Below, in pieces: positions 1 through 64,000 of a DNA stretch of 64,000 bases; position 1 is the stretch's first letter, and each line of letters opens with the position of its first letter. The stretch is taken from NCBI RefSeq assembly GCF_900176205.1, contig NZ_LT859959.1, positions 434,001 through 498,000 on the forward strand, written 5' to 3'. This stretch comes from Bradyrhizobium sp. ORS 285. GTDB lineage: Bacteria; Pseudomonadota; Alphaproteobacteria; Rhizobiales; Xanthobacteraceae. The notes under the pieces were generated by a model. The model saw only the letters and a program-made list of their open reading frames with translations, searched no databases and was not told the DNA's origin. The position numbers were made by a program, and so were the translations under genes.

Positions 1-2
1 GT

Positions 3-425
3 GCAGTCGGCCGCCACGGCGCCGAGTCGGCGCTCGCAGCCGACCTGCATGCACGGCTCGACGACAGTGCCGCCGTGCCGCAGATCTGGCGCGACCAGCT
101 GCATCGCTTGATCGATCGCGCGATTGGGTTTGCGCGCGAGGTCGCATCGCGCGCCGACAACGAAGCCGAGTCTCGCCGCGCGACCAGTTTGCTGTATCAC
201 ACGGCCAGCGCCGTCTCCCTCACTTGGGAGAGCGCGCGGATCCACGCCATGCGTGGCGATGCACGCCGGCTGTTGCTAGCCAAGCTCGTCGTCGATCATC
301 GGCTGACGTCGTCCGATCCGTTCCGGCTCGCGGAAAGCGAGGCGGATGATGCGGTGGCGGCGCTGCTGCTCGGCGAGCGCAGCGCGACAATGGATGAGGT
401 TGGCGAACTGATTTCGGCGGCGTAG
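3..425 (+). CDS. Acyl-CoA dehydrogenase, AidB-like, C-terminal part (partial)
   Basis: The reading frame is open to the left edge, so only the C-terminal ~140 residues are present. The stretch DNEAESRRATSLLYHTASA followed by VSLTWE and a helical tail resembles the C-terminal helical bundle of the AidB / isovaleryl-CoA dehydrogenase branch of the acyl-CoA dehydrogenase superfamily (flavin enzymes). A GTG at position 75 could be read as a start, but the frame continues upstream with coding-like composition, so I treat it as internal. The FAD and substrate domains lie outside the window, so substrate and catalytic activity cannot be judged. The next gene is over 300 bp away across a repeat element. 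Confidence 0.7.
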   Translation, partial: AVGRHGAESALAADLHARLDDSAAVPQIWRDQLHRLIDRAIGFAREVASRADNEAESRRATSLLYHTASAVSLTWESARIHAMRGDARRLLLAKLVVDHRLTSSDPFRLAESEADDAVAALLLGERSATMDEVGELISAA

Positions 426-750
426 TCTTTTGCACTGTCACGATGATAAGTCGCGACTTAACGACCAGGCTCATGGTTGATGGTCTGTGCGAGTGATGAG
501 CAACAACGTGCGGCAACGTTGGTGTACCTCGCCCCGCTTGCGGGGGCGCGACGAGCTTCGCTCGCGCTGAGAGGTCGGATGGCATCGTCAGATGCCATCC
601 GGGTGAGGGGGTACAGGTCTCACCACGTACACCACTCGCGCGTCTGCCCCTCACCCCAACCCTCTCCCCGTAAGAACGGGGAGAGGGAGCGCAGTGTCCG
701 CGCCGAAACAGCTGGGTACGAACAAGAAACAAAACAGGGAGAGAACGCCT
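426..750. repeat. Gene-free interval with a GGGGAGAGG-type repeat element (family C)
   Basis: No gene is supported in this interval. Positions ~521-690 carry a composite inverted-repeat element: a segment with GAGGTCGGATGGCATC and its mirror GATGCCATCCGGGTGAG, then CCCCTCACCCC...CTCTCCCCGT with a hairpin back to ACGGGGAGAGGG. The same element recurs near 33213-33372, 41095-41235 and 41385-41535, with a related C-rich form at 62519-62626. Short ORFs across it are repeat translations. Confidence 0.75.
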
Positions 751-1839
751 ATGAAAGCCGCCGTGCTGATGGAGGTCAACAAGCCGCTCGTTATCGAGGA
801 CATCAGCGTACCCAAGCCGGGGCCGCGCGAGGTGCTGATCCGCACGAGCGTAGCTGGCTTGTGTCATTCCGACCTGCACTTCATCGAAGGTCTGTATCCG
901 CATCCACTGCCCGCGGTGCTCGGGCATGAGTCCGCCGGCATCGTCGAGCAGGTCGGCTCCGACGTCACCTATGTGAAGCCGGGCGATCACGTCGTCACCT
1001 GTCTCTCGGTATTCTGCGGCACCTGCGACAATTGCACCACAGGTCGGCCGGTGCTGTGCACCGACACGACGGTGAAGATGCCGCCCGGCGCCTCCAACCG
1101 GCTGTCATGGGGACGGAGCGAGAAGTTGCACCAGTTCCTCAATTTGTCGTCCTTCGCCGAGCAGATGCTGGTGCACGAGAACGCGATCGTGAAGATCCGC
1201 CAGGACATGCCGCTCGAGCTCGCCGCCTTGATCGGCTGCGGCGTCATCACCGGCTACGGCGCGGTAGTCAATACGGCGCGCGTGACGGCGGGCGAGACCG
1301 TGGCGGTGATCGGTTGCGGCGGCGTCGGCATGGCCGCCATCAACGGCGCGGAGATCGCCGGCGCCGGGCGCATCATCGCCATCGACACCAACCCGGCCAA
1401 GCTGCAGCTCGCGACCAAGCTCGGCGCCACCGACATCGTCAATCCCGCCGATGGCGACGTCGTGGCGCAGGTGCGCGAGCTCACCAAGGGCGGCGTGCAT
1501 CACGCCTTCGAGGTGCTGGGCCGCAAGGAGACCGCCGAGCAGGCCTTCGCGATGCTGGCGCCGGGCGGCACCGCGACCATCGTCGGCATGATCCCGTTCG
1601 GCCAGAAGATCGAGCTGCACGGCTTCGACTTCCTGCGCGAGCGCCGCATCCAAGGATCGTCGATGGGCTCCAACCATTTCCGCGTCGACATGCCCCGCCT
1701 CGTCGAATTCTATTTGCGCGGCAAGCTGCACCTGGAGGACTGGATCTCGGCCAAGCTGAAACTGTCCGAGATCAACGAGGGCTTTGCCAACATGAAGGCC
1801 GGCAAGACGCTGCGCAGCGTGATCATGTTCGATGCGTGA
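751..1839 (+). CDS. Zinc-dependent alcohol dehydrogenase (MDR family)
   Basis: A 362-residue medium-chain dehydrogenase that oxidises alcohols or reduces aldehydes with NAD(P) in the cytoplasm. Catalytic zinc ligands are visible as Cys38 (GLCHSD) and His59-Glu60 (LGHES). The structural zinc lobe has four cysteines at about 89, 92, 95 and 103 (FCGTCDNC...VLC). The Rossmann motif GCGGVG follows near residue 190. I chose the ATG at 751 because a GGGAGAG ribosome site lies just upstream and the conserved N-terminus MKAAVL starts there; the longer frame from 694 runs through repeat sequence. The gene stands alone between repeat elements, so its substrate is unknown. The class III/NDMA-type alcohol dehydrogenase group is the best match by motif. 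Confidence 0.9.
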   Translation: MKAAVLMEVNKPLVIEDISVPKPGPREVLIRTSVAGLCHSDLHFIEGLYPHPLPAVLGHESAGIVEQVGSDVTYVKPGDHVVTCLSVFCGTCDNCTTGRPVLCTDTTVKMPPGASNRLSWGRSEKLHQFLNLSSFAEQMLVHENAIVKIRQDMPLELAALIGCGVITGYGAVVNTARVTAGETVAVIGCGGVGMAAINGAEIAGAGRIIAIDTNPAKLQLATKLGATDIVNPADGDVVAQVRELTKGGVHHAFEVLGRKETAEQAFAMLAPGGTATIVGMIPFGQKIELHGFDFLRERRIQGSSMGSNHFRVDMPRLVEFYLRGKLHLEDWISAKLKLSEINEGFANMKAGKTLRSVIMFDA

Positions 1840-1869
1840 GGCGGGCATTTTGCCGCTCCACATACCGCC

Positions 1870-1986
1870 GTCGTCCCGGCCTTGAGCCGGGACCCATAGC
1901 CACCGGCGGTCATGGGACGATGACTGATAGTTGCGCTATACTCGATAGATTCCGCGGTATGGGTCCCGGCTCGAGGCCGGGACGAC
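1870..1986. repeat. Palindromic intergenic repeat, family A copy 1
   Basis: The left half reads GTCGTCCCGGCCTTGAGCC followed by GGGACCCAT. The right half is its mirror, ATGGGTCCCGGCTCGAGG then CCGGGACGAC, about 60 bp away. Each half is itself a hairpin (CCCGGCCTTGAGCCGGG). It sits between the convergent ends of the alcohol dehydrogenase and amidase genes. Copies recur at 8039, 9757, 12714, 15593 and 36632. Confidence 0.85.
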
Positions 1987-2029
1987 GGCGATGGGTGTGG
2001 CGTGCGACCAAGCCTGCGACGGACGCGAA

Positions 2030-3499
2030 CTAATCCGTGAACATCGGGGGCGGCGTGAAGCCGCCGAACTCGCGCTCGATCAGTTCGGCGAGCTTGAGCG
2101 GCGTACGGTCTTCGAGAAAGGGGCCGACGATCTGAGCGCCGACCGGCAGGCCATCAGCGAGCCCGAGCGGGATCTGCGTCGCCGGCAGGCCGGGCAGCGT
2201 GGCGATGCCCGGCCAGGCCAACTGATCATTGTAGTCGTGCTCCACGCCATCGATGCTGATGCGGCGCGCCCGCTGATCCGGCGAGTGGTCGTGCGGAAAC
2301 GCCGGCGTCGGCATGATCGGGCAGATCACCGCATCGAAGCTCTCGAACAATGCCCGCCATTGCGCGCGCAGACCGAAGCGGGCGTTGTTGGCCTGCACCC
2401 AGTCGCGATGGCTCAGCGCCATGCCGCGCAGGCGTTCGGCGGCGAGCGTCGTGGCCTCCTTCGGCAGGTGCGCGGCGGCCTGGCTCGCCTCGGCATGGAC
2501 CTGCGGCGGCATGGTCGCGCCGAGGAAGCCGAGCAGCAGGCGCATGTAGAGCCGGGTGGTCGTGGCGAAATCCGGCAGCAGCGGGCTTTCGCTGACGACA
2601 TGGACGCCAGCCTTCGCCAGATCGGAAGCGAGCCGCTCGATCGCGCCGCGCACGGCACTGTCGGTCGGCAGCAGCGGATCGCTCGCCACCACCAGCACGC
2701 GGAAATCCTGCAGGCGCGTGTGCCGCGCCGGCGGCAGCTCCAGCCGATACGCCTTGCCGGCCTCGATCGGGTCGGGTCCTGCCATCACGTCGAGCAGCAG
2801 CGAGAGGTCGGCAGCCGAACGCGCCATCGGGCCGACCACGGCGAGGTCGGCCTCGTTCGGCAGCGGCGGGAACGGCGGCGGCGTGTGGCCGCGCGTCGGC
2901 ACGAGGCCATAGGTCGGCTTGTGCGCGGTGACGCCGCAATGAAACGCCGGCACGCGCAGCGAGCCGCCGATGTCGGAGCCGAGTGACAGCGAACCGTAGC
3001 CCGCCGCGAGCGCCGCCGCCGAGCCGCCGGAGGAGCCGCCCGGCGTGCGGCCGAGATGATACGGATTGTTCGTGGTGCCGTAGATGTCGTTGTAGCTCTG
3101 CCAGTCGCCGAGCCCGAGCGGCACGTTGGTCTTGCCGAGCACGATACCGCCGGCCTCCTTCACGCGCGTCACCGTCAGCGCATCCTCAGCTGCGATGAAG
3201 TCCTTCTGCTGCGGAAAGCCCCAGGTCGTCGGCAGGCCGGCGACGTTGAAGGACTCCTTCACCGTCAGCGGCAGGCCGAGCAGCGACCCGCGCTCGCCGC
3301 GCGCGAGCCGCTCGTCGGCAGCGCGCGCGGCCTGCAGCGCGCGGTCGAAATCGCGCACGCAGACGGCGTTGATCTTGTCGTCATGTCCCGTGATGCGGTC
3401 GATGGCGAGCTGCGTCAGCTCGACCGATGAAACCTCGCGATGCGCCAGGGCTTTCACCGTCTCGACGGCGGTTGCAAACGTCCATTGCGATGCGGCCAA
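2030..3499 (-). CDS. Amidase signature family hydrolase
   Basis: A 489-residue amidase of the Ser-cisSer-Lys class, which hydrolyses carboxamides or related C-N bonds. Catalytic residues are visible: Lys81 in LTVKESFN, Ser156 in PGGSSGGSA and nucleophile Ser180 in SDIGGSLR, with the 24-residue spacing typical of the family. The start is taken as TTG at 3499, because AGGGAGCAGG lies just upstream on the minus strand. The upstream extension to 3673 would run through the neighbouring cytochrome b561 gene and has no family similarity. It is co-oriented with the cytochrome b561 and mbfA genes but has its own ribosome site. The substrate cannot be told; it could equally be an arylamidase or an acetamidase-like enzyme. 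Confidence 0.9.
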   Translation of the reverse strand: MAASQWTFATAVETVKALAHREVSSVELTQLAIDRITGHDDKINAVCVRDFDRALQAARAADERLARGERGSLLGLPLTVKESFNVAGLPTTWGFPQQKDFIAAEDALTVTRVKEAGGIVLGKTNVPLGLGDWQSYNDIYGTTNNPYHLGRTPGGSSGGSAAALAAGYGSLSLGSDIGGSLRVPAFHCGVTAHKPTYGLVPTRGHTPPPFPPLPNEADLAVVGPMARSAADLSLLLDVMAGPDPIEAGKAYRLELPPARHTRLQDFRVLVVASDPLLPTDSAVRGAIERLASDLAKAGVHVVSESPLLPDFATTTRLYMRLLLGFLGATMPPQVHAEASQAAAHLPKEATTLAAERLRGMALSHRDWVQANNARFGLRAQWRALFESFDAVICPIMPTPAFPHDHSPDQRARRISIDGVEHDYNDQLAWPGIATLPGLPATQIPLGLADGLPVGAQIVGPFLEDRTPLKLAELIEREFGGFTPPPMFTD

Positions 3500-3573
3500 G
3501 GTCCTGCTCCCTATGTGCGTGCAGGTCCTTTCTACCTCAGGCCGATGGCGGGCGCTTGACTGAAATTGCGCGG

Positions 3574-4104
3574 TCAGCCGGGCAGCATGCGCTGCATGAC
3601 GCGGTCGCGGTAGACGAAGATGTGCGCCAGCGCCGCGCCGACATGGACGACGATCAGGATCAGCAGCAGCCACTCAGATGTTTGATGCAGTCCATCAATG
3701 GCGCGGTTGCCGGCCGGGTTGCGCGCGGCGAGCATCGGCAGCTGAAACAGATAGAAGTACGACACGGTCCAGCCGCGGAACGACGCGAACAGCCAGCCGG
3801 TGATGGTGGTCGCCAGCACCATCACATAGAGCGCCCAGTGCACGGCCTCCGAGCTCAGCCGCTGCCACGGCGGCAGCGAGCTCTCCGGCGCGACGGGATG
3901 GGTGAGACGCCAGATGAAGCGCACCACGATCAGGGCCAGGATGGTGAGGCCGAACGAGATGTGCAGGATCATCGGCGTGCCCGGCGGCGTGTTGGCATGC
4001 AGGTCGGGCATCAGCCAGCCGATCGGATATTGGATGGCGAGCAGCGCCACCACCAGCCAATGCAGAAGTTTTGCGGGCGTGCCGTAGTGCAGGCGTGGTG
4101 TCAT
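3574..4104 (-). CDS. Cytochrome b561 family membrane protein
   Basis: A 176-residue inner-membrane di-haem b-type cytochrome of the YodB/CybB kind, thought to transfer electrons from quinol or superoxide. Four hydrophobic helices are visible. Candidate haem ligands are His17 in KLLHWLV, the histidine in LHISFG, the one in AVHWALY and the one in VVHVGAAL. The start at 4104 has GGAAGG eight bases upstream and gives the conserved N-terminus RLHYGTPAKLLHW; the 11 extra codons upstream have no ribosome site. It lies between the amidase and mbfA on the same strand, with no sign of coupling to either. Confidence 0.9.
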   Translation of the reverse strand: MTPRLHYGTPAKLLHWLVVALLAIQYPIGWLMPDLHANTPPGTPMILHISFGLTILALIVVRFIWRLTHPVAPESSLPPWQRLSSEAVHWALYVMVLATTITGWLFASFRGWTVSYFYLFQLPMLAARNPAGNRAIDGLHQTSEWLLLILIVVHVGAALAHIFVYRDRVMQRMLPG

Positions 4105-4176
4105 GACGTGCCTTCCGTTGTGATCGAGTTGGCGCAATCAGTCTCGCGACTGGAAGTTCCGTTTGCCGCGATGATG

Positions 4177-5148
4177 CTACGCCGCGCCTATCAATATCCC
4201 CACGCCCAGCACGATGATGCCGCCGAGCACGATCTGGAACACCGCCTGCATGAACGGCGTGTCCATGTAGCGCGCGCGGATATAGGCGATCGCCCACAGC
4301 TCGAAGAACACGACCAGGCCGGCGATCGCCGTCGCAATCCAGAACGCGTTGGTCCAGGAGTCCGGCACGAGATAGGGCATGGTATGACCAAGCCCGCCGA
4401 GCGTCGTCATCGCGCCGCAGACCGCACCGCGTAGCCAGGGCGAGCCGCGGCCGGTCAGCGAGCCGTCGTCCGACAGCGCCTCGGCAAAGCCCATGCTGAT
4501 GCCGGCGCCGATCGATGCTGCGAGGCCGACCAGGAAGGTCTGGAAGTTCTGATGCGTGGCGAAGGCGGCCGCGAACAACGGCGCGAGCGTCGACACCGAG
4601 CCGTCCATCAAGCCGGCGAGGCCGGGCTGCACATATTGCAGCACGAACACGCGCCGCCGCGTCTCGTCTTCCTTGTGGCGCACGTCGGGGCTGAGGATCT
4701 CGTCGGTCAGCTTGGCCGCGACCTGCTCGTGGCCCTTCTCGGCCAGCGCGAGATCGCCGAGCAGTCGGCGGACGCCGACGTCCTTGGCCTGCTCGGCGGC
4801 CTTGGCGTAGAAGCGCTCGGCCTCGAACTCCATCGTGCCGACCTCCTTGCGGATGGCGTCGAGCGACAGGTTCTTGGTCAGCCAGATCGGCCGGCGTTGC
4901 ATGAAGCCCTTGACGTTCTCGCGCCGGATCGGCGGCAGGTTCTTGCCGAAGCGCTCCTCATAGAGCTCGAGCAGCATGTGGCGGTGACCCTTTTCCTCCT
5001 CGGCCATCTGCTCGAACAGTTTCGCCGAATCCGGATACCGCTCCGCGAGGTCCTCCGCGAAGCTCATGTAGATGCGGCCGTCTTCCTCTTCGGCAGAGAT
5101 CGCGATCGCCAGGATCTCGCGCTCGGTGAGGTCGGCGAAATTCTTCAT
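4177..5148 (-). CDS. mbfA: Membrane-bound ferritin-like iron exporter MbfA
   Basis: A 323-residue two-domain protein. Residues ~1-160 form a ferritin-like four-helix domain with metal-binding patterns AEEEDGR (near 20) and EEKGHR (50-56), then a second pair ending LAEKGHEQ. Residues ~170-323 form a VIT1/CCC1-type membrane domain of about five helices ([20 protein letters not shown]). This architecture is characteristic of MbfA, which in Bradyrhizobium and Agrobacterium exports iron and protects against peroxide and iron stress. In those organisms it is under the iron regulator Irr, and a perfect Irr-type box lies 39 bp upstream of this start. The gene is divergent from the hypothetical gene at 5350. 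Confidence 0.93.
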
Positions 5149-5186
5149 TCCAAGGTCCCCGGATTGACGTTCTCAACAGTCGAGTG

Positions 5187-5203
5187 TTTAGAACGTTTCT
5201 AAA
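5187..5203. promoter_or_regulatory. Iron control element (candidate Irr operator)
   Basis: A perfect 7-3-7 inverted repeat, TTTAGAA-CGT-TTCTAAA, lies between mbfA and the divergent gene at 5350. It matches the iron control element bound by Irr in Rhizobiales. Irr represses mbfA under low iron in the characterised systems. Binding here is inferred from sequence alone. Confidence 0.88.
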
Positions 5204-5349
5204 CTGTATATGGATCTGCCGCAGCGCGGTCAAACTGCCGCCGCGCCATGGCCGCGAAACATTTCGTGAGGTCGCATTCAGGCCCCAGTCAGGGAACTCC
5301 TGGGCTAATTCACCGTTCGGGTTTCCGCTCAGCTACCTAAGGAGTTCCA

Positions 5350-6072
5350 ATGACCAGCGTCAAATACAGGCTGAATGATCCAGGACTGGCGCCGCGCCGC
5401 ACCAGGATGGACATTCCGGGCTGGGCAGGCGAGCGGCAGCCGCGCGCGAATGGCTCGCACGAGCAGGTCTGGCACTGCGTGCCGTTCTCCGAAGGCGCGC
5501 AATACGGCATCGAGCTGTTCTACCCCTATGATTTCGAGCTGCAGGTCACGACGCGCGACGGAAAGCTCGAATTGTCGGGGGATTGGGGCGAGCCGCCGAG
5601 CCCGAGCCTGCAATGGCCGCCGTTCCGCAATTTCGGTGACGCCTTCTACACCTATCAGATCCTGCTCGACCTCAAGGTGCCCCCGGGCTTTGCGATCCGC
5701 ACCGAGCCGCATCCGCGCTTCTACACCGATCGCACCGATACGTGCCCGATCGCGGTGCCGGCGCTGATCCGAAATTTTTGGCCGATGCTGTTCTTCTGCG
5801 TCTTCAAGGCGCCGGCAGAGGGGCGGACTCACATCTTCCGTCCCGGCGAGCCGTTCGCGCAAGTCATTGTCATCCCCGAGGAGGCGAACTTCACGGTGGA
5901 GCCGATGAGCCCCGACGAGGCCGCCGAGCGCGAGCTGCAGTCGCGCCGCATCCACGCCAGCCGTCCCGTGCTCGCCAAGGAGACCGAATGGGTGTCGAGC
6001 ACCGACACCGTGTTCGACGGCACCTACCGCCACCTGCATCGCGCCGCCAAGGAGAAGGCGCGCAAGTCCTAA
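5350..6072 (+). CDS. Conserved hypothetical protein (DUF6065-like)
   Basis: A 240-residue soluble protein with an excellent ribosome site (AAGGAG 6 bases upstream). It has no signal peptide and no membrane segment. Conserved-looking blocks are PYDFELQVTT, PHPRFYTDRTDTCPIAVPAL, NFWPMLFFCVFKAP and FRPGEPFAQVIVIPEE, suggesting a compact beta-rich fold. The overall pattern reminds me of the DUF6065 family, but that is from memory and not certain. Function is unknown. It is divergent from mbfA across the Irr box, so iron control of this gene too is possible but unproven. Confidence 0.8.
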   Translation: MTSVKYRLNDPGLAPRRTRMDIPGWAGERQPRANGSHEQVWHCVPFSEGAQYGIELFYPYDFELQVTTRDGKLELSGDWGEPPSPSLQWPPFRNFGDAFYTYQILLDLKVPPGFAIRTEPHPRFYTDRTDTCPIAVPALIRNFWPMLFFCVFKAPAEGRTHIFRPGEPFAQVIVIPEEANFTVEPMSPDEAAERELQSRRIHASRPVLAKETEWVSSTDTVFDGTYRHLHRAAKEKARKS

Positions 6073-6383
6073 GACCCTCGCCAAAGCAAAGCAGGACAAC
6101 TGTAAATGATCGTCCAAGTTTTTTGCTCACCTCTCTCAGCGTCGTCATGGCCGGGCTTGTCCCGGCCATCCACGCGGTTCTCAGCTTGCCGAACGACGTG
6201 GATGCCCGGGCCTTCGCCGCGCCGAAGCGGCTTCGGCCGCGCAGGCGGGACAAGCCCGGGCATGACGGCGTAACAAACTGGAAGCGTTCCCTCGCCGCGG
6301 CAACGAATTTCGTCAGCGTGCCCCTCAAACGAAAGGGCGCCGACCTCGCGGCCGGCGCCCTTACGGCTTTCACCTCACGACGA
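6073..6383. repeat. Gene-free interval with palindromic repeat family B and a terminator
   Basis: Positions 6143-6270 hold an inverted-repeat element: GTCATGGCCGGGCTTGTCCC...CATCCACG at the left and its mirror CGTGGATGCCCGGG...GGGACAAGCCCGGGCATGAC at the right. A second copy is at 35952-36041. The rest, up to 6383, is AT-poorer spacer plus the terminator described separately. No gene is supported. Confidence 0.8.
6331..6362 (-). terminator. Rho-independent terminator of the His-rich gene
   Basis: Read on the minus strand, AAGGGCGCCG pairs with CGGCGCCCTT around a short loop and is followed by a TTTCGTTT stretch. It starts 22 bp past the stop codon at 6384, as expected for a transcript terminator of that gene. 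Confidence 0.75.
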
Positions 6384-6761
6384 TCAATAGCGATCGTAGT
6401 ACCAGTGGTGATGGTGATGATGGTGGTGGTGATGATAATAGCGCCGCGGCGGCACCACATACACCCGCGGGCCATAGCCGTACCCATAGCCATAGCCGCG
6501 CCAGTAGCCATGGTGATGGTGGTGATGATGATGGTGGTGATGGTACCACTGCGCCAACTGCACCTTCGGCTCGGCCGCCGCCGGCGCCTGCTCGTCGAGC
6601 GCCTGCAGCACCTCGGCCGCATTGGGGATCGGCTCGAGCAGATCCGCGTAGGAGTTGGCCTTCAGCACGTCGGATGGGGCCGGAGCCGCTGACGCCGGTG
6701 CCGTGCCGAGCGCGCCGACAGCGGCAACCGCGCCGAGCAAGCCTGCGATTCTCTTATCCAT
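6384..6761 (-). CDS. Secreted histidine- and tyrosine-rich protein
   Basis: A 125-residue exported protein of unknown function. MDKRIAGLLGAVAAVGAL with APASAA gives a clear Sec signal peptide (cleavage near residue 25). The mature part is short and Ala-rich, then carries two tracts of 11 and 10 consecutive histidines separated by a Gly-Tyr repeat (YWRGYGYGYGYGPRVY), ending WYYDRY. The start at 6761 has GGAGAA seven bases upstream. Poly-His tracts suggest metal binding (Ni, Zn, Cu) in the periplasm, which is inference. Similar Tyr/His-rich small secreted proteins are common in Bradyrhizobium. It has its own terminator and appears monocistronic. Confidence 0.85.
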   Translation of the reverse strand: MDKRIAGLLGAVAAVGALGTAPASAAPAPSDVLKANSYADLLEPIPNAAEVLQALDEQAPAAAEPKVQLAQWYHHHHHHHHHHHGYWRGYGYGYGYGPRVYVVPPRRYYHHHHHHHHHHWYYDRY

Positions 6762-6858
6762 AAATCTTCTCCTGATGCGCATCGCCCGGATGCCAAAACG
6801 TCGCAGCCCGAATTTTCGTTCCTCGATTCGCATGATTAGGTCGCAACGGCGTCCGAAA

Positions 6859-8022
6859 TCAGGCTGTCGATTTGTTCAGGAACGTGAACAGGAGCTCGTT
6901 CACTCGTTCATGTTGCTCCTGCTGCACCCAATGACCGGCGCGATCGATCAGCTCGCACAGGATCATGTTGGTGCACACTCGGGATTGCATTGCTTCGATC
7001 ACGCCGGGCCGTTGGTAGATGCCCCAGTCTTGCAGGCCCGAGATGAATGCAGACGGAACGTCGATGGTGCGGTCCGACCATGTCTGCAATTCCGCGTCGA
7101 ACAGGCCTGATGTGCCGCAGCGATACCATTGCAGGCCGCCCTGGAAGCCGCTTCGTTCATATTCGGCGGCGTAGACCGCGAGCTCGCTGTCCGGCAGCCA
7201 GCGATTGGCGGTGATCGTAGCCGCGTCGGGCATCACCTCGGCGACGGTCTCGGCCATCGTCTTGTCGAGGTCCATCACGTAGTAGGTTGGCAGCTTGGCG
7301 AGCTCGCTTGCGGTCCACGCCTGCAGTGGCGTTGGCTTGTTGCCGGGCCAGTCGGCGCTCTTGTGGTGATAGTAGGCGCGCAGGAAGTGATGCAGGCCTT
7401 GTGGCGCGCGATGCATGTCCGCGTTGGCCTCTTGCGTCGAGTAGTACCACTGATAGTGCTTGCGTGGCCGCGGCAGCGCGGCGAGATCGCGATGCACGGG
7501 ATCATCGGGTGGCGCGAGAGAATGGTTGGCGATGTCGAACGGTGCCGCCGGTGGCCCCGGGAACGGCGCGCTCATCATCACGACCGATCGAAACACGTCG
7601 GGGCGGATGATGGCGCACCACGCCGCGACCGGGCTGCCGAAATCGTGGCCGATGACGGCCGCGACATGGCGGTGGCCGAACGCATAGACAACGCCGAGCG
7701 CATCGCGCACGAGATTGGTGAAGCGGAACGGCGCGAGGTCGCCGTCATAGTCCGCGCTCCATCCGGTGGTGCGGCCATAGCCGCGCTGGTCCGGCGCCAG
7801 CACGTGATAGCCCGCCGCCGCAAGAGCCGGCATCACCTTGCGCCAGCTATAGGCGAGCTCCGGGAAGCCGTGCAGCAGCAGCACGCAGGGCCGGTCGGGC
7901 GTTTCGAACCCGGCTTCGAGCACGTGCATGCGCAGGCCGTTGATGCCGTCGACGTAGCGCGAGCGGATGGTGGGAGGAAGAGGGAGAGGGGGAAGAGCTG
8001 GAAGTGGGGAGGAGGAGGTCAT
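6859..8022 (-). CDS. Alpha/beta hydrolase, epoxide hydrolase-like
   Basis: A 387-residue alpha/beta-hydrolase. The oxyanion motif LLHGFPE is at ~50-54 and the nucleophile elbow IGHDFGSP puts Asp127 as nucleophile, with His364 in RAGHWVQQE as base. Asp nucleophile plus HGFPE is the pattern of soluble epoxide hydrolases and fluoroacetate-dehalogenase-type enzymes. The cap region is Tyr-rich (QWYYSTQ, RAYYHHKS), supplying candidates for epoxide-activating tyrosines. An ATG at 8034 is also possible; I prefer 8022 because GAGG precedes it at normal spacing. It is separated from the acyl-CoA ligase at 8191 by a repeat element, so co-transcription is uncertain. Confidence 0.88.
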   Translation of the reverse strand: MTSSSPLPALPPLPLPPTIRSRYVDGINGLRMHVLEAGFETPDRPCVLLLHGFPELAYSWRKVMPALAAAGYHVLAPDQRGYGRTTGWSADYDGDLAPFRFTNLVRDALGVVYAFGHRHVAAVIGHDFGSPVAAWCAIIRPDVFRSVVMMSAPFPGPPAAPFDIANHSLAPPDDPVHRDLAALPRPRKHYQWYYSTQEANADMHRAPQGLHHFLRAYYHHKSADWPGNKPTPLQAWTASELAKLPTYYVMDLDKTMAETVAEVMPDAATITANRWLPDSELAVYAAEYERSGFQGGLQWYRCGTSGLFDAELQTWSDRTIDVPSAFISGLQDWGIYQRPGVIEAMQSRVCTNMILCELIDRAGHWVQQEQHERVNELLFTFLNKSTA

Positions 8023-8038
8023 CGCGGCCCTCATCAGT

Positions 8039-8161
8039 GTCGTCCCGGCCTTGAGCCGGGACCCATAACCACAGAGCGGTGTGGTGAGGTTGACTGGCAG
8101 CTCCAGCCTTCGCAAAACAAAAGACGGTGGCTATGGGTCCCGGCTCAAGGCCGGGACGACA
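8039..8161. repeat. Palindromic intergenic repeat, family A copy 2
   Basis: The left half reads GTCGTCCCGGCCTTGAGCC plus GGGACCCATAACC. The mirrored right half reads GGCTATGGGTCCCGGCTC plus AAGGCCGGGACGAC. It lies between two co-oriented genes. Confidence 0.85.
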
Positions 8162-8190
8162 GCTTGCGTGGAGTGGCGCCCGCGCCTCTC

Positions 8191-9726
8191 TTACGCCGCA
8201 CCCTTCTTCGGCCAGTAGCGCTCGCGCAGATGCCGCTTCACCAGCTTGCCGGTGGGCGTGCGCGGCAGCTCCGGCTCGAAGTCGATCGAGCGCGGGCATT
8301 TGATCGGCGACAGATGCTGACGGCAGAACAGCATCAGCTGCTCCTCGAGCTGCTTGCCGGCGCGGGACATGTCGTGCGGCTGCACCACAGCCTTGACCTC
8401 CTCGCCCATCTCCTCGTTGGGCACGCCGAACACGGCGACGTCGGCGACATCAGGATGCGTGATCAGGACGTCCTCGGTCTCCTGCGGATAGATGTTCACG
8501 CCGCCGGAGATGATCATGTAGGATTTGCGGTCGGTCAGATACAGGAAGCCGTCGGCATCGAGATAGCCGACGTCGCCGAGCGTCGACCAGCCCTTGGCGT
8601 TGTAGGCGCGCTTCGTCTTCTCCGGATCGTTGTGATAGGAGAATTGAGGCGCATCGGCGAAATACACCGTCCCGATCTCGCCGGTCGGCATCTCCTGGTC
8701 GTCCTCGCCGAGGATCTTGATCTTGCCAACCACGGCGCGACCGACGCTGCCGCGATGCTCCAGCCATTGCTTGGAGGTGCAGACGGTGACGCCGTTGCCC
8801 TCGGAGCCGGCATAGTACTCGATCAGGATCGGGCCCCACCAGTCGATCATCCTGGCCTTGACGTCGACCGGGCAGGGCGCCGCCGCATGGATCGCGCCCT
8901 TCAAAGTCGAAACGTCATAGCGTTTGCGGACATCTTCCGGCAGCTTCAGCATGCGCACGAACATCGTCGGCACCAGCTGCGACTGCGTGACCTTGTACTT
9001 CTCGACGAGCCGCAAAAAGTCCTCGGCGTCGAAATGCTCCATGATGATCGAGGTGCCGCCGAGCGTGATCGCCATCATGTTGAAGCGCAAGGGAGCCGCA
9101 TGATACAGCGGCGCCGGCGACAAATAGATGCTCTCGGCGTTCATGCCGCACATGTCGGCGCACAGCACGCGCAGAAACTGGTTCGGCTGATCGATCGGAT
9201 TGCCTTCGAAATCCTTCTTGATGCCCTTCGGCCGTCCCGTCGTCCCCGATGAATACAGCATGTCGTAGCCGGCGACCTGGTCGGCGATCGGCGTCTTGGG
9301 CTGGGCGCCGGCCTCCTTGTCCCAGGAGCGAAAACCCGGCTCGGGCTCGTCGACCATGAAGAACAGCGGGCCATCCGGCGTCACGAGGTCGCGCACCTGC
9401 TCGGCGCATTTCGGCGAGGTGATGAAGACCTTGGCGCCGCAATCCCTTATGATGTAGGCGATCTCGTCCTTGGTGAGATATCGGCTGATCGCGGTGTAGT
9501 AGAGACCGGAGCGCTGCGCGGCCCAGGCGATTTCCATGAAGGCGAGCCGGTTCTCCATCAGGAAAGCGATGTGGTCGCCGGCCTTCAGCCCCAGCGCCCG
9601 GAACAGCTGAGCGCCCTGGTTGGAAAGCTCGTCGAGTTCGCGATAGGTGATGGCCTTGCCGGTGCCCGCCATCTGATAGGCGATCTTGTCGGGATGGCTC
9701 TGGGCGTAAATGGACGGGTGGGTCAT
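8191..9726 (-). CDS. Acyl-CoA synthetase (AMP-forming)
   Basis: A 511-residue class I adenylate-forming enzyme that makes acyl-CoA from a carboxylic acid, ATP and CoA. The P-loop MLYSSGTTGRPKGIKK is near residues 172-187. The adenine motif is YYAGSEGNGVT. The hinge/core block contains GDVGYLDADGFLYLTDRKS and then SGGVNIYPQE, and the C-terminal catalytic lysine lies in RTPTGKLVKR. Length fits the FadD-like family. The acid used is unknown; the neighbouring thiolase, SDR and acyl-CoA dehydrogenase genes point to beta-oxidation of an alkanoate or arylalkanoate. It is co-oriented with the thiolase at 9900, with a repeat element between. Confidence 0.92.
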   Translation of the reverse strand: MTHPSIYAQSHPDKIAYQMAGTGKAITYRELDELSNQGAQLFRALGLKAGDHIAFLMENRLAFMEIAWAAQRSGLYYTAISRYLTKDEIAYIIRDCGAKVFITSPKCAEQVRDLVTPDGPLFFMVDEPEPGFRSWDKEAGAQPKTPIADQVAGYDMLYSSGTTGRPKGIKKDFEGNPIDQPNQFLRVLCADMCGMNAESIYLSPAPLYHAAPLRFNMMAITLGGTSIIMEHFDAEDFLRLVEKYKVTQSQLVPTMFVRMLKLPEDVRKRYDVSTLKGAIHAAAPCPVDVKARMIDWWGPILIEYYAGSEGNGVTVCTSKQWLEHRGSVGRAVVGKIKILGEDDQEMPTGEIGTVYFADAPQFSYHNDPEKTKRAYNAKGWSTLGDVGYLDADGFLYLTDRKSYMIISGGVNIYPQETEDVLITHPDVADVAVFGVPNEEMGEEVKAVVQPHDMSRAGKQLEEQLMLFCRQHLSPIKCPRSIDFEPELPRTPTGKLVKRHLRERYWPKKGAA

Positions 9727-9756
9727 GATGGGCTCACCGCTAAATCAGGAAAATGG

Positions 9757-9882
9757 TGTCGTCCCGGCCTTGAGCCGGGACCCATAACCACAGGCGCCTG
9801 TGGTGAGAGCGAGCTGTGGCTCCAGCTCGCTCGATATTCCAATTCGGTGGTTATGGGTCCCGGCTCAAGGCCGGGACGACAC
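9757..9882. repeat. Palindromic intergenic repeat, family A copy 3
   Basis: Same bipartite structure as at 1870 and 8039: GTCGTCCCGGCCTTGAGCC and GGGACCCATAACC at the left, mirrored GGTTATGGGTCCCGG and CCGGGACGAC at the right. It lies between the thiolase and acyl-CoA ligase genes. Confidence 0.85.
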
Positions 9883-9899
9883 CGGTGGTGTTGCGAGGG

Positions 9900-11072
9900 C
9901 TACAGCCGCTCGACGATGGTGACGTTCGCCATGCCGCCGCCTTCGCACATGGTCTGCAGGCCGTAGCGCTTGTTGCGCTGCTTCAGCGCATGCAGCAGCG
10001 TCGTCATCAGCTTGGTGCCGGAGCCGCCGAGCGGATGGCCGAGCGCAATCGCGCCGCCATTGACGTTCAGACGGCTCGGATCGGCGCCGGTGGTCTTGAG
10101 CCAAGCGGTCGGCACCGAGGCGAAGGCCTCGTTGACCTCGTAGAGGTCGATGTCGTCGATCGACATGCCGGCCTTCTGCAGTGCGCGCTGGGTCGCCGGC
10201 AGCGGCGCCTCCAGCATGATCACGGGATCGCCGCCCATCATGGTCATGTGGTGCACGCGCGCCAGCGGCTTGACGCCAAGCGACTTCAGGCCGCGCTCGT
10301 TGACGACCATCACGCCCGAGGCGCCGTCGCAGATCTGGCTGGCGGAAGCCGCCGTCAGCTTGCCGTTCTCGGCGATCAGCTTGACGCCCTTGATGCCGTC
10401 GAGGCTGACGTCGAAACGGATGCCCTCGTCGATGTGATGCGTGTCGGTCGAGCCGTCCGCGCGGGTGATCTGCAGCGGGATGATTTCATCCTTGAAGTGC
10501 CCTCCTTGCGTCGCGGCAATCGCGCGCTGGTGGCTCTGATAGGCGTATTCGTCGAGCTCGTCCTTGGAGAGCCCGTATTTCTCCGCCATCATCTCCGCGC
10601 CGGTGAACTGGCTGAACTGGATGTCCGGATAACGGCTCTCCATGCTCGGGCTCTTGTAATGTCCGAAGCCGTTCTTGGCCGGCAAGGTCGAGGACAGGCC
10701 CATCGGCACGCGGGTCATCGACTCCACGCCGGCGGCGATCACGACGTCCATCGCGCCCGACATCACCGCCTGGGCGGCGAAATGCAGCGCCTGCTGCGAC
10801 GAGCCGCACTGACGGTCGATCGAGGTGCCCGGGACGCTCTCCGGCAGCTTCGAGGCCAGCACCGCGTTGCGGGCGATGTTGGTCGACTGCTCGCCGGTCT
10901 GCATGACGCAGCCCATGATGACGTCCTCGACCTGGTCCGGCGCGGCGCCGGAGCGCTCGACCAGCGCGTCCAACACCTTTGCCGCCAGATCAGCCGGATG
11001 CCAGCCGGCCAGACGACCGCCCTTGCGACCGCCGGCCGTGCGCGCAGCCGCGACGATATAGGCTTCCGCCAT
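9900..11072 (-). CDS. Acetyl-CoA acetyltransferase / 3-ketoacyl-CoA thiolase
   Basis: A 390-residue thiolase that cleaves 3-ketoacyl-CoA to acetyl-CoA and a shortened acyl-CoA (or runs the reverse). The acylated Cys89 is in SIDRQCGSSQQAL, the catalytic His346 in ALGHPLGGSG and the second Cys376 in MCEGGGMANV. Length matches the biosynthetic/degradative thiolase II family. It is divergent from the TetR gene at 11216, which is a good candidate regulator. Together with the SDR, hydratase and acyl-CoA dehydrogenases that follow it completes a beta-oxidation set. Confidence 0.93.
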   Translation of the reverse strand: MAEAYIVAAARTAGGRKGGRLAGWHPADLAAKVLDALVERSGAAPDQVEDVIMGCVMQTGEQSTNIARNAVLASKLPESVPGTSIDRQCGSSQQALHFAAQAVMSGAMDVVIAAGVESMTRVPMGLSSTLPAKNGFGHYKSPSMESRYPDIQFSQFTGAEMMAEKYGLSKDELDEYAYQSHQRAIAATQGGHFKDEIIPLQITRADGSTDTHHIDEGIRFDVSLDGIKGVKLIAENGKLTAASASQICDGASGVMVVNERGLKSLGVKPLARVHHMTMMGGDPVIMLEAPLPATQRALQKAGMSIDDIDLYEVNEAFASVPTAWLKTTGADPSRLNVNGGAIALGHPLGGSGTKLMTTLLHALKQRNKRYGLQTMCEGGGMANVTIVERL

Positions 11073-11215
11073 GAGGTTTCCTCCCTAGACTTGGTTCGTT
11101 GATTGGGAGGGATTTAAATGCGCGATTGAGCTTTAGTCAATCGATCAATTAACTCTTGAGATCGACTCCGGCTTCGGCTTATCTGGACCCAACAATCAGG
11201 TGGGAAACGTCCAGG

Positions 11216-11887
11216 GTGGGCACCGTTTTGGGACCTCAGCTGCAGAATAGCGCGCCGGAGAAGCTTGCCGTAGGGCGGAATGCCACCGCGGAAAAGCTGC
11301 TGGACGCTGCCAGCGAGCTGATGATCCAGCGGTCCTCGATCGAGATCTCGCTCAGCGACATCGCCCAGAAGTCCGGCTCGAATGCCGCGCTGGTCAAATA
11401 CCATTTCGGCAACAAGGACGGCCTGCTGCTGGCGCTGCTCGCCCGTGACGCGGCCACCGAAGTCGCCAATCTCGAATATCTGCTGGCGCAGCCGCTGCCA
11501 CCGACGGCCAAGCTGAAGCTGCACATCAGCGGCATCATCCGCGCCTATCACCGGTTTCCCTACATGAACCGGCTGATCCATTATCTCCTGCACGAGAGCA
11601 GCGCCGAGGCCGCCGACGAAGTGTCGAAATTCTTCGTCGCGCCCCTGCTGGAATTCCATCGCCGGCTGATCGAGGAGGGCATCGCCAAGTGCGAGTTTCG
11701 CGATGTCGATCCCGTGCTGTTCTACACCAGCCTGATCGGCGCCTGCGATCACCTGTTCTTCGGCCGCCACGCCATGTCGCGCGCGATTGGCGTCGGCCCG
11801 GTCACCGACGAGGTTTGCCGCCAGTACATCGCCCATATGGAGGCGCTGATCTGCGGCGGGATATTGAAACGGGCAACAAACGACTAG
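11216..11887 (+). CDS. TetR-family transcriptional regulator
   Basis: A protein of about 223 residues with an N-terminal helix-turn-helix (AEKLLDAASELMIQRSSIEIS, then LSDIAQKSGSNAALVKYHFGNKDGLL) and a helical ligand domain. The NAALVKYHFGNKDGLL pattern is the TetR recognition helix. The start is uncertain: GTG at 11216 is chosen, but no strong ribosome site is visible and a TTG at 11156 is also in frame. It lies divergent from the thiolase gene and just upstream of the SDR/hydratase genes, so it likely senses an acyl-CoA of this pathway, as FadR/PaaR-type TetR proteins do. That role is inferred from position. Confidence 0.85.
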   Translation: MGTVLGPQLQNSAPEKLAVGRNATAEKLLDAASELMIQRSSIEISLSDIAQKSGSNAALVKYHFGNKDGLLLALLARDAATEVANLEYLLAQPLPPTAKLKLHISGIIRAYHRFPYMNRLIHYLLHESSAEAADEVSKFFVAPLLEFHRRLIEEGIAKCEFRDVDPVLFYTSLIGACDHLFFGRHAMSRAIGVGPVTDEVCRQYIAHMEALICGGILKRATND

Positions 11888-11942
11888 GTCCGCTGCGCGC
11901 TCGTTGCCATCAACAAGAAACATCCAGGGAGGAAACTTAACC

Positions 11943-12701
11943 ATGCAGTTGAACAACGTTGCCGTTCTCATCACCGGCGGTGGCTCGGGTCTCGGCGCCG
12001 CCACGGCGCGCGCCATGGCGGCCAAGGGCGCCAAGATCGCCGTGCTCGATCAGAGCCTGGAGAATGCCGAGAAGGTCGCGGCCGAGCTCAACGGCGTCGC
12101 TGTCCATGCCGACGTCACCAATGAGGAGCAGGTCAAGGCCGGCATCGCCAAGGCGGAAGCAGCGCATGGCATCGCCCGCGTGCTGGTGAACTGCGCCGGC
12201 ATCGGCGGCTCGCAGCGTATCGTCGGCAAGGACGGCGTCTATCCGCTGGCGAAGTTCGCGCGCATCATCAACGTCAACCTGATCGGCACCTTCAACGTGC
12301 TGCGGCTGTTCGCCGAGCGCCTGGTCACGGCGGAGCCGATCGGCGAGGAGCGCGGCGTCGCCATCAACACCGCCAGCGTCGCGGCCTATGAAGGCCAGAT
12401 CGGCCAGATCGCCTATTCGGCCTCGAAGGGCGGCGTCGTCGGCCTCACCTTGCCGGCTGCGCGCGATCTCGCCAGCCAGAAGATCCGCGTCAACACCATC
12501 GCGCCCGGCCTGTTCCTGACGCCGCTGCTGATGGGTCTGAACGAGGAGGCGCGCAAGAGCCTTGGCGCCCAGGTGCCGCATCCGGCCCGTCTCGGCGACG
12601 CCTCGGAATATGGCAACCTCGCCGTCCACATCGTCGAGAACCCGATGCTGAACGGCGAAACCATCCGCCTCGACGGCGCCATCCGCATGGCCCCGCGGTA
12701 A
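11943..12701 (+). CDS. SDR-type 3-hydroxyacyl-CoA dehydrogenase (HSD10-like)
   Basis: A 252-residue short-chain dehydrogenase. The NAD motif TGGGSGLG is at ~11-18, NCAG near residue 84, the catalytic Ser in NTASVAAYEGQIGQIAYSASK with Tyr-x-x-x-Lys, then the APGLFLTPLL substrate loop. This sequence type matches type II 3-hydroxyacyl-CoA dehydrogenase (17-beta-HSD10). A GGGAGG ribosome site precedes the ATG. It would oxidise the 3-hydroxyacyl-CoA produced by the hydratase downstream. A clear paralog lies at 40171 in the cou cluster. Confidence 0.92.
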   Translation: MQLNNVAVLITGGGSGLGAATARAMAAKGAKIAVLDQSLENAEKVAAELNGVAVHADVTNEEQVKAGIAKAEAAHGIARVLVNCAGIGGSQRIVGKDGVYPLAKFARIINVNLIGTFNVLRLFAERLVTAEPIGEERGVAINTASVAAYEGQIGQIAYSASKGGVVGLTLPAARDLASQKIRVNTIAPGLFLTPLLMGLNEEARKSLGAQVPHPARLGDASEYGNLAVHIVENPMLNGETIRLDGAIRMAPR

Positions 12702-12713
12702 CGCGCATTCGGC

Positions 12714-12836
12714 TGTCGTCCCGGCCTTGAGCCGGGACCCATACTCCGCGGCGTCTGTGAGAGGCACTCTGGCAGACGCCGCGCTCTAACCAATCAAGCC
12801 GGTGGCTATGGATCCCGGCGTTCGCCGGGATGACGG
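12714..12836. repeat. Palindromic intergenic repeat, family A copy 4
   Basis: The left half is GTCGTCCCGGCCTTGAGCC plus GGGACCCATAC. The right half is a diverged mirror, GGCTATGGATCCCGGCG plus TTCGCCGGGATGACGG. It sits inside what would otherwise be the SDR-hydratase operon spacer. Confidence 0.8.
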
Positions 12837-12853
12837 TGAGGAAAGAGCGCGCC

Positions 12854-13660
12854 ATGTCCCAACCGCTGCTGATCGAGCATGACAACGGCGTCGACCGGGT
12901 GACGCTCAATCGCCCGGAGAGCCTGAATGCGCTCGACCCCGCGCTGATCGATGCGCTCAACACCTATTTCGAAAGCCTGCAGCGCAACCGCACAACGCGC
13001 GTCGTCGTGCTCAGGGGCGCCGGCAAGAACTTCTGCGCCGGCCTCGACCTCAAGGCCGCCATGCAGCGCCGCGGCGGCGTCAATGAGCCGCCCAGCGTGA
13101 CGGAATCCTTGGACTCGCAGCGCCGCATCGCCGACATCGTGATGCTGATGCGGCGCTGCCCGCAGCCGATCATTGCGCTGGTGCAGGGCGCGGCCGCCGG
13201 CGGCGGCTTCGCGTTGGCGCTCGCCGCCGACATTCGCATCGCCACGCGCTCGGCGCGGATGAACTGCGCGTTCATCAAGCTCGGCCTTGGCGGCTGTGAC
13301 ATCGGCACCAGCTACTTTTTGCCGCGCCTGGTCGGCGTCTCCGTCGCCTCCGAACTGATTCTCACCGGACGTTTCATCGGCGCCGAGCGCGCGCTGATGG
13401 TCGGACTGGTATCGGAGATCGTCGAGGAGGATGCGCTGGAGAGCGCGGCCGCCCCCTTCATCGATGCGATGATGACGGCATCGCCGGTCGGTCTGCGGCT
13501 GTCGAAGGAATGCCTCAACATGAGCGTCGATGCGTCGTCGATCGAAGCCGTCATCGCGATGGAAGATCGCAACCAGGTGCTGTGCAGCCGCTCCGAGGAT
13601 TTCAAGGAAGGCATTGAAGCCTTCCTCCAGATGCGCAAGCCGGTCTATACCAACCGCTAG
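12854..13660 (+). CDS. Enoyl-CoA hydratase/isomerase family protein
   Basis: A 268-residue crotonase-fold protein that hydrates a 2-enoyl-CoA or acts on a related CoA thioester. The CoA and oxyanion-hole motifs are seen in GKNFCAGLDLKAA (near 58-70) and ALVQGAAAGGGFALALAAD (near 110-128). In place of the classic two catalytic glutamates the region reads LGLGGCDIGTSY, so the second Glu of true hydratases appears replaced. It could therefore be an isomerase- or lyase-type member. The start at 12854 follows GAGGAA. It is in line with the SDR upstream and the feruloyl-CoA synthetase-like gene downstream. Confidence 0.9.
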   Translation: MSQPLLIEHDNGVDRVTLNRPESLNALDPALIDALNTYFESLQRNRTTRVVVLRGAGKNFCAGLDLKAAMQRRGGVNEPPSVTESLDSQRRIADIVMLMRRCPQPIIALVQGAAAGGGFALALAADIRIATRSARMNCAFIKLGLGGCDIGTSYFLPRLVGVSVASELILTGRFIGAERALMVGLVSEIVEEDALESAAAPFIDAMMTASPVGLRLSKECLNMSVDASSIEAVIAMEDRNQVLCSRSEDFKEGIEAFLQMRKPVYTNR

Positions 13661-13701
13661 ATATCAAGATCCGCAAAGGACGATATTTCGGGAGACGCAA
13701 A

Positions 13702-15570
13702 ATGGACGGGACGGCAGCGAAGGTGTTGGAGAAGCCGGCATTCCGCAAGGTCAATTGGCTGGCGCGCGACATCGATGTCGACAGGCGCGACGATGGCACG
13801 ATCATCATCAAGTCGCGCATTCCGCTGCAGGCCTATGAGCCGCATCTCGCCGCGCCGCTCGCGCGCTGGGCCAAGGAAGCGCCGACGCGAACCTGGCTCG
13901 CGCAGCGCACCGGCCCCGAGCGGCAGTGGCGCAAGCTGTCCTATGCGGAGGCCAAGCGCACTGTCGACGGGCTGACGCAGGGCCTGCTCAATCTGAAGCT
14001 CGACGGCCGCCCGGTCGCGATCCTCTCGGGCAATTCGATCGAGCATGCGCTGATGACGTTCGCCGCGATGCAGGCCCGCTCCCCCGCGGCGCCGGTATCG
14101 CCGGCCTATTCGCTGATGAGCCACGATCACCTCAAGCTGAAATATCTGTTCGGGCTGGTGAAGCCCGGCGTCGTGATGGTGCAGGATGGCCCGACGTTCG
14201 AGAAGGCGCTCAGGGCGATCGATCTCGACGGCGTCACCGTCGTTCATGTCGCGCGTCCCTGCGAGGGCATTCCGAGCGTCAGCTTCACCGATCTCGCCGC
14301 GACGCCCGTCACCGCCGACGTTGATGCCTCCATCGCGCAGATCACGCCTGAAACCGTGGGCAAGCTTCTGTTCACCTCCGGCTCGACCGGCATGCCCAAG
14401 GCGGTCATCAACACCCAGCGGATGATGTGCGCCAACGCGGCGATGATGATGCAGACGCGTCCGCGTGCGCCGGATGCGCCGGTCTCCACGGTGCTGGACT
14501 GGATGCCGTGGAATCATACGATGGGTGGCAATGCGGCGTTCAATCCGCTGCTGATCGACGGTGGCACGCTGTACATCGACGACGGCCGGCCGATGCCCGG
14601 CATGTTCGACGAGACCATCAAGAATCTGCGCGAGGTGTCGCCGACCTACTACGCCAACGTTCCCGCCGGCTACGCCGCGCTGGCCGCGGCGATGGAGAAG
14701 GACGACGCACTGTGCCGCTCCTTCTTCAAGGATCTCGGCATCATGGCCTATGGCGGGGCGCGGCTGCCGGACGATCTCTACGAGCGCATGCAGGCGCTGG
14801 CCGTGAAAACCACCGGCGAGCGCATCGTGTTCTACACCGGCTGGGGCTCGACCGAGACCGCGCCGACCTCCACCGGCACCTATTGGAACACCGAGCGCGT
14901 CGGCCTGATCGGCCTGCCATTCCCCGGCGTCGAGCTGAAGATGGTGCCGACCGGCGACAAATATGAGCTGCGGCTGCGTGGCATCAACGTGATGCCCGGC
15001 TATCTCGGTCAGCCCGAGCTGACGAAGAAGGCGTTCGACGAGGAAGGCTTCTACTGCATCGGCGATGCCGGCGTGTTCGTCGACGCCGACGATCCCGCGC
15101 AGGGCATCATCTTCGCCGGCCGCGTGGTCGAGGATTTCAAGCTGACCACCGGCACCTTCGTGCATGTCGGCTCGCTGCGCACCGATGTGATTGCCGCGGC
15201 GACGCCGGCGATCCATGATGCGCTGGTGGCCGGGCAGGATCGCGAATATGTCGGCCTGCTCGCCTGGCCGAACCTGCACGCCTGCCGGCAACTGGTCGGC
15301 AATCCCGAGGCGACCTTCGAGGATGTGGTGAAGCATCCCGCGGTCATCGATTGCGTCCGCCGCGGTCTCCAGGCCCACAACAAGGAGTGCGAAGGCGCCA
15401 GCAGCCGGCGCATCGGCCGCGCAATGCTGATGGCCGAGCCGCCGTCGATCGATGGCCACGAGCTGACCGACAAGGGCTACATCAACCAGCGCGCCGGCCT
15501 GGAGCGCCGCGCCGCGCTTGTCGAGCGACTCTATGCCGCCACGCCCGACAGCGACGTGATCGTGCTGTGA
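13702..15570 (+). CDS. Feruloyl-CoA synthetase-like aryl/acyl-CoA ligase
   Basis: A 622-residue adenylate-forming ligase. The P-loop LLFTSGSTGMPKAVINTQR is near 217-235. Family-specific blocks are VLDWMPWNHTMGGN, GWGSTETAPTSTGTYW and GRVVEDFKLTTGTFVHVGSLR. The length over 600 and the last block are typical of the feruloyl-CoA synthetase group, which activates hydroxycinnamates or other aryl acids. GGGAG precedes the ATG. A paralog of the same group is couB at 38243. In this cluster the CoA product would pass to the adjacent hydratase, SDR and acyl-CoA dehydrogenases. The exact acid is unknown. Confidence 0.9.
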   Translation: MDGTAAKVLEKPAFRKVNWLARDIDVDRRDDGTIIIKSRIPLQAYEPHLAAPLARWAKEAPTRTWLAQRTGPERQWRKLSYAEAKRTVDGLTQGLLNLKLDGRPVAILSGNSIEHALMTFAAMQARSPAAPVSPAYSLMSHDHLKLKYLFGLVKPGVVMVQDGPTFEKALRAIDLDGVTVVHVARPCEGIPSVSFTDLAATPVTADVDASIAQITPETVGKLLFTSGSTGMPKAVINTQRMMCANAAMMMQTRPRAPDAPVSTVLDWMPWNHTMGGNAAFNPLLIDGGTLYIDDGRPMPGMFDETIKNLREVSPTYYANVPAGYAALAAAMEKDDALCRSFFKDLGIMAYGGARLPDDLYERMQALAVKTTGERIVFYTGWGSTETAPTSTGTYWNTERVGLIGLPFPGVELKMVPTGDKYELRLRGINVMPGYLGQPELTKKAFDEEGFYCIGDAGVFVDADDPAQGIIFAGRVVEDFKLTTGTFVHVGSLRTDVIAAATPAIHDALVAGQDREYVGLLAWPNLHACRQLVGNPEATFEDVVKHPAVIDCVRRGLQAHNKECEGASSRRIGRAMLMAEPPSIDGHELTDKGYINQRAGLERRAALVERLYAATPDSDVIVL

Positions 15571-15592
15571 TGACGTCCGTGCCACTTGCTCC

Positions 15593-15727
15593 GTGTCGTC
15601 CCCGCCTAGTGCGCAATTGCGCACGCGGCGCGGGGACCCATACTCCCAGGCTTATCCGTATCCTCCGGAGCTCGTTCCGGGTCATCGAATCGCCGGTGGT
15701 TATGGGTCCCGACTTTCGCCGGGACGA
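15593..15727. repeat. Palindromic intergenic repeat, family A variant copy 5
   Basis: GTCGTCCCCGCCTAGTGCGC followed by a GGGGACCCATAC segment, mirrored by GGTTATGGGTCCCGACTTTC and CGCCGGGACGACC. The central hairpin GTGCGCAATTGCGCAC differs from other copies. It lies between the CoA ligase and the first acyl-CoA dehydrogenase. Confidence 0.8.
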
Positions 15728-15762
15728 CCACCCAAACCCTTTCCAACAATAGAGTAACGGCC

Positions 15763-16890
15763 ATGAACTTCGATTTCTCCGACGATCAGAAACAGCTGCG
15801 GGACCAAGCGCGGAAATTCCTGGCCGAGAAGTGCCCGCCGAAAGCGGTGCGCGTCGTGCTCGACGGCAAGGAGGCCTATGACCGCGCGCTGTGGAAGGGC
15901 TTTGCCGAGATGGGCTTCCTCGGCGTCGCCATCCCCGAGGAGTATGGCGGCGCGGGCGCCGGCCATCTCGAACTCTGCGTGATCGCCGAGGAAGTCGGCC
16001 GCGCGCTGGCGCCGGTGCCGTTCTCGTCGACGGTCTATTTGGCTGCGGAAGCGCTGATGCTCGCCGGCAGCGATGCGCAGAAGCAGGCCTGGCTGCCGAA
16101 GATCGCGAGCGGCGAGACGATCGGCACGCTCGCGCTGTTCGAGGGCACCGGCAATCCGTCGCCGAAGGCGATCAAGCTCGCCGCTGCCAATGGCGTGCTC
16201 AATGGCACCAAGAAGCCGGTCGCCGACGGCGCCATCGCCGACCTCATCATCGTCGCCGCGCGCACGGCCTCGACCGGCCGCGACAGCGACATCTCGCTGT
16301 TCCTGGTCGATGCCAAGGCCGGCGGCGTCGAGGCCAAGGCGCTGACCAATCTCGATCCGACCCGCGGCCAGGCCGAGCTCACCTTCACGAATTGCAAGGC
16401 CGAGCCGCTCGGCGCGGCCGGCGAGGGCTGGAGCATCATCAGCCAGGTGCTCGACCGCGCCGCGGTGCTGACGGCGTTCGAGCAGGTCGGCGGCTCCGAT
16501 CGCGCGCTGGAGATGGGCCGCGACTACGCGCTCGACCGTATCGCCTTCGGTCGGCCGATCGGCTCGTTCCAGGCGGTCAAGCACATGCTGGCGGATATGT
16601 ATGTCTCGGCGACGCTCGCGCGCTCCAACGCCTATTACGGCGCCTGGGCGCTTTCGACTAATGCGCCGGAATTGCCGGAAGCGGCGGCCTCGGCGCGCAT
16701 CAGCGCGACGCAGGCCTATCAGCATTGCGGCAAGAACAACATCCAGGTCCACGGCGGCATGGGCTTCACCTGGGAGTTCGACTGCCACATGTACTACCGC
16801 CGCGCCAACGCGCTCGCGCTCGGCCTCGGCAGCCTGTCCTATTGGGAGGATCAGCTGATCGACCGCATGCGCAAGCGCAACGCGGCGTGA
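15763..16890 (+). CDS. Acyl-CoA dehydrogenase, 375-residue subfamily
   Basis: A flavoprotein of the acyl-CoA dehydrogenase superfamily, which introduces a 2,3 double bond and passes electrons to ETF. Helical N-domain MNFDFSDDQKQLRDQARKF, mid-domain beta region, then RIAFGRPIGSFQAVKHMLADM and the C-terminal HGGMGFTWEFDCHMYYRRA. The HGGMGFTWEFD pattern and short length are shared with partner subunits of heteromeric acyl-CoA dehydrogenases (mycobacterial FadE28/29-type pairs). The two longer acyl-CoA dehydrogenases that follow make such pairing plausible, but this is inference. It is the first of three tandem dehydrogenase genes separated by repeats. Confidence 0.9.
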   Translation: MNFDFSDDQKQLRDQARKFLAEKCPPKAVRVVLDGKEAYDRALWKGFAEMGFLGVAIPEEYGGAGAGHLELCVIAEEVGRALAPVPFSSTVYLAAEALMLAGSDAQKQAWLPKIASGETIGTLALFEGTGNPSPKAIKLAAANGVLNGTKKPVADGAIADLIIVAARTASTGRDSDISLFLVDAKAGGVEAKALTNLDPTRGQAELTFTNCKAEPLGAAGEGWSIISQVLDRAAVLTAFEQVGGSDRALEMGRDYALDRIAFGRPIGSFQAVKHMLADMYVSATLARSNAYYGAWALSTNAPELPEAAASARISATQAYQHCGKNNIQVHGGMGFTWEFDCHMYYRRANALALGLGSLSYWEDQLIDRMRKRNAA

Positions 16891-16904
16891 GGTTCGGTGA
16901 GTTC

Positions 16905-16992
16905 GTAGGGTGGGCAAAGCGAAGCGTGCCCACCGCAAGTGTCGCGGTTTGGATCGGTGGGTACGGCGCGTCGCGCCTTTGCCCACCCTACG
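16905..16992. repeat. Palindromic repeat family D copy 1
   Basis: GTAGGGTGGGCAAAGCGAAG and CGTGCCCACCG at the left are mirrored by CGGTGGGTACGGCGC and CGCCTTTGCCCACCCTAC at the right. Related copies are at 18374-18464 and 40969-41046, with a half copy near 41299. Confidence 0.85.
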
Positions 16993-17010
16993 AGATGAGA
17001 GGCTGGAGCC

Positions 17011-18255
17011 ATGAACTTCGATGACACCCCGCAGGAGGCGGCGTTTCGCGCCGAGGCGCGTGCGTGGATTTCGGCCAATGCGCCGAAGCAGTATGAAGAC
17101 GAGCTGCGCGCCTCTTCGCTCGGCCGCACCATGCTGAAGAACGCTAACATTCTCGAGGTCGCCAAGGCCTGGCAGAAGAAGAAGGCCGATGCCGGCTGGG
17201 CCTGCCTGCACTGGCCGAGGGAGTATGGCGGCCGCGGCGCCTCGCCGATCGAGCGCGTGATCTGGCAGCAGGAGGAGGGGCCGTTCGGCAAGCTCTCCGC
17301 AATGTTCATCATCGGCCACGGCATGTGCGGCCCGACCGTGATGGCCTACGCCTCCGAGGAGCACAAGCGGCAGTATCTGCCGCCGCTCGCGTCGGGCGAG
17401 AAGGTGTGGTGCCAGCTGTTCTCCGAGCCGGCGGGCGGTTCCGACGTCGCCGGCCTGCGCACCCGCGCGGAGAAGCGCGGCGACGAGTGGGTGATAAACG
17501 GCCAGAAGATCTGGACCTCGGGCGCGCATTATTCCGACTACGGCATCCTGCTGACGCGCACCGATCCGACCGTGCCGAAGCACAAGGGCCTCACCATGTT
17601 CTTCCTGGACATGAAGAGCCCGGGTGTCGAGGTCCGCCCGATCAAGCAGGCCAGCGGCCACTCGGACTTCAACGAGGTCTATTTCACCGATGTCGTGATC
17701 CCGGACTCGCAGCAACTCGGTGCGGTCAATGACGGCTGGAACGTCGCGCTCACCACTTTGATGAACGAGCGCATGTCGATCGGCGCCGGCGTCGCGACCG
17801 GCTTCCCGGAGCTGTTCGACTTCTGCTCCAACATCATGCTCGACGACCGTCCCGCGATCGAGGACCGCAACGTGCGCTCGAAGCTGGCGAACTGGGCAGT
17901 GAAGGCGAGCGGGCTGAAATACACCAGCATGCGCGCCATCTCCGCGCTGTCGAAGGGCGAGCGTCCCGGACCGGAGAACTCGATCGGCAAGCTCGTCGCG
18001 GGCTCGATGGTGCAGGACGTCGCGACCTACGCGCTCGATCTGCAAGGTGCTGCGGGCGTGCTCAGCGGCCCCGAGGCCGACGTCGCCGGAAAATTCCAGG
18101 CGATGCTGCTGCGCGCGCCCGGCACCCGCGTCGAAGGCGGCACCGACGAGATCATGCGCAACATCATCGCCGAGCGCGTGCTCGGCCTCCCCGGCGACAT
18201 CCGCGTCGACAAGGATTTGCCGTTCAACCAGGTGCCGACCAAGGGCCGGGCGTAG
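17011..18255 (+). CDS. Acyl-CoA dehydrogenase (tandem copy 1)
   Basis: A 414-residue acyl-CoA dehydrogenase. It begins MNFDDTPQEAAFRAEARAW. The FAD-binding signature QLFSEPAGGSDVAGLRTRAE is at ~127-146, followed by WVINGQKIWTSGAHYSDYG. The C-terminal block is GGTDEIMRNIIAERVLGLPG. The protein is very similar to the next gene (18486) along its entire length, so the two arose by tandem duplication. Residues differ mostly in the 270-290 and 350-365 regions, which may alter substrate range. Position in the cluster suggests oxidation of the acyl-CoA made by the ligases nearby. Confidence 0.93.
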   Translation: MNFDDTPQEAAFRAEARAWISANAPKQYEDELRASSLGRTMLKNANILEVAKAWQKKKADAGWACLHWPREYGGRGASPIERVIWQQEEGPFGKLSAMFIIGHGMCGPTVMAYASEEHKRQYLPPLASGEKVWCQLFSEPAGGSDVAGLRTRAEKRGDEWVINGQKIWTSGAHYSDYGILLTRTDPTVPKHKGLTMFFLDMKSPGVEVRPIKQASGHSDFNEVYFTDVVIPDSQQLGAVNDGWNVALTTLMNERMSIGAGVATGFPELFDFCSNIMLDDRPAIEDRNVRSKLANWAVKASGLKYTSMRAISALSKGERPGPENSIGKLVAGSMVQDVATYALDLQGAAGVLSGPEADVAGKFQAMLLRAPGTRVEGGTDEIMRNIIAERVLGLPGDIRVDKDLPFNQVPTKGRA

Positions 18256-18485
18256 ACCCTCATCCTGAGGAGCTGCGCAGCAGCGTCTCGAAGGATGCGG
18301 CCGAGATGGGGGCCTCATGGTTCGAGACGGCGCCAAGAAGCGCCTCCTCACCATGAGGAGCAGCGAATGGAGCCGTAGGGCGGGCTAGCGCAGCGTAACC
18401 CGCCGATGGCTTGAACGAAGCCAGGGAGGTGGCGGGTTACGCCTTCGGCTAACCCGCCCTACGCATATCAAGTGAGGGTCAGGGC
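18256..18485. repeat. Two adjacent inverted-repeat elements (families E and D)
   Basis: 18256-18359 is family E: CCTCATCCTGAGGAGC...GCGTCTCGAAGGATG and the mirrored CATGGTTCGAGACGGCGC...CTCACCATGAGG. 18374-18464 is a family D relative: CGTAGGGCGGGCTAGCGCAG and CGTAACCCGCC, mirrored by GGCGGGTTACGCC and GGCTAACCCGCCCTACG. They separate the duplicated acyl-CoA dehydrogenase genes. Confidence 0.8.
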
Positions 18486-19733
18486 ATGAACTTCGACGAC
18501 ACCCCGCAGGAAGCCGCCTTTCGCGAGACCGCGCGCGCCTGGGTCGCCGCCAACGCGCCCAGGGAGTTGGAGGAAGAGCTCGCGAGCTCCTCGCTCGGGC
18601 GCATCCGGCTGAAGCACGCCGACATCGTCGAGGTCGGCAAGGCCTGGCAGAAGAAGAAGTCCGATGCCGGCTGGGCGTGTTTGCACTGGCCGAAGGAGTA
18701 TGGCGGCCGCGGCGCCACGCCGATCGAGCGCGTGATCTGGCAGCAGGAAGAGGGCGTCTACGGCAAGCTGACACAGCCGTTCCAGATCGGCGAAGGCATG
18801 TGCGGCCCGACCGTGATGGCCTATGGCAGCGAGGAGCATAAGCGCCGCTACCTGCCGAAGCTCGCCTCCGGCGAGGAGATCTGGTGCCAGCTGTTCTCCG
18901 AGCCCGCCGGCGGCTCGGATGTCGCGGGCCTGCGCACCCGCGCGGAGAAGCGCGGTGACGACTGGGTCATCAACGGCCAGAAGATCTGGACCTCCGGCGC
19001 GCACTACTCTGACTACGGCCTGTTGATCACGCGCACCGATCCCAATGTGCCCAAGCACAAGGGGCTCACGATGTTCTTCCTGGATATGAAGAGCCCGGGT
19101 GTCGAAGTCCGTCCGATCAAGCAGGCCAACGGCATGCAGGAGTTCAACGAGGTCTATTTCACGGATGTCGTGATCCCTGACTCGCAGCGGCTCGGCGCGG
19201 TCGGCGACGGCTGGAACGTGTCGCTGACGACCTTGATGAACGAGCGCATGTCGATCGGCGCGCGGCTCGCGACCGGCTTCCCTGAGATGTTCGAGTTCTG
19301 CGCCAACCTGATGACCGACAACGGTCTGGCGATCGATGATCGCGCCACGCGCGCCAAGCTTGCGTCCTGGGCCGTCAAGGCGAGCGGGCTGAAGTACACC
19401 AGCTACCGCGCGATCTCGGCGCTCTCCAAGGGCGATCGGCCGGGTCCGGAGAACTCGATCGGCAAGCTCGTCGCCGGCGTCATGCTGCAGGACATCGCGA
19501 CCTACGCCATGGACCTCGAAGGCGCGGCAGGCGTGCTCACCGGCGCGGACGAGGCGGAGACCCAGGGCCAGTTCCAGCAGATGCTGCTGACGGCGCCCTC
19601 GATGCGCATCGCTGGCGGCACCGACGAGATCCTGCGCAACATCATCGCCGAGCGCGTGCTCGGCCTGCCGGGTGACATTCGCGTGGACAAGGACGTGCCG
19701 TTCAACAAGGTCCCGACCAAGGGACGTAGTTAG
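18486..19733 (+). CDS. Acyl-CoA dehydrogenase (tandem copy 2)
   Basis: A 415-residue paralog of the gene at 17011, with the same motifs: MNFDDTPQEAAFRETARAW, QLFSEPAGGSDVAGLRTRAE, WVINGQKIWTSGAHYSDYG and GGTDEILRNIIAERVLGLPG. The duplication is old enough for scattered substitutions throughout. Both copies keep intact FAD and active-site regions, so both are probably functional. They may act on different chain lengths or pair with the shorter dehydrogenase at 15763. The ATG follows GAGGGTCAGGGC at the end of a repeat element. Confidence 0.93.
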   Translation: MNFDDTPQEAAFRETARAWVAANAPRELEEELASSSLGRIRLKHADIVEVGKAWQKKKSDAGWACLHWPKEYGGRGATPIERVIWQQEEGVYGKLTQPFQIGEGMCGPTVMAYGSEEHKRRYLPKLASGEEIWCQLFSEPAGGSDVAGLRTRAEKRGDDWVINGQKIWTSGAHYSDYGLLITRTDPNVPKHKGLTMFFLDMKSPGVEVRPIKQANGMQEFNEVYFTDVVIPDSQRLGAVGDGWNVSLTTLMNERMSIGARLATGFPEMFEFCANLMTDNGLAIDDRATRAKLASWAVKASGLKYTSYRAISALSKGDRPGPENSIGKLVAGVMLQDIATYAMDLEGAAGVLTGADEAETQGQFQQMLLTAPSMRIAGGTDEILRNIIAERVLGLPGDIRVDKDVPFNKVPTKGRS

Positions 19734-19831
19734 ACCCTCATCCTGAGGGGCCGCAGCGTCTCGAAGGATGAGGCCCGTGATGGGGCCTCATGGTTCGAGA
19801 CGGCGCTGCGCGCCTCCTCACCATGAGGGGA
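19734..19831. repeat. Inverted-repeat element family E copy 2
   Basis: CCCTCATCCTGAGGGGC...GCAGCGTCTCGAAGGATGAG, mirrored by CTCATGGTTCGAGACGGCGC...CCTCACCATGAGGGG. It matches the element at 18256-18359. The two copies follow the stop codons of the two duplicated acyl-CoA dehydrogenases in the same position, so the repeat may have been duplicated with the gene. Confidence 0.8.
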
Positions 19832-19860
19832 CGCACTTGCTACGAATTGAAAGTGATCTC

Positions 19861-20565
19861 ATGACCACAGCATCGGGCTCTGCCCAGAGCGACCCCATCA
19901 CCGTCCTCGAAAACCTGATGGCGGCGCGCTTCTCCTGCCGCAGCTTTCGCGCTGATCCCGTGCCGCGTGCGACCATCGAGCGTATCCTGATAGCTGCGCA
20001 GAAGACCGCGTCCTGGTGCAACAGCCAGCCGTGGCGCGTCGAGATCACCTCGGGTGCGGCGACCGAAGCCTTCCGCAAAGTTATGTATGCTGCGGCGTCG
20101 AGCGGCAAGCCGGCCTCCGGCGATTTTCCGTTTCCGCGTGAATACAAGGGCGTCTATCTCGACCGTCGGCGCGAGAGCGGCTTCCAGCTCTACAACGCGC
20201 TTGGGATCGAACGTGGCGACAAGGCCGGCTACGCCCGGCAGGCGCTGGAGAACTACAACCTGTTCGGCGCGCCGCATGTGGCCATCATCCACAGCGACGA
20301 GGCGCTCGGCACTTACGGCGCGATCGACTGCGGCGGCTATGTCACGAGCTTCATGCTGGCGGCGCAGGCGCTGGGTGTCGCTACCGTACCGCAGGCCGCG
20401 CTGGCCTTTCACGCCGATGTGGTGCGGCAGCATTTCGGCCTCGGTGACGACCGCAAGGTCGTCTGCGGCATCTCGTTCGGCTATGCTGATCTCGGCCACA
20501 AGGCCAATTCCTATCGCACCACTCGCGCCGCCATCGCCGACACCGTCCGCTTCGTGGACGAGTAG
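19861..20565 (+). CDS. Nitroreductase family protein
   Basis: A 234-residue FMN-dependent NAD(P)H oxidoreductase of the nitroreductase fold. The N-terminal FMN motif is RFSCRSFRADPVP (near 20-32), then ASWCNSQPWRVEI, a conserved core glycine region YGAIDCGGYVTSFMLAAQALG and the C-terminal CGISFGYAD. The start at 19861 is chosen because the upstream frame is repeat sequence; the ribosome site is weak. Members reduce quinones, nitroaromatics or enones. It is last in the co-oriented catabolic cluster, so reduction of an aromatic intermediate is possible but unproven. Confidence 0.88.
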   Translation: MTTASGSAQSDPITVLENLMAARFSCRSFRADPVPRATIERILIAAQKTASWCNSQPWRVEITSGAATEAFRKVMYAAASSGKPASGDFPFPREYKGVYLDRRRESGFQLYNALGIERGDKAGYARQALENYNLFGAPHVAIIHSDEALGTYGAIDCGGYVTSFMLAAQALGVATVPQAALAFHADVVRQHFGLGDDRKVVCGISFGYADLGHKANSYRTTRAAIADTVRFVDE

Positions 20566-20819
20566 GTGGGGAAGCCTCAGGCGATCGAAATTCAGATAAC
20601 GGAACTTTGAGTTCCAGATTGTTGATCGATGTTGCCGCGGCCGACCCGCCTGTGACGCCGGCTTGACGTGGGATCAGGCGCCGCCGGAAGCGGTGGCGGC
20701 GCGCCTCAGTGCAACCTCGACATCAAAGCTGCTCTGGAAATCAAGGCCTTGGATCTGCTGCCGGGGTTGCAGCGAATGTCCAGGCGTAACCACGTGCGGG
20801 ACGTCTGCCATCTCCGTCA
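20566..20819. other. Intergenic region with no clear gene
   Basis: The region has lower GC than its neighbours around 20580-20640. One minus-strand frame stays open from about 20960 down to a TGA at 20674 but lacks a convincing start or ribosome site. I see no terminator hairpin after the nitroreductase. Confidence 0.5.
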
Positions 20820-20987
20820 CTAGTGGCTGCCATTGGGCGATTTGGGCGTGCACTTTTCCTTGAGCTCGTGGGCTTCGAGCAATGATATTGACAAAATCCT
20901 CTCTAACATTTTGAGTTGCATTGCCCGAGCGTCGACGATGCAGAATTGCAGACGCTCGATGATCTTCTCGATTGAAGGTTCAGTCAC
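20820..20987 (-). CDS. Possible small helical protein (55 aa)
   Basis: A GTG-initiated frame of 55 residues beginning MTEPSIEKIIERLQF and containing DARAMQLKMLERILSISLLE and AHELKEKC. The sequence is amphipathic and probably helical, with no signal peptide. Codon use is mixed: the first 25 codons are typical of the genome and the last 20 are AT-richer. No good ribosome site is visible. It starts 24 bp from the divergent small ORF at 21012. It could be a real small protein of the quorum-sensing locus or chance. I do not recognise it. Confidence 0.35.
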   Translation of the reverse strand: MTEPSIEKIIERLQFCIVDARAMQLKMLERILSISLLEAHELKEKCTPKSPNGSH

Positions 20988-21011
20988 GGTTCAAAACCCG
21001 AAGTGTCAGCG

Positions 21012-21197
21012 ATGGATTCCATGAACACGCCGTCCAACCTCTACGCCCTCGAGGTGGATGAGGCGACGCTCCTTGGTCACCGCCTCCTGAAGGCGTTCCA
21101 CAGGCTGAGGCTGACGCGGCACCGGGAGCAGCTCATTGCGCTGGCTGAACGGCTGGTGGAAGATGAAGAAAGATATCCGGCAGGGCCTGGCGGCTGA
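21012..21197 (+). CDS. Small helical protein overlapping the braI 3' end
   Basis: A 61-residue frame (M D S M N T P S N L Y...) with genome-typical third-position GC. The core LLKAFHRLRLTRHREQLIAL followed by AERLVEDEERY is a strongly charged helix resembling C-terminal tails seen in some small HTH regulators, but no DNA-binding domain is present. Alternative starts are GTG 21003 and ATG 21021; none has a strong ribosome site. The last 65 bases overlap the 3' end of braI on the other strand, so the transcripts are convergent and could interfere. Function is unknown. Confidence 0.5.
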   Translation: MDSMNTPSNLYALEVDEATLLGHRLLKAFHRLRLTRHREQLIALAERLVEDEERYPAGPGG

Positions 21198-21816
21198 CCT
21201 CTTCGAGTCCCTGCCAGGTCAGCGTCGGGCGCGTCAGGCCGATCTGAGCGCAAAGCGACTTCCACGTCGTCTCGTCACAATCGACCAGGACCGCCATCAC
21301 CGCCATTCCGTCCATCATATGCGGGACCCCCAGCGGCCGCGCCTTCCAGCCGCATTTTTCAAACCGCGGCAGCCACCAGGTTTCGAGCACGATCGAGAAG
21401 CCGGTCAGTCCGATCGAGATGCCGTACTCCATGATGGCGGTCAGCAGCAGCAGGTCGACGCGCGGACCCGCGTGCTCGCCGCGGCGCTCGGGGATTACGA
21501 AGATGCGTGACAGCTCGTAGACGTCCGGCCGCTGAATCGGCCCGCGCAGATTGAGGTAGGGAAAGATCTCGCTCATCAGCGTCGGCAGCAGCGTGGGCAC
21601 CGCGCGCATCGCGCCGATCAATTGGCCGTTATCGATGCAGAACAGGTAGACCGCATCCTCTGTATCGAACTGGTCGATCTCGCGCCCGTCCGGGCGGTCG
21701 AGGTCCATCCACTTGCGCTGCTTGACGTAGATATCGTGACGCAGCCGGTAATAAGGATCGAAATATTTCTCGTAGAGCGCGCGATTATCTTTTCGAACGA
21801 CATGAATCTCAGGCAT
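21133..21816 (-). CDS. braI: LuxI-family acyl/aryl-homoserine lactone synthase
   Basis: A 227-residue autoinducer synthase that joins an acyl or aryl group to S-adenosylmethionine to give a homoserine lactone signal. All hallmark LuxI residues are present: Arg26 and Trp36 (RLRHDIYVKQRKW), Asp48 and Asp51 (IDQFDTED), Arg71 (GAMRAVP), Phe85 (EIFPYL), Glu101 and Arg104 (YELSRIFVIPERR). Overall sequence type matches the BraI/RpaI/BjaI group from Bradyrhizobium and Rhodopseudomonas. In these the acyl donor is a CoA thioester (cinnamoyl-, p-coumaroyl-, isovaleryl-CoA) rather than acyl-ACP. The start at 21816 is fixed by the conserved N-terminus MPEIHVV; longer frames overlap braR. It lies 82 bp after braR on the same strand. 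Which acyl group is used cannot be told from sequence. Confidence 0.9.
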   Translation of the reverse strand: MPEIHVVRKDNRALYEKYFDPYYRLRHDIYVKQRKWMDLDRPDGREIDQFDTEDAVYLFCIDNGQLIGAMRAVPTLLPTLMSEIFPYLNLRGPIQRPDVYELSRIFVIPERRGEHAGPRVDLLLLTAIMEYGISIGLTGFSIVLETWWLPRFEKCGWKARPLGVPHMMDGMAVMAVLVDCDETTWKSLCAQIGLTRPTLTWQGLEEVSRQALPDIFLHLPPAVQPAQ

Positions 21817-21898
21817 CGAAACCCCCGGTCGTCTGAAGCAACTTGGGGTTTGCAGATTGCTGATGTGCTCGACTTGATCCAGTGGCAAAAAAGCCAGA

Positions 21899-22633
21899 TC
21901 AGATCGAGATCTCGCCGTTGACAAGAGCCGTCGCAACCGTCGCAGTCTTGTTCTTGGTGGCGAGCTTGCGTTGGGCCTCTTCGAGGTGCCAACGCACGTT
22001 GCGTTCGGAGACGCCCAGGATGCGCGCGGTCTCCCAGGCGGTCTTGCCGCGCGCGGCCCAGCACAACACCTCGGCCTCCATCCGCGACAGGCGTCGACCC
22101 TGGCCGCCCGCCGCCGCGCGCGCCAAGGCGCGCAGCCTCGAATGGGTGAAGATGCTGATGAGATGCAGCGCACCGCGGGCATCGGGCGCGAGATTGGGCT
22201 CTTCGCCGGCCAGGCTGACGGCGCCGACCGCATCGTCGTAATGGATTGGCACGCAGAAGCCTTCGCGCAATCGGAAATCGCGCGCCCGCGTCATCACCCG
22301 ATGAGCACCCGGCTCCTCGTTCCGATCATAGGGCACCTCCGACCAGGCGAATGGATTCAAAGTCGACAGGCAATGCCGCGGAATTGGATCGTAGCGGTGA
22401 AACTGCTCCCGCGCATACATGTCGAACCACTCCCGAGGCCAGCCATTGGCCAGGATGGTCTGCTGCAGCGATTGGCCCGCCGCCGGTACGCCGGCCATGA
22501 TGTAGGCATGGAAGCCCAGATCACCGATCATCTTCTCGAATTGGGAGAGCACGCTGGCGCTGGTCTCCGACGCTTCGATCGCGTCGACGTAGTCCAGAGC
22601 CCGGCGTCCCCAATACGCGTCTATCACTTGCAT
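21899..22633 (-). CDS. braR: LuxR-family quorum-sensing regulator
   Basis: A 244-residue transcription factor. Residues ~15-165 form the autoinducer-binding domain, with Trp69 and Tyr73 (PREWFDMYAREQ), Asp82 (RYDPIP) and Trp98 (FAWSE), the usual ligand-pocket residues. Residues ~180-240 form a LuxR-type HTH (RRLSRMEAEVLCWAARGKTA...ILGVSERNVRWHLEEAQRKL). The ATG at 22633 has GGAGA eight bases upstream; the longer frame to 22819 would read into the neighbouring gene's region. It is directly upstream of braI, so it is its cognate receptor. A 22-bp palindrome lies 106 bp upstream of the start. Confidence 0.9.
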   Translation of the reverse strand: MQVIDAYWGRRALDYVDAIEASETSASVLSQFEKMIGDLGFHAYIMAGVPAAGQSLQQTILANGWPREWFDMYAREQFHRYDPIPRHCLSTLNPFAWSEVPYDRNEEPGAHRVMTRARDFRLREGFCVPIHYDDAVGAVSLAGEEPNLAPDARGALHLISIFTHSRLRALARAAAGGQGRRLSRMEAEVLCWAARGKTAWETARILGVSERNVRWHLEEAQRKLATKNKTATVATALVNGEISI

Positions 22634-22738
22634 GTGAAAGTCTCCGCCCAAAGCCAAGCTAGCTACGGACAAAAGGCTGTCAACCGCAAATTGGAGGTTT
22701 AAGTCGATAGTTCGTTCAACGTGTGTCGGAACACCGGC

Positions 22739-22760
22739 TGCATACAGCGGGATGTATGCA
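22739..22760. promoter_or_regulatory. 22-bp palindrome upstream of braR (candidate lux-type box)
   Basis: TGCATACA and TGTATGCA form a perfect 8-bp inverted repeat around a 6-base spacer (GCGGGA). Size and symmetry match LuxR-family operators, and its position 106 bp upstream of braR fits a promoter site. No T-run follows on either strand, so it is unlikely to be a terminator of the gene ending at 22791. Binding by BraR is inference. Confidence 0.5.
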
Positions 22761-22790
22761 AAATAACGCTGAAAAAACCACTCATTGCGC

Positions 22791-23582
22791 TCAAAACCGC
22801 GGGGCTCGCTTTTCTGCAAACGATCTCATGCCTTCGCGGATCTCGTCGCCGCTCAAGCTGTCCTGATGTCTGCGGCGAGCTGCCGCATCATCGAGCGCGC
22901 CGTGGGCAAACTCGTTGATCGCGCGCTTCATGCCGCGCATGGCGGCGGGGGCATTGCCCGCGAGCTGCGTTGCTAATCGGTCCACCTCGGCATCGAGCGA
23001 GTCGGCCGCGACCATGCTGGTCAGATAGCCGATGCGCAGCATCTCGGCCGCGCCGATCTTCTCTGCGGTGAGGAACAGGCGCTTGGCGTTGTCGACGCCG
23101 AGCCGGGAGACATACCGCTTGATGCCGCTGGGGTAGTAATGGAGGCCGAGGCGCGCGGCGGGCATGAACATCTCGGCCGTGTCGACGCCGATGCGGAAAT
23201 CGCACGCCAGCGCGAGGTCGGTCGAGCCGCCATAGACCCCGCCATTGATCCGGCAGATCGTCGGCAGGGCCAGGTCTTCGAGCCGGTCCGCGACCGCTTC
23301 GAACGACGGCCCCGCGCCGCCGGCCGGGCTCGTCTCTGCCCCGCCGATCGAGCCGAGATCATAGCCGGCGCTGAAGGCTCGGCCTGTTCCGGTCAGGATC
23401 AGCACACGCAAACTGGCGTCGGCCTCGACGCGATCGAACAAGCCAATCAGTGTGCCCAGATCTTCCGGCTGCAGCCGGTTGAGATGGCGCGGACGGTTGA
23501 GCCGGATGGTGGCGCGCGAGCCCTCGATGCTGAGAAGCGGCGGGGTCGGCGCGTCGTCGGCGGGGGTGATCCGGTTTGTCAT
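22791..23582 (-). CDS. Enoyl-CoA hydratase/isomerase family protein
   Basis: A 263-residue crotonase-family protein. The oxyanion-hole regions are GTGRAFSAGYDLGSIG (near 62-77) and RINGGVYGGSTDLALACDF (near 107-125), followed by MPAARLGLHYYPSGIKRYV. The classic catalytic glutamates of hydratases are not obvious at the second site (ARLGLHYYPSG), so an isomerase or other crotonase activity is possible. Its ATG overlaps the stop codon of the upstream K+ channel gene (ATGA), indicating translational coupling. Pairing of an ion channel and a CoA enzyme is unusual. Confidence 0.88.
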   Translation of the reverse strand: MTNRITPADDAPTPPLLSIEGSRATIRLNRPRHLNRLQPEDLGTLIGLFDRVEADASLRVLILTGTGRAFSAGYDLGSIGGAETSPAGGAGPSFEAVADRLEDLALPTICRINGGVYGGSTDLALACDFRIGVDTAEMFMPAARLGLHYYPSGIKRYVSRLGVDNAKRLFLTAEKIGAAEMLRIGYLTSMVAADSLDAEVDRLATQLAGNAPAAMRGMKRAINEFAHGALDDAAARRRHQDSLSGDEIREGMRSFAEKRAPRF

Positions 23583-24700
23583 GTCCTGTTCTCGTTCTCC
23601 AAGGCGCGGCGCTGCGCTTCGGCATCGATGCTCTGCACCAGGTCGGGGTGTCGTGCCATCAGCACGCGAAAATCGACGAGGTCGAGCACCAGCAGCTTGG
23701 ACAGCGTGGTCGTGGTGATGTTGGCCGAGCGCAGGCTGTTGCCGAGCAGCGCCATCTCGCCGAAGAACGCGCCTTCGCCGAGCCGGACCTTCTTCCCGGG
23801 CAGCTCGACCTCGACCTCGCCGGCGGCGATGAAATACATGCAGTCGCCCGGCGTTCCCTTGCGGATGATGGTGATGCGGGGCGGCAGGTCGATGGCGCGA
23901 AGCGTCTCGGTGACGTCGGCGATCGTCGCCGGTCCGAGGGTGGCGAAGAACGGCACCCGTCCGACCAATTCCCATGTCTTCAGGAAGTTCTCGCGGCGGG
24001 TCTCGGCGGCGAAGCTGGTGGCCAGGATACCGGTCCACAGGCCGAACACGCCGAGTCCCGAGATCATCACCATGGCGGCCACCAGCCGCCCCAGCGGCGT
24101 GATCGGCACGACGTCGCCGTAGCCGGTGGTGGTGAGGGTGACTACGGCCCACCACATCGCCGAGGGAATGGTGCCGAAGGTGGCCGGCTGCGCATCATGC
24201 TCGAGCGCATATTCGGCGACCGAGCCGAGAAACAACACCAGGAGGAACAGCACCAGCACCGACAGCAACGGCCGCGCTTCGACCACCATCACCCGGCGCA
24301 GCCGGCGGAGGCCTGGGATACCCGGAATGACCTTGAGCACCCACGCAGCTCCCCACAGCCAGGCCGTCCGCGCCGGGACTCCGGTGAGCAGTGCGACCGG
24401 GACGGCCAGGGCGCAGACCGTGTCGAGCAGGCCGCCGCCCAAGATGAGGTAGCCGGCAAGCCGGCGCATTCGGGCCGCCCGCTGAACCCGAATGGTCCAT
24501 TCGACGACGAAGAAGCCAAGGCAGGCCCATAACAGGGCGAGGATCCAAACGCCTCCGGCCGCAAAGACCGGATCGACCGTCGACAACACGACGCCGCTCA
24601 TGCCGAGCAGCACGGCCATATTGGCGGCCGGGGTCATGTTTCGTCCGGCCGTCGCCTCGATGAATGCGGCCAGGGCGGGCATGGGCTGCGGTTTGATCAT
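23579..24700 (-). CDS. Cyclic-nucleotide-gated potassium channel (MlotiK1-like)
   Basis: A 373-residue six-helix channel. S1-S4 span about residues 28-145, with an Arg-rich S4-like segment (IPGLRRLRRVMVVEARP). The pore helix and K+ selectivity filter are WWAVVTLTTTGYGDVVPI (filter TTTGYGD at 190-196), and S6 is GVFGLWTGILATSF. A cytoplasmic cyclic-nucleotide-binding domain follows (~255-365), with phosphate-binding cassette FFGEMALLGNSLRSA and the key Arg324. The pattern is that of MlotiK1 from Mesorhizobium loti, gated by cAMP. The start is taken at 24700; 24682 is possible. It is translationally coupled to the enoyl-CoA hydratase-like gene downstream. Confidence 0.92.
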   Translation of the reverse strand: MIKPQPMPALAAFIEATAGRNMTPAANMAVLLGMSGVVLSTVDPVFAAGGVWILALLWACLGFFVVEWTIRVQRAARMRRLAGYLILGGGLLDTVCALAVPVALLTGVPARTAWLWGAAWVLKVIPGIPGLRRLRRVMVVEARPLLSVLVLFLLVLFLGSVAEYALEHDAQPATFGTIPSAMWWAVVTLTTTGYGDVVPITPLGRLVAAMVMISGLGVFGLWTGILATSFAAETRRENFLKTWELVGRVPFFATLGPATIADVTETLRAIDLPPRITIIRKGTPGDCMYFIAAGEVEVELPGKKVRLGEGAFFGEMALLGNSLRSANITTTTLSKLLVLDLVDFRVLMARHPDLVQSIDAEAQRRALENENRT

Positions 24701-25012
24701 CGGAGGCGGGAGCCCGTCACTGTTTCCAAGCCGCTGGGAGTGCGGCGGCGCCAAACTGCCCCGAGCGGGGAACACGCGTCAACGATGCCGCGGGCGCGGC
24801 GGCGAAAGCCCGCGAACGGGCGCGCATGGGGGGCGGCTCGATCTGGGAATTTTCAGGTCGCGGCTCGAATACCGGTTCAAACGTCGTCTGTTGGCCGTAT
24901 AGCAGAAGGCGGCGTAGACACGCTAAACTAGCCGATGCAAGAAACTAGCCGATGCGAGGCTCGGACCTCGGCGTCCGCTTTACCTCGCATCCCCAAAGTC
25001 TGGTTGATCCCG
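24701..25012. other. Divergent intergenic region between two cyclic-nucleotide-binding membrane proteins
   Basis: About 310 bp with no supported gene; it must hold the promoters of the channel gene (leftward) and of the gene at 25013 (rightward). A direct repeat CTAGCCGATGC occurs near 24929 and 24945 (CTAGCCGATGCAAGAAA / CTAGCCGATGCGAGG). No other signal was recognised. Confidence 0.6.
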
Positions 25013-25678
25013 ATGGATACCTCACACCTGGTCGAACATGCAGGCGCCGCCGGCAGCCTCTTCGCATCGATCTTCGTGGTCGCCACGTTGTCGATGCGGA
25101 CGATGATTCCGCTGCGGGTGTTCGCCATCCTCACCAACATCGTGCTGATCGCGACCGCGATCCCGATGCACAATTACCCCGTTCTCATCCTGCACGGCGT
25201 GCTGCTGCCGCTCAACAGCTACCGCCTGCACCAGATGCTGCAGCTGGTCCGCGACGTGAAGCAGTCGGTCAACAGCGATCTCTCGATGGAATGGCTGAAG
25301 CCGTTCATGACCGAGCGCAAATGCGGTGCCGGCGAGGTGCTGTTCTACAAGGACGAGAAGGCCGACAGCATGTACTACATCGTCAGCGGCCGCTTCCGCC
25401 TGGTCGAATCAGGCATCGAGCTGCCGGTCGGCGCCATCGTCGGCGAATTCGGCATGATCTCGCCGTCCAATACGCGAACGCAGACGCTGGAATGCGTGGA
25501 GGGCGGGCTGATCCTGTCGGTGTCCTACGACCAGGTCGAGCAGCTCTACGTCCAGAATCCCGCCTTCGCGTTCTACTTCCTGCGGCTGGCCAGCGCCCGG
25601 CTGTTCCAGAATATCGAGACGCTCGAGCGGCGGCTGGCGCAGCAGACTGCCGCCGCGCCCGTCGCCAAATCAGCCTGA
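25013..25678 (+). CDS. Membrane protein with cyclic-nucleotide-binding domain (Popeye-like layout)
   Basis: A 221-residue protein with three short N-terminal hydrophobic segments (about 13-30, 35-52 and 55-70) followed by a cyclic-nucleotide-binding domain (~92-200). The phosphate-binding cassette reads VGEFGMISPSNTRTQT, keeping the Glu and the Arg (155) that contact the cyclic phosphate. This three-helix plus CNBD layout resembles Popeye-domain proteins rather than Crp/Fnr factors; there is no HTH. The start at 25013 is chosen because upstream sequence is not protein-like; the ribosome site is weak. It is divergent from the CNG channel, and the next gene begins 9 bp downstream, so they form an operon. 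Role: probably a cAMP-responsive membrane protein, partner unknown. Confidence 0.8.
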   Translation: MDTSHLVEHAGAAGSLFASIFVVATLSMRTMIPLRVFAILTNIVLIATAIPMHNYPVLILHGVLLPLNSYRLHQMLQLVRDVKQSVNSDLSMEWLKPFMTERKCGAGEVLFYKDEKADSMYYIVSGRFRLVESGIELPVGAIVGEFGMISPSNTRTQTLECVEGGLILSVSYDQVEQLYVQNPAFAFYFLRLASARLFQNIETLERRLAQQTAAAPVAKSA

Positions 25679-25687
25679 CCGGGAGCC

Positions 25688-26578
25688 TTGAGCCCAGTGG
25701 AAAGCGTCCGCTCCTCGCTGCGATATCTGCTCGCCGACTTCATCGGCGAGGCCGAGGGCGAGCCGCCTTTTCTACCCGAAGGCCTGCCGGACGCGGCAGC
25801 GCCGGCCGTGAGTGAGGGTATCCATCTCCTGATGGACTATCAGGGCGCGAGCTACGCGCAGCTTTATGTCGATCGCATCAAGCGGTTCGTGCGCAGATCG
25901 GACGTCGATGCCGCCATGCTGGGCGAGATCGCGCAGCACCTGGCGGCGCGCATGGCCTATGAGGACCTGATCCGGATCGCGCAGCTGCGATTGATGAGCC
26001 TCGAGACGGGGCGCCGGCCGGGCGGACGGGACACCGACGACGTCAGGCGGTTTCGGCTCGACGAAATGCTCGGGGTCTTGCCGCAGGCGGTTGCCGATTC
26101 CATGTCGACGGGCTTCGAGCAGATCGGTTGGCTCGGTCGCCGCCGGATCAAGGTCCGTTTTTCGGTCCGGTCGCGCTTTGCGGTGCGGCGCCTCAAGCTG
26201 ATGGCGGGGCTGCGGCGCTGGCGGCTGCAGTCGGTTCGTTATGCCGAGGAGCGGGCCTGGGCCGAGCGCTGGCTGCACATGATCGCGCGCGCCCTCGACA
26301 AGCAGCCTGCGGCGGCGCGCGCCGTGATCGAGACGGCGACGATGATCCAGGGACAGGGCGACGCCTACCGTCAGGGGCTCGCGGATTGGCATGCCATCAT
26401 CGATGGCCTGGCCAAGCCGACCTTCGACGGCGTGCTGCCGATCTCCGATCTCGCCGCCGCGATCGCAGAGGCCCGCGCCGTGGCGCTGGCGGAACCCGGG
26501 CAGGGGGCATTGAAGCGAACGATTGCGCAGATCCGCGCACGGGCACAGCCGGCGCCGAGCAGCAACGCGGCGGAGTGA
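25688..26578 (+). CDS. Free-standing DUF6537-type domain (C-terminal domain of indolepyruvate oxidoreductase beta family)
   Basis: A 296-residue soluble protein starting at TTG with GGGAG upstream, 9 bp after the preceding stop. The blocks LLMDYQGASYAQLYVDRIKRF, LAARMAYEDLIRIAQLRL, FRLDEMLGVLPQAVADSM and WAERWLHMIARAL followed by MIQGQGDAYRQGLADWH resemble the C-terminal half of the ~500-residue indolepyruvate oxidoreductase beta-family proteins (DUF6537). The gamma/pyruvate oxidoreductase domain that normally precedes it is absent here and not encoded next door. It therefore cannot act as an oxidoreductase alone. It may be a stand-alone regulator or partner, or a gene remnant; intact codon use argues against a remnant. 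Confidence 0.75.
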   Translation: MSPVESVRSSLRYLLADFIGEAEGEPPFLPEGLPDAAAPAVSEGIHLLMDYQGASYAQLYVDRIKRFVRRSDVDAAMLGEIAQHLAARMAYEDLIRIAQLRLMSLETGRRPGGRDTDDVRRFRLDEMLGVLPQAVADSMSTGFEQIGWLGRRRIKVRFSVRSRFAVRRLKLMAGLRRWRLQSVRYAEERAWAERWLHMIARALDKQPAAARAVIETATMIQGQGDAYRQGLADWHAIIDGLAKPTFDGVLPISDLAAAIAEARAVALAEPGQGALKRTIAQIRARAQPAPSSNAAE

Positions 26579-26810
26579 GTTCGCAGCTGAACGCAGCAAA
26601 TGGCAGCTCGGCAGGTAACCTTACCTCTCGCGGAAAGTGTGGGAAGGGTAGCAGAGTGCGCTTTGAGGTTCCCTTTTGCGTGCAATTCGGCAGCAGAGAT
26701 GTCATAAGCGTCGCATACGCGTCGAATTGGCCGGGTATTCTCATCAGATTGCGCTGAACGCCTCCAGTTCCCGGTGCGTCCAAGGGTTAGTCGTAGCGAG
26801 AGCGTCAGCT

Positions 26811-27215
26811 TTGTCTTTTCCCGCTTTGTCGTCGCAGGTTGCGGTTGGTGCGCTGGTCGGCTGGATGCTGCTGCTCACCTTCAAGCACATCATTGGCGAC
26901 TTCGTGCTGCAGAACGCCTGGATGGCCTATGGCAAGGACCAGCGGAAGGGCTGGGCGCTGCCGCTGCTGGTGCATTGCCTGATTCATTTTGCGGTGGCCC
27001 TGGTGCTGATCCTGATCGTCGCGCCGAAATTCTGGTTCGTCGCCGCGATCGACTTCGTCATCCACATCACCATCGATCGCATCAAGGGCATCTGCTCGTC
27101 GCGTTTCGGCATGACCATCGAGCATCCCTGGTTCTGGACCCTGATCGGCGTCGACCAGGCGCTGCATCACCTGACCGGCTTCGGACTCTCGATCTTCATG
27201 GCGGCGAACGGCTGA
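26811..27215 (+). CDS. DUF3307 family membrane protein
   Basis: About 134 residues with three to four hydrophobic segments. The family motif FKHIIGDFVLQNAWMAYGKDQ near the N-terminus, then LLVHCLIHFAVALVLI and IDFVIHITIDRIKGI, with conserved His and Asp residues in or next to membrane segments, match DUF3307. Function of the family is not known. The start is uncertain: TTG 26811 is chosen, with TTG 26826 and ATG 26865 as alternatives. The long upstream frame from 26676 is not protein-like. The 230 bp before it show no other gene. Confidence 0.7.
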   Translation: MSFPALSSQVAVGALVGWMLLLTFKHIIGDFVLQNAWMAYGKDQRKGWALPLLVHCLIHFAVALVLILIVAPKFWFVAAIDFVIHITIDRIKGICSSRFGMTIEHPWFWTLIGVDQALHHLTGFGLSIFMAANG

Positions 27216-27329
27216 GAGCCGTGCAGGGAACCGAGGCGTAGCTGCCGGTCACCGTTGTGCCCGCTCTTCAACATGGTTAACCCCGCGTTAGCGATTCGCG
27301 TTGCATCCTTCATACAAGAGGATCAGCCG

Positions 27330-27722
27330 ATGCTTCCAAGCCGTAGTGCCTTCGACAGCGATGCCTGCCCGGTCGGCGAGGAACTTCTCGGTGCGCTGTA
27401 CCGCGCCGATGAAAACGGATTGCCTGCACTGGTCGAGAGCGTCTCCGCCGATGTCCGGGCGATGCTGGCGCTGTTCTGCTACCGGCGCACCCATCTGCAT
27501 TCACTTGCGCTGGCGATCGCCTCGACCTGCACCGAGCATGATCTGACGCAGTTCGGCGGCCGCGTCGGCACCGCGCTCTACGCGCAGTCCCGCGGCAGCA
27601 AGAGCGGACGGGTCAGCCCGCTGTCCAGCAAGAAGCCGATCTCGCTGTCGACCAAGCCGCTGTCGGCGGTGGCGCCGCTGGATGACGATCTCGACGACGA
27701 CCTCGCGCCCGTGACGGCCTGA
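27330..27722 (+). CDS. Hypothetical protein with acidic tail
   Basis: A 130-residue protein, MLPSRSAFDSDACPVGEELL..., starting at an ATG after AGAGGATC. The middle (LFCYRRTHLHSLALAIASTC) is helical with Cys and His residues. The C-terminal third is Ser/Lys-rich, ending in the acidic stretch LDDDLDDDLAP. No signal peptide or known domain was recognised. It is convergent with the YkgJ-type gene 12 bp away. I do not recognise the function. Confidence 0.7.
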   Translation: MLPSRSAFDSDACPVGEELLGALYRADENGLPALVESVSADVRAMLALFCYRRTHLHSLALAIASTCTEHDLTQFGGRVGTALYAQSRGSKSGRVSPLSSKKPISLSTKPLSAVAPLDDDLDDDLAPVTA

Positions 27723-27734
27723 GCTCGGTCCTGC

Positions 27735-28055
27735 TCACGGCAGCGGCGGCAAGCCGAACTTGCGCCGGGCTATCGCGCACTCATCGTCACCGGGCATGCA
27801 GATCCGGCACACTTCGGGGCGAACCGCATAGATCCGGCAGGCGACGGCGCGCCCGATCTCGCCGTCCAACGCGCAGCAGCGGTCATTCTCGCAGCGCATG
27901 CCGGACAGCCGCTCATTGACCAGCTCGGCCGGAATGAGATCCAGCACCTCATCCTCCTCGATCGTGAAGCGCGGCCAGTTCGATGAATAGCCGCAACATG
28001 CGCCGCAGCTTTGACAGGGGCTGCTGTCAGTTGCATGCGACATTGGCTCAGACAT
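27735..28055 (-). CDS. YkgJ-type cysteine cluster protein
   Basis: A 106-residue putative zinc/iron-binding protein. Cysteine pattern: SSPCQSCGACCGYSSNWPRF at the N-terminus, then CENDRCCALDGEIGRAVAC and PEVCRICMPGDDEC, matching the YkgJ family (CxxCxxCC). Its start at 28055 (GGGAGG nine bases upstream) overlaps the end of the WYL regulator gene by 8 bases, so the two are translationally linked. Function of the family is unknown; the partner regulator suggests a role in sensing or metal handling, which is speculative. Confidence 0.85.
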   Translation of the reverse strand: MSEPMSHATDSSPCQSCGACCGYSSNWPRFTIEEDEVLDLIPAELVNERLSGMRCENDRCCALDGEIGRAVACRIYAVRPEVCRICMPGDDECAIARRKFGLPPLP

Positions 28056-28746
28056 CTTTGGGAACCTCCCAGACCAGGCTGCGTCGCCATTTCGCACGCA
28101 ACGCCTCGCGGCGCTCGGGATATTTGTCGTCCAGATAGTCCGCTTCGACGACGCGGTCGGTCCTGAAGCTGCGGAAATCGCGGCGCAGCTCGCACCAGGC
28201 GGCGAGGATGCGCACCGCGTCGTGATAGCCGATCGCGATCGGCCAGATCACCCTCTCGCTGTCGCGGCCCTGCTCGTCGCGATAGCGCAGCTTGATCTTG
28301 CGGCCCTCGTGGATCTGCGAGCGCGTGCGCGACATGTCGATGCGGTCGGGCTCGCGGCTCCACGGCCGCGGCGCGCGGCTGGCCGGCTCCAGCACGAACG
28401 GCCGCAGCCGTTCCGGCACGGTGTCGGCGATCTTGGCCATCAGGTCCTCGGCCGCGCGCGCCAGCACCGGGTCGGCGTTGACCGACACCCATTGCGCGCC
28501 GAGCACGGCCGCCTCGATCTCGTCAGGCGTCAGCATCAGCGGCGGCAGGTCGAAGCCCTTTTCCAGGATGTAGCCCATGCCGGCCTCACCGCGGATCGGC
28601 ACGCGCTGGCCGATCAGGGTGGCGATGTCGCGATAGATCGTGCGCTTCGACGTCTCCAGCTCGGCCGCGATCGCATCCGCCGTCAGCGGGCGGCGGGTGC
28701 GTCTCAGCACCTGGATGATCTGGAACAGCCGGTCGGCGCGTCTCAT
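28048..28746 (-). CDS. WYL-domain transcriptional regulator (YafY/DeoR type)
   Basis: A 232-residue regulator. An N-terminal DeoR-type HTH (LFQIIQVLRRTRRPLTADAI, then ELETSKRTIYRDIATL) is followed by a WYL domain around residues 135-200 (IKLRYRDEQGRDSERVIWPI, ILAAWCELRRDFRSFRTDRV). These proteins bind ligands or nucleic acids through the WYL domain and often control a divergent operon. Here the divergent transcript holds the micro-ORF and GST gene, and two copies of a CTGCTG-CAGCAG palindrome lie in between. Autoregulation and GST control are inferred. Confidence 0.9.
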   Translation of the reverse strand: MRRADRLFQIIQVLRRTRRPLTADAIAAELETSKRTIYRDIATLIGQRVPIRGEAGMGYILEKGFDLPPLMLTPDEIEAAVLGAQWVSVNADPVLARAAEDLMAKIADTVPERLRPFVLEPASRAPRPWSREPDRIDMSRTRSQIHEGRKIKLRYRDEQGRDSERVIWPIAIGYHDAVRILAAWCELRRDFRSFRTDRVVEADYLDDKYPERREALRAKWRRSLVWEVPKDV

Positions 28747-28778
28747 GATGTGTCCCTGCGGAAGCGATCACCCCGCCG

Positions 28779-28802
28779 CTGCTGACACGATGTTGGCAGC
28801 AG
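28779..28802. promoter_or_regulatory. Candidate operator, palindrome copy 1
   Basis: CTGCTGACAC-GATG-TTGGCAGCAG, an imperfect inverted repeat with CTGCTG/CAGCAG arms, lies 33 bp upstream of the WYL regulator start. It is nearly identical to the copy at 28894-28917. It is a plausible binding site for the WYL regulator. Confidence 0.55.
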
Positions 28803-28842
28803 CCCGTCCTTATACCGGGCCAACAACAGGATTGAAGGGGTG

Positions 28843-28968
28843 ATGTCGATGATGATGTTTTATGGCCTTGGCCTTGCCACCACGCTACTGCCGCTGCTGA
28901 CACCATGGTGGCAGCAGCATGTGCGTAGCGTCCGGCGCCTGCTCAGGAAGTCGGGAGTGCTGTCATGA
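28843..28968 (+). CDS. 41-residue micro-ORF coupled to the GST gene
   Basis: A small frame with a good ribosome site (GAAGGGG just upstream), encoding MSMMMFYGLGLATTLLPLLT followed by PWWQQHVRSVRRLLRKSGVLS. The N-terminal half is hydrophobic enough for one membrane segment and the C-terminal half is basic, so a small inner-membrane peptide is likely if expressed. Its TGA overlaps the ATG of the GST gene (ATGA), a standard sign of translational coupling. It may be a functional small protein or a leader peptide. It contains the second CTGCTG-CAGCAG palindrome. Confidence 0.6.
   Translation: MSMMMFYGLGLATTLLPLLTPWWQQHVRSVRRLLRKSGVLS
28894..28917. promoter_or_regulatory. Candidate operator, palindrome copy 2
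   Basis: CTGCTGACAC-CATG-GTGGCAGCAG. Arms CTGCTGnCACC and GGTGnCAGCAG are perfect mirror images. It lies 115 bp from copy 1 and inside the micro-ORF. Two such sites could support looping by a dimeric regulator. Confidence 0.5.
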
Positions 28969-29693
28969 TCACCTTGTTCGGTTTGGGCTCGGGCTTCGGC
29001 CTGCCGGAGATCAGCCCCTTCGTCACCAAGACGGAGGTGCAGCTGAAGATGGCGGGCCTCGCCTATCGGAAGCAGCGGGCGATGCCGCCGGCCTCGCCCA
29101 AGGGGCAGTTGCCCTTTATCGATGACGGCGGCGCGCTGATTGCGGACTCCACCTTCATCCGCGCTCACATCGAACGCAAATACGGCTTCGACTTCGATGC
29201 CGGCCTCGATGTGCGCGCGCGGGCGCAGGCCTGGGCGTTCGAGCGCATGATCGAGCACCATTTGTACTTTGCGCTGGTCGGCGCGCGCTGGGTCGATCCC
29301 GTCAACTTCGCCAAGGGCCCGGCGCATTTTTTCGATGGCGTACCGGCCGACCGCCGCGAGAAGCTGCGCGAGGACGCGCAGTTCCGCGTCGCCGAGAACT
29401 ACTTGATCTCAGGCCTCGGCCGTCATGCGCCGGACGAGGACATCGATCTCGCCGCGCGCTCGCTCCGCGCGCTGTCGGTGCAGCTCGGCGAGCGGCCTTA
29501 TCTGATGGGCGACCGCCCCTGCGGCACCGACGCGACCGCGTTCGCCGTCATCGCCGGCATCCTCACGCCATTCTTCGATTCGGAGCTGCGCCGGCGGACC
29601 GAAAGCTTCGGCAACCTCGTGACCTACGTCGATCGCCTGATGGCCACGTATTTTCCGGAGTTCGAGTGGGGCAGGGCGGCGGAAGCCGCCTGA
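28965..29693 (+). CDS. Glutathione S-transferase family protein
   Basis: A 242-residue GST-fold protein. The thioredoxin-like N-domain (MITLFGLGSGFGLPEISPF...KGQLPFIDDGGALIADSTFI) is followed by an all-helical C-domain (MIEHHLYFALVGARWV, SLRALSVQLGERPYLMGDRP). The pattern IPFIDD..IADSTFI with the HHLYFALVGARW helix is like the metaxin/FAX-type GSTs. Classic catalytic Ser/Cys/Tyr is not obvious at the expected place. Start overlaps the stop of the micro-ORF, so the two are co-translated. It is divergent from the WYL regulator gene. Substrate is unknown. Confidence 0.85.
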   Translation: MITLFGLGSGFGLPEISPFVTKTEVQLKMAGLAYRKQRAMPPASPKGQLPFIDDGGALIADSTFIRAHIERKYGFDFDAGLDVRARAQAWAFERMIEHHLYFALVGARWVDPVNFAKGPAHFFDGVPADRREKLREDAQFRVAENYLISGLGRHAPDEDIDLAARSLRALSVQLGERPYLMGDRPCGTDATAFAVIAGILTPFFDSELRRRTESFGNLVTYVDRLMATYFPEFEWGRAAEAA

Positions 29694-29694
29694 G

Positions 29695-30327
29695 CTACAC
29701 GCCCGGCGCGGGCTCGCCCTTCAACCGCGCCAGCTCGGCCTCGAGCTCCGCGATCCTGGTGTCGCGCACCGCCAGCGCCTCCGCGACATCGGCCGCATCG
29801 AACTTCTGCGGAATGTGCTGAGGACAGTTGGTGTCCCAGGCCTCGATCGTGAACAGGATCACCTGCTCGGGTCCCGCCTTGTAGCCCCTCGGCATCAGCG
29901 AGGCCGTCAGCACGGCGTCGTCCTCGACCACCCGGGCCGTGCCCCAGATCTTCACCCGGCGGCGGTGCGCGTAGTCCATCACGAAGATGTAGGCGTGCGG
30001 ATTCTCCGACAGATTACCTTGCGTGATGTATTGCCGGTTGCCGCTGAAATCGGCGAACGCCAGCGTGCGGCTGTCGAGCACCTTGAGAAAGCCCTTCGGC
30101 CCGCCCCTATGCTGGATGTAGGGCTGGCCGTCGGCCGAGGCGGTGGCGAGATAGAAGCTCGTGGCCTCGGCAAGGCGGCCGGCGAGATCGGCATCGACCT
30201 CGTGGCGGAAGCCGCGGGTCTGCTCGACATGCGCATAGCTGTCGCGCGATCCCTTGCGGGCCTGGATCGCCCTCGCGGCGGGTGAGAACATGACGTCGTC
30301 GGGCGCGCGGATATTTGTCTGGGTCAT
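29695..30327 (-). CDS. Pyridoxamine 5'-phosphate oxidase-like flavin protein
   Basis: A 210-residue protein of the PNPOx-like split-barrel family, which binds FMN or F420. Core blocks: SFYLATASADGQPYIQHRGG, LAFADFSGNRQYITQGNL and IFVMDYAHRRRVKIWGTAR, typical of the FMN-binding beta barrel. A C-terminal coiled-coil-like segment (RDTRIAELEAELARLKGE) follows. The start at 30327 has GAGGAGTC at good spacing. It is divergent from a LysR gene, which is probably its regulator. Substrate is unknown. Confidence 0.88.
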   Translation of the reverse strand: MTQTNIRAPDDVMFSPAARAIQARKGSRDSYAHVEQTRGFRHEVDADLAGRLAEATSFYLATASADGQPYIQHRGGPKGFLKVLDSRTLAFADFSGNRQYITQGNLSENPHAYIFVMDYAHRRRVKIWGTARVVEDDAVLTASLMPRGYKAGPEQVILFTIEAWDTNCPQHIPQKFDAADVAEALAVRDTRIAELEAELARLKGEPAPGV

Positions 30328-30421
30328 CGCAATGACTCCTCGTCTTCTGCGGCAGTCACTGCCGCCATGCCGCCAATATGGTCCCAAACCCCGTTGGAAA
30401 TAATCAGACGCCTTGACACTG

Positions 30422-30446
30422 GATCATTGCAGATGTTGCAATGATC
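30422..30446. promoter_or_regulatory. Perfect 10-bp inverted repeat before the LysR gene
   Basis: GATCATTGCA and TGCAATGATC are exact mirror arms around a 5-base centre (GATGT). It contains a TTGCA-N5-TGCAA core that satisfies the LysR T-N11-A rule and ends two bases before the LysR start codon. It is a likely autoregulatory operator also serving the divergent PNPOx-like gene. Confidence 0.7.
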
Positions 30447-30448
30447 GG

Positions 30449-31333
30449 ATGGACCGCATCGACGCCATGCAGGCCTTCGTCACGGTGGCCGATTTGAACG
30501 GCTTCGCGCCGGCGGCGCGGCGCATGAAGCTGTCGCCTTCGGCGGTGACGCGCCTGATCGCCGCGCTCGAAGAGCATCTCGGTGTTCGGCTGCTGCAGCG
30601 CACGACGCGTTCGGTGACACTCACCGATGCCGGCCGGCGCTATCTCGAACGGACCAGGCGGATCCTGGCCGATCTGGAGGAGGCCGAGCTCGCCGCCGAG
30701 AGCGAGCGGCTGCAGCCGGCGGGACGCCTGGTGGTCTCGGCGCCGGTCGGCTTCGGTCGGCTCCATGTTGGTCCCGTGATGGCCGCTTATCTCAGCCGAT
30801 ATCCGGAGGTCGCCGCCGAGCTGCGTCTCGAGGATCGCCAGGTCAATCTGGTCGAGGATGGCATCGACTGCGCCGTGCGCATCGGCCATCTCGGCGATTC
30901 CTCGCTGGTGGCCCGCCAGGTCGGCAGCATGCGGCGAATCGTCGTCGGCGCGCCCGCGTATTTGAAGGCGCATGGCGAGCCGCGCTCGCCCGATGCCTTG
31001 GCGAAGCACCAGACCATCCAGTTCGGCGCAGCGGACGAATGGCGTTTCGTGAAGGATGGCCGTGAGCAGGGCATTGAGGTGAGTCCGCGGCTCGTCACCA
31101 ACAATGCGGACGCCGCGATCCAGTATGCCGAGGCAGGCGGCGGTGTCACACGGGTGATGGCCTATCAGGCAGCGGACAGCCTGCGCGCCGGCCGGCTCAA
31201 GCGGGTGCTGACCAAATACGAGCCGCCTCCCGTCCCCATCCACATCGTGTTTCCAAGCTCGCGGCTGCTCTCGGCCAAGGTCCGCGCCTTCATCGATCTG
31301 GTCATCGAGACCTGCAATTGGCGCTTCGGCTGA
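30449..31333 (+). CDS. LysR-family transcriptional regulator
   Basis: A 294-residue LysR protein. The winged HTH spans MDRIDAMQAFVTVADLNGFA and LSPSAVTRLIAALEEHLGVR, then LLQRTTRSVTLTDAGRRYLE; the substrate-binding domain follows from ~90. The type (RLVVSAPVGFGRLHVGPVM) is the CrgA/AaeR-like group that often controls redox or efflux genes. The start at 30449 follows the conserved MDRIDAMQAF; 12 upstream codons are operator sequence. It is divergent from the PNPOx-like gene with a perfect palindrome between them. Confidence 0.92.
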   Translation: MDRIDAMQAFVTVADLNGFAPAARRMKLSPSAVTRLIAALEEHLGVRLLQRTTRSVTLTDAGRRYLERTRRILADLEEAELAAESERLQPAGRLVVSAPVGFGRLHVGPVMAAYLSRYPEVAAELRLEDRQVNLVEDGIDCAVRIGHLGDSSLVARQVGSMRRIVVGAPAYLKAHGEPRSPDALAKHQTIQFGAADEWRFVKDGREQGIEVSPRLVTNNADAAIQYAEAGGGVTRVMAYQAADSLRAGRLKRVLTKYEPPPVPIHIVFPSSRLLSAKVRAFIDLVIETCNWRFG

Positions 31334-31338
31334 CGTTG

Positions 31339-31752
31339 TCACGCCTTCTTCGGCACCACGCGAAACGTCGCATTCGCCCGCGCAATCACGGCATCGTCCG
31401 CCAGCACCAGGCTCTGCACGAAGCACACCGTGCGTCCACTCTTGATCACGTCGCTCTCGACGCTGAGCCACTGTCCGATGCCGGCGCTGCCGATGTAGTC
31501 GACCGCGAGATTGATCGTGACCAGCGACACCTCCCAACCCAGCGCCTGGGCGCAACTGTAGCCCATCGCATTGTCGGCGAGCGACGCGATCAGCCCGCCA
31601 TGGATCAGTCCGCGCGAATTGGTATGCGGCGTGGCGAGCCGCAGGCCGAGAATGACGGCCTTGTCGGTCTTTTTCGCATAGAGCGGCTCCCAGGGATCGG
31701 TGAACCGGCTCTTGCGGAAATGAGGCTCGAAGCCGGCGGGGATGGTGCTCAT
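31339..31752 (-). CDS. PaaI/hotdog-fold thioesterase
   Basis: A 137-residue hotdog protein. Signature TNSRGLIHGGLIASLADNAM contains the HGG motif with the catalytic Asp, then LVTINLAVDYIGSAGIG. Members hydrolyse acyl- or aryl-CoA thioesters. The start at 31752 (MSTIPAGFEPH) is preceded by CAGG; the long upstream frame is not protein-like. It is convergent with the LysR gene (5 bp gap). Substrate is unknown. Confidence 0.88.
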   Translation of the reverse strand: MSTIPAGFEPHFRKSRFTDPWEPLYAKKTDKAVILGLRLATPHTNSRGLIHGGLIASLADNAMGYSCAQALGWEVSLVTINLAVDYIGSAGIGQWLSVESDVIKSGRTVCFVQSLVLADDAVIARANATFRVVPKKA

Positions 31753-32157
31753 GCGCCTGTGTTCGCTGCTGAGGATCTCAGCAGTCAACGACGGCACCGC
31801 GGATTTTGCACCGCCTACAAAGTTTGAAACATGTTTTGCGCTGACGTTTGAAACGGTGCGCGTGCGTGCCGGGAGGGATGGCGCACGATGTCGCAGGGGA
31901 TGGTCCATGCTCCCGGCAATTTCGCGATGTGCCGATGCCGCCGTGCAATTTCGGGTGCAAGCGAGATGCTTAACGTGTTAATGAATCGGCCACACGCCTG
32001 CAACTTTCGTCTGTCAGACTTGCGCTGGCTGGCGCGATAGGGTCGGCTCGCGCGTGCAGCGGCGGCAGGCCTGCCGTCACGCTTGCAATGATGTTTATAT
32101 GCTATAACAATGAAGCAAAGGGCCCTCGAAGGCCCATGATGGAAGGAGAGGATCCCG
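31753..32157. other. Gene-free interval with regulatory-looking repeats
   Basis: About 400 bp without a gene. A 9-base direct repeat GTTTGAAAC occurs at 31822-31830 and 31846-31854, upstream of the thioesterase gene, and could be a regulator site. At 32093-32108 the AT-rich near-palindrome GTTTATATGCTATAAC lies upstream of the TRAP transporter. GC is clearly lower than in the flanking genes near 32085-32115. Confidence 0.6.
32093..32108. promoter_or_regulatory. AT-rich palindrome before the TRAP transporter (candidate CouR site)
   Basis: GTTTATATGCTATAAC is an imperfect inverted repeat 50 bp upstream of the TRAP binding-protein gene. Similar AT-rich palindromes precede couA (37399) and lie between the couS-like and couR genes (49599). 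All three positions fit control by the MarR-type CouR. Confidence 0.45.
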
Positions 32158-33177
32158 ATGAGGAAGACGCTTCTGGCGTTGGCGCTGGCTGCCGGTGTGA
32201 CCACCCCCGCGCTCGCGCAGGACAAGACGTTCGATCTGAAGATTTCGCACTGGGTCCCGGCCAGCCATCCGCTGCAGAAGGCGCTGGAGGATTGGGCCGC
32301 GTCGGTCGAGAAGGCCTCCGGCGGCACCATCAAGGGCAAGGTGTTCCCGGCGCAGCAGCTCGGCAAGGCGTTCGATCATTACGACATGGCGCGCGACGGC
32401 ATCGCCGATGTCACTTATGTGAACCCCGGCTATCAGCCCGGCCGTTTCCCGATCATCGGCGCCGGCGAGTTGCCGTTCCTGGTCTCCGACGCCAAGGGCG
32501 GCTCGGAAGGCCTGGACGCGTGGTACCGCAAATATGCCGAGAAGGAGATGAAGGACGTCAAATACTGCCTCGCCTTCGTGCATACGCCGTCCTCGCTGCA
32601 CACCCGGACCAAGAAGGTCACGATGCCCGAGGACCTCAAGGGCATGAAGATCCGCCCGGCGGATGCGACCATCGCGAATTTCGTCACCCAGCTCGGCGGC
32701 ACCAATGTGCAATCGTCGGCGCCGGAGGTGCGCGACATCATCGAGCGCGGTGTCGCCGACGGTGTGTTCTTCCCGGCCGGCTCCCTGGTGCTGTTCGGCG
32801 TCGACAAGGTCACCAAATTCCACATCGACGCCCCGATGTACGTCACGACCTTCGTCTTCGTCATGAACAAGGACAAGTACAACCAGATGTCGCCCGCGCA
32901 GAAGAAGGCGATCGACGACAACTGCAATACCGAGGCCGCAGGCAAGGTCGGCGAGCCCTGGGGCAAGTTCGAGGACGCCGGCGTCGACAAGATCAAGGCG
33001 GAAGCCGGCCAGGAGGTCTACAAGCTCACGCCCGAGCAGACCGCCGCCTGGAAGAAGGCCTCCGAGCCGCTGTTCAAGACCTGGGCCGACGGCGTCAAGA
33101 AGACCGGCGTCGACGCCGACGCCGCGATGACCGAGCTGAAAGCCTCGCTCGCCAAGTACAACGCCCTGGCGCAGTAA
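32158..33177 (+). CDS. tarP: TRAP transporter solute-binding protein (DctP family, TarP-like)
   Basis: A 339-residue periplasmic binding protein. MRKTLLALALAAGVTTPALA is a Sec signal peptide. The mature protein begins KTFDLKISHWVPASHPLQK, as usual for DctP proteins, and contains the carboxylate-binding Arg region GMKIRPADATIANF. Start has GGAGAGG upstream. It heads dctQ- and dctM-type genes. In R. palustris the equivalent TarPQM system, next to couAB, takes up hydroxycinnamates; the same gene order here supports that substrate by analogy. Confidence 0.85.
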   Translation: MRKTLLALALAAGVTTPALAQDKTFDLKISHWVPASHPLQKALEDWAASVEKASGGTIKGKVFPAQQLGKAFDHYDMARDGIADVTYVNPGYQPGRFPIIGAGELPFLVSDAKGGSEGLDAWYRKYAEKEMKDVKYCLAFVHTPSSLHTRTKKVTMPEDLKGMKIRPADATIANFVTQLGGTNVQSSAPEVRDIIERGVADGVFFPAGSLVLFGVDKVTKFHIDAPMYVTTFVFVMNKDKYNQMSPAQKKAIDDNCNTEAAGKVGEPWGKFEDAGVDKIKAEAGQEVYKLTPEQTAAWKKASEPLFKTWADGVKKTGVDADAAMTELKASLAKYNALAQ

Positions 33178-33454
33178 GGCCTTCGACCTAAGCTGTTTGC
33201 GCGGCAGACGGTGCGCCCCCTCTCCCCGTTCTTCACGGGGAGAGGGCGGGGGTGAGGGGCAGCGGCACGGGTGGTGCTCGCGGCCGAACCTGTAGACCTC
33301 CATCAGCGTGTTGCCGGGCGGCCGCCCCTCACCCCACCCCTCTCCCCGCCCTGGCGAAGCTGCGCTTCGCTAGGGCGAGGCGAGGGAGCCCACCGCCTGC
33401 TGCGCAGCAGCTCGCTTCAATTTGTCGGACGTTTGACTTGAGAACGGACACGCC
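33178..33454. repeat. Intergenic repeat elements (family C) between tarP and tarQ
   Basis: 33213-33265 holds CCCTCTCCCCGTTCTTCACG and GGGAGAGGGCGGGGGTGAGG. 33325-33372 holds CCCCTCACCCCACCCCTCTC followed by a TGCGCTTCGCTAGGGCGAGG hairpin. No gene is supported. The element splits the TRAP operon, so it is either transcribed or may act as an attenuator or processing site. Confidence 0.75.
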
Positions 33455-33964
33455 ATGCAGCGCGCCTTCATGGATCGGATCATCGACGGGATCGAGTGGA
33501 TCGCCGCGTTCTTCGTCGGCATCGTCGCGCTCGACATTTTTCTGTCGGTGCTGCTGCGCAATACGCTGAACTACGCGATCCCGGATTCGTTCGACATCGG
33601 CCGCATGCTGCTCGGCATCCTGATCTTCTGGGGCATCGCCGCGACATCGTATCGCGGCACCCACATCACCGTAGATCTCATCTGGGGCAATGTCGGCCCA
33701 CGCTACCAGCGCTGGATCGACATCTTCGCCACCCTGGTCCTGCTGTTCGTCGTCACCGTGCAGACCTGGACCCTGTTCGACAAGGTCCGCGGCACCTATG
33801 AGGACAACGTCCTCACCTTCGACCTGCACATGCCGACCTGGCCGTTCTTCGCCATCGCCTGGATCGGCGACGTCTCGGCGGTGCTCCTGATCGCCATCCG
33901 GACCTATCGCCTGATCTTCCATCCCGAGGAGATTCATGACCCTCACGTCAAGCCCACGGAGTAG
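33455..33964 (+). CDS. tarQ: TRAP transporter small permease (DctQ family, TarQ-like)
   Basis: A 169-residue inner-membrane protein with four hydrophobic helices (IEWIAAFFVGIVALDIFLSV, MLLGILIFWGIAAT, WIDIFATLVLLFVVTVQTW, FFAIAWIGDVSAVLLIAI). The conserved DctQ segment SYRGTHITVDLIW lies between helices 2 and 3. It sits between the binding protein and the large permease, the standard TRAP order. The last codons run within 6 bp of the dctM start. Confidence 0.9.
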   Translation: MQRAFMDRIIDGIEWIAAFFVGIVALDIFLSVLLRNTLNYAIPDSFDIGRMLLGILIFWGIAATSYRGTHITVDLIWGNVGPRYQRWIDIFATLVLLFVVTVQTWTLFDKVRGTYEDNVLTFDLHMPTWPFFAIAWIGDVSAVLLIAIRTYRLIFHPEEIHDPHVKPTE

Positions 33965-33970
33965 TGCCGC

Positions 33971-35290
33971 ATGAGCACGGATGCGGTCGCCGTCATCGGC
34001 TTTGTTGCGCTGTTCGCCCTGATGCTCCTGCGCGTGCCCGTCGGCATGGCGATGGGCCTCGTCGGCGTCTCCGGCTTCGCTTATCTCGTCAACGGCACGG
34101 CGGCGCTGAAGCTGGTCGGCCAGACCTCGATGCGCACGGTCACGGACTACACGTTCGGCGTGATTCCGATGTTCCTGTTGATGGGAACGTTCGTCTCCAA
34201 CTCCGGCATGAGCCGTGAGCTGTTCCGCGCCGCCAACGGCTTCGTCGGCCATCTCCGCGGCGGCCTGGGGATCGCCACCGTCGCCGCCTGCGGCGGCTTC
34301 GCCGCGATCTGCGGCTCGTCGGTGGCGACCGCCGCGACCTTCTCGGCGGTGGCCTATCCGGAGATGCGCCGCTTCGGCTATCCGCAATCCTTCGCCACCG
34401 GCGTCATCGCCGCCGGCGGCACGCTCGGTGCCATGCTGCCGCCGTCGACCGTGCTCGCGGTCTACGGCATCATCACCGAGCAGGACATCGGCAAGCTGTT
34501 CATCGCCGGCATCATCCCGGGCCTGCTGGCGATGACGATGTACATGATCACCATTACGGTGATCGGCAAGGTCAGGCCGGATTTCCTGCCCAAGGGCGAG
34601 GCGCCGCCGTGGCGCGAGCGTATCGCGGGGCTGAAGGGCATCTGGGCGCCGGTGCTGCTGTTCCTGTTCGTGATCGGCGGCCTCTATGGCCTGCCGTTCC
34701 TGCCGCGCTTCACCCCGACCGAGGCCGGTGGCGTCGGCGCCACCGGCGCGTTCCTGATCGGCGTGTTCACCGGGCGGCTCGACAAGGAGAAGATCCTGGC
34801 CTCGCTGCTGCAGGCGACACGCACCGCGGCCGCCGTGTTCACCGTGCTGATCGGCGCGCTGATCTTCGGCTATTTCCTCACGGTGACGCAGACGCCGCAG
34901 AAGGTCACGGAATTCCTCACCGGCCTCGGCCTCGGCCCCTACGGCGTGCTGGCGCTGATCATGGTGATGTATCTCGTGCTCGGCTGCCTGATGGACGCCA
35001 TGGCGATGATCATCCTGACCGTGCCGATCATCTTCCCGGTGATCTCGCATCTCGGTTTCGATCCGATCTGGTTCGGCGTCATCATCGTCATGACCGTCGA
35101 GCTCGGCCTGATCCATCCGCCGGTCGGCATGAACGTGTTCGTGATCAAATCGGTGGTGAAGGACGTGTCATTCTCCACGATCTTCAAGGGCGTGCTGCCC
35201 TTCGTCGCCACCGATTTGATCCGGCTGGTGATCCTGATCGCCTTCCCGCTGCTCGCCACCTGGCTGCCGCAACAGATGATGAACCGATGA
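33971..35290 (+). CDS. tarM: TRAP transporter large permease (DctM family, TarM-like)
   Basis: A 439-residue inner-membrane protein with about twelve hydrophobic segments. Family blocks are VPVGMAMGLVGVSGFAYL, FGVIPMFLLMGTFVSNSGM, GGLGIATVAACGGFAAICGS, GGTLGAMLPPSTVLAVYG and ELGLIHPPVGMNVFVI. It couples substrate import to the sodium or proton gradient. Its stop overlaps the ATG of the DUF3237 gene (ATGA), so that protein is co-translated. Confidence 0.93.
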   Translation: MSTDAVAVIGFVALFALMLLRVPVGMAMGLVGVSGFAYLVNGTAALKLVGQTSMRTVTDYTFGVIPMFLLMGTFVSNSGMSRELFRAANGFVGHLRGGLGIATVAACGGFAAICGSSVATAATFSAVAYPEMRRFGYPQSFATGVIAAGGTLGAMLPPSTVLAVYGIITEQDIGKLFIAGIIPGLLAMTMYMITITVIGKVRPDFLPKGEAPPWRERIAGLKGIWAPVLLFLFVIGGLYGLPFLPRFTPTEAGGVGATGAFLIGVFTGRLDKEKILASLLQATRTAAAVFTVLIGALIFGYFLTVTQTPQKVTEFLTGLGLGPYGVLALIMVMYLVLGCLMDAMAMIILTVPIIFPVISHLGFDPIWFGVIIVMTVELGLIHPPVGMNVFVIKSVVKDVSFSTIFKGVLPFVATDLIRLVILIAFPLLATWLPQQMMNR

Positions 35291-35766
35291 CCACGCCCGT
35301 TCTCGACACCCGCTACGTCTTCACCCTCACGGTCATGATCGGCGCCGTCACCTCGGCCGGCGAGACCGGCATCGGCGTGCGCCGGATCATTCCGATCCAT
35401 GGCGGCGAGGTGAAGGGTCCGGGCCTGAACGGCGAGGGCGTCAGCGGCAAGATCTGCAATTTCGGCGCCGACTTCCAGGTGATCCGTCCCAACGAGCTGA
35501 TCGACCTCGAAGCCAAATACGGCTTCGAGACCGACGACGGCGCCACCATCTATGTCGAGAACCGCGGCATCCGCTTCGGACCGGTCGACTTGCTGCAGAA
35601 GCTGAAGCGCGGCGAGCCCGTCGACCCCAAGCTGATCTACTTCCGCACCCACCCGCGCTTCGAGACCGGGCACGAGAAATATCGCTGGCTGATGGAGCAC
35701 GTCTTCGTCGGCTCGGCCGCGCGGCATGCAGACCGCGTCATCATCGACGTGCACGTGGTGCTGTAG
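35287..35766 (+). CDS. DUF3237 domain protein
   Basis: A 159-residue soluble protein of the DUF3237 (UPF0311) family: RYVFTLTVMIGAVTSAGETG, then RRIIPIHGGEVKGPGLNGE, ADFQVIRPNELIDLEAKYGF, and THPRFETGHEKYRWLMEHVF. Function of the family is not established. The ATG overlaps the stop of tarM, and a gene of this type sits at the same place in the R. palustris tar-cou locus as I recall, so it probably belongs to hydroxycinnamate metabolism. It could bind or modify an aromatic substrate, which is speculation. Confidence 0.85.
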   Translation: MTTPVLDTRYVFTLTVMIGAVTSAGETGIGVRRIIPIHGGEVKGPGLNGEGVSGKICNFGADFQVIRPNELIDLEAKYGFETDDGATIYVENRGIRFGPVDLLQKLKRGEPVDPKLIYFRTHPRFETGHEKYRWLMEHVFVGSAARHADRVIIDVHVVL

Positions 35767-36090
35767 GCCGGCCTGTCTGCCTCACACTCCGTCATTGCGA
35801 GCGCAGCGACGTGTCCGCCGAAGCTCGAAGAGCGAAGGCGGAAGCAATCCAGGGCCGGGGCGGGACTCTGGATTGCTTCGTCGCGGAGCCTGTCATCGGG
35901 CCGCGCTTTGCGCGGACCGGTTGGTTCCTTGCAATAAGGGTGTCTGTGGCTCCGTCATGGCCGGGCTTGTCCCGGCCATCCACGTGGTGCGGCATCCTGG
36001 GAGCGACGTGGATGCCCGGGACAAGCCCGGGCATGACGGAGTGACTAACTGACAGGATCGTTCGGGGCCGAATTCCTGGAAGACGTCCGA
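35767..36090. repeat. Gene-free interval with two palindromic elements (families F and B)
   Basis: 35790-35935 is family F: GTCATTGCGAGCGCAGCGAC...GGAAGCAATCCAG, mirrored by CTGGATTGCTTCGTCGCGGA. 35952-36041 is family B: GTCATGGCCGGGCTTGTCCC...CATCCACGTGG, mirrored by GACGTGGATGCCCGGGACAAG...GGGCATGACGG. No gene is supported. Confidence 0.8.
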
Positions 36091-36417
36091 TCAGTCCTCG
36101 TCGTCCCAGCTCGAGGCGCGGCCATAGCCGCCATGGTCGCAATTGCGGTCGCGGTAGACAGGCACGTAGCGGTGACGCTCATAGCCGTAGCCGTCATACG
36201 CCGCGTCACGATAGTGGGAGCGGTAGACCGGGGCGGGCTCATAGGCTTGCGCTTCCGATGCGATGGCGCCGCCGACGAGGGCGCCAACCAGAAGACCTCC
36301 GATGAGCGCCGCGTTGCGGCCGTCATGTGCCTGGGCCGGCGCCGCGCCGGCGAGCAAAGTGGCAGTCACGGCGAGCGCGGCGACGCCGCCAGCGAGAGAA
36401 GTCTTCAGCGAAACCAT
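36091..36417 (-). CDS. Small secreted glycine-zipper-like protein
   Basis: A 108-residue exported protein. MVSLKTSLAGGVAALAVTAT plus LLAGAAPAQA forms a Sec signal peptide. Next comes a hydrophobic Gly-rich segment (ALIGGLLVGALVGGAIASEA) resembling a glycine-zipper, then a Tyr/Arg-rich tail (YRSHYRDAAYDGYGYERHRY) ending DRNCDHGGYGRASSWDDED. The start at 36417 has GGAGGGG just upstream. Function unknown; it may associate with the envelope. Similar small secreted proteins are frequent in Bradyrhizobium. Confidence 0.8.
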   Translation of the reverse strand: MVSLKTSLAGGVAALAVTATLLAGAAPAQAHDGRNAALIGGLLVGALVGGAIASEAQAYEPAPVYRSHYRDAAYDGYGYERHRYVPVYRDRNCDHGGYGRASSWDDED

Positions 36418-37440
36418 GGTCCCCTCCATTGGGAAGTGTGGTGACGATGATGTTCTACGCGGTCCGCTTTGAAGCGGTGCTGAATGTGATGTTGTCGGCC
36501 GTTCATGTGCCCCACCGAGCTGGCTGGAGGTGAGCAAGACATTTCGCCCTCGTCCAGGGCAGGCCTTGGCGGCCAGCCGGGGTTCGACGAGCGCGTGGTG
36601 CTGTGGGCGACGCTGTCGGCCCAAAACATTGGTGTCGTCCCTGCGAACGCAGGGACCCATAATCCCGGTCACCTATTGGGATACGAAGCTGGTCCGGCAT
36701 CTTGCCTCACAACATCTCCCTGGGTTATGGGCCCCTGCGTTCGCAGGGACGACAGCGGAGGACTGCGAGGCGCCGGTAGGCGACATTCGGCGTATTCGAT
36801 AAAAAATAAATATGTTGCTGTTTGTCGGAATTCATGGTTCACTCCCGTCATCCCGTCCCAAGCTGAGGGGCGTTGCGCGCGATCGTCACGACACGCGGGG
36901 CGGGGAGCGGTGGCCGCGATCATGCCGCAGCGTGGGCGAGAGCTCGCGCGGACGAACGGCGTGGCGCGGACGTGAAGTCGCAGCGTGCTGGCACCCCGAC
37001 GCTGGTGTCCCGCGCAATGCGCAAGCATTGTCGCGAATGGTGGCCAACAAGCCCGGCGCACCAGGCAGACTGCGTATAAGCGTGAAGACCATCGCGCAGG
37101 GAAGGCCGGGCGTGTCTCGGCTGCACCTGTGGTACCTGCCGCCTGCATTTTTGTTAGCAGGCGGGCCGCAGGCGCCAGCCGGCGCCTGGCCTTCCCTGCG
37201 CCCTCTGCACATGAGGGTGAACGACGAGCAAGCCCCGGGCGCGAATCCGCCGCGGGAATGCCGCATCATGTCATTTGCCTTTGCGCCGACGCGCCTTACG
37301 ATGCGGCCCGCGTCGCCTCGCGTAGTTCATTCCGGCGCCGCTCATTTTGCATTGCACAACACGATCTCGGGCGCCGCTTATTGACTCCTGCCGAGATCGT
37401 TATAAAACATAACTATTCTGAATAGGACACAATAGATCCC
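36418..37440. repeat. 1-kb gene-free region with repeat copies and a nested inverted repeat
   Basis: Positions 36632-36754 hold a family A variant (GTCGTCCCTGCGAACGCAGG and mirrored CCTGCGTTCGCAGGGACGAC). Positions ~36860-37270 look like a dispersed Bradyrhizobium repeat whose spurious translations (for example LHLWYLPPAF) I recall seeing often; this is from memory. At 37094-37107 and 37188-37201 there is a perfect 14-bp inverted repeat, GCGCAGGGAAGGCC / GGCCTTCCCTGCGC, enclosing another hairpin at 37170-37187. Positions 37390-37440 are the AT-rich promoter of couA. ORFs here have no consistent frame use and are not called. Confidence 0.7.
37399..37425. promoter_or_regulatory. Tandem AT-rich palindromes before couA (candidate CouR operator)
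   Basis: GTTAT-AAAAC-ATAAC (37399-37413) overlaps CTATTC-T-GAATAG (37413-37425) by one base; both have exact mirror arms. They lie 16-42 bp upstream of the couA ATG, where a MarR repressor would block transcription. In R. palustris CouR represses couAB and releases DNA on binding p-coumaroyl-CoA. The match to the known CouR site was not checked. Confidence 0.55.
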
Positions 37441-38241
37441 ATGGGAAACGCCGACACGACGCCAGCAGGCGATCCGTCTCTGCTGCAGATCGAACAGCAG
37501 GGCGCCGTCCTGACCATCGGGCTCAACCGCCCGGCCAAGCGCAATGCGCTGAATGACGGCATCATCCTCGCGATCGGCGAGTGCTTCACCTCTCTGCCCG
37601 ACGACATCCGCTGCGTCGTGATCCACGGCCTCGGCGACAATTTCTCCTCCGGCCTCGATCTCTCCGAACTGCGCGAGCGCGACGCCACCGAGGGCTTGGT
37701 GCATTCGCAGATGTGGCACCGGGTGTTCGACCGCATCCAATATTGCCGCGTCCCGGTGATCGCCGCGCTCAAGGGCGCGGTGATCGGCGGCGGCCTCGAG
37801 CTCGCCTGCGCCGCGCATATCCGCGTCGCCGAGCCTTCCGCCTATTTCGCGCTGCCCGAGGGCCAGCGCGGCATCTTCGTCGGTGGTGGCGGCTCGGTGC
37901 GGCTGCCGCGCCTGATCGGCGTCGCCCGCATGATGGACATGATGCTCACCGGCCGCGTCTATTCGGCGACCGAAGGCTCGTCCTACGGCTTCGCGCAATA
38001 TCTGGTCGAGGCCGGCGCCGCCATGACCAAGGCGCTGGAGCTCGCGGCCAAGATCGCGAACAACGCGCCGCTGACGAACTTCGCCGTGCTGCAGGCGCTG
38101 CCGATGATCGCGGAAGCCAATCCGCAGACCGGCCTCTTGATGGAATCGCTGATGGCCACAGTCGCGCAGAGCGACAAGGAGGCCAAGGGCCGCATCCGCG
38201 CCTTCCTCGATCACAAGACAGCCAAAGTGAAGCCGACGTGA
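37441..38241 (+). CDS. couA: Enoyl-CoA hydratase family, hydroxycinnamoyl-CoA hydratase-lyase-like
   Basis: A 266-residue crotonase-family protein. Motifs: LNRPAKRNALNDG, GLGDNFSSGLDLSELRER (near 62-79), ALKGAVIGGGLELACAAH (near 110-127) and FALPEGQRGIFVGGGGSVRL. The Glu in LPEGQRG is the second catalytic acid. It is followed one base later by the CoA ligase couB, the arrangement of R. palustris couAB, where CouA hydrates p-coumaroyl-CoA and splits it to 4-hydroxybenzaldehyde and acetyl-CoA. Function is by synteny and family. Confidence 0.82.
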   Translation: MGNADTTPAGDPSLLQIEQQGAVLTIGLNRPAKRNALNDGIILAIGECFTSLPDDIRCVVIHGLGDNFSSGLDLSELRERDATEGLVHSQMWHRVFDRIQYCRVPVIAALKGAVIGGGLELACAAHIRVAEPSAYFALPEGQRGIFVGGGGSVRLPRLIGVARMMDMMLTGRVYSATEGSSYGFAQYLVEAGAAMTKALELAAKIANNAPLTNFAVLQALPMIAEANPQTGLLMESLMATVAQSDKEAKGRIRAFLDHKTAKVKPT

Positions 38242-38242
38242 C

Positions 38243-40144
38243 ATGACCGCGCAAACAACAAAAATCACACAGGGGGGAACGGACAACACGGCGAGGAGCG
38301 CCAGTGTTCATCCGTTGCGCGCCATCTCGTTCAATGATCCCGTCGTCGATGTCGAGCGCCGCGACGACGGCACCATCTATCTCCGGCCGAAGCAGCCGCT
38401 TGGCGATTTCCCGCAGCGGATCACCGACCGGCTGCATCACTTCGCCAAGGAAGCGCCGGAGCGCGTTTTCATGGCCGAGCGCGTCGGTCCCGAGGGCTGG
38501 CGCGAGCTGAGCTACGGCACCTTGCTGGCGGCGAGCCGGCACATCGCCTCCGGCCTGCTCGCCCGCGGCCTGTCGCCGGACCGCCCGGTGATGATCCTCT
38601 CCGGCAATTCGATCGACCATGCACTCGTCGCGTTCGGCTCGCTCTATGCCGGCGTGCCGTTCTGCCCGGTGTCGCCGGCCTATTCGCTGGTGTCGCGCGA
38701 CTACGGCAAGCTCGCTTATCTGATGAAGCTGCTGACGCCGGGCCTCGTGTTCGTCGATGACGCCGACAAGTTCGCGGACGCTCTGATCGCCAACGTGCCC
38801 GAGGGCGTCGAGATCGTGGCCTCGTTCGGTGAGGTGCCGGGCCGCAAGGTCACGATGCTGTCCGAGCTGATCGCCTCGCCACTGTTCGCCGGCCTCGATG
38901 CCATCAATGACAAGATCGGCCCGGACACGATCGCGAAATTCCTGCTGACCTCGGGCTCGACCGGCAACCCCAAGGCCGTCATCAACACCCAGCGCATGAT
39001 CTGCGCCAACCAGGTGATGATCCGCGAGACGCTCGCCTTCCTGAAGGACGAGCCGCCCGTCATCATCGACTGGCTGCCGTGGAATCACACCTTCGGCGGC
39101 AACCACAACATCGGCCTGACCCTGTTCAACGGCGGCTCGATGTATCTCGATCAGGGCAAGCCGGTGCCCGGCGGCATCGAGGAGACGGTGCGGAATCTGC
39201 GCGAGATCTCGCCGACCGTCTATTTCAACGTCCCCAAGGGCTACGAGTCGCTGCTGCCGTATTTCCGCGAGGACCCCGGCCTGCGGAAGACCTTCTTCCG
39301 CCGCCTGCACGCGATGTTCTTCTCCGGTGCCGCGCTCGCGCCGCACGTCTGGAACGAGCTCGACGAGCTCTCGGTGTCCGAGACGGGATATCGCGTGCCG
39401 ATGCTCACCGGCCTCGGCTCGACGGAAACCGCGCCGTTCTTCATGTCGGTCAATCCGCGCACCAGCCGCTCCGGCCACGTTGGTTTGCCAGTGCCCGGCA
39501 ACGAGGCCAAGCTCGTGCCCAACAACGGCAAGATGGAAGTGCGCGCCAAGGGCCCGAACGTCACGCCGGGCTATTGGCGTCTGCCCGAAGTCTCTGCCGC
39601 TGCCTTCGACTCCGAAGGCTACTACCAGATGGGCGACGCGCTGAAACCCGCCGATCCCAACGACTTCAACGCCGGCTTCGATTTCGACGGCCGCGTCGCC
39701 GAGGATTTCAAGCTGGCGTCCGGCACCTGGGTCTCGGTGGGGCCACTCAGAGCGCGCTTCATCGCCGCTTGCGCGCCGCTGGCGCGCGACGTCGTCATCG
39801 CCGGCATCAACCGCGACGAGATCGCCGCCATCGTCGTGCTCGATCTCGACGGTTGCCGGCTGATCAACGCGACATTGCCGTTCGACGATCTCGCCGAAAC
39901 CGCGTCGGATCCGCTGATCGTGGCCGCGTTCCGCGAGCGCTTCGCCAAATTCCTGAAGACCGCGACAGGCTCATCGACGCGGATCACGCGCGCGGTGCTG
40001 CTCGGCCTGCCGCTGTCGATCGACAAGGGCGAGGTCACCGACAAGGGCTCGATCAACCAGCGCGCCGTGTTGGAGAACCGCAAGGACCTGATCGAGCGCA
40101 TCTACGCGTCGACGCCGGACGACGACATCATCGTCGCCGGCTGA
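38243..40144 (+). CDS. couB: Hydroxycinnamate (feruloyl/p-coumaroyl)-CoA ligase
   Basis: A 633-residue adenylate-forming ligase of the feruloyl-CoA synthetase group. P-loop FLLTSGSTGNPKAVINTQR, then IIDWLPWNHTFGGNHN, GLGSTETAPFF and GRVAEDFKLASGTWVSVGPL; the C-terminal lysine region is DKGEVTDKGSINQR. It is paralogous to the ligase at 13702 and shares the same family-specific blocks. The start lies one base after the couA stop. Expected reaction: p-coumarate (or ferulate, caffeate, cinnamate) + ATP + CoA to the aryl-CoA. This product is also the type of donor used by BraI/RpaI-class synthases. Confidence 0.88.
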   Translation: MTAQTTKITQGGTDNTARSASVHPLRAISFNDPVVDVERRDDGTIYLRPKQPLGDFPQRITDRLHHFAKEAPERVFMAERVGPEGWRELSYGTLLAASRHIASGLLARGLSPDRPVMILSGNSIDHALVAFGSLYAGVPFCPVSPAYSLVSRDYGKLAYLMKLLTPGLVFVDDADKFADALIANVPEGVEIVASFGEVPGRKVTMLSELIASPLFAGLDAINDKIGPDTIAKFLLTSGSTGNPKAVINTQRMICANQVMIRETLAFLKDEPPVIIDWLPWNHTFGGNHNIGLTLFNGGSMYLDQGKPVPGGIEETVRNLREISPTVYFNVPKGYESLLPYFREDPGLRKTFFRRLHAMFFSGAALAPHVWNELDELSVSETGYRVPMLTGLGSTETAPFFMSVNPRTSRSGHVGLPVPGNEAKLVPNNGKMEVRAKGPNVTPGYWRLPEVSAAAFDSEGYYQMGDALKPADPNDFNAGFDFDGRVAEDFKLASGTWVSVGPLRARFIAACAPLARDVVIAGINRDEIAAIVVLDLDGCRLINATLPFDDLAETASDPLIVAAFRERFAKFLKTATGSSTRITRAVLLGLPLSIDKGEVTDKGSINQRAVLENRKDLIERIYASTPDDDIIVAG

Positions 40145-40170
40145 TCAACGAAATTAAGGGAGAGACGAAC

Positions 40171-40935
40171 ATGTTGTTGAAGGATCAGGCCGCCATCGTC
40201 ACCGGCGGTGCGTCGGGCCTCGGCGCCGCCACCGCCCGCAAGCTCGCCGCGCAGGGCGCCAAGGTCGCCGTGTTCGATCTCAATGCCAAGCTGGCGGAAG
40301 AGGTCGCCGCTGAGATCAAGGGCGTGCCGGTGATCTGCGACGTCTCCGACGCCGCCGGCGCGGAAGCCGCCGTGGCCAAGGCGGTCGAGGCGCTCGGCCA
40401 GCAGCCGCGCGTGCTGGTGAACTGCGCCGGCATCGGCGTCGCCAAGCGCGTCGTCGGCCGCGACGGCCCGATGGCGCTGTCGGATTTCGAGAAGGTGATC
40501 AAGGTCAACCTGATCGGCTCGTTCAACATGCTCAGGCTGGTCACTAACGGCATGACCAAGCTGGAGCCGCAGGCGACCGGCGAGCGCGGCGTCGTCATCA
40601 ACACCGCCTCCGTCGCCGCCTATGACGGCCAGATCGGGCAATCAGCCTATTCGGCCTCGAAGGGCGGCATCGTCGGCATGACCCTGCCGATCGCCCGCGA
40701 ACTCGCGCAGTTCGGCATCCGCGTGCTGACCATCGCGCCCGGCCTGTTCCTGACCCCGCTGCTCGCCAACCTGCCGCAGGAAGCCCAGGACTCGCTCGCC
40801 GCCGCGATCCCGTTCCCGCGCCGCCTCGGCCACGCCGACGAGTTCGCCGCGCTGGCGCTGCACATGGTCGAGAATCCCTACCTCAACGGCGAAGTCGTGC
40901 GCCTCGACGGCTCGCTCCGCATGGCGCCGAAGTGA
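40171..40935 (+). CDS. SDR-type 3-hydroxyacyl-CoA dehydrogenase paralog
   Basis: A 254-residue short-chain dehydrogenase closely similar to the gene at 11943. TGGASGLG NAD motif, LVNCAGIG, NTASVAAYDGQIGQSAYSAS with Tyr-x-x-x-Lys, and APGLFLTPLL. GGGAGAG precedes the ATG. It lies 26 bp after couB, so it is part of the same operon. In this setting it may oxidise the 3-hydroxy-3-aryl-propionyl-CoA formed by hydration, giving a beta-oxidative alternative to the CouA lyase step; this is inference. Confidence 0.9.
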   Translation: MLLKDQAAIVTGGASGLGAATARKLAAQGAKVAVFDLNAKLAEEVAAEIKGVPVICDVSDAAGAEAAVAKAVEALGQQPRVLVNCAGIGVAKRVVGRDGPMALSDFEKVIKVNLIGSFNMLRLVTNGMTKLEPQATGERGVVINTASVAAYDGQIGQSAYSASKGGIVGMTLPIARELAQFGIRVLTIAPGLFLTPLLANLPQEAQDSLAAAIPFPRRLGHADEFAALALHMVENPYLNGEVVRLDGSLRMAPK

Positions 40936-41567
40936 GATTTCGGCGCCTCTCGCAATGAGGAACAAGAAGTAGGGTGGGCAAAGCGCAGCGTGCCCACCGC
41001 CGCTGGAAATGGTGGGCACGGCGCTGCGCGCCTTTGCCCACCCTACGGACCGCCGAAGTAGGATTGATGAGCCGAGCTGCATCCTCGCGACGTGCTCCCA
41101 ACCTCTCCCCGCGCGCGGGGAGAGGTCGGATTGCATCGCCAGATGCAATCCGGGTGAGGGGGGCTCTCCGCGAGTCTGGTGCTCGTGGCTGCCCCTCACC
41201 CCAACCCTCTCCCCGTGAAGAACGGGGAGAGGGAGCTCACCGGCGCTGTGGCTCGTTGCGAGGATTGCTTCGCTTTGTTCGCAATGACGGAAAGAAACGT
41301 AGGGTGGGCAAAGCGCAGCGTGCCCACCGCTCAGGAAGACGGTGAAGAGTAGTCAGATTGATGAACACCACTGTTCGCCACGAGCTCGCTCCCAACCTCG
41401 CCCCGCGCGCGGGGAGAGGTCGGATTGCATCGCCAGATGCAATCCGGGTGAGGGGGGCTCTCCGCGAGTCTGGTGCGCGTGGCTGCCCCTCACCCCAACC
41501 CTCTCCCCGTGAAGGACGGGGAGAGGGGGCTCGCCGCCTTCGCGGCTGATAGCGAGGTACACAACTG
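40936..41567. repeat. Gene-free repeat cluster (families D, C, F, D-half, C)
   Basis: 40969-41046 is family D (GTAGGGTGGGCAAAGCGCAG...mirrored CGCCTTTGCCCACCCTAC). 41095-41235 and 41385-41535 are two nearly identical family C copies sharing GGGGAGAGGTCGGATTGCAT...GATGCAATCCGGGTGAGG, GGGGCTCTCCGCGAGTCTGG and CCCCTCACCCCAACCCTCTC. Between them 41255-41290 is an F-like fragment and 41299-41335 a half D copy. The two family C copies with their flanks look like a local direct duplication of ~290 bp. No gene is supported. Confidence 0.8.
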
Positions 41568-41987
41568 ATGTTCGTCAACCGCCGCGATGTGCAGATCCAG
41601 TGGGGCGACTGCGATCCCGCCAATATCGTCTACTATCCGCGCTACTTCGCGATGTTCGACGATGCGACCTCGGTGATGTTCGAGGCGGCCGGATTCTCCA
41701 AGCAGGACATCGTGCGCCGCTATGGCCTGGTCGGCATCCCCATGGTCGACACCCGCGCGAAGTTCTACATCCCCTCGACCTATGGCGACTGGATCACGAT
41801 CGAGAGCCGGGTCGAGAGCATCAAGCGCTCGTCCTTCGACGTCACCCACAAGGTGTTCAAGGGCGAGGCGCTGGCGATCGAAGGTTTCGAGACCCGGGTG
41901 CTGGTCGGGCGCGATCCGGCCGATCCTGACAAGCTCAAATCGGCACCTTTCCCTGAGGAGATGAGGGCGAAGTTTCTCGAAGGATGA
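41568..41987 (+). CDS. 4-hydroxybenzoyl-CoA thioesterase-like hotdog protein
   Basis: A 139-residue hotdog-fold acyl-CoA thioesterase. The signature VQIQWGDCDPANIVYYPRYF with the active-site Asp (D16 region) matches the 4-hydroxybenzoyl-CoA thioesterase/YbgC group. It sits between couB/SDR and couP. It could release 4-hydroxybenzoate or relieve trapped CoA, consistent with hydroxycinnamate breakdown, but substrate is inferred from position only. Confidence 0.88.
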   Translation: MFVNRRDVQIQWGDCDPANIVYYPRYFAMFDDATSVMFEAAGFSKQDIVRRYGLVGIPMVDTRAKFYIPSTYGDWITIESRVESIKRSSFDVTHKVFKGEALAIEGFETRVLVGRDPADPDKLKSAPFPEEMRAKFLEG

Positions 41988-42199
41988 GGCTGGAATGGGT
42001 GCGACATGCGGCCGTCTTAAGGATGTTCAGCTGTCGTGCTTTGGTCGGATGGTGAGGCGTGATCTTCTCGTGTTCAATGCTATGATCACGGTTGGACACC
42101 TATCGGCCGGCCAATTGGAAGACGCCCCGGAACAGGGGCGGGACTGCAAACAGGATCGGCGGATCTCGAGCTGAACCGAAAAGATTGAGGGAGGACTTG

Positions 42200-43345
42200 A
42201 TGAGGAAGGCCTATCTGGCTGCGGCTGGCGTCATTGCGATGATCGCGTCGGCTCCGGCGCTGGCGCAGACCAGCGAGATCACCATCGGCATCACCACGAC
42301 CACGACGGGTCCGGGCGCAGCGCTCGGCATTCCCGAGCGCAATGCGCTGGAATTCGTGCCGAAGGAGATCGGCGGCGTGCCGCTGAAGGTGATCGTGCTC
42401 GACGACGGCGGCGATCCGACCACGGCGACCACCAATGCCCGCCGCTTCGTGACCGAATCCAAGGCTGACATCATCATGGGCTCGGCGCTGACCCCGCCGA
42501 CGATCGCGGTGTCCAACGTCGCCAACGAGGCCGGCATTCCGCATTTCGGCTTGGCGCCGTTCCCGGTCACCCCGGAGCGCACCAAGTGGTCGGTCGTGAT
42601 GCCGCAGCCGGTGCCGATCATGGGCAAGGTGCTCTACGAGCACATGAAGGCCCATAACGTGAAGACCGTCGGCTATATCGGCTATTCCGACTCTTACGGC
42701 GATCTCTGGTTCAACGACCTCAAGAACCAGGGCGTGCCGATGGGCGTCACCATCGTCGACGAGGAGCGCTTCGCGCGTCCCGATACGTCCGTCACCGGCC
42801 AGGTGCTGAAGCTGGTCGCCGCCAACCCGGATGCCATCCTGGTCGGCGCCTCGGGCACCGCGGCGGCCCTGCCGCAGACCGAATTGCGCGAGCGCGGCTA
42901 CACCGGCCTGATCTACCAGACCCACGGTGCGGCGAGCATGGACTTCATCCGCATCGCCGGCAAGGCAGCGGAAGGCGTGATCATGGCCTCCGGCCCGGTG
43001 ATGTCGCCGGAGACCCAGGACGACAGCGCGCTGACCAAGGCCCCCGGCCTCGAGCTGAACAAGGCCTATGAGGCCAAGTACGGCCCGAACAGCCGCAGCC
43101 AGTTCGCCGGTCACTCCTTCGACGCGTTCGAGATCCTCAAGCGCGTCATCCCGGTGGCGCTGAAGACCGCGAAGCCCGGCACGCCGGAGTTCCGCGAGGC
43201 GATCCGCCAGGCGCTGCTGAGCGAGAAGGACCTCGCGGCCTCGCAGGGCGTCTACAACTTCACCGAGAAGGATCGCTCCGGCCTCGACGACCGCGCCCGC
43301 ATCATCCTGACCGTGAAGGACGGCAAGTACGTCCCGGCGAAATGA
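42200..43345 (+). CDS. couP: ABC transporter substrate-binding protein (CouP-like)
   Basis: A 381-residue periplasmic binding protein of the branched-chain amino acid (type I) class. MRKAYLAAAGVIAMIASAPA with LAQ is the signal peptide. The mature start SEITIGITTTTTGPGAALGI is family-like, and GSALTPPTIAVSNVANEAGI lines the binding cleft. GGGAGGAC precedes the ATG. In R. palustris CouP, with CouSTU, binds and imports p-coumarate and related aromatics. Permease and ATPase genes lie 2.6 kb downstream on the opposite strand. Confidence 0.82.
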   Translation: MRKAYLAAAGVIAMIASAPALAQTSEITIGITTTTTGPGAALGIPERNALEFVPKEIGGVPLKVIVLDDGGDPTTATTNARRFVTESKADIIMGSALTPPTIAVSNVANEAGIPHFGLAPFPVTPERTKWSVVMPQPVPIMGKVLYEHMKAHNVKTVGYIGYSDSYGDLWFNDLKNQGVPMGVTIVDEERFARPDTSVTGQVLKLVAANPDAILVGASGTAAALPQTELRERGYTGLIYQTHGAASMDFIRIAGKAAEGVIMASGPVMSPETQDDSALTKAPGLELNKAYEAKYGPNSRSQFAGHSFDAFEILKRVIPVALKTAKPGTPEFREAIRQALLSEKDLAASQGVYNFTEKDRSGLDDRARIILTVKDGKYVPAK

Positions 43346-43375
43346 GCTATCAAGCACTAGCACCCGATCGAGACG

Positions 43376-43400
43376 AAAGGCCGGCGCAACGCCGGCCTTT
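43376..43400. terminator. Terminator hairpin after couP
   Basis: AAAGGCCGGCG pairs perfectly with CGCCGGCCTTT around CAA, 30 bp past the couP stop, followed by a T-rich stretch CCATTTCTT. The convergent gene ending at 43459 may use the same hairpin in the other direction. Confidence 0.85.
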
Positions 43401-43458
43401 CCATTTCTTGCCCGCACTTTCTTCTTTGTCGCGCTTCGCAGCGTCCGTGCCCGACGGG

Positions 43459-44379
43459 CTAGCTCGCCGGCAGCAACCCCGGATCGACGCCGGTCATCGC
43501 GATGGACACGTCCCAGAGGCGGCGGGCGAGATCGGGGTCGACGGCCTGCGGCGCACGAGCGGCCTCTCCGGAGGGACCACGAATCTCGCCGCGGCCCTGC
43601 GGCCCGTAATAGCCACCCGCCTGCACGATTCCGGTTGCGGCTTGCAGCGCCGGCCAAGCGCCCATCGCCGGCGTATTGGCGATCAGCCCGAACAGCGGCT
43701 TGAGAACGCCGATGAAGCGGATGTGGCGGCCGAGCTCGGTGGTCGCGAAGCCGGGATGGCAGCCGACCGCCGTGATCGAAGAGCCGACCGCACGCAGGCG
43801 GCGGTCCAGCTCGAACAGAAACAGAATGTTCGCGAGCTTGCTCTGATCGTAGCGCGGCCGCCTCTCGTAACCGTTGTCGGCATTGAGGTCCGACCAGTCG
43901 ATCTTGCCGGTCTTGTGCACGAGGCTCGACGTAATCACGACTCGAGCGCCTGCGTTTTCTGCGAGCTTGGGCAGCAGCAGCGAGGTGAAAGCGAAGCAGC
44001 CGAGATGGTTGACGCCGAACTGCAGCTCAAAGCCTTGCCTCGTGCGCGTGAGGGGCGGGTTCATGACGCCGGCATTGTTGATCAGTACGTCAACGCGCGG
44101 CTCTCGTGCGACTTGATCGGCGGCTGCGCGGATGCTGTCGAGGTCAGCCTGATCATAGCGGAGGAAAGTAAGGTTGGCCGCGGGGACCTGCTGCTTGAGC
44201 CGCGCCATCGCGGCATCGGCCTTGGCGCGATCTCGGCATGCCATCAGCACGCGGGCGCCATGCGCCGCCAGGACGCGCGAGATCTCGAAGCCGAGCCCGG
44301 TATTCGCACCGGTGACGACGAAGCACTTGCCGGTCTGATTGGGGACATCGTTATCGGTGAAACCGGATGGCTGGCTCAT
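43459..44379 (-). CDS. Short-chain dehydrogenase (retinol dehydrogenase-like)
   Basis: A 306-residue SDR. NADP motif VVTGANTGLGFEISRVLA, then INNAGVMNPP, a Ser/Tyr/Lys region ITSSLVHKTGK...YDQSKLANILF, and CHPGFATTELGR. Sequence type is that of WW-domain/retinol dehydrogenase-like SDRs. The start at 44379 has AAGGAG at normal spacing. It is divergent from a TetR gene; two identical-type palindromes lie between them, so the TetR protein probably represses it. Substrate is unknown. Confidence 0.9.
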   Translation of the reverse strand: MSQPSGFTDNDVPNQTGKCFVVTGANTGLGFEISRVLAAHGARVLMACRDRAKADAAMARLKQQVPAANLTFLRYDQADLDSIRAAADQVAREPRVDVLINNAGVMNPPLTRTRQGFELQFGVNHLGCFAFTSLLLPKLAENAGARVVITSSLVHKTGKIDWSDLNADNGYERRPRYDQSKLANILFLFELDRRLRAVGSSITAVGCHPGFATTELGRHIRFIGVLKPLFGLIANTPAMGAWPALQAATGIVQAGGYYGPQGRGEIRGPSGEAARAPQAVDPDLARRLWDVSIAMTGVDPGLLPAS

Positions 44380-44471
44380 GATCAAGCTCCTTCGATGACG
44401 CAAGCGCGCAGCCGCCGTGTCCGCGCCGACGGCCCGGTATTGCACAACTCGCCAGCGCTCACTAAAGTTAA

Positions 44472-44517
44472 ACGGAGACATCTCCGTATTTCCTCTGCAT
44501 TAGCGGAGAGTTCTCCG
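44472..44517. promoter_or_regulatory. Two TetR-type operator palindromes
   Basis: ACGGAGA-CA-TCTCCGT at 44472-44487 and CGGAGA-GT-TCTCCG at 44504-44517. Both share the same arms, 30 bp apart centre to centre (about three helical turns), in the divergent promoter region of the SDR and TetR genes. They are likely operators of the adjacent TetR protein. Confidence 0.75.
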
Positions 44518-44532
44518 TTTCGTCAAGAGGGC

Positions 44533-45123
44533 ATGATGACCGATGCTGAAGACGGCTTGCGGGCCGATGCCCGGGCCAACCGGGCCAAGATCGTCGACGT
44601 TGCCCGGGAGGCGCTGGCGCGCGATCCCGCGGTCTCGCTCAACGCCATCGCCAAGGCCGCCGACGTCGGGCCGGGCACGCTGTATCGCCATTTCCCGAAC
44701 CGGGAGGCGCTGGTGCTCGCCGTGTACCGCCGCGAAATCGAAGCGGTAGCTGCAGTCGCCCAGCAGCTCGTCGTCCGCCATCCGCCGCGCGAGGCGTTCC
44801 GCCGCTGGTGCGAGCGGCTCGCGAAGTTCGGACGCATGAAGCAAGGGCTGGCCGACGTGCTGGGCACCGCGACATCCGAGCGCGACCTCATGTATTTGCG
44901 CGAGCTTTACGCGCCCATCCTCGAGGCGCTGGATCAACTGCTCCGGGCGGGCGAAGCGTCCGGCGATTTCGCTCCGGGCGCCGATCCAGAGGACGTTCTG
45001 CAACTGCTCGGCTTTCTCTGGCGCATCAAGCCGGATGCCCAGGGGACGGCGCGCATCGAGCGCCTGCTCGACCTAGTGGTGCGCGGCTTGAACGCGCCCG
45101 TGTCACCGACGACGAGGGAGTGA
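44533..45123 (+). CDS. TetR-family transcriptional regulator
   Basis: A 196-residue TetR protein. HTH: ANRAKIVDVAREALARDPAV followed by SLNAIAKAADVGPGTLYRHF and PNREALVLAVYRREI. The C-terminal domain (RRWCERLAKFGRMKQGLADV) is of the SbtR/TetR_C_33-like type. ATG 44533 or 44536 may be used. It is divergent from the SDR across two clear operator palindromes. The next gene (AroE-like) starts 4 bp after its stop, so it is probably co-transcribed. Confidence 0.9.
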   Translation: MMTDAEDGLRADARANRAKIVDVAREALARDPAVSLNAIAKAADVGPGTLYRHFPNREALVLAVYRREIEAVAAVAQQLVVRHPPREAFRRWCERLAKFGRMKQGLADVLGTATSERDLMYLRELYAPILEALDQLLRAGEASGDFAPGADPEDVLQLLGFLWRIKPDAQGTARIERLLDLVVRGLNAPVSPTTRE

Positions 45124-45127
45124 CCGG

Positions 45128-45934
45128 ATGATCTTCGCCCCCACCGGAGCCACCAGGCTCCACATCATCATTGGCGATCCCGTTGCGCAGGTGCGCTCGC
45201 CCGCCGGCGTCAGCGAAGCCTTTGCGGATCGCGAGAGCGATGCGATCCTGGTCGCCGTGCAGGTCGCGCCGGCCGATCTCGCCGACTTCATCGCAACGAT
45301 GACGCGGGTGAAGAATCTCGACGGCATCGTCGCGACCATCCCGCACAAATTCGCCTGCTACCGTGCCTGCGCGACGGCGACCGAGCGCGCGCATTTCATC
45401 GGTGCCGTGAACCTGATGCGACGCGGAGTCAATGGCAAGTGGCACGGCGACATGGTCGATGGTCTGGGCTTCGTCGGCGCGGCGCAGGCCGCGGGGTTCG
45501 ATCCCGCCGACGCGCGCGCCTTGCAGGTCGGGGCGGGCGGTGCCGGCTCGGCAATTGCGCTGGCTCTGATCGATGCCGGCGTGCGCGAACTCGCCATTCA
45601 CGACAGCGATCCCGGCCGTCGCGATGCGCTGATTGCGCGGCTCAACGAGAGCGGCAAGGGCCGCGCGGTCGTCGGCAGCGCGGATGCAAATGGATTCGAC
45701 ATGGTCGTCAACGCGACGCCGGCCGGCATGCAACCCGGCGATCCCCTCCCGGTCGACATGGCGACGGTGAGCCCATCAGCCTATTGCGGCTGCGTCATCA
45801 CCAAGCCGGAAGTGTCGCCCTTCATCACGGCCGCGCGTGATCGCGGCTGCCTGACGGCGACCGGCACAGACATGTATCACGCGCTGGAGCGCGTGATGGT
45901 CGACTTCCTCTTGTCGAAGGAGGCGCCATCCTGA
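45128..45934 (+). CDS. Shikimate/quinate dehydrogenase-like protein
   Basis: A 268-residue AroE-family protein. The substrate-binding start HIIIGDPVAQVRSPAGVSEA replaces the usual GxPxxHSxSP; the catalytic Lys is in VATIPHKFACY and the catalytic Asp in GDMVDGLGF, where typical AroE has NTDG. The NAD(P) loop is GAGGAGSAIA. The divergence in the first motif and in NTD suggests a paralog with a different substrate (quinate, hydroxylated cyclohexane acids or others) and not the housekeeping enzyme. It is the end of the TetR operon, inside the cou region. Confidence 0.87.
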   Translation: MIFAPTGATRLHIIIGDPVAQVRSPAGVSEAFADRESDAILVAVQVAPADLADFIATMTRVKNLDGIVATIPHKFACYRACATATERAHFIGAVNLMRRGVNGKWHGDMVDGLGFVGAAQAAGFDPADARALQVGAGGAGSAIALALIDAGVRELAIHDSDPGRRDALIARLNESGKGRAVVGSADANGFDMVVNATPAGMQPGDPLPVDMATVSPSAYCGCVITKPEVSPFITAARDRGCLTATGTDMYHALERVMVDFLLSKEAPS

Positions 45935-45963
45935 GACAGCGCCTTTCCATTTTCAGGGCCGGT

Positions 45964-46685
<722 letters not shown>

Positions 46686-46689
<4 letters not shown>

Positions 46690-48455
46690 GCGGCGGCTCC
46701 GAGATACGCCTTGATGACCTCGGGATTGGTCTTGATCGCGGCTGGTGTGCCCTCGGCGATCTTGGTGCCGAAATCGAGCACCACGATGCGGTCGGCGAGA
46801 TCCATGACGAAGCCCATGTCGTGCTCGACCAGCAGCACCGACATGCCGCCGGCTCTGAGTTCGCGAAGCAGCGCACCGAGGCGCTGCTTCTCCATGTGGC
46901 GCAGGCCGGCGGCGGGCTCGTCGAGCAGCAGCAGCATCGGATCGACGCACAGCGCGCGGGCGATCTCGACGATGCGCTGCTGGCCGAGGGATAGCGAACC
47001 GGCGAGCTGGTGCATCTGGTCGCCGAGGCCGACGCGTTCGATCTGGCGCGCGGCTTCCGCGAGCAGCTTGGCCTCGTCGGCGCGATCGAGCCGGAACATG
47101 CTGGAGAGCGCGCCGGAATGGCCGCGCAGATGCGCGCCGATCGCGACGTTCTCCAGCACGGTCATGTCGGGCACCAGCTTGACGTGCTGGAAGGTGCGGG
47201 AAATGCCGAGCTTGACGACGTCCTGCGGCGGCGCGTTGCCGACGGCCTTGCCGAGCACCGAGATGTTGCCGGAGGTCGGCGGCAGCACGCCGGTGATCAG
47301 GTTGAAGGTCGTGCTCTTGCCGGCGCCGTTGGGACCGATCAGCGCGACGATCTCGCGCGCCTGGACGTCGAACGAGACGTTGTTGACCGCGACCACGCCA
47401 CCGAACTGTTTGCGCGCATTGTCGACCTGCAGCAGCACGTTCGGCGCCGAGGAGGATCGCACCCGGGCCGGCAGCTCGAGCGAGGTGTCCGGCTTCTTGG
47501 CGACCGGCTTGAACGGCAGCCGCGCGGTCAGCCACGGCCACAGGCCGGTCGGCGCGAGCTGGAGCAACGTGACGAGCAGGATGCCGAACACGATGGTCTC
47601 GAGCTGGCCCTCGCCATGCAGCAGCAGCGGGAGATAGCTTTGCAGCACCTCCTTCAGGATCACGACGATCGCAGCACCGAGCACGCCGCCCCAGACATAG
47701 CCGGCACCGCCGACGACCGCGACGAACAGATATTCGATGCCGGCCTGGGCGCCGAACGGGGTCGGGTTCACGGCGCGGGCGAAGTGCGCGTAGAGCCAGC
47801 CGGACAGGCCGGCGAGCACGGCGGCGTAGATGAACACAAGCAGCTTGGCGCGTGGCGAATACACGCCGAAGGCTTCGGCCGCGATGTGCCCGCGGCGCAG
47901 CGCGCGAATGGCGCGGCCGGTGCGGGAGTCCAGGAGGTTCATCGTCAGCAGCGCGGAGATCAGCACGGCGGCCCAGATCGCGTAGTAGATCGTGCCGGGA
48001 TCGAGCATCCTGAGGCTGCCGATCGACAGCGGGGGGATGCCGGAGATGCCGTCGTTACGGCCGAGGAAGGCCAGCTTGCTGAAGAGATAGTAGAGGCCGA
48101 GACCCCAGGCGAGCGTGCCGAGCGGCAGATAATGGCCGGACAGCCTGACCGTGACGAGGCCGAGCAGTACCGCGGCGAGGCCGGAGACCAAGAGCGACAG
48201 CGGCAGGGTCAGCCAGGGCGAGACGCCGTAATTGGCGGACAGCACCGCGGTCGTGTAGGCGCCGAAGCCGACGAAGGCGGCCTGGCCGAACGAGGTGAGG
48301 CCGCCGACGCCGGTCAGCAGCACCAAGCCCATCGCGACCAGCGCGGACAGGCCGATATTGTCGAGCAGCACGATCCAGAACGGCGGCACGCCCGGGATGA
48401 ACGGAACATCCGCGACGAGGACGGCAAAGACGATGAGAGGCCAACGCTCGCGCAC
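46686..48455 (-). CDS. Fused ABC permease-ATPase, LivM-LivG type (CouSTU component)
   Basis: A 589-residue fusion. Residues ~1-310 form a LivM permease with about nine hydrophobic helices (GGLTSFGQAAFVGFGAYTTA, EYLFVAVVGGAGYVWGGVLG). Residues ~340-589 form a LivG ATPase: Walker A IGPNGAGKSTTF, signature LSLGQQRIVEIARAL and Walker B LLLLDEPAAGL, with the switch His in VLLVEHDMGFV. The signature is LSLGQ in place of LSGGQ. GTG start, 3 bp after the livH stop. The fusion explains why the transporter needs only three genes besides the binding protein. Confidence 0.92.
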
Positions 48456-48458
48456 GGC

Positions 48459-49499
48459 TCAATCCTTTTCTTCTTCGACCGCGGGCGCGGCAAGCGAACG
48501 CAGCAGCAGGACCGGGATCAGCAGCGTGAAGACGATGACTTCCTTGAAGTTCGAGGCGTAGAACGAGGAGAACGCCTCGACGATGCCGACGACCAGCGCG
48601 GCGACGGCGGTCAGCGGATAACTGATCAGGCCGCCGATGATCGCGGCGATGAAGCCCTTCAGGCCGATCAGGAAGCCGGTGTCGTAATAGAGCGTCGTGA
48701 TCGGAACGATCAGGATGCCGGACAGCGCGCCGATGGTGGAGGCCAGCAGGAAGGCGATCTGGCCGGACAGCGTGGTGCGGATGCCGACCAGGCGGGCGCC
48801 GAGACGATTGACCGCGGTGGCGCGCAGCGCCTTGCCGTACAGGGTCAGGCCGAAGAACAGCCAGAGACCGACGATGAAGGCGATGGTGATGCCGTAGACC
48901 GCCATGCCCTGGCCGGTGAAGCGCAGCGAGCCGAGCGTCGCACTGGTGGTGAGCAGGGCCGGGCCGCGCTGGCCCTCGGCGCCGAAGAACAGCAGGCCGA
49001 GTCCTTGCAGCGCGAGGTGCACGCCGACGGAGGCGATCAGCAGCACCAGCACCGAGGTGTGGGCGAGCGGCTGGAACACGATGCGGTACAGCGACAGGCC
49101 GATGCTGGCAACGATCAGCAGCGACAGCACCAGGCTGACGCCGGCGGGCATGCGCTGGTCGGCCGCCCACATGCTGGCGAGCAGCACGACGAGGGGAAAG
49201 ACGACGTGAAGGGCAGCGGCGCGCGCGACCTTGGGCACGTGCAGCGTCTTGCGCATCGCATAGAGGTCGAAGGCGAAGGCGACGAGGCCGATCACCACGG
49301 CAAGCTTCGCGGTGCCCGGCATGCGGCCGGCGGCGAGCGAGGCGTAGGTGAGGGCGCCGTAGGTGACGAATTCGCCCTGCGGGATCAGGATCACCCGGGT
49401 GACGGCAAATACCAGCACCAGCGCTAGCCCGAGCAGGGCGTAGATCGCGCCGTTGGTAATGCCGTCCTGCAACAGGAACAGCAAGATCGTTGTGTTCAA
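48459..49499 (-). CDS. ABC transporter permease, LivH type (CouSTU component)
   Basis: A 346-residue inner-membrane permease. It begins with the LivH-typical QDGITNGAIYALLGLALVLV and contains IPQGEFVTYGALTY, NRLGARLVGIRTTLSGQIAF and GLKGFIAAIIGGLISYPLTA. TTG start at 49499 with GGGGAGCG upstream. It is the first gene of the couSTU-like operon and divergent from couR. A cluster of AT-rich palindromes lies in the gap. Confidence 0.88.
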   Translation of the reverse strand: MNTTILLFLLQDGITNGAIYALLGLALVLVFAVTRVILIPQGEFVTYGALTYASLAAGRMPGTAKLAVVIGLVAFAFDLYAMRKTLHVPKVARAAALHVVFPLVVLLASMWAADQRMPAGVSLVLSLLIVASIGLSLYRIVFQPLAHTSVLVLLIASVGVHLALQGLGLLFFGAEGQRGPALLTTSATLGSLRFTGQGMAVYGITIAFIVGLWLFFGLTLYGKALRATAVNRLGARLVGIRTTLSGQIAFLLASTIGALSGILIVPITTLYYDTGFLIGLKGFIAAIIGGLISYPLTAVAALVVGIVEAFSSFYASNFKEVIVFTLLIPVLLLRSLAAPAVEEEKD

Positions 49500-49598
49500 G
49501 ACAGGACGCTCCCCCTCTGTGGTGACCGCACGCCGTGGGGTGCCTGGCGCCCGCGGCTGGTCGGAGCAGTTGAATGGCTGCCCGTGTTTGATATAGTG

Positions 49599-49622
49599 GA
49601 TAACAATTATCGATTATAATCT
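49599..49622. promoter_or_regulatory. AT-rich palindromes between the ABC permease operon and couR
   Basis: GATAA-CAA-TTATC (49599-49611) and GATTATAATC (49613-49622) are two exact palindromes in tandem within a markedly AT-rich stretch. They resemble in layout the double palindrome before couA. They are likely operators for CouR at its own divergent promoter. Confidence 0.6.
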
Positions 49623-49694
49623 CAAGGCCGCTGTTCCGGCTGCGGCATTCGAGACCAGGGATGGAAGCGGGTCCGATGAATTTGGCGGATTGTG

Positions 49695-50204
49695 ATGGCC
49701 GATAGCGCCAAGCCCGTCAGCAAAGCCAGAGAAAGCCGAAAGGAAGCTGCCGCAGCCGTCGAGGAGACGCAAGCGGTCCAGCTCGGCGAGCTCTCCGATC
49801 TGCTCGGCTATGTGCTGAAACGGGCGCAGTTGAAGGTGTTCGAGGACTTTCTACGCTGCGTTGCACCGTTGCAGCTGACGCCGGCGCAGTTCTCGGTGCT
49901 GCTGCTGCTCGACGCCAATCCCGGCCGCAACCAGACCGAGATCGCCAACACGCTGGGCATCCTCCGGCCCAATTTCGTGTCGCTTTTAGATAGCCTGGAA
50001 AGCCGTGAGCTCTGCACCCGCGTCCGCTCGGCCAATGACCGACGCTCGCACATCCTGCTGCTGACCGAGAAGGGCAAGGGCGTGCTCGCTCGCGCCAAGA
50101 AGCTGGTCGTCTCCAAGCACGAGGCGCGACTGAACGAGCTGCTCGGCCCCGACGGGCGCGAGACGCTGCTCGCGATGCTCACCAAGATCGCGGAGGAGTT
50201 CTGA
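49695..50204 (+). CDS. couR: MarR-family regulator (CouR-like)
   Basis: A 169-residue MarR protein. Winged HTH from ~65: LTPAQFSVLLLLDANPGRNQ, TEIANTLGILRPNFVSLLDS with wing RVRSANDRRSHILLLTEKGK. An N-terminal Lys/Ala-rich extension precedes it. GTG 49692 directly before the ATG is an alternative start. Size, neighbours and domain type fit CouR of R. palustris, a repressor released by p-coumaroyl-CoA. It is divergent from the ABC permease operon. Confidence 0.85.
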   Translation: MADSAKPVSKARESRKEAAAAVEETQAVQLGELSDLLGYVLKRAQLKVFEDFLRCVAPLQLTPAQFSVLLLLDANPGRNQTEIANTLGILRPNFVSLLDSLESRELCTRVRSANDRRSHILLLTEKGKGVLARAKKLVVSKHEARLNELLGPDGRETLLAMLTKIAEEF

Positions 50205-50217
50205 GGGCGTCGTGCCC

Positions 50218-51498
50218 TCAGTCGACCAGGATCACTCTCACATCGTTGACGTTGGTCAGCGTCGGGCCGGTCTGCAGCAGGCCGCCGGTCGCGGCGAAGA
50301 ACGCGGTGGCGTCGTTGTTGGCGAGATAGGCTTGGGGATCCAGTCCCTGCGCCCGCATCGCTGCGATGACCTCGGCATCGACCAGCGCGCCGGCCGGGTC
50401 CGAGGCGCTGCCACCGCCGCCATCGGCACCGTCGGTGTCGCCGGCCAGCGCCGCGACGCCGTCCATGTCCTTCAGCAGGTCGGCGAGCGCCAGCGCATAT
50501 TCCTGGTTCGGCCCGCCGCGGCCGTGGCCGCGCACGGTCACCGTGAGCTCGCCGCCCGAGATGATCGCCATGCGGCGGCCGAGCGAACGGGCCTCCCGCG
50601 CCAGCTTGGCATGATCGGCGGCGACCTCGCGGGCCTCGCCCTCGAGATCGGCACCGAGGTCGAGCACGTCGTAGCCCGCGGCCTTGACCGCGGCCACAGC
50701 CGCTTCGAGCGAACTCGCGGGCCGCGCGATCAGCTCGAACGATGCGCGGGCGAAGGCGGGGTCGCCAGGCTTGCAGCTCTCATTGGCGGGATCTTCGAGC
50801 GCACGAGCAATCGCCGGGTCGACCTCGAGCCTGTATTTCGCGACGATCGCGCGGGCATCGGCCAGCGTCGTCGGATCCGGCACCGTCGGCCCGGAGGCGA
50901 TGGCGGAGGGATCGTCATGCGGCACATCGGAGATCGCCAGCGTCACGATCTCGGCCTTCTGCCCGGCGCGCGCCAGCCGCCCGCCCTTGATGCGCGACAG
51001 ATGCTTGCGGACGATGTTCATCTCGCCGATCGGCGCGCCCGAACGCAGCAGCGCCCGCGTCAGCTGCTGCTTCTGCCCGAAGCTGACGCCGTTCACCGGC
51101 GCAACCCAGTTCGCCGAGCCGCCGCCGGAGATCAGCACCAGCATCAGATCGTCGGCTTCTGCCGTTGCGGCCAACTGCAGCGTATCGTCCGCTGCCTTGA
51201 GCCCGGCCTCGTCCGGCATCGGGTGGCCCGCTTCGATGACTTTGACGCGGCGCGTCGGCACACCGTGGCCATGACGGGTGGTTGCAATGCCGACGAGCTT
51301 CGCCGGATCGAACCCGAGCGTGTCGAGGTAGTGCCGCTCTGCGGCAACTGCCATCGCGGCGGCGCCCTTGCCGGCGGCGAGGCAGATGATCCGGCCCTTC
51401 GGTGCCGCCGGGAGGAAGCCCGGCAGCACGACATCGGGATGCGCCGCGGCGACCGCGGCATCGAAGATCGATCGCAACAGCGGACGGCGGCTGCTCAT
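50218..51498 (-). CDS. Glycerate 2-kinase (GckA/TtuD, MOFRL family)
   Basis: A 426-residue kinase that phosphorylates D-glycerate to 2-phosphoglycerate with ATP. It has the N-terminal DUF4147 domain (CLAAGKGAAAMAVAAE, VLISGGGSANWVAPVNGVSF, GEMNIVRKHLSRIKGGRLAR) and the C-terminal MOFRL domain (AALAGDTDGADGGGGSASDP, PTLTNVNDVRVILVD). Length is normal for the family. It is convergent with couR (13 bp) and has no obvious link to the aromatics; it belongs to glyoxylate/serine-cycle or hydroxypyruvate metabolism. Confidence 0.93.
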   Translation of the reverse strand: MSSRRPLLRSIFDAAVAAAHPDVVLPGFLPAAPKGRIICLAAGKGAAAMAVAAERHYLDTLGFDPAKLVGIATTRHGHGVPTRRVKVIEAGHPMPDEAGLKAADDTLQLAATAEADDLMLVLISGGGSANWVAPVNGVSFGQKQQLTRALLRSGAPIGEMNIVRKHLSRIKGGRLARAGQKAEIVTLAISDVPHDDPSAIASGPTVPDPTTLADARAIVAKYRLEVDPAIARALEDPANESCKPGDPAFARASFELIARPASSLEAAVAAVKAAGYDVLDLGADLEGEAREVAADHAKLAREARSLGRRMAIISGGELTVTVRGHGRGGPNQEYALALADLLKDMDGVAALAGDTDGADGGGGSASDPAGALVDAEVIAAMRAQGLDPQAYLANNDATAFFAATGGLLQTGPTLTNVNDVRVILVD

Positions 51499-51526
51499 GC
51501 GAGGCCGCCCGCGGATGCGCGATGGT

Positions 51527-52753
51527 TCACTTCAGCTCGCCGCTCATGACCTCGCCGAACAGCTGCCAGCGCTCGCCCTTGAATTGCATCAGCTGCAGCT
51601 GCTCGATCGGCTGGAAATCGTCGGGCCCCGTGGTCAGCGTGACGCCGGGCAGCAGCCCGCCTTGCGCAAACTGCTTCAGGCTTGCCGCCTGTTTCATGAC
51701 GTTCGCGCGTGTCAGTTCGTCGCCGCATCGCTTCAGCACCTCGACCATCGTGGTGGCGATGTTGTAGCCGGTCAGCGCCGACGAATCCACGGGGTTGATC
51801 TCCGGCAGGTATTTGGCGAGCAACTCGCGGAACGCGCCGAGGCCCGGATCATTGGCCCATTGCGGATCGGAGGCATCCTTGGCATAGGCGGCCGAGATCA
51901 CGCCCTGCGAGTTCTCGACGCCAGCCGGCCGCATCACCGCAGCCGTGGAGGCGCTGACGTTGGAGATGATGGTGAGCGGCTTCCAGCTCATCTCGCCGAG
52001 CTTCTTGATCGCCTGTGCGCCCGACTTCGGCGTCGTGAACAAGATGACGACGTCGGGATTGGCCGACTTCATCTTGACGATGTGCGACTCCACCGTCGGC
52101 TCGGCGATCTCGTAGCTCTCCTCCAGCACCACCCGAGAGGCCTCGCTGCCGAGACCGTCCTTGAGGCCCTTTAGATAGTCTTTGCCCATGTCGTCGTTCT
52201 GGTAGAGCACCGCGATCTTCCCGCTCGGCTGCTGCGCCATGAGATATTTGGCGTAGATGCGCGCTTCCGATTGGTAGCTCGGCAGCCAGCCCATGGTCCA
52301 CGGATTGGTCTTGGGCTCGTTCCACTTGGTGGCGCCGGTCGCCACGAACAGCTGCGGCACCTTCTTGGCGTTCATGTATTTCTGGATCGCCGTGTTGGGC
52401 GCGGTGCCGAGCACGCCGAACAGGAACAGCACCTCATCGCTCTCGACCAGCTTGCGCGCCTGCTCCACCGTCTTCGGTGGCGAATAGGCGTCGTCATACG
52501 AGATGAAATTGATCTTGCGGCCGTTGATGCCACCTTCGTCATTGACCTTCTTGAACACAGCCGACATCGCCTTGCCGACCGAGCCATAGGCCGAGGCCGG
52601 GCCGCTATAGGGCACGATGTTGCCGATCTTGATCTCGGTGTCGCTCGCGCCGTTATCGTATTTCTTGTCGGCGTACGCGCTGCTGGCAGCGGCGCCAACG
52701 AGGGCGAGGCCGAGCAGGCTGGAGAGCGTGCGGCGGGTGAGGGCAGTGGTCAC
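51527..52753 (-). CDS. ABC transporter substrate-binding protein, paralog 1
   Basis: A 408-residue type I periplasmic binding protein. Signal peptide TTALTRRTLSSLLGLALVGA, mature part DKKYDNGASDTEIKIGNIVP, YSGPASAYGSVGKAMSAVF and FVATGATKWNEPKTNPWTMG. GTG start with AAGGAG upstream. It is very similar to the two binding proteins at 53000 and 54563, especially in the N-lobe, with the most difference around residues 300-390. The set likely arose by tandem duplication and offers the adjacent Liv-type transporter alternative ligands. Gene order points to aromatic or dicarboxylic acids, but this is not shown. Confidence 0.9.
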   Translation of the reverse strand: MTTALTRRTLSSLLGLALVGAAASSAYADKKYDNGASDTEIKIGNIVPYSGPASAYGSVGKAMSAVFKKVNDEGGINGRKINFISYDDAYSPPKTVEQARKLVESDEVLFLFGVLGTAPNTAIQKYMNAKKVPQLFVATGATKWNEPKTNPWTMGWLPSYQSEARIYAKYLMAQQPSGKIAVLYQNDDMGKDYLKGLKDGLGSEASRVVLEESYEIAEPTVESHIVKMKSANPDVVILFTTPKSGAQAIKKLGEMSWKPLTIISNVSASTAAVMRPAGVENSQGVISAAYAKDASDPQWANDPGLGAFRELLAKYLPEINPVDSSALTGYNIATTMVEVLKRCGDELTRANVMKQAASLKQFAQGGLLPGVTLTTGPDDFQPIEQLQLMQFKGERWQLFGEVMSGELK

Positions 52754-52954
52754 GTGGGGAGACTCCTTCTCGGCCTTGGAGCTTGGCCTTGTTGTTGGAC
52801 TCGCCGCGATCAGGGCGACTCGTTTCACTCCGAAGGCGTCCCCATAGCCCAGCCGCGCGCGCGGCGTAACCGCCGGCGACGCATGACCGCCGTTCCGTGA
52901 ACTCCTAGCTTAAGGATTAGTGGGAAAAGAAAGCTGACTTGTTCGTAGATGAAA

Positions 52955-52981
52955 CCTCCTGCGGCGTGACGCCGCAGGAGG
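52955..52981 (-). terminator. Terminator after binding-protein paralog 2
   Basis: On the minus strand CCTCCTGCGGC pairs with GCCGCAGGAGG around five bases and is followed by TTTC. It lies 19 bp past the stop of the gene at 53000. Confidence 0.8.
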
Positions 52982-52999
52982 CATAGTCAGTTCGTCGTA

Positions 53000-54223
53000 T
53001 CAGCCGCCGACGTCGGCCGAGATCACGTCGCCGAACAGTTCCCACCTGTCGCCCTTGAAGCGCATCAACTGCAGCTGGCTGACGGGCGCGAAGTCGGTCG
53101 CCGAGGTGTTGATGCTGATGCCCGGCAACAGCATCTCGGTGCGGAAGTTGCGCAAGCTCGCCGCCTGCTTCATGACGTTCTCGCGGGTGAGATCGTCGCC
53201 GCACTGCTTCAGCACCTGCACCAGGGTCTGCGCCACGCCGTAGCCCACGACGGCGCCGCCATCGAGCTTGTCACCTTCGGGGAAGTCCTTGGCCATGAAC
53301 TCCAGGAACTGCTTCATCCCGGTGTCGTCCTTCCACTGGGGATCGGACACGTCCTTCAGATAGGCGGCCGAGATGATGTCCTGCGAGTTCTCGAAGCCGG
53401 CAGGTCGCAGCACGCTGCCGACCGAGGCCGAGACGTTGTTGAGGAGGTGCAGCGCCTTCCAGTCGATCTCCTTCACCTTTTTGATCGCCTGCGCTGCGAA
53501 TTTCGGCGTCGTGATGTTCATGAAGACGTCGGCGCCGGTAGACTTCAGCTTGACGATATGGCTGTCGATCGTCGGCTCCGTCGTCTCGTAGCTCTCCTCC
53601 ATGACGATCATGCTCGCCGCCTTGGCGCCGAGCCCGTCCTTCAGGCCCTTGAGATAATCCTTGCCGTAATCGTCGTTCTGATACAGCACCCCGATCTTGG
53701 CGTCCGGCTTCTCCTTCAGCAGATACTTGGCATAGATGCGCGACTCCGCCTGGTAGCTCGGCTGCCAGCCCATCGTCCACGGGAAGCTCGACGGATCGTT
53801 CCACTTGGTCGCGCCGGTCGCGACGAACAGCTGCGGCACCTTCTTGGCGTTCATGTACTTCTGGATCGCCGTGTTCGACGGTGTGCCGAGTGAGTTGAAG
53901 ATCAGCAGCACCTCGTCGCTCTCGACCAGCTTGCGCGCCTGTTCGACGGCCTTGGGCGGCGAATAGGCGTCGTCATAGGAGATGAAGTTGATCTTGCGGC
54001 CATTGATGCCGCCCTCGGCGTTGATCTTCTTGAAGTAGGCCGCTTCCGTCTTGCCGATGACGCCGTAGGCTGACGCCGGCCCGCTATACGGCATGATGTT
54101 GCCGATCTTGATTTCGGTGTCGGAGGCTCCGGTGTCGTATTTCTTGTCGGCGGCGAACGCGCCTGACGAAGCGAAGGCGATGGCGGCGACGGAGGCGAGG
54201 GCGGCTCTGCGCGTGATCATCAT
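53000..54223 (-). CDS. ABC transporter substrate-binding protein, paralog 2
   Basis: A 407-residue periplasmic binding protein. Signal peptide MMITRRAALASVAAIAFASS, mature DKKYDTGASDTEIKIGNIMP, then FVATGATKWNDPSSFPWTMG. GGGAG precedes the first of two adjacent ATGs. It has the same length as paralog 3 and is the closest relative of it. It has its own promoter region and terminator, so it is transcribed independently of the permease genes. Confidence 0.9.
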   Translation of the reverse strand: MMITRRAALASVAAIAFASSGAFAADKKYDTGASDTEIKIGNIMPYSGPASAYGVIGKTEAAYFKKINAEGGINGRKINFISYDDAYSPPKAVEQARKLVESDEVLLIFNSLGTPSNTAIQKYMNAKKVPQLFVATGATKWNDPSSFPWTMGWQPSYQAESRIYAKYLLKEKPDAKIGVLYQNDDYGKDYLKGLKDGLGAKAASMIVMEESYETTEPTIDSHIVKLKSTGADVFMNITTPKFAAQAIKKVKEIDWKALHLLNNVSASVGSVLRPAGFENSQDIISAAYLKDVSDPQWKDDTGMKQFLEFMAKDFPEGDKLDGGAVVGYGVAQTLVQVLKQCGDDLTRENVMKQAASLRNFRTEMLLPGISINTSATDFAPVSQLQLMRFKGDRWELFGDVISADVGG

Positions 54224-54562
54224 TGTGCGTATCTCCCGTGTTGTTCTCGATGATGTGTCGCGGCTTCCTTGCTGGAAGCTCTTGGTGACACAGGAACTAT
54301 AGCAGAGCTGGTGCGGCCACGCTGCGACATCACGGCACGGGCCGTGTTTTCGCGGCTGCCTGGGATGTGCAATTGCGAGAAGGCGCAATCTCGGCGGGTG
54401 GGTGCTTTGCGAGAACAGCTTGAGATCAGTCAGACGGTGTCGCTTCACCGCTGGTCGAACGGGCATGCCGCGCATGAAAAAGCCCCCCGTGCCGAGGGCA
54501 CGGAGGGCCAGTGGAGATCGGCACCGCTCGTTAGCGGCGATGCGCGATGTCTCTAATTTGAG
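54224..54562. other. Intergenic region between binding-protein paralogs 2 and 3
   Basis: It contains the terminator of paralog 3 (54476-54509) and must hold the promoter of paralog 2. The remainder, including a plus-strand short frame, shows no coding signal. Confidence 0.6.
54476..54509 (-). terminator. Terminator of the Liv-type transporter operon
   Basis: On the minus strand CCGTGCC-CTC-GGCACGG with flanking GGCCCT/GGGGGGC arms is followed by TTTTTC. It is 54 bp past the stop of paralog 3, the last gene of the operon that begins at 59215. Confidence 0.88.
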
Positions 54563-55786
54563 CTACTCAACGGCGCCGCTGATGGCCTCGCCGAACAGCT
54601 CCCACTTCTCGCCCTTGAACCGCATCATCTGCAGCTGCTCGATCGGGGCGAAGTCGGTGGCCGAGGTGTTGATCTTGACGCCCGGCAGCAGCGTGTCCGG
54701 CGCGAAGTCCTTCAGGCTCGCGGCCTGCTTCATGACGTTGGCGCGGGTGAGATCGTCGCCGCACATCTGCAGCACCTTCACCAGCGTCTGGGCGGCGCCG
54801 TAACCGTAGACGGTCGAGCTGTCGAGCTTGTTGGCGTCGGGAGCGTACTGCGCCAGGAAATCGAAGAACTTCTTCATGCCGGGATCATTGTCCCATTGCG
54901 CGTCCGCGGCGTCCTTGGCGTAGGCGGCCGAGAGGATCCCTTGCGAGTTCTCGAAGCCGGCCGGCTTGATGACGCTGCCGACCGAGGCCGAGACGTTGAC
55001 GACGAGATGCGTCGGATGCCAGTCGATCTCGGCGAGCTTCTTGATCGCCTGCGCCGCGAACTTCGGCGTGGTGACGCTGAAGAAGGTGTCGGCGCCGGAG
55101 GCCTTCAGCTTGACGATATGGCCGTCGATCGAGGGCTCGGAGGTCTCGTAGCTCTCCTCCATCACAATCATCGACGCGGCCTTGTCGCCGAGTCCGTCCT
55201 TGAGACCCTTCAGATAGTCCTTGCCGAAATCGTCGTTCTGGAACAGCACGCCGATCTTGGCGCCCGGCTTCTCCTTGAGCAGGTACTTCGCATAGATGCG
55301 GCCCTCGCTCTGGTAGCTCGGCTGCCAGCCCATGGTCCACGGGAAGTTCTTCGGATCGTTCCACTTGGTGGCGCCGGTCGCGACGAACAGCTGCGGGATC
55401 TTCTTGCCGTTGAGGTACTTCTGGATCGCCGAGTTCGACGGCGTGCCGAGCGGGTTGAAAACGAACAGGACCTCGTCGCTCTCGACCAGCTTGCGCACCT
55501 GCTCCACGGCCTTCGGCGGCGAGTAGGCGTCGTCATAGGTGACGAAGTTGATCTTACGGCCGTTGATGCCGCCCTCGGCGTTGATCTTCTTGAAATACGC
55601 TTCCTCGGTCTTGCCGATCACGCCGTAGGCGGACGCGGGTCCGCTATAGGGCATGATGTTGCCGACCTTGATCTCGGTGTCGGACGCGCCGGTGTCGTAT
55701 TTCCTCTGGGCGAAGGCTGCGCCCGAGCTGAGGGCGACGACCGCCGTCGCGAGGGCGGCGATCCGTAGATGGTGAGCGACCTGCAA
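54563..55786 (-). CDS. ABC transporter substrate-binding protein, paralog 3
   Basis: A 407-residue periplasmic binding protein. Start is TTG at 55786, fixed by a strong AAGGAGG just upstream; there is no suitable ATG. Signal peptide QVAHHLRIAALATAVVALSS, mature QRKYDTGASDTEIKVGNIMP. It starts 10 bp after the LivM permease stop, so it is the last gene of the transporter operon and is the cognate binding protein. Ligand is unknown; see paralogs 1 and 2. Confidence 0.9.
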   Translation of the reverse strand: MQVAHHLRIAALATAVVALSSGAAFAQRKYDTGASDTEIKVGNIMPYSGPASAYGVIGKTEEAYFKKINAEGGINGRKINFVTYDDAYSPPKAVEQVRKLVESDEVLFVFNPLGTPSNSAIQKYLNGKKIPQLFVATGATKWNDPKNFPWTMGWQPSYQSEGRIYAKYLLKEKPGAKIGVLFQNDDFGKDYLKGLKDGLGDKAASMIVMEESYETSEPSIDGHIVKLKASGADTFFSVTTPKFAAQAIKKLAEIDWHPTHLVVNVSASVGSVIKPAGFENSQGILSAAYAKDAADAQWDNDPGMKKFFDFLAQYAPDANKLDSSTVYGYGAAQTLVKVLQMCGDDLTRANVMKQAASLKDFAPDTLLPGVKINTSATDFAPIEQLQMMRFKGEKWELFGEAISGAVE

Positions 55787-55796
55787 GAGTTCCTCC

Positions 55797-56813
55797 TTAG
55801 TTCTTTCTGAGTTTGCCGAGCAGCTGCTGGGCCACCATCGCCACCTGCCGCGCGCCGTGCGGCACGAGGAAGATGACGAGGAACAGCAGCACGCCGAACA
55901 CCGCGCCGGACAGGCCCTTGGAAATGCCTTCGGCGATGTTGGGAACGAAGATGATGAAGGCAGCGCCGACGAACGAGCCGGGCAGCCAGCCGACGCCGCC
56001 GACGACCATGCCGAGGAACAGCGAGATCGCGAGCACGATCGTGTAGCTGTCCGGCGCGACGAACTGCACCGCGATGGCCCCGAGCCCGCCGGCGACGCCC
56101 GTGATCCCCGCGCTGACACCGAATGCCAGCGTCTTATAAGTCGCGACGTCGATACCCATGGCGGAGGCGGCGATCTCGTTGTCACGGATCGCCATGAACG
56201 CCCGGCCGGAGCGGGAGCGCAGCAGGTTCACTGAGAAAATGTAGATCGCGATCGTGATCGCCAGGGTGAAGTAATACAGCCACATGTCCTGCGACATCGG
56301 CAGGCCGAACGGCGCGTCCGGCTTGGTCACGACCAGACCCTGCACGCCGCCGGTCCAATGCTCGAAGAAGCCGAGTTTCAGGATCTGCGGCATCGCGGTG
56401 GCGAGCGCGAAGGTGGCGAGCGCGAGATACACGCCCGACAGCCGCAGCGCCGGCTGGCCGAACAGGAAGCCGAAGCCGAAGCAGATCACGCCTGCGATCG
56501 GCAGGGTCAGCGCGTAGTTGACGTTGTACTGCTCCATCAGGATCGCCGACGTATACGCGCCGACGGCATAGAACGCGCTCTGCCCGAGCGAGAACTGCCC
56601 GGAGCCGCCGGTCAGGATGTTCAGCGCCAGAACGGCGAGGCCATAGATCAGGAGCATCGTCATCTGGAAGATGATGAAGTTCTTGACGAACAGCGGCACG
56701 ACGAGAAGCAGCAGCACGACGACGAAGGTGGTGCCGGAGCTCAGGGTCATGGCCCGCTTCGGAACGGCCTCGACCGCGGGCGCTGGGGATGCGATTTCCT
56801 CGACTGCGCTCAT
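55797..56813 (-). CDS. ABC transporter permease, LivM type
   Basis: A 338-residue inner-membrane permease with about nine hydrophobic segments. Family blocks are LTGGSGQFSLGQSAFYAVGA, RLSGVYLALATFALATAMPQ and VVGGVGWLPGSFVGAAFIIF. It follows the LivH gene with a 2-bp gap. Unlike the cou permease it is not fused to an ATPase. Confidence 0.93.
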   Translation of the reverse strand: MSAVEEIASPAPAVEAVPKRAMTLSSGTTFVVVLLLLVVPLFVKNFIIFQMTMLLIYGLAVLALNILTGGSGQFSLGQSAFYAVGAYTSAILMEQYNVNYALTLPIAGVICFGFGFLFGQPALRLSGVYLALATFALATAMPQILKLGFFEHWTGGVQGLVVTKPDAPFGLPMSQDMWLYYFTLAITIAIYIFSVNLLRSRSGRAFMAIRDNEIAASAMGIDVATYKTLAFGVSAGITGVAGGLGAIAVQFVAPDSYTIVLAISLFLGMVVGGVGWLPGSFVGAAFIIFVPNIAEGISKGLSGAVFGVLLFLVIFLVPHGARQVAMVAQQLLGKLRKN

Positions 56814-56815
56814 GA

Positions 56816-57694
56816 TCAGACTCGCTTCACGATGTTGCGGCCGAACAGGCCGGCGGGTTTGATGACCAGGACGGAGATGATCAGGGCCAGCGCGATCGGC
56901 AGCTTCATCTCATTGCCCACATGCGGGATGTAGGTGCCGGCGAGGTTCTCGAAGATGCCGACCAGGAAGCCGCCGAGCACCGCGCCGAACGGGCTGGTGA
57001 GGCCGCCGAGCACGGCCGCGGCGAAGCCGTAGATCAGCACGCCGCCCATCATGTTGGGCTCGAGGAACACCACCGGCGCGATCAGCATGCCGGCGATCGA
57101 GCCGATCGCCGCGGCCATGCCCCAGCCGAGCGCGATCATCCACGACGTGTTGATGCCGACCAGCCGCGCCGACTCGGGCAGCGCTGCCGCCGCCCGCATC
57201 GCGAGGCCGACGCGGGTGTATTGGAAGAAGAAGTACAGGCCGACCAGGAGCAGGAGCGTAATGCCGATCATGCCGGCCTGGTGGGTCGAGATCAGCTGGC
57301 TGCCGAGGAATGGCGAGGAGCCGAACGGCGTCGGATACTGCTTGATCGTGAAGTCCCAGATCAGGCCGGCGCAGGAGTTGATGATCGAGAACAGCGCGAT
57401 GAAGCCGGCAACTTGCGTCAGGATCGGCGCCTTGGTCAGCGGCTTGAACAGCACGCGCTCGATCGCGATGCCGCCGGCGAAGGAGAACGCCAGCGTGACG
57501 ATGAAGGCGCCCCAGTAGGGCAGGCCCCATTGCATCAGCTGCCAGGAGATGAAGGTCGAGAACATCGCCATCTCGCCTTGCGCGAAGTTGAGATGGTCGA
57601 TCGCCTGGTAGATCATCACGACGGCGAGCGCCATGCAGGCGTAGATCGCGCCCGTCGCGATGCCGGCCAGGACCTGGTTGGTGAAGAGTTCCAT
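56816..57694 (-). CDS. ABC transporter permease, LivH type
   Basis: A 292-residue permease. N-terminal ELFTNQVLAGIATGAIYACM, then DHLNFAQGEMAMFSTFISWQ and GFAAAVLGGLTSPFGAVLGG. The start at 57694 has GGAGGCGGG upstream, 13 bp after the LivF stop. It is part of the LivG-F-H-M-SBP operon. Confidence 0.93.
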   Translation of the reverse strand: MELFTNQVLAGIATGAIYACMALAVVMIYQAIDHLNFAQGEMAMFSTFISWQLMQWGLPYWGAFIVTLAFSFAGGIAIERVLFKPLTKAPILTQVAGFIALFSIINSCAGLIWDFTIKQYPTPFGSSPFLGSQLISTHQAGMIGITLLLLVGLYFFFQYTRVGLAMRAAAALPESARLVGINTSWMIALGWGMAAAIGSIAGMLIAPVVFLEPNMMGGVLIYGFAAAVLGGLTSPFGAVLGGFLVGIFENLAGTYIPHVGNEMKLPIALALIISVLVIKPAGLFGRNIVKRV

Positions 57695-57707
57695 TGTCCC
57701 GCCTCCG

Positions 57708-58421
57708 TCAGTAGCCAAGATAGGATTTGCGGACGTTCTCGTCGTTCGCGATGTCCTTTGCGACACCCGACATGACGATGCGACCGGTCTCGATCACATA
57801 GGCCTGGTCGGCGAGCTCCAGCGCGAGCTGGGCGTTCTGCTCGACGACGAGAATCGAGACCTTCTCGTCGCGATTGATCTTGCCGAGGATGCCGAAGAGA
57901 TCACGTACCACCAGCGGCGCGAGGCCGAACGACGGCTCGTCGAGCAGCATCAGCCGGGGACGCAGCATCAGCGCGCGGGCCACGGCGAGCATCTGCTGCT
58001 CGCCGCCGGACAGCGTTCCGGCCTGCTGGGTGTGGCGCTCCTTCAGCTTCGGGAAGTAGGAGTACATCCGCTCGATATCGGCGACGATGCCCGCCTTGTC
58101 GCTGCGGGTGATGGCGCCGAGCTGCAGGTTCTCCTCGACCGTCATGTTGGTGAAGGTGCCGCGGCCCTGCGGCACGTGCGCGATGCCGAAGCGGACGATG
58201 CTCTCGGTGGACTTGTTGTTGAGTGGCTTGCCCTCGAACTCGATCGCGCCGGTCGAGCGCACCATGTTGCAGATCGCGCGCAAGGTCGTGGTCTTGCCGG
58301 CGCCGTTGGCGCCGAGCAGGGTCGTCAGCGAGCCCTCGTTGAGCGAGAAGGAGAGGCCGTGCAGGGCCTGGACTTGGCCGTAATACGCCCTGAGATCCTT
58401 GACGTTGAGAAGCGCCGTCAT
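57708..58421 (-). CDS. ABC transporter ATPase, LivF type
   Basis: A 237-residue ATPase. Walker A LGANGAGKTTTL, HVPQGRGTFTNMTVEENL Q-loop, signature LSGGEQQMLAVARAL, Walker B LMLLDEPSFGL, then LVVEQNAQ. ATG overlaps the LivG stop (ATGA), so the two ATPases are translationally coupled. Confidence 0.93.
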   Translation of the reverse strand: MTALLNVKDLRAYYGQVQALHGLSFSLNEGSLTTLLGANGAGKTTTLRAICNMVRSTGAIEFEGKPLNNKSTESIVRFGIAHVPQGRGTFTNMTVEENLQLGAITRSDKAGIVADIERMYSYFPKLKERHTQQAGTLSGGEQQMLAVARALMLRPRLMLLDEPSFGLAPLVVRDLFGILGKINRDEKVSILVVEQNAQLALELADQAYVIETGRIVMSGVAKDIANDENVRKSYLGY

Positions 58422-59215
58422 TGATCCTTGCTCCCGAGATAGGCCTTGATGACGTCGGGATCGGCCTGCACCTGGGCCGGCGTGCCCTCGGCGAGCTTGC
58501 GGCCAAAGTTCAGCGCCACGACGTGATCGGCGATCGACATCACGAGACCCATGTGATGCTCGACCAGCAGCACGGTGATGTGACGGTCGTCGCGGATGCG
58601 CCGGATCAGGTCGCCGAGCACATAGACTTCCTCGTGATTGAGGCCGCCGGCAGGCTCGTCGAGCAGCAGGATCTTCGGATCGGCGGCGAGCGCGCGTGCC
58701 AGCTCGACGCGCTTCTGCGTTCCGAACGGCAGGCCGGATACGGTCTTGTGCGCGACCTCCTCGAGGTTGAGATAGGCCAGGATCTCGTGAACCTTGGTGT
58801 TCACGGATTTCTCGCTGCGCCGGATCCAGGCGAGCCGCAGCGAGTCCGAGATGATGTCGCTCGATGTCCGCGCATGCGTACCGACGCGGACATTGTCCAG
58901 CACCGAGAGGTTCGGGAACAGTGCAACGTTCTGGAAGGTGCGGCCGATGCCGATCTCGGCGATGCGATGTGGCGGCCGCGACAGGATGCTGCGACCTTCC
59001 ATCAGGATGTCGCCGGCGCTCGGCTGGTACAGACGGCTGAGGCAGTTGAACAGCGTCGTCTTGCCGGCGCCGTTGGGACCGATGAGGCCGAGGATCTGGC
59101 CCTTGTGCATGTCGAACGACACGCCGTTCAGTGCGACGATGCCGCCGAACACGACGCTGACGTCGCGGACCGCGAGCAGCGGATCGTTCGTCGGGGCGAG
59201 TTGTGCCTGCGTCAT
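58418..59215 (-). CDS. ABC transporter ATPase, LivG type
   Basis: A 265-residue ATPase and first gene of the operon. Walker A IGPNGAGKTTLF, signature LPFGTQKRVELARAL (LPFGTQ replaces LSGGQ, common in LivG), Walker B ILLLDEPAGGL, switch region LLVEHHMGLV. It is preceded by 66 bp to the IclR stop on the same strand. Regulation by the IclR protein is possible from position. Confidence 0.93.
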   Translation of the reverse strand: MTQAQLAPTNDPLLAVRDVSVVFGGIVALNGVSFDMHKGQILGLIGPNGAGKTTLFNCLSRLYQPSAGDILMEGRSILSRPPHRIAEIGIGRTFQNVALFPNLSVLDNVRVGTHARTSSDIISDSLRLAWIRRSEKSVNTKVHEILAYLNLEEVAHKTVSGLPFGTQKRVELARALAADPKILLLDEPAGGLNHEEVYVLGDLIRRIRDDRHITVLLVEHHMGLVMSIADHVVALNFGRKLAEGTPAQVQADPDVIKAYLGSKDQ

Positions 59216-59281
59216 CTCGTCTCGCCCCTCCCGAAATCGTTCAGGTTAGAGCGCGGCGCCAGCCGACCGCGATGATGCAGG

Positions 59282-60178
59282 CTATCTGATACCCTCGGCA
59301 ACACGGGCAACTTTTCCTCCTGGCTTCGGCTTTTTATTGGGTTCTTTGTGAGACGATTGGCTCGTCTGATTATTTGTCTGATTAGTTTGCGGCGCGAGTC
59401 CGCCAAGCGCTGCTTCGATTTTTCTTACCATCGCGACGAGGCGAGGTCCAATGTCGGAGAGCAGACGCTCTTCCGTGAAGCGGAATGCAGGCGCGCCGCA
59501 ATTGATCGCGTAGGGACCCGTTCCATCGTTGAGCCTGAGCGCCGCGGCGACGGCATGCACATCGTCCTGCCACTCGCCGGCCGAGATCGCGAAACCGTGT
59601 TTGGCGACGGTCTCGCCGGCGCGTTCGATGCCGTCGCGGATCTTCGGCCAGCGGTTGCCGTAATGCTCGCGCATCTCGCGCATGAGCGCGGTGCGTTCCT
59701 CCTCGGGCAGCGCCCAGAGATAGGCGCGGCCCATTGCGGTCGTGGCGATCGGAATGCGCGATCCGACGTCGAGCTCGACATTCACGACGCCGTGACGGCT
59801 CTGGCCGATATAGATCATGCTGAGCCGGTCGCGGCCGCCGATCGCGACCGCGCCGCCGGTCTCGCGCATCAGCTGCTCGCGGAACGGCTCGGAGAGCTGG
59901 CGCACGCCGAGATTGGCGAGCGCGGCATAACCGAGCAGCAGTGCTGACGGTGCCAGCTGGTACTTTTCGAACCGAGGAACCGGGGTGAGATAGCCGAGCT
60001 TGGTGAGCGTATAGGTCAGGCGCGACACCGTGGCCTTGGGCAGGTTGGTGCGCGCGGCGATCTCCTGGTTGCCCAGCAGGCCGTCGTTCGGCCGGAAGGC
60101 ACGCAGCACTTCCAGGCCGCGCGACAGCGCAACGACGAAGTTGCGATCGGTCGCAGCTTTCTTCCCTGGGCGTTTCAT
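59282..60178 (-). CDS. IclR-family transcriptional regulator
   Basis: A 298-residue IclR protein. N-terminal HTH (SRGLEVLRAFRPNDGLLGNQ, EIAARTNLPKATVSRLTYTL) and effector domain (~85-260; YIGQSRHGVVNVELDVGSRI, YAINCGAPAFRF). A low-complexity tail, QTNQTNNQTSQSSHKEPNKK, extends past the usual family end. It is divergent from pimF, and the ABC transporter operon lies directly downstream, so it may control both. Effector is unknown; a dicarboxylate or its CoA ester is a reasonable guess. Confidence 0.9.
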   Translation of the reverse strand: MKRPGKKAATDRNFVVALSRGLEVLRAFRPNDGLLGNQEIAARTNLPKATVSRLTYTLTKLGYLTPVPRFEKYQLAPSALLLGYAALANLGVRQLSEPFREQLMRETGGAVAIGGRDRLSMIYIGQSRHGVVNVELDVGSRIPIATTAMGRAYLWALPEEERTALMREMREHYGNRWPKIRDGIERAGETVAKHGFAISAGEWQDDVHAVAAALRLNDGTGPYAINCGAPAFRFTEERLLSDIGPRLVAMVRKIEAALGGLAPQTNQTNNQTSQSSHKEPNKKPKPGGKVARVAEGIR

Positions 60179-60390
60179 GTCATCGGCTGTTGATTGATGA
60201 GCCTCGTTGACAACGCTCGTGCTTCAAAATAACCCTGGCTGTCAAGATGTGGAATTACGTTTCGCACTGCGGAATTGAGGTTCGGCAGCGGGTAGACGCA
60301 AGCAAGGCTGATACTCTGCGCAAATGAAGGTCCAACAATTGGCAGGTCGGTTAACCGGCCGCAAAGAAACGACATCCAAGGAGCTTACGC
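60179..60390. promoter_or_regulatory. Divergent promoter region of the IclR and pimF genes
   Basis: 212 bp, AT-richer than flanks. It contains TGTGGAATTACG and CTGCGGAATTGAG, a GCGGAATT-like direct repeat spaced ~20 bp on either side of TTTCGCA, near 60247-60275. This is a possible IclR site, not matched to a known consensus. Confidence 0.4.
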
Positions 60391-62487
<2,097 letters not shown>

Positions 62488-62668
62488 TGCAGCCTGCTCG
62501 TCGCCTCGTTCGCAGGTGCGCTCCCCTCCCCCTTGCGGGGAGGGGTTGGGGGTGGGGGTCCACAACGGCAGTCTCACCCGCGGCCACCCCCCTCCCTGAC
62601 CCTCCCCCGCAAGGGGGGAGGGGACGGACGCAGCGGGGCCACCTGACGGCAACAAACACAGAGTCCGC
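62488..62668. repeat. C-rich inverted repeat between pimF and pimA
   Basis: At 62519-62626 CTCCCCTCCCCCTTGCGGGG and AGGGGTTGGGGGTGG are mirrored by CCACCCCCCTCCCTGACCCT and CCCCCGCAAGGGGGGAGGGG. It is a relative of the family C elements and could form a long stem in the mRNA between the two genes. Confidence 0.75.
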
Positions 62669-64000
62669 ATGACCCATCCCGGCGAACAGTTCTATCCCGA
62701 AGGCGTCCGCTGGGACGCGCCGCTCGCGCGCGGCACCTTGCCGGACCTGCTGGCGAAGTCCGTAAGCGATTTCGGCGATCGCCATGCGTTGGAATTCCGC
62801 GACCGCCCGATCACATTCACTCAGCTCTCAAGCCTCGTCGACCAGGCCGCCGCTGCCTTCCTCCGCGCCGGCTTCGGCAAGGGCGCCTCGATCGCGCTGT
62901 TCCTCGGCAACACACCGGATCATCCGATCAATTTCTTCGGCGCCCTCAAGGCCGGTGCCCGCGTCGTGCATCTGTCGCCGCTCGACGGCGAGATCGCGCT
63001 GTCGCACAAGCTCAGCGATTCCGGCGCGCGCATTCTGGTGACGTCGAATTTGTCGGCGCTGCTGCCGATGGCGCTCAAGTTCCTGGCGAAGGGTCTGCTC
63101 GATCGGCTCATCGTTTGCGAAGATGATCATTGGGGCAAGGTCGGCACGCCGCAGACGGCGCTGCCTGACAATCCTGCCGTCATCACCCATCGCGCCTTCG
63201 TCAACGGCGCCGTGCCGCCCGCATCGTGGCCCGCGATCTCGCCCGACGACATCGCACTGCTGCAGTACACGGGCGGCACCACCGGCCTGCCCAAGGGCGC
63301 GATGCTGACGCACGGCAATCTCACCTCAGCGGTCTCGATCATCGAGATCTGGGGCCGCGCTACACGGATCCAGCATGAGGGCGGCGACCGCGTCATCTGC
63401 GTGCTGCCGCTGTTCCACATCTATGCGCTCACCGTCGTGCTGCTGACGGCGCTGCGCATCGGCAGCCTGGTCTCGCTGCATCAGCGCTTCGATCTCGAGG
63501 CCGTGATGCGCGACATCGAAGTGAAGCGCGCGACCTATTTCCCGGGCGTGCCGACGATGTGGATCGCGATCGCCAACCTGCCGGATCTCGACAAGCGCGA
63601 TCTGTCGTCGTTGACCAGCGTCGGGTCCGGCGGCGCGCCGTTGCCGGTCGAGGTCGCGCGCATCCTGGAGCGCCGCGTCGGCATGAAGCTGAAGAGCGGC
63701 TGGGGCATGACCGAGACCTGCTCGCCCGGCACCAGCCACCCGAAGGAAGGGCCGGACAAGCCCGGCTCGATCGGCATCGCACTGCCCGGCATCGAGATGG
63801 ACGTCGTGTCGCTCGAAGATCCCTCGAAGGTGTTGGGGATCAACGAGGTCGGCGAGATCCGCGTCAAGGGGCCGAACGTCACCAAGGGCTATTGGAACAG
63901 GCCCGAGGAGTCGGCGCAGTCCTTCGTCGGTGACCACTTCCTGACCGGCGACATCGGCTATGTCGATGCCGACGGCTTCTACTTCCTGGTCGACCGCAAG
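62669..64000 (+). CDS. pimA: Dicarboxylate/acyl-CoA ligase (PimA-like), partial at the right edge
   Basis: The first 444 residues of an adenylate-forming ligase, open at the edge. It begins MTHPGEQFYPEGVRWDAPLA, an N-terminus I associate with PimA. P-loop LLQYTGGTTGLPKGAMLTHG near 198-217, SGWGMTETCSPGT, then GYWNRPEESAQSF and GDIGYVDADGFYFLVDRK at the end. The C-terminal domain with the catalytic lysine is outside the window. It follows pimF in the order known for the pim operon, so CoA activation of pimelate or other dicarboxylic acids is likely. Confidence 0.85.
   Translation, partial: MTHPGEQFYPEGVRWDAPLARGTLPDLLAKSVSDFGDRHALEFRDRPITFTQLSSLVDQAAAAFLRAGFGKGASIALFLGNTPDHPINFFGALKAGARVVHLSPLDGEIALSHKLSDSGARILVTSNLSALLPMALKFLAKGLLDRLIVCEDDHWGKVGTPQTALPDNPAVITHRAFVNGAVPPASWPAISPDDIALLQYTGGTTGLPKGAMLTHGNLTSAVSIIEIWGRATRIQHEGGDRVICVLPLFHIYALTVVLLTALRIGSLVSLHQRFDLEAVMRDIEVKRATYFPGVPTMWIAIANLPDLDKRDLSSLTSVGSGGAPLPVEVARILERRVGMKLKSGWGMTETCSPGTSHPKEGPDKPGSIGIALPGIEMDVVSLEDPSKVLGINEVGEIRVKGPNVTKGYWNRPEESAQSFVGDHFLTGDIGYVDADGFYFLVDRK

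Follow-up and report, generated by a model that had tools for sequence, protein, structure and literature searches.

LuxI-type enzymes that draw on CoA-linked donors form a clade that includes BjaI, RpaI and BraI (PMC4234381), and a Trp-Trp indole platform, Trp146-Trp147 in RpaI, has been described as a marker of CoA donors (PMC8188788). Other features that define the class are the absence of basic residues from the ACP-binding helix, for which a sequence logo has been published (PMC4234381), and kinetics that favor acyl- or aryl-CoA over acyl-ACP. The signal of the RpaI-RpaR system of Rhodopseudomonas palustris is p-coumaroyl-homoserine lactone (HSL), and Gln124 of RpaI forms a hydrogen bond with the hydroxyl of the p-coumaroyl group (PMC8188788). 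The BjaI-BjaR system of Bradyrhizobium uses isovaleryl-HSL, and BRADO0941 of strain ORS278 has been published as the cinnamoyl-HSL synthase BraI (PMC3899966, PMC10470506 and PMC5977203). The name BraI is also borne by different Burkholderia synthases, which are distinct from bradyrhizobial BraI.

The window analyzed here, a stretch of 64,000 nucleotides from Bradyrhizobium sp. ORS 285, is part of a single contig of 7,797,098 bases in its own genome, and positions are those of the window. It contains a luxI-luxR pair that is very probably the BraR-BraI system of photosynthetic/Aeschynomene Bradyrhizobium, predicted to use an aryl-HSL, most likely cinnamoyl-HSL, and most likely autoinducing. As a pair, it adds one genome to those known to carry this system. 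Its genes are as follows.

21133..21816, minus strand: braI, LuxI-family, CoA-dependent aryl-HSL synthase, predicted cinnamoyl-HSL synthase (Pfam, PDB relatives, identities, tree)
21899..22633, minus strand: braR, LuxR-family receptor/regulator (Pfam; 93% identity to the BTAi1 LuxR protein)

The LuxI-LuxR pair and the class of the synthase

Both genes are intact. Reading of the open frames showed that braI starts with ATG and encodes 227 residues with no internal stop, and that braR, which precedes braI by 82 bp on the same strand, runs from an ATG at 22633 to a stop at 21899 and encodes 244 residues. A longer alternative frame for braR, with a TTG start, extends to 22819; the ATG at 22633 is consistent with the alignment start in close relatives. 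BraI matched the Pfam family Autoind_synth at 74 bits (cut-off 24), and BraR matched Autoind_bind at 108.9 bits and GerE at 46.3 bits, so that ligand-binding and DNA-binding domains are both present. Assignment of the two proteins to the LuxI and LuxR families is far beyond chance, and the LuxI-LuxR pair that the initial annotation had placed at 21133..22633 was thereby upheld. The NCBIfam acyl-HSL synthase models gave only matches far below their cut-offs when compared with BraI.

Comparison with solved structures identified 6wn0, a “4-coumaroyl-homoserine lactone synthase” (RpaI), as the best relative of BraI (E 9.9e-87). BjaI (5w8a; E 5.7e-46) came second and 6wns third, and TofI and LasI were much more distant. 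The best 80 of the 253 relatives found in named genomes included proteins from SRS-191 (99% identity), B. aeschynomenes (97%), STM 3809 (94%), BTAi1 (93%), STM 3843 (89%) and Tv2a-2 (80%), together with seven Rhodopseudomonas loci at 54-57%. A whole-genome search of the genus, in which the ORS278 orthologue (G100) was 95% identical, returned a relative with an E value of at most 1e-30 in 148 of 265 genomes. Identity was at least 79% in 15 of these, including the genome under study (hereafter BraI-type genomes), 53-55% in three and 35-44% in the others.

In a tree of 57 LuxI rows, the BraI clade comprised 17 rows, including that of the window, which nested with BTAi1 and ORS278 in a group of 10 rows (support 99/94). 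The RpaI clade was separate (11 rows, 100/98), the BjaI-type rows likewise formed a clade of their own, and TofI and the second LuxI of this genome fell outside the CoA group on long branches. Inspection of the BraI sequence revealed the indole platform as Trp147-Trp148; the two residues were kept in 120/120 among the matches listed (120 of 379) and in 80 of the 81 LuxI frames from the fetched loci, the exception being the second LuxI of this genome. On these sequence criteria, the synthase is assigned to the acyl/aryl-CoA-dependent LuxI class, its donor preference being a prediction. The phylogeny proposed as a check in the initial annotation thus placed the protein in the CoA clade and not among acyl-ACP enzymes, and the tree, the platform and the identities to BTAi1 and ORS278 agree with the earlier choice of the name BraR-BraI and of the CoA-dependent class.

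The second luxI gene of this genome (L001:1435-2163; C1:6555109-6555834) encodes a protein without the Trp-Trp pair that lies outside the CoA clade. Close relatives occur in 6/265 genus genomes, its own included, and a luxR-like frame, recognized by eye, lies beside it in divergent orientation.

The predicted signal

The proposed course of events is that BraI would couple S-adenosylmethionine with an aryl-CoA, most likely cinnamoyl-CoA, and release cinnamoyl-HSL, which BraR would bind. The receptor would then most likely switch on braI via a degenerate lux-box between the two genes, and neighboring genes for phenylpropanoid uptake and CoA ligation would provide the substrate of BraI.

The identity of the signal is predicted mostly from orthology to ORS278 BraI, from which the window protein differs at 12 of 224 aligned residues (15 of 227 for BTAi1 BraI). 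The receptors are 91% (ORS278) and 93% (BTAi1) identical, and gene order and flanking genes are alike. Ala69 and Thr146 of the window protein are both Ser in ORS278, and these two positions could contact the pocket. The initial annotation had held that the signal was not predictable and might be a new HSL; that view finds no support in view of the published cinnamoyl-HSL assignment of the ORS278 orthologue, with which the pocket residue described below is in accord, although BraI may yet make another product or a mixture.

The position of RpaI Gln124 is occupied by Leu125 in the window protein, so the hallmark residue of RpaI is absent. Leu is found here in 17/17 rows of the BraI clade, the window included, and Gln in 11/11 rows of the RpaI clade, whereas the rows that adjoin the BraI clade have Gln (P0106, P0111, P0114 and P0118), Arg (P0116 and P0120) or Met (P0119). 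Among the matches listed (120 of 379), Leu occurred 109 times, Gln 7, Arg 3 and Met once; for the 103 relatives of at least 74% identity among those same 120, the counts were 102 Leu and 1 Gln (P0070). Leu125 would fit an aryl ring that lacks a 4-hydroxyl group, i.e. cinnamoyl, but is not decisive: the residue alone cannot name cinnamoyl because CoA-clade rows whose product is unknown, among them Bosea, Methylobacterium and Salinarimonas, carry Leu as well. A hint at the residue level that favors cinnamoyl over p-coumaroyl is nevertheless an addition to what was known of the system. The Arg forms (P0116 and P0120) might accept an acyl group that is acidic or unusual in some other way.

An enzyme of the same class could instead have a hydroxylated aryl-HSL as its main signal (p-coumaroyl-, feruloyl- or caffeoyl-HSL), for which the couB-like and fcs1 ligases described below would activate plant acids. 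Apparent couA/couB/tar/couP homologues do lie within the window, and BTAi1 fed with p-coumarate yielded p-coumaroyl-HSL, as cited in PMC4659178. RpaI, despite its Gln124, also yielded cinnamoyl-, caffeoyl- and feruloyl-HSL when supplied with a suitable ligase (PMC4659178). We regard a hydroxylated main signal as decidedly improbable, given that the residue making the hydroxyl contact in RpaI (PMC8188788) is replaced by Leu in the window and throughout the clade of the cinnamoyl-HSL maker, and that the signal published for ORS278 is cinnamoyl-HSL.

The chances are poorer still for a fatty or branched acyl-CoA enzyme like BjaI, or for a new signal. BjaI has the CoA class and the indole platform in common with BraI at 41% identity, and BraI expressed in E. 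coli strongly activated a LuxR receiver (PMC6107141), which suggests that it is able to use other acyl groups; in the excerpts available, chemistry among close homologues was found reported for ORS278 and BTAi1 only. Against this stand the separate clade of the BjaI-type rows, their Met at position 125, and the far higher identity of the window protein to the BTAi1 and ORS278 enzymes. An acyl-ACP-dependent LuxI, with which BraI has the family fold and catalytic residues in common and nothing more, is next to impossible, as it is contradicted by the tree, by the indole platform, and by the position of TofI and the second LuxI on long branches outside the group.

The receptor and a candidate lux-box

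If BraI is a cinnamoyl-HSL synthase, as preferred here, BraR is the likely receptor of its product. BraR is 48-53% identical to the Rhodopseudomonas LuxR proteins encoded beside luxI, in addition to the much closer BTAi1 and ORS278 proteins. Nine residues that we take to be the canonical ones of the LuxR family (TraR numbering) were all found in BraR. The following element lies between the two genes.

21879..21898, minus strand: candidate lux-box, imperfect dyad TCTGG-N8-CCACT, right after the braR stop and upstream of braI (weak; position shared with clear dyads elsewhere)

A strong dyad of the CCTGTCC-GGACAG type directly follows the luxR stop in 7/7 Rhodopseudomonas loci (L011-L017), and an ACTGG-N8-CCAGT dyad is present after the luxR stop in the basal BraI-type loci L009, L010, L092 and L093 (the L101 sequence equals that of L009). 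Within the group to which the window belongs, the right half is CCACTGG in 10/10 loci and the left half CTGG in 9/10 (CTGT in L100), and it is this mismatch of the halves that makes their dyad symmetry poor; the L008 dyad is also poor. We read the window element as a degenerate lux-box, a weak candidate that is much less clear than its counterpart in the RpaI-RpaR system, with which the window otherwise has the indole platform and a dyad directly after the luxR stop in common at 56% synthase identity. Autoinduction of braI by BraR is likewise a prediction. A search with the 19-base pattern found one exact match in the genome, the 21879-21898 site itself. No BraR regulon emerged from the motif over the whole genome, in which sites with up to two mismatches numbered 25, fewer than the 68 of the control. 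Across the BraI-type loci, the candidate decays: it is a good dyad in the four basal loci and a poor one within the window's group.

The neighborhood of braRI

The genes on either side of the pair that bear on its possible substrate supply are as follows.

13702..15570, plus strand: fcs1, acyl-CoA synthetase PRK12582, aryl/phenylpropanoyl-CoA ligase type, substrate inferred (NCBIfam NF009232)
15763-16890, 17011-18255 and 18486-19733, plus strand: three acyl-CoA dehydrogenases (Pfam)
19768..20565, plus strand: ntr, nitroreductase-family protein, convergent with braI (Pfam, synteny)
22791..23582, minus strand: ech2, enoyl-CoA hydratase/crotonase family, same strand as braR and upstream of it (NCBIfam)
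32158..35290, plus strand: TRAP transporter, TarPQM-like, with DctP-like (32158-33177), small (33455-33964) and DctM-like (33971-35290) subunits (similarity to R. palustris XCP; subunit names and small subunit by eye)
37441-38241, plus strand: crotonase-like frame, CouA-like, adjoining fcs2 (similarity to R. palustris XCP)
38243..40144, plus strand: fcs2, apparent CouB homologue, p-coumarate-CoA ligase type (similarity to R. palustris XCP)
42200..43345, plus strand: CouP-like periplasmic binding protein (R. palustris XCP, PDB matches)

Outward from braI, ntr is followed by the three acyl-CoA dehydrogenases, the PRK12582 synthetase, a crotonase, an SDR and a TetR-like gene, the last three names being our reading of the sequences. 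Fcs1 matched NF009232 at 1071 bits (cut-off 777); comparison with solved structures, in which the best match reached 55 bits, did not point to one substrate. The gene order of the dehydrogenase trio is identical in genomes with and without braI. The two dehydrogenases within 17011-19733 share 80% identity, and this tandem duplication is present in 10/10 control genomes.

On the side of braR, ech2 is followed by a cyclic-nucleotide-type ion channel (Pfam) and, ∼10-21 kb away, by the TRAP transporter, the crotonase-like frame, the second ligase, an SDR and the CouP-like protein, several names in this cluster having been assigned by eye. Fcs2 is 44% identical to Fcs1. The order TRAP-crotonase-ligase-binding protein is common to R. 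palustris XCP (L113) at 57-85% identity: Fcs2 and the CouA-like frame match XCP genes at 72 and 80% identity, with the order conserved next to TRAP and ABC transporter genes, and the DctP-like, DctM-like and CouP-like proteins are 57, 76 and 85% identical (the last over 81% of its length) to products of genes beside fcs2 there. The best PDB matches of the CouP-like protein were 3tx6 (686 bits) and 4jb0 (684 bits), the latter of which we take to be CouP. The couA, couB and couP names therefore denote apparent homologues, recognized by position, similarity and literature and not by a labeled sequence. The order in the window agrees with how PMC3610893 describes the CouPSTU/TarPQM locus. In R. 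palustris GJ-22, transcription of rpaI stayed low when couB was lost (PMC10305029).

braI was located between the two ligase genes in 12/12 BraI-type genomes, its own included, in which a single contig holds the three genes, the contigs of the remaining three (G101, G102 and G172) not allowing the test. This shared address counts as one event and not twelve, as conservation since the gain may be simple inheritance. The flanking clusters were also found on their own. fcs1 was present in 244 of the 265 genomes of the genus (E ≤1e-200), on which count the neighboring cluster was rejected as specific to quorum sensing, and in 10/10 control genomes, hand-picked as lacking a BraI-type gene and having a placed fcs1, the fcs1 cluster occurred without braRI. 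In four of the ten controls, ech2 followed ntr without braRI, three within 0.5-1.5 kb and one at 4.5 kb; no ech2 turned up in the stretches fetched from the other six. fcs1 and fcs2 lay within 35 kb of each other in those four controls; in the other six they were separated by >60 kb or placed on different contigs. The ech2-ntr spacing was ∼0.4 kb in R. palustris XCP and ∼1.9 kb in JSC-3b, with no lux genes between. The 11-21 kb retrieved around luxI of the RpaI-RpaR loci L011-L017 contained none of the window's neighbors. A search of the six empty ech2-ntr gaps for remnants of braRI gave nothing convincing, with one 31-residue LuxI match at E 0.05.

Given that both clusters exist without braRI and that the R. 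palustris flanks lack lux genes, the best reading is that braRI was gained once, between neighbors already in place, the aromatic-acid locus being the older. This evidence for the arrival of braRI beside genes for aromatic-acid activation adds to the known system; no such description was found in the excerpts of the literature searched.

The R1-I1-crotonase circuit of Mesorhizobium japonicum (PMC10470506) resembles the window in having a CoA-type LuxI near a crotonase-family gene. In Mesorhizobium that gene is 8 bp from I1 and essential for the signal (PMC10470506), whereas ech2 of the window lies upstream of braR and is also found beside ntr without braRI. The occurrence of ech2-ntr without braRI, in four of the ten controls and in R. 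palustris XCP, weakens the case for ech2 as a third gene of the pair.

A search with PF00221 found one gene only in this genome, that for HutH, beside a gene read as that for HutI (imidazolonepropionase), and hence no dedicated phenylalanine ammonia-lyase was seen there. Family counts for 12 of the 14 other BraI-type genomes (all except G101 and G172) were one gene each in 10 and zero in 2. With no ammonia-lyase seen, endogenous cinnamoyl-CoA would need another route, and the adjacent dehydrogenases and ligases are candidates for its source. These bacteria reportedly make cinnamoyl-CoA without added cinnamate (Ahlgren 2011).

The neighboring genes may feed BraI. A fuller version, which we put forward tentatively and think rather unlikely, is that braRI sits in an older phenylpropanoid locus in which cinnamoyl-CoA would come from the fcs1/couB-like ligases or from 3-phenylpropanoyl-CoA via the adjacent acyl-CoA dehydrogenases, without phenylalanine ammonia-lyase. 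If true, the signal would report aromatic-acid catabolic flux besides cell density. The locus in any case offers a testable gene set for how these bacteria form cinnamoyl-CoA without added cinnamate.

The stretch 32158-59215 of the window is dense in transport genes, including the TRAP transporter, the CouP-like protein and several genes of LivK/LivH/LivM/LivG type, named by eye except for the CouP-like and R. palustris-matched genes. Three binding-protein genes lie in tandem at 51527-55750.
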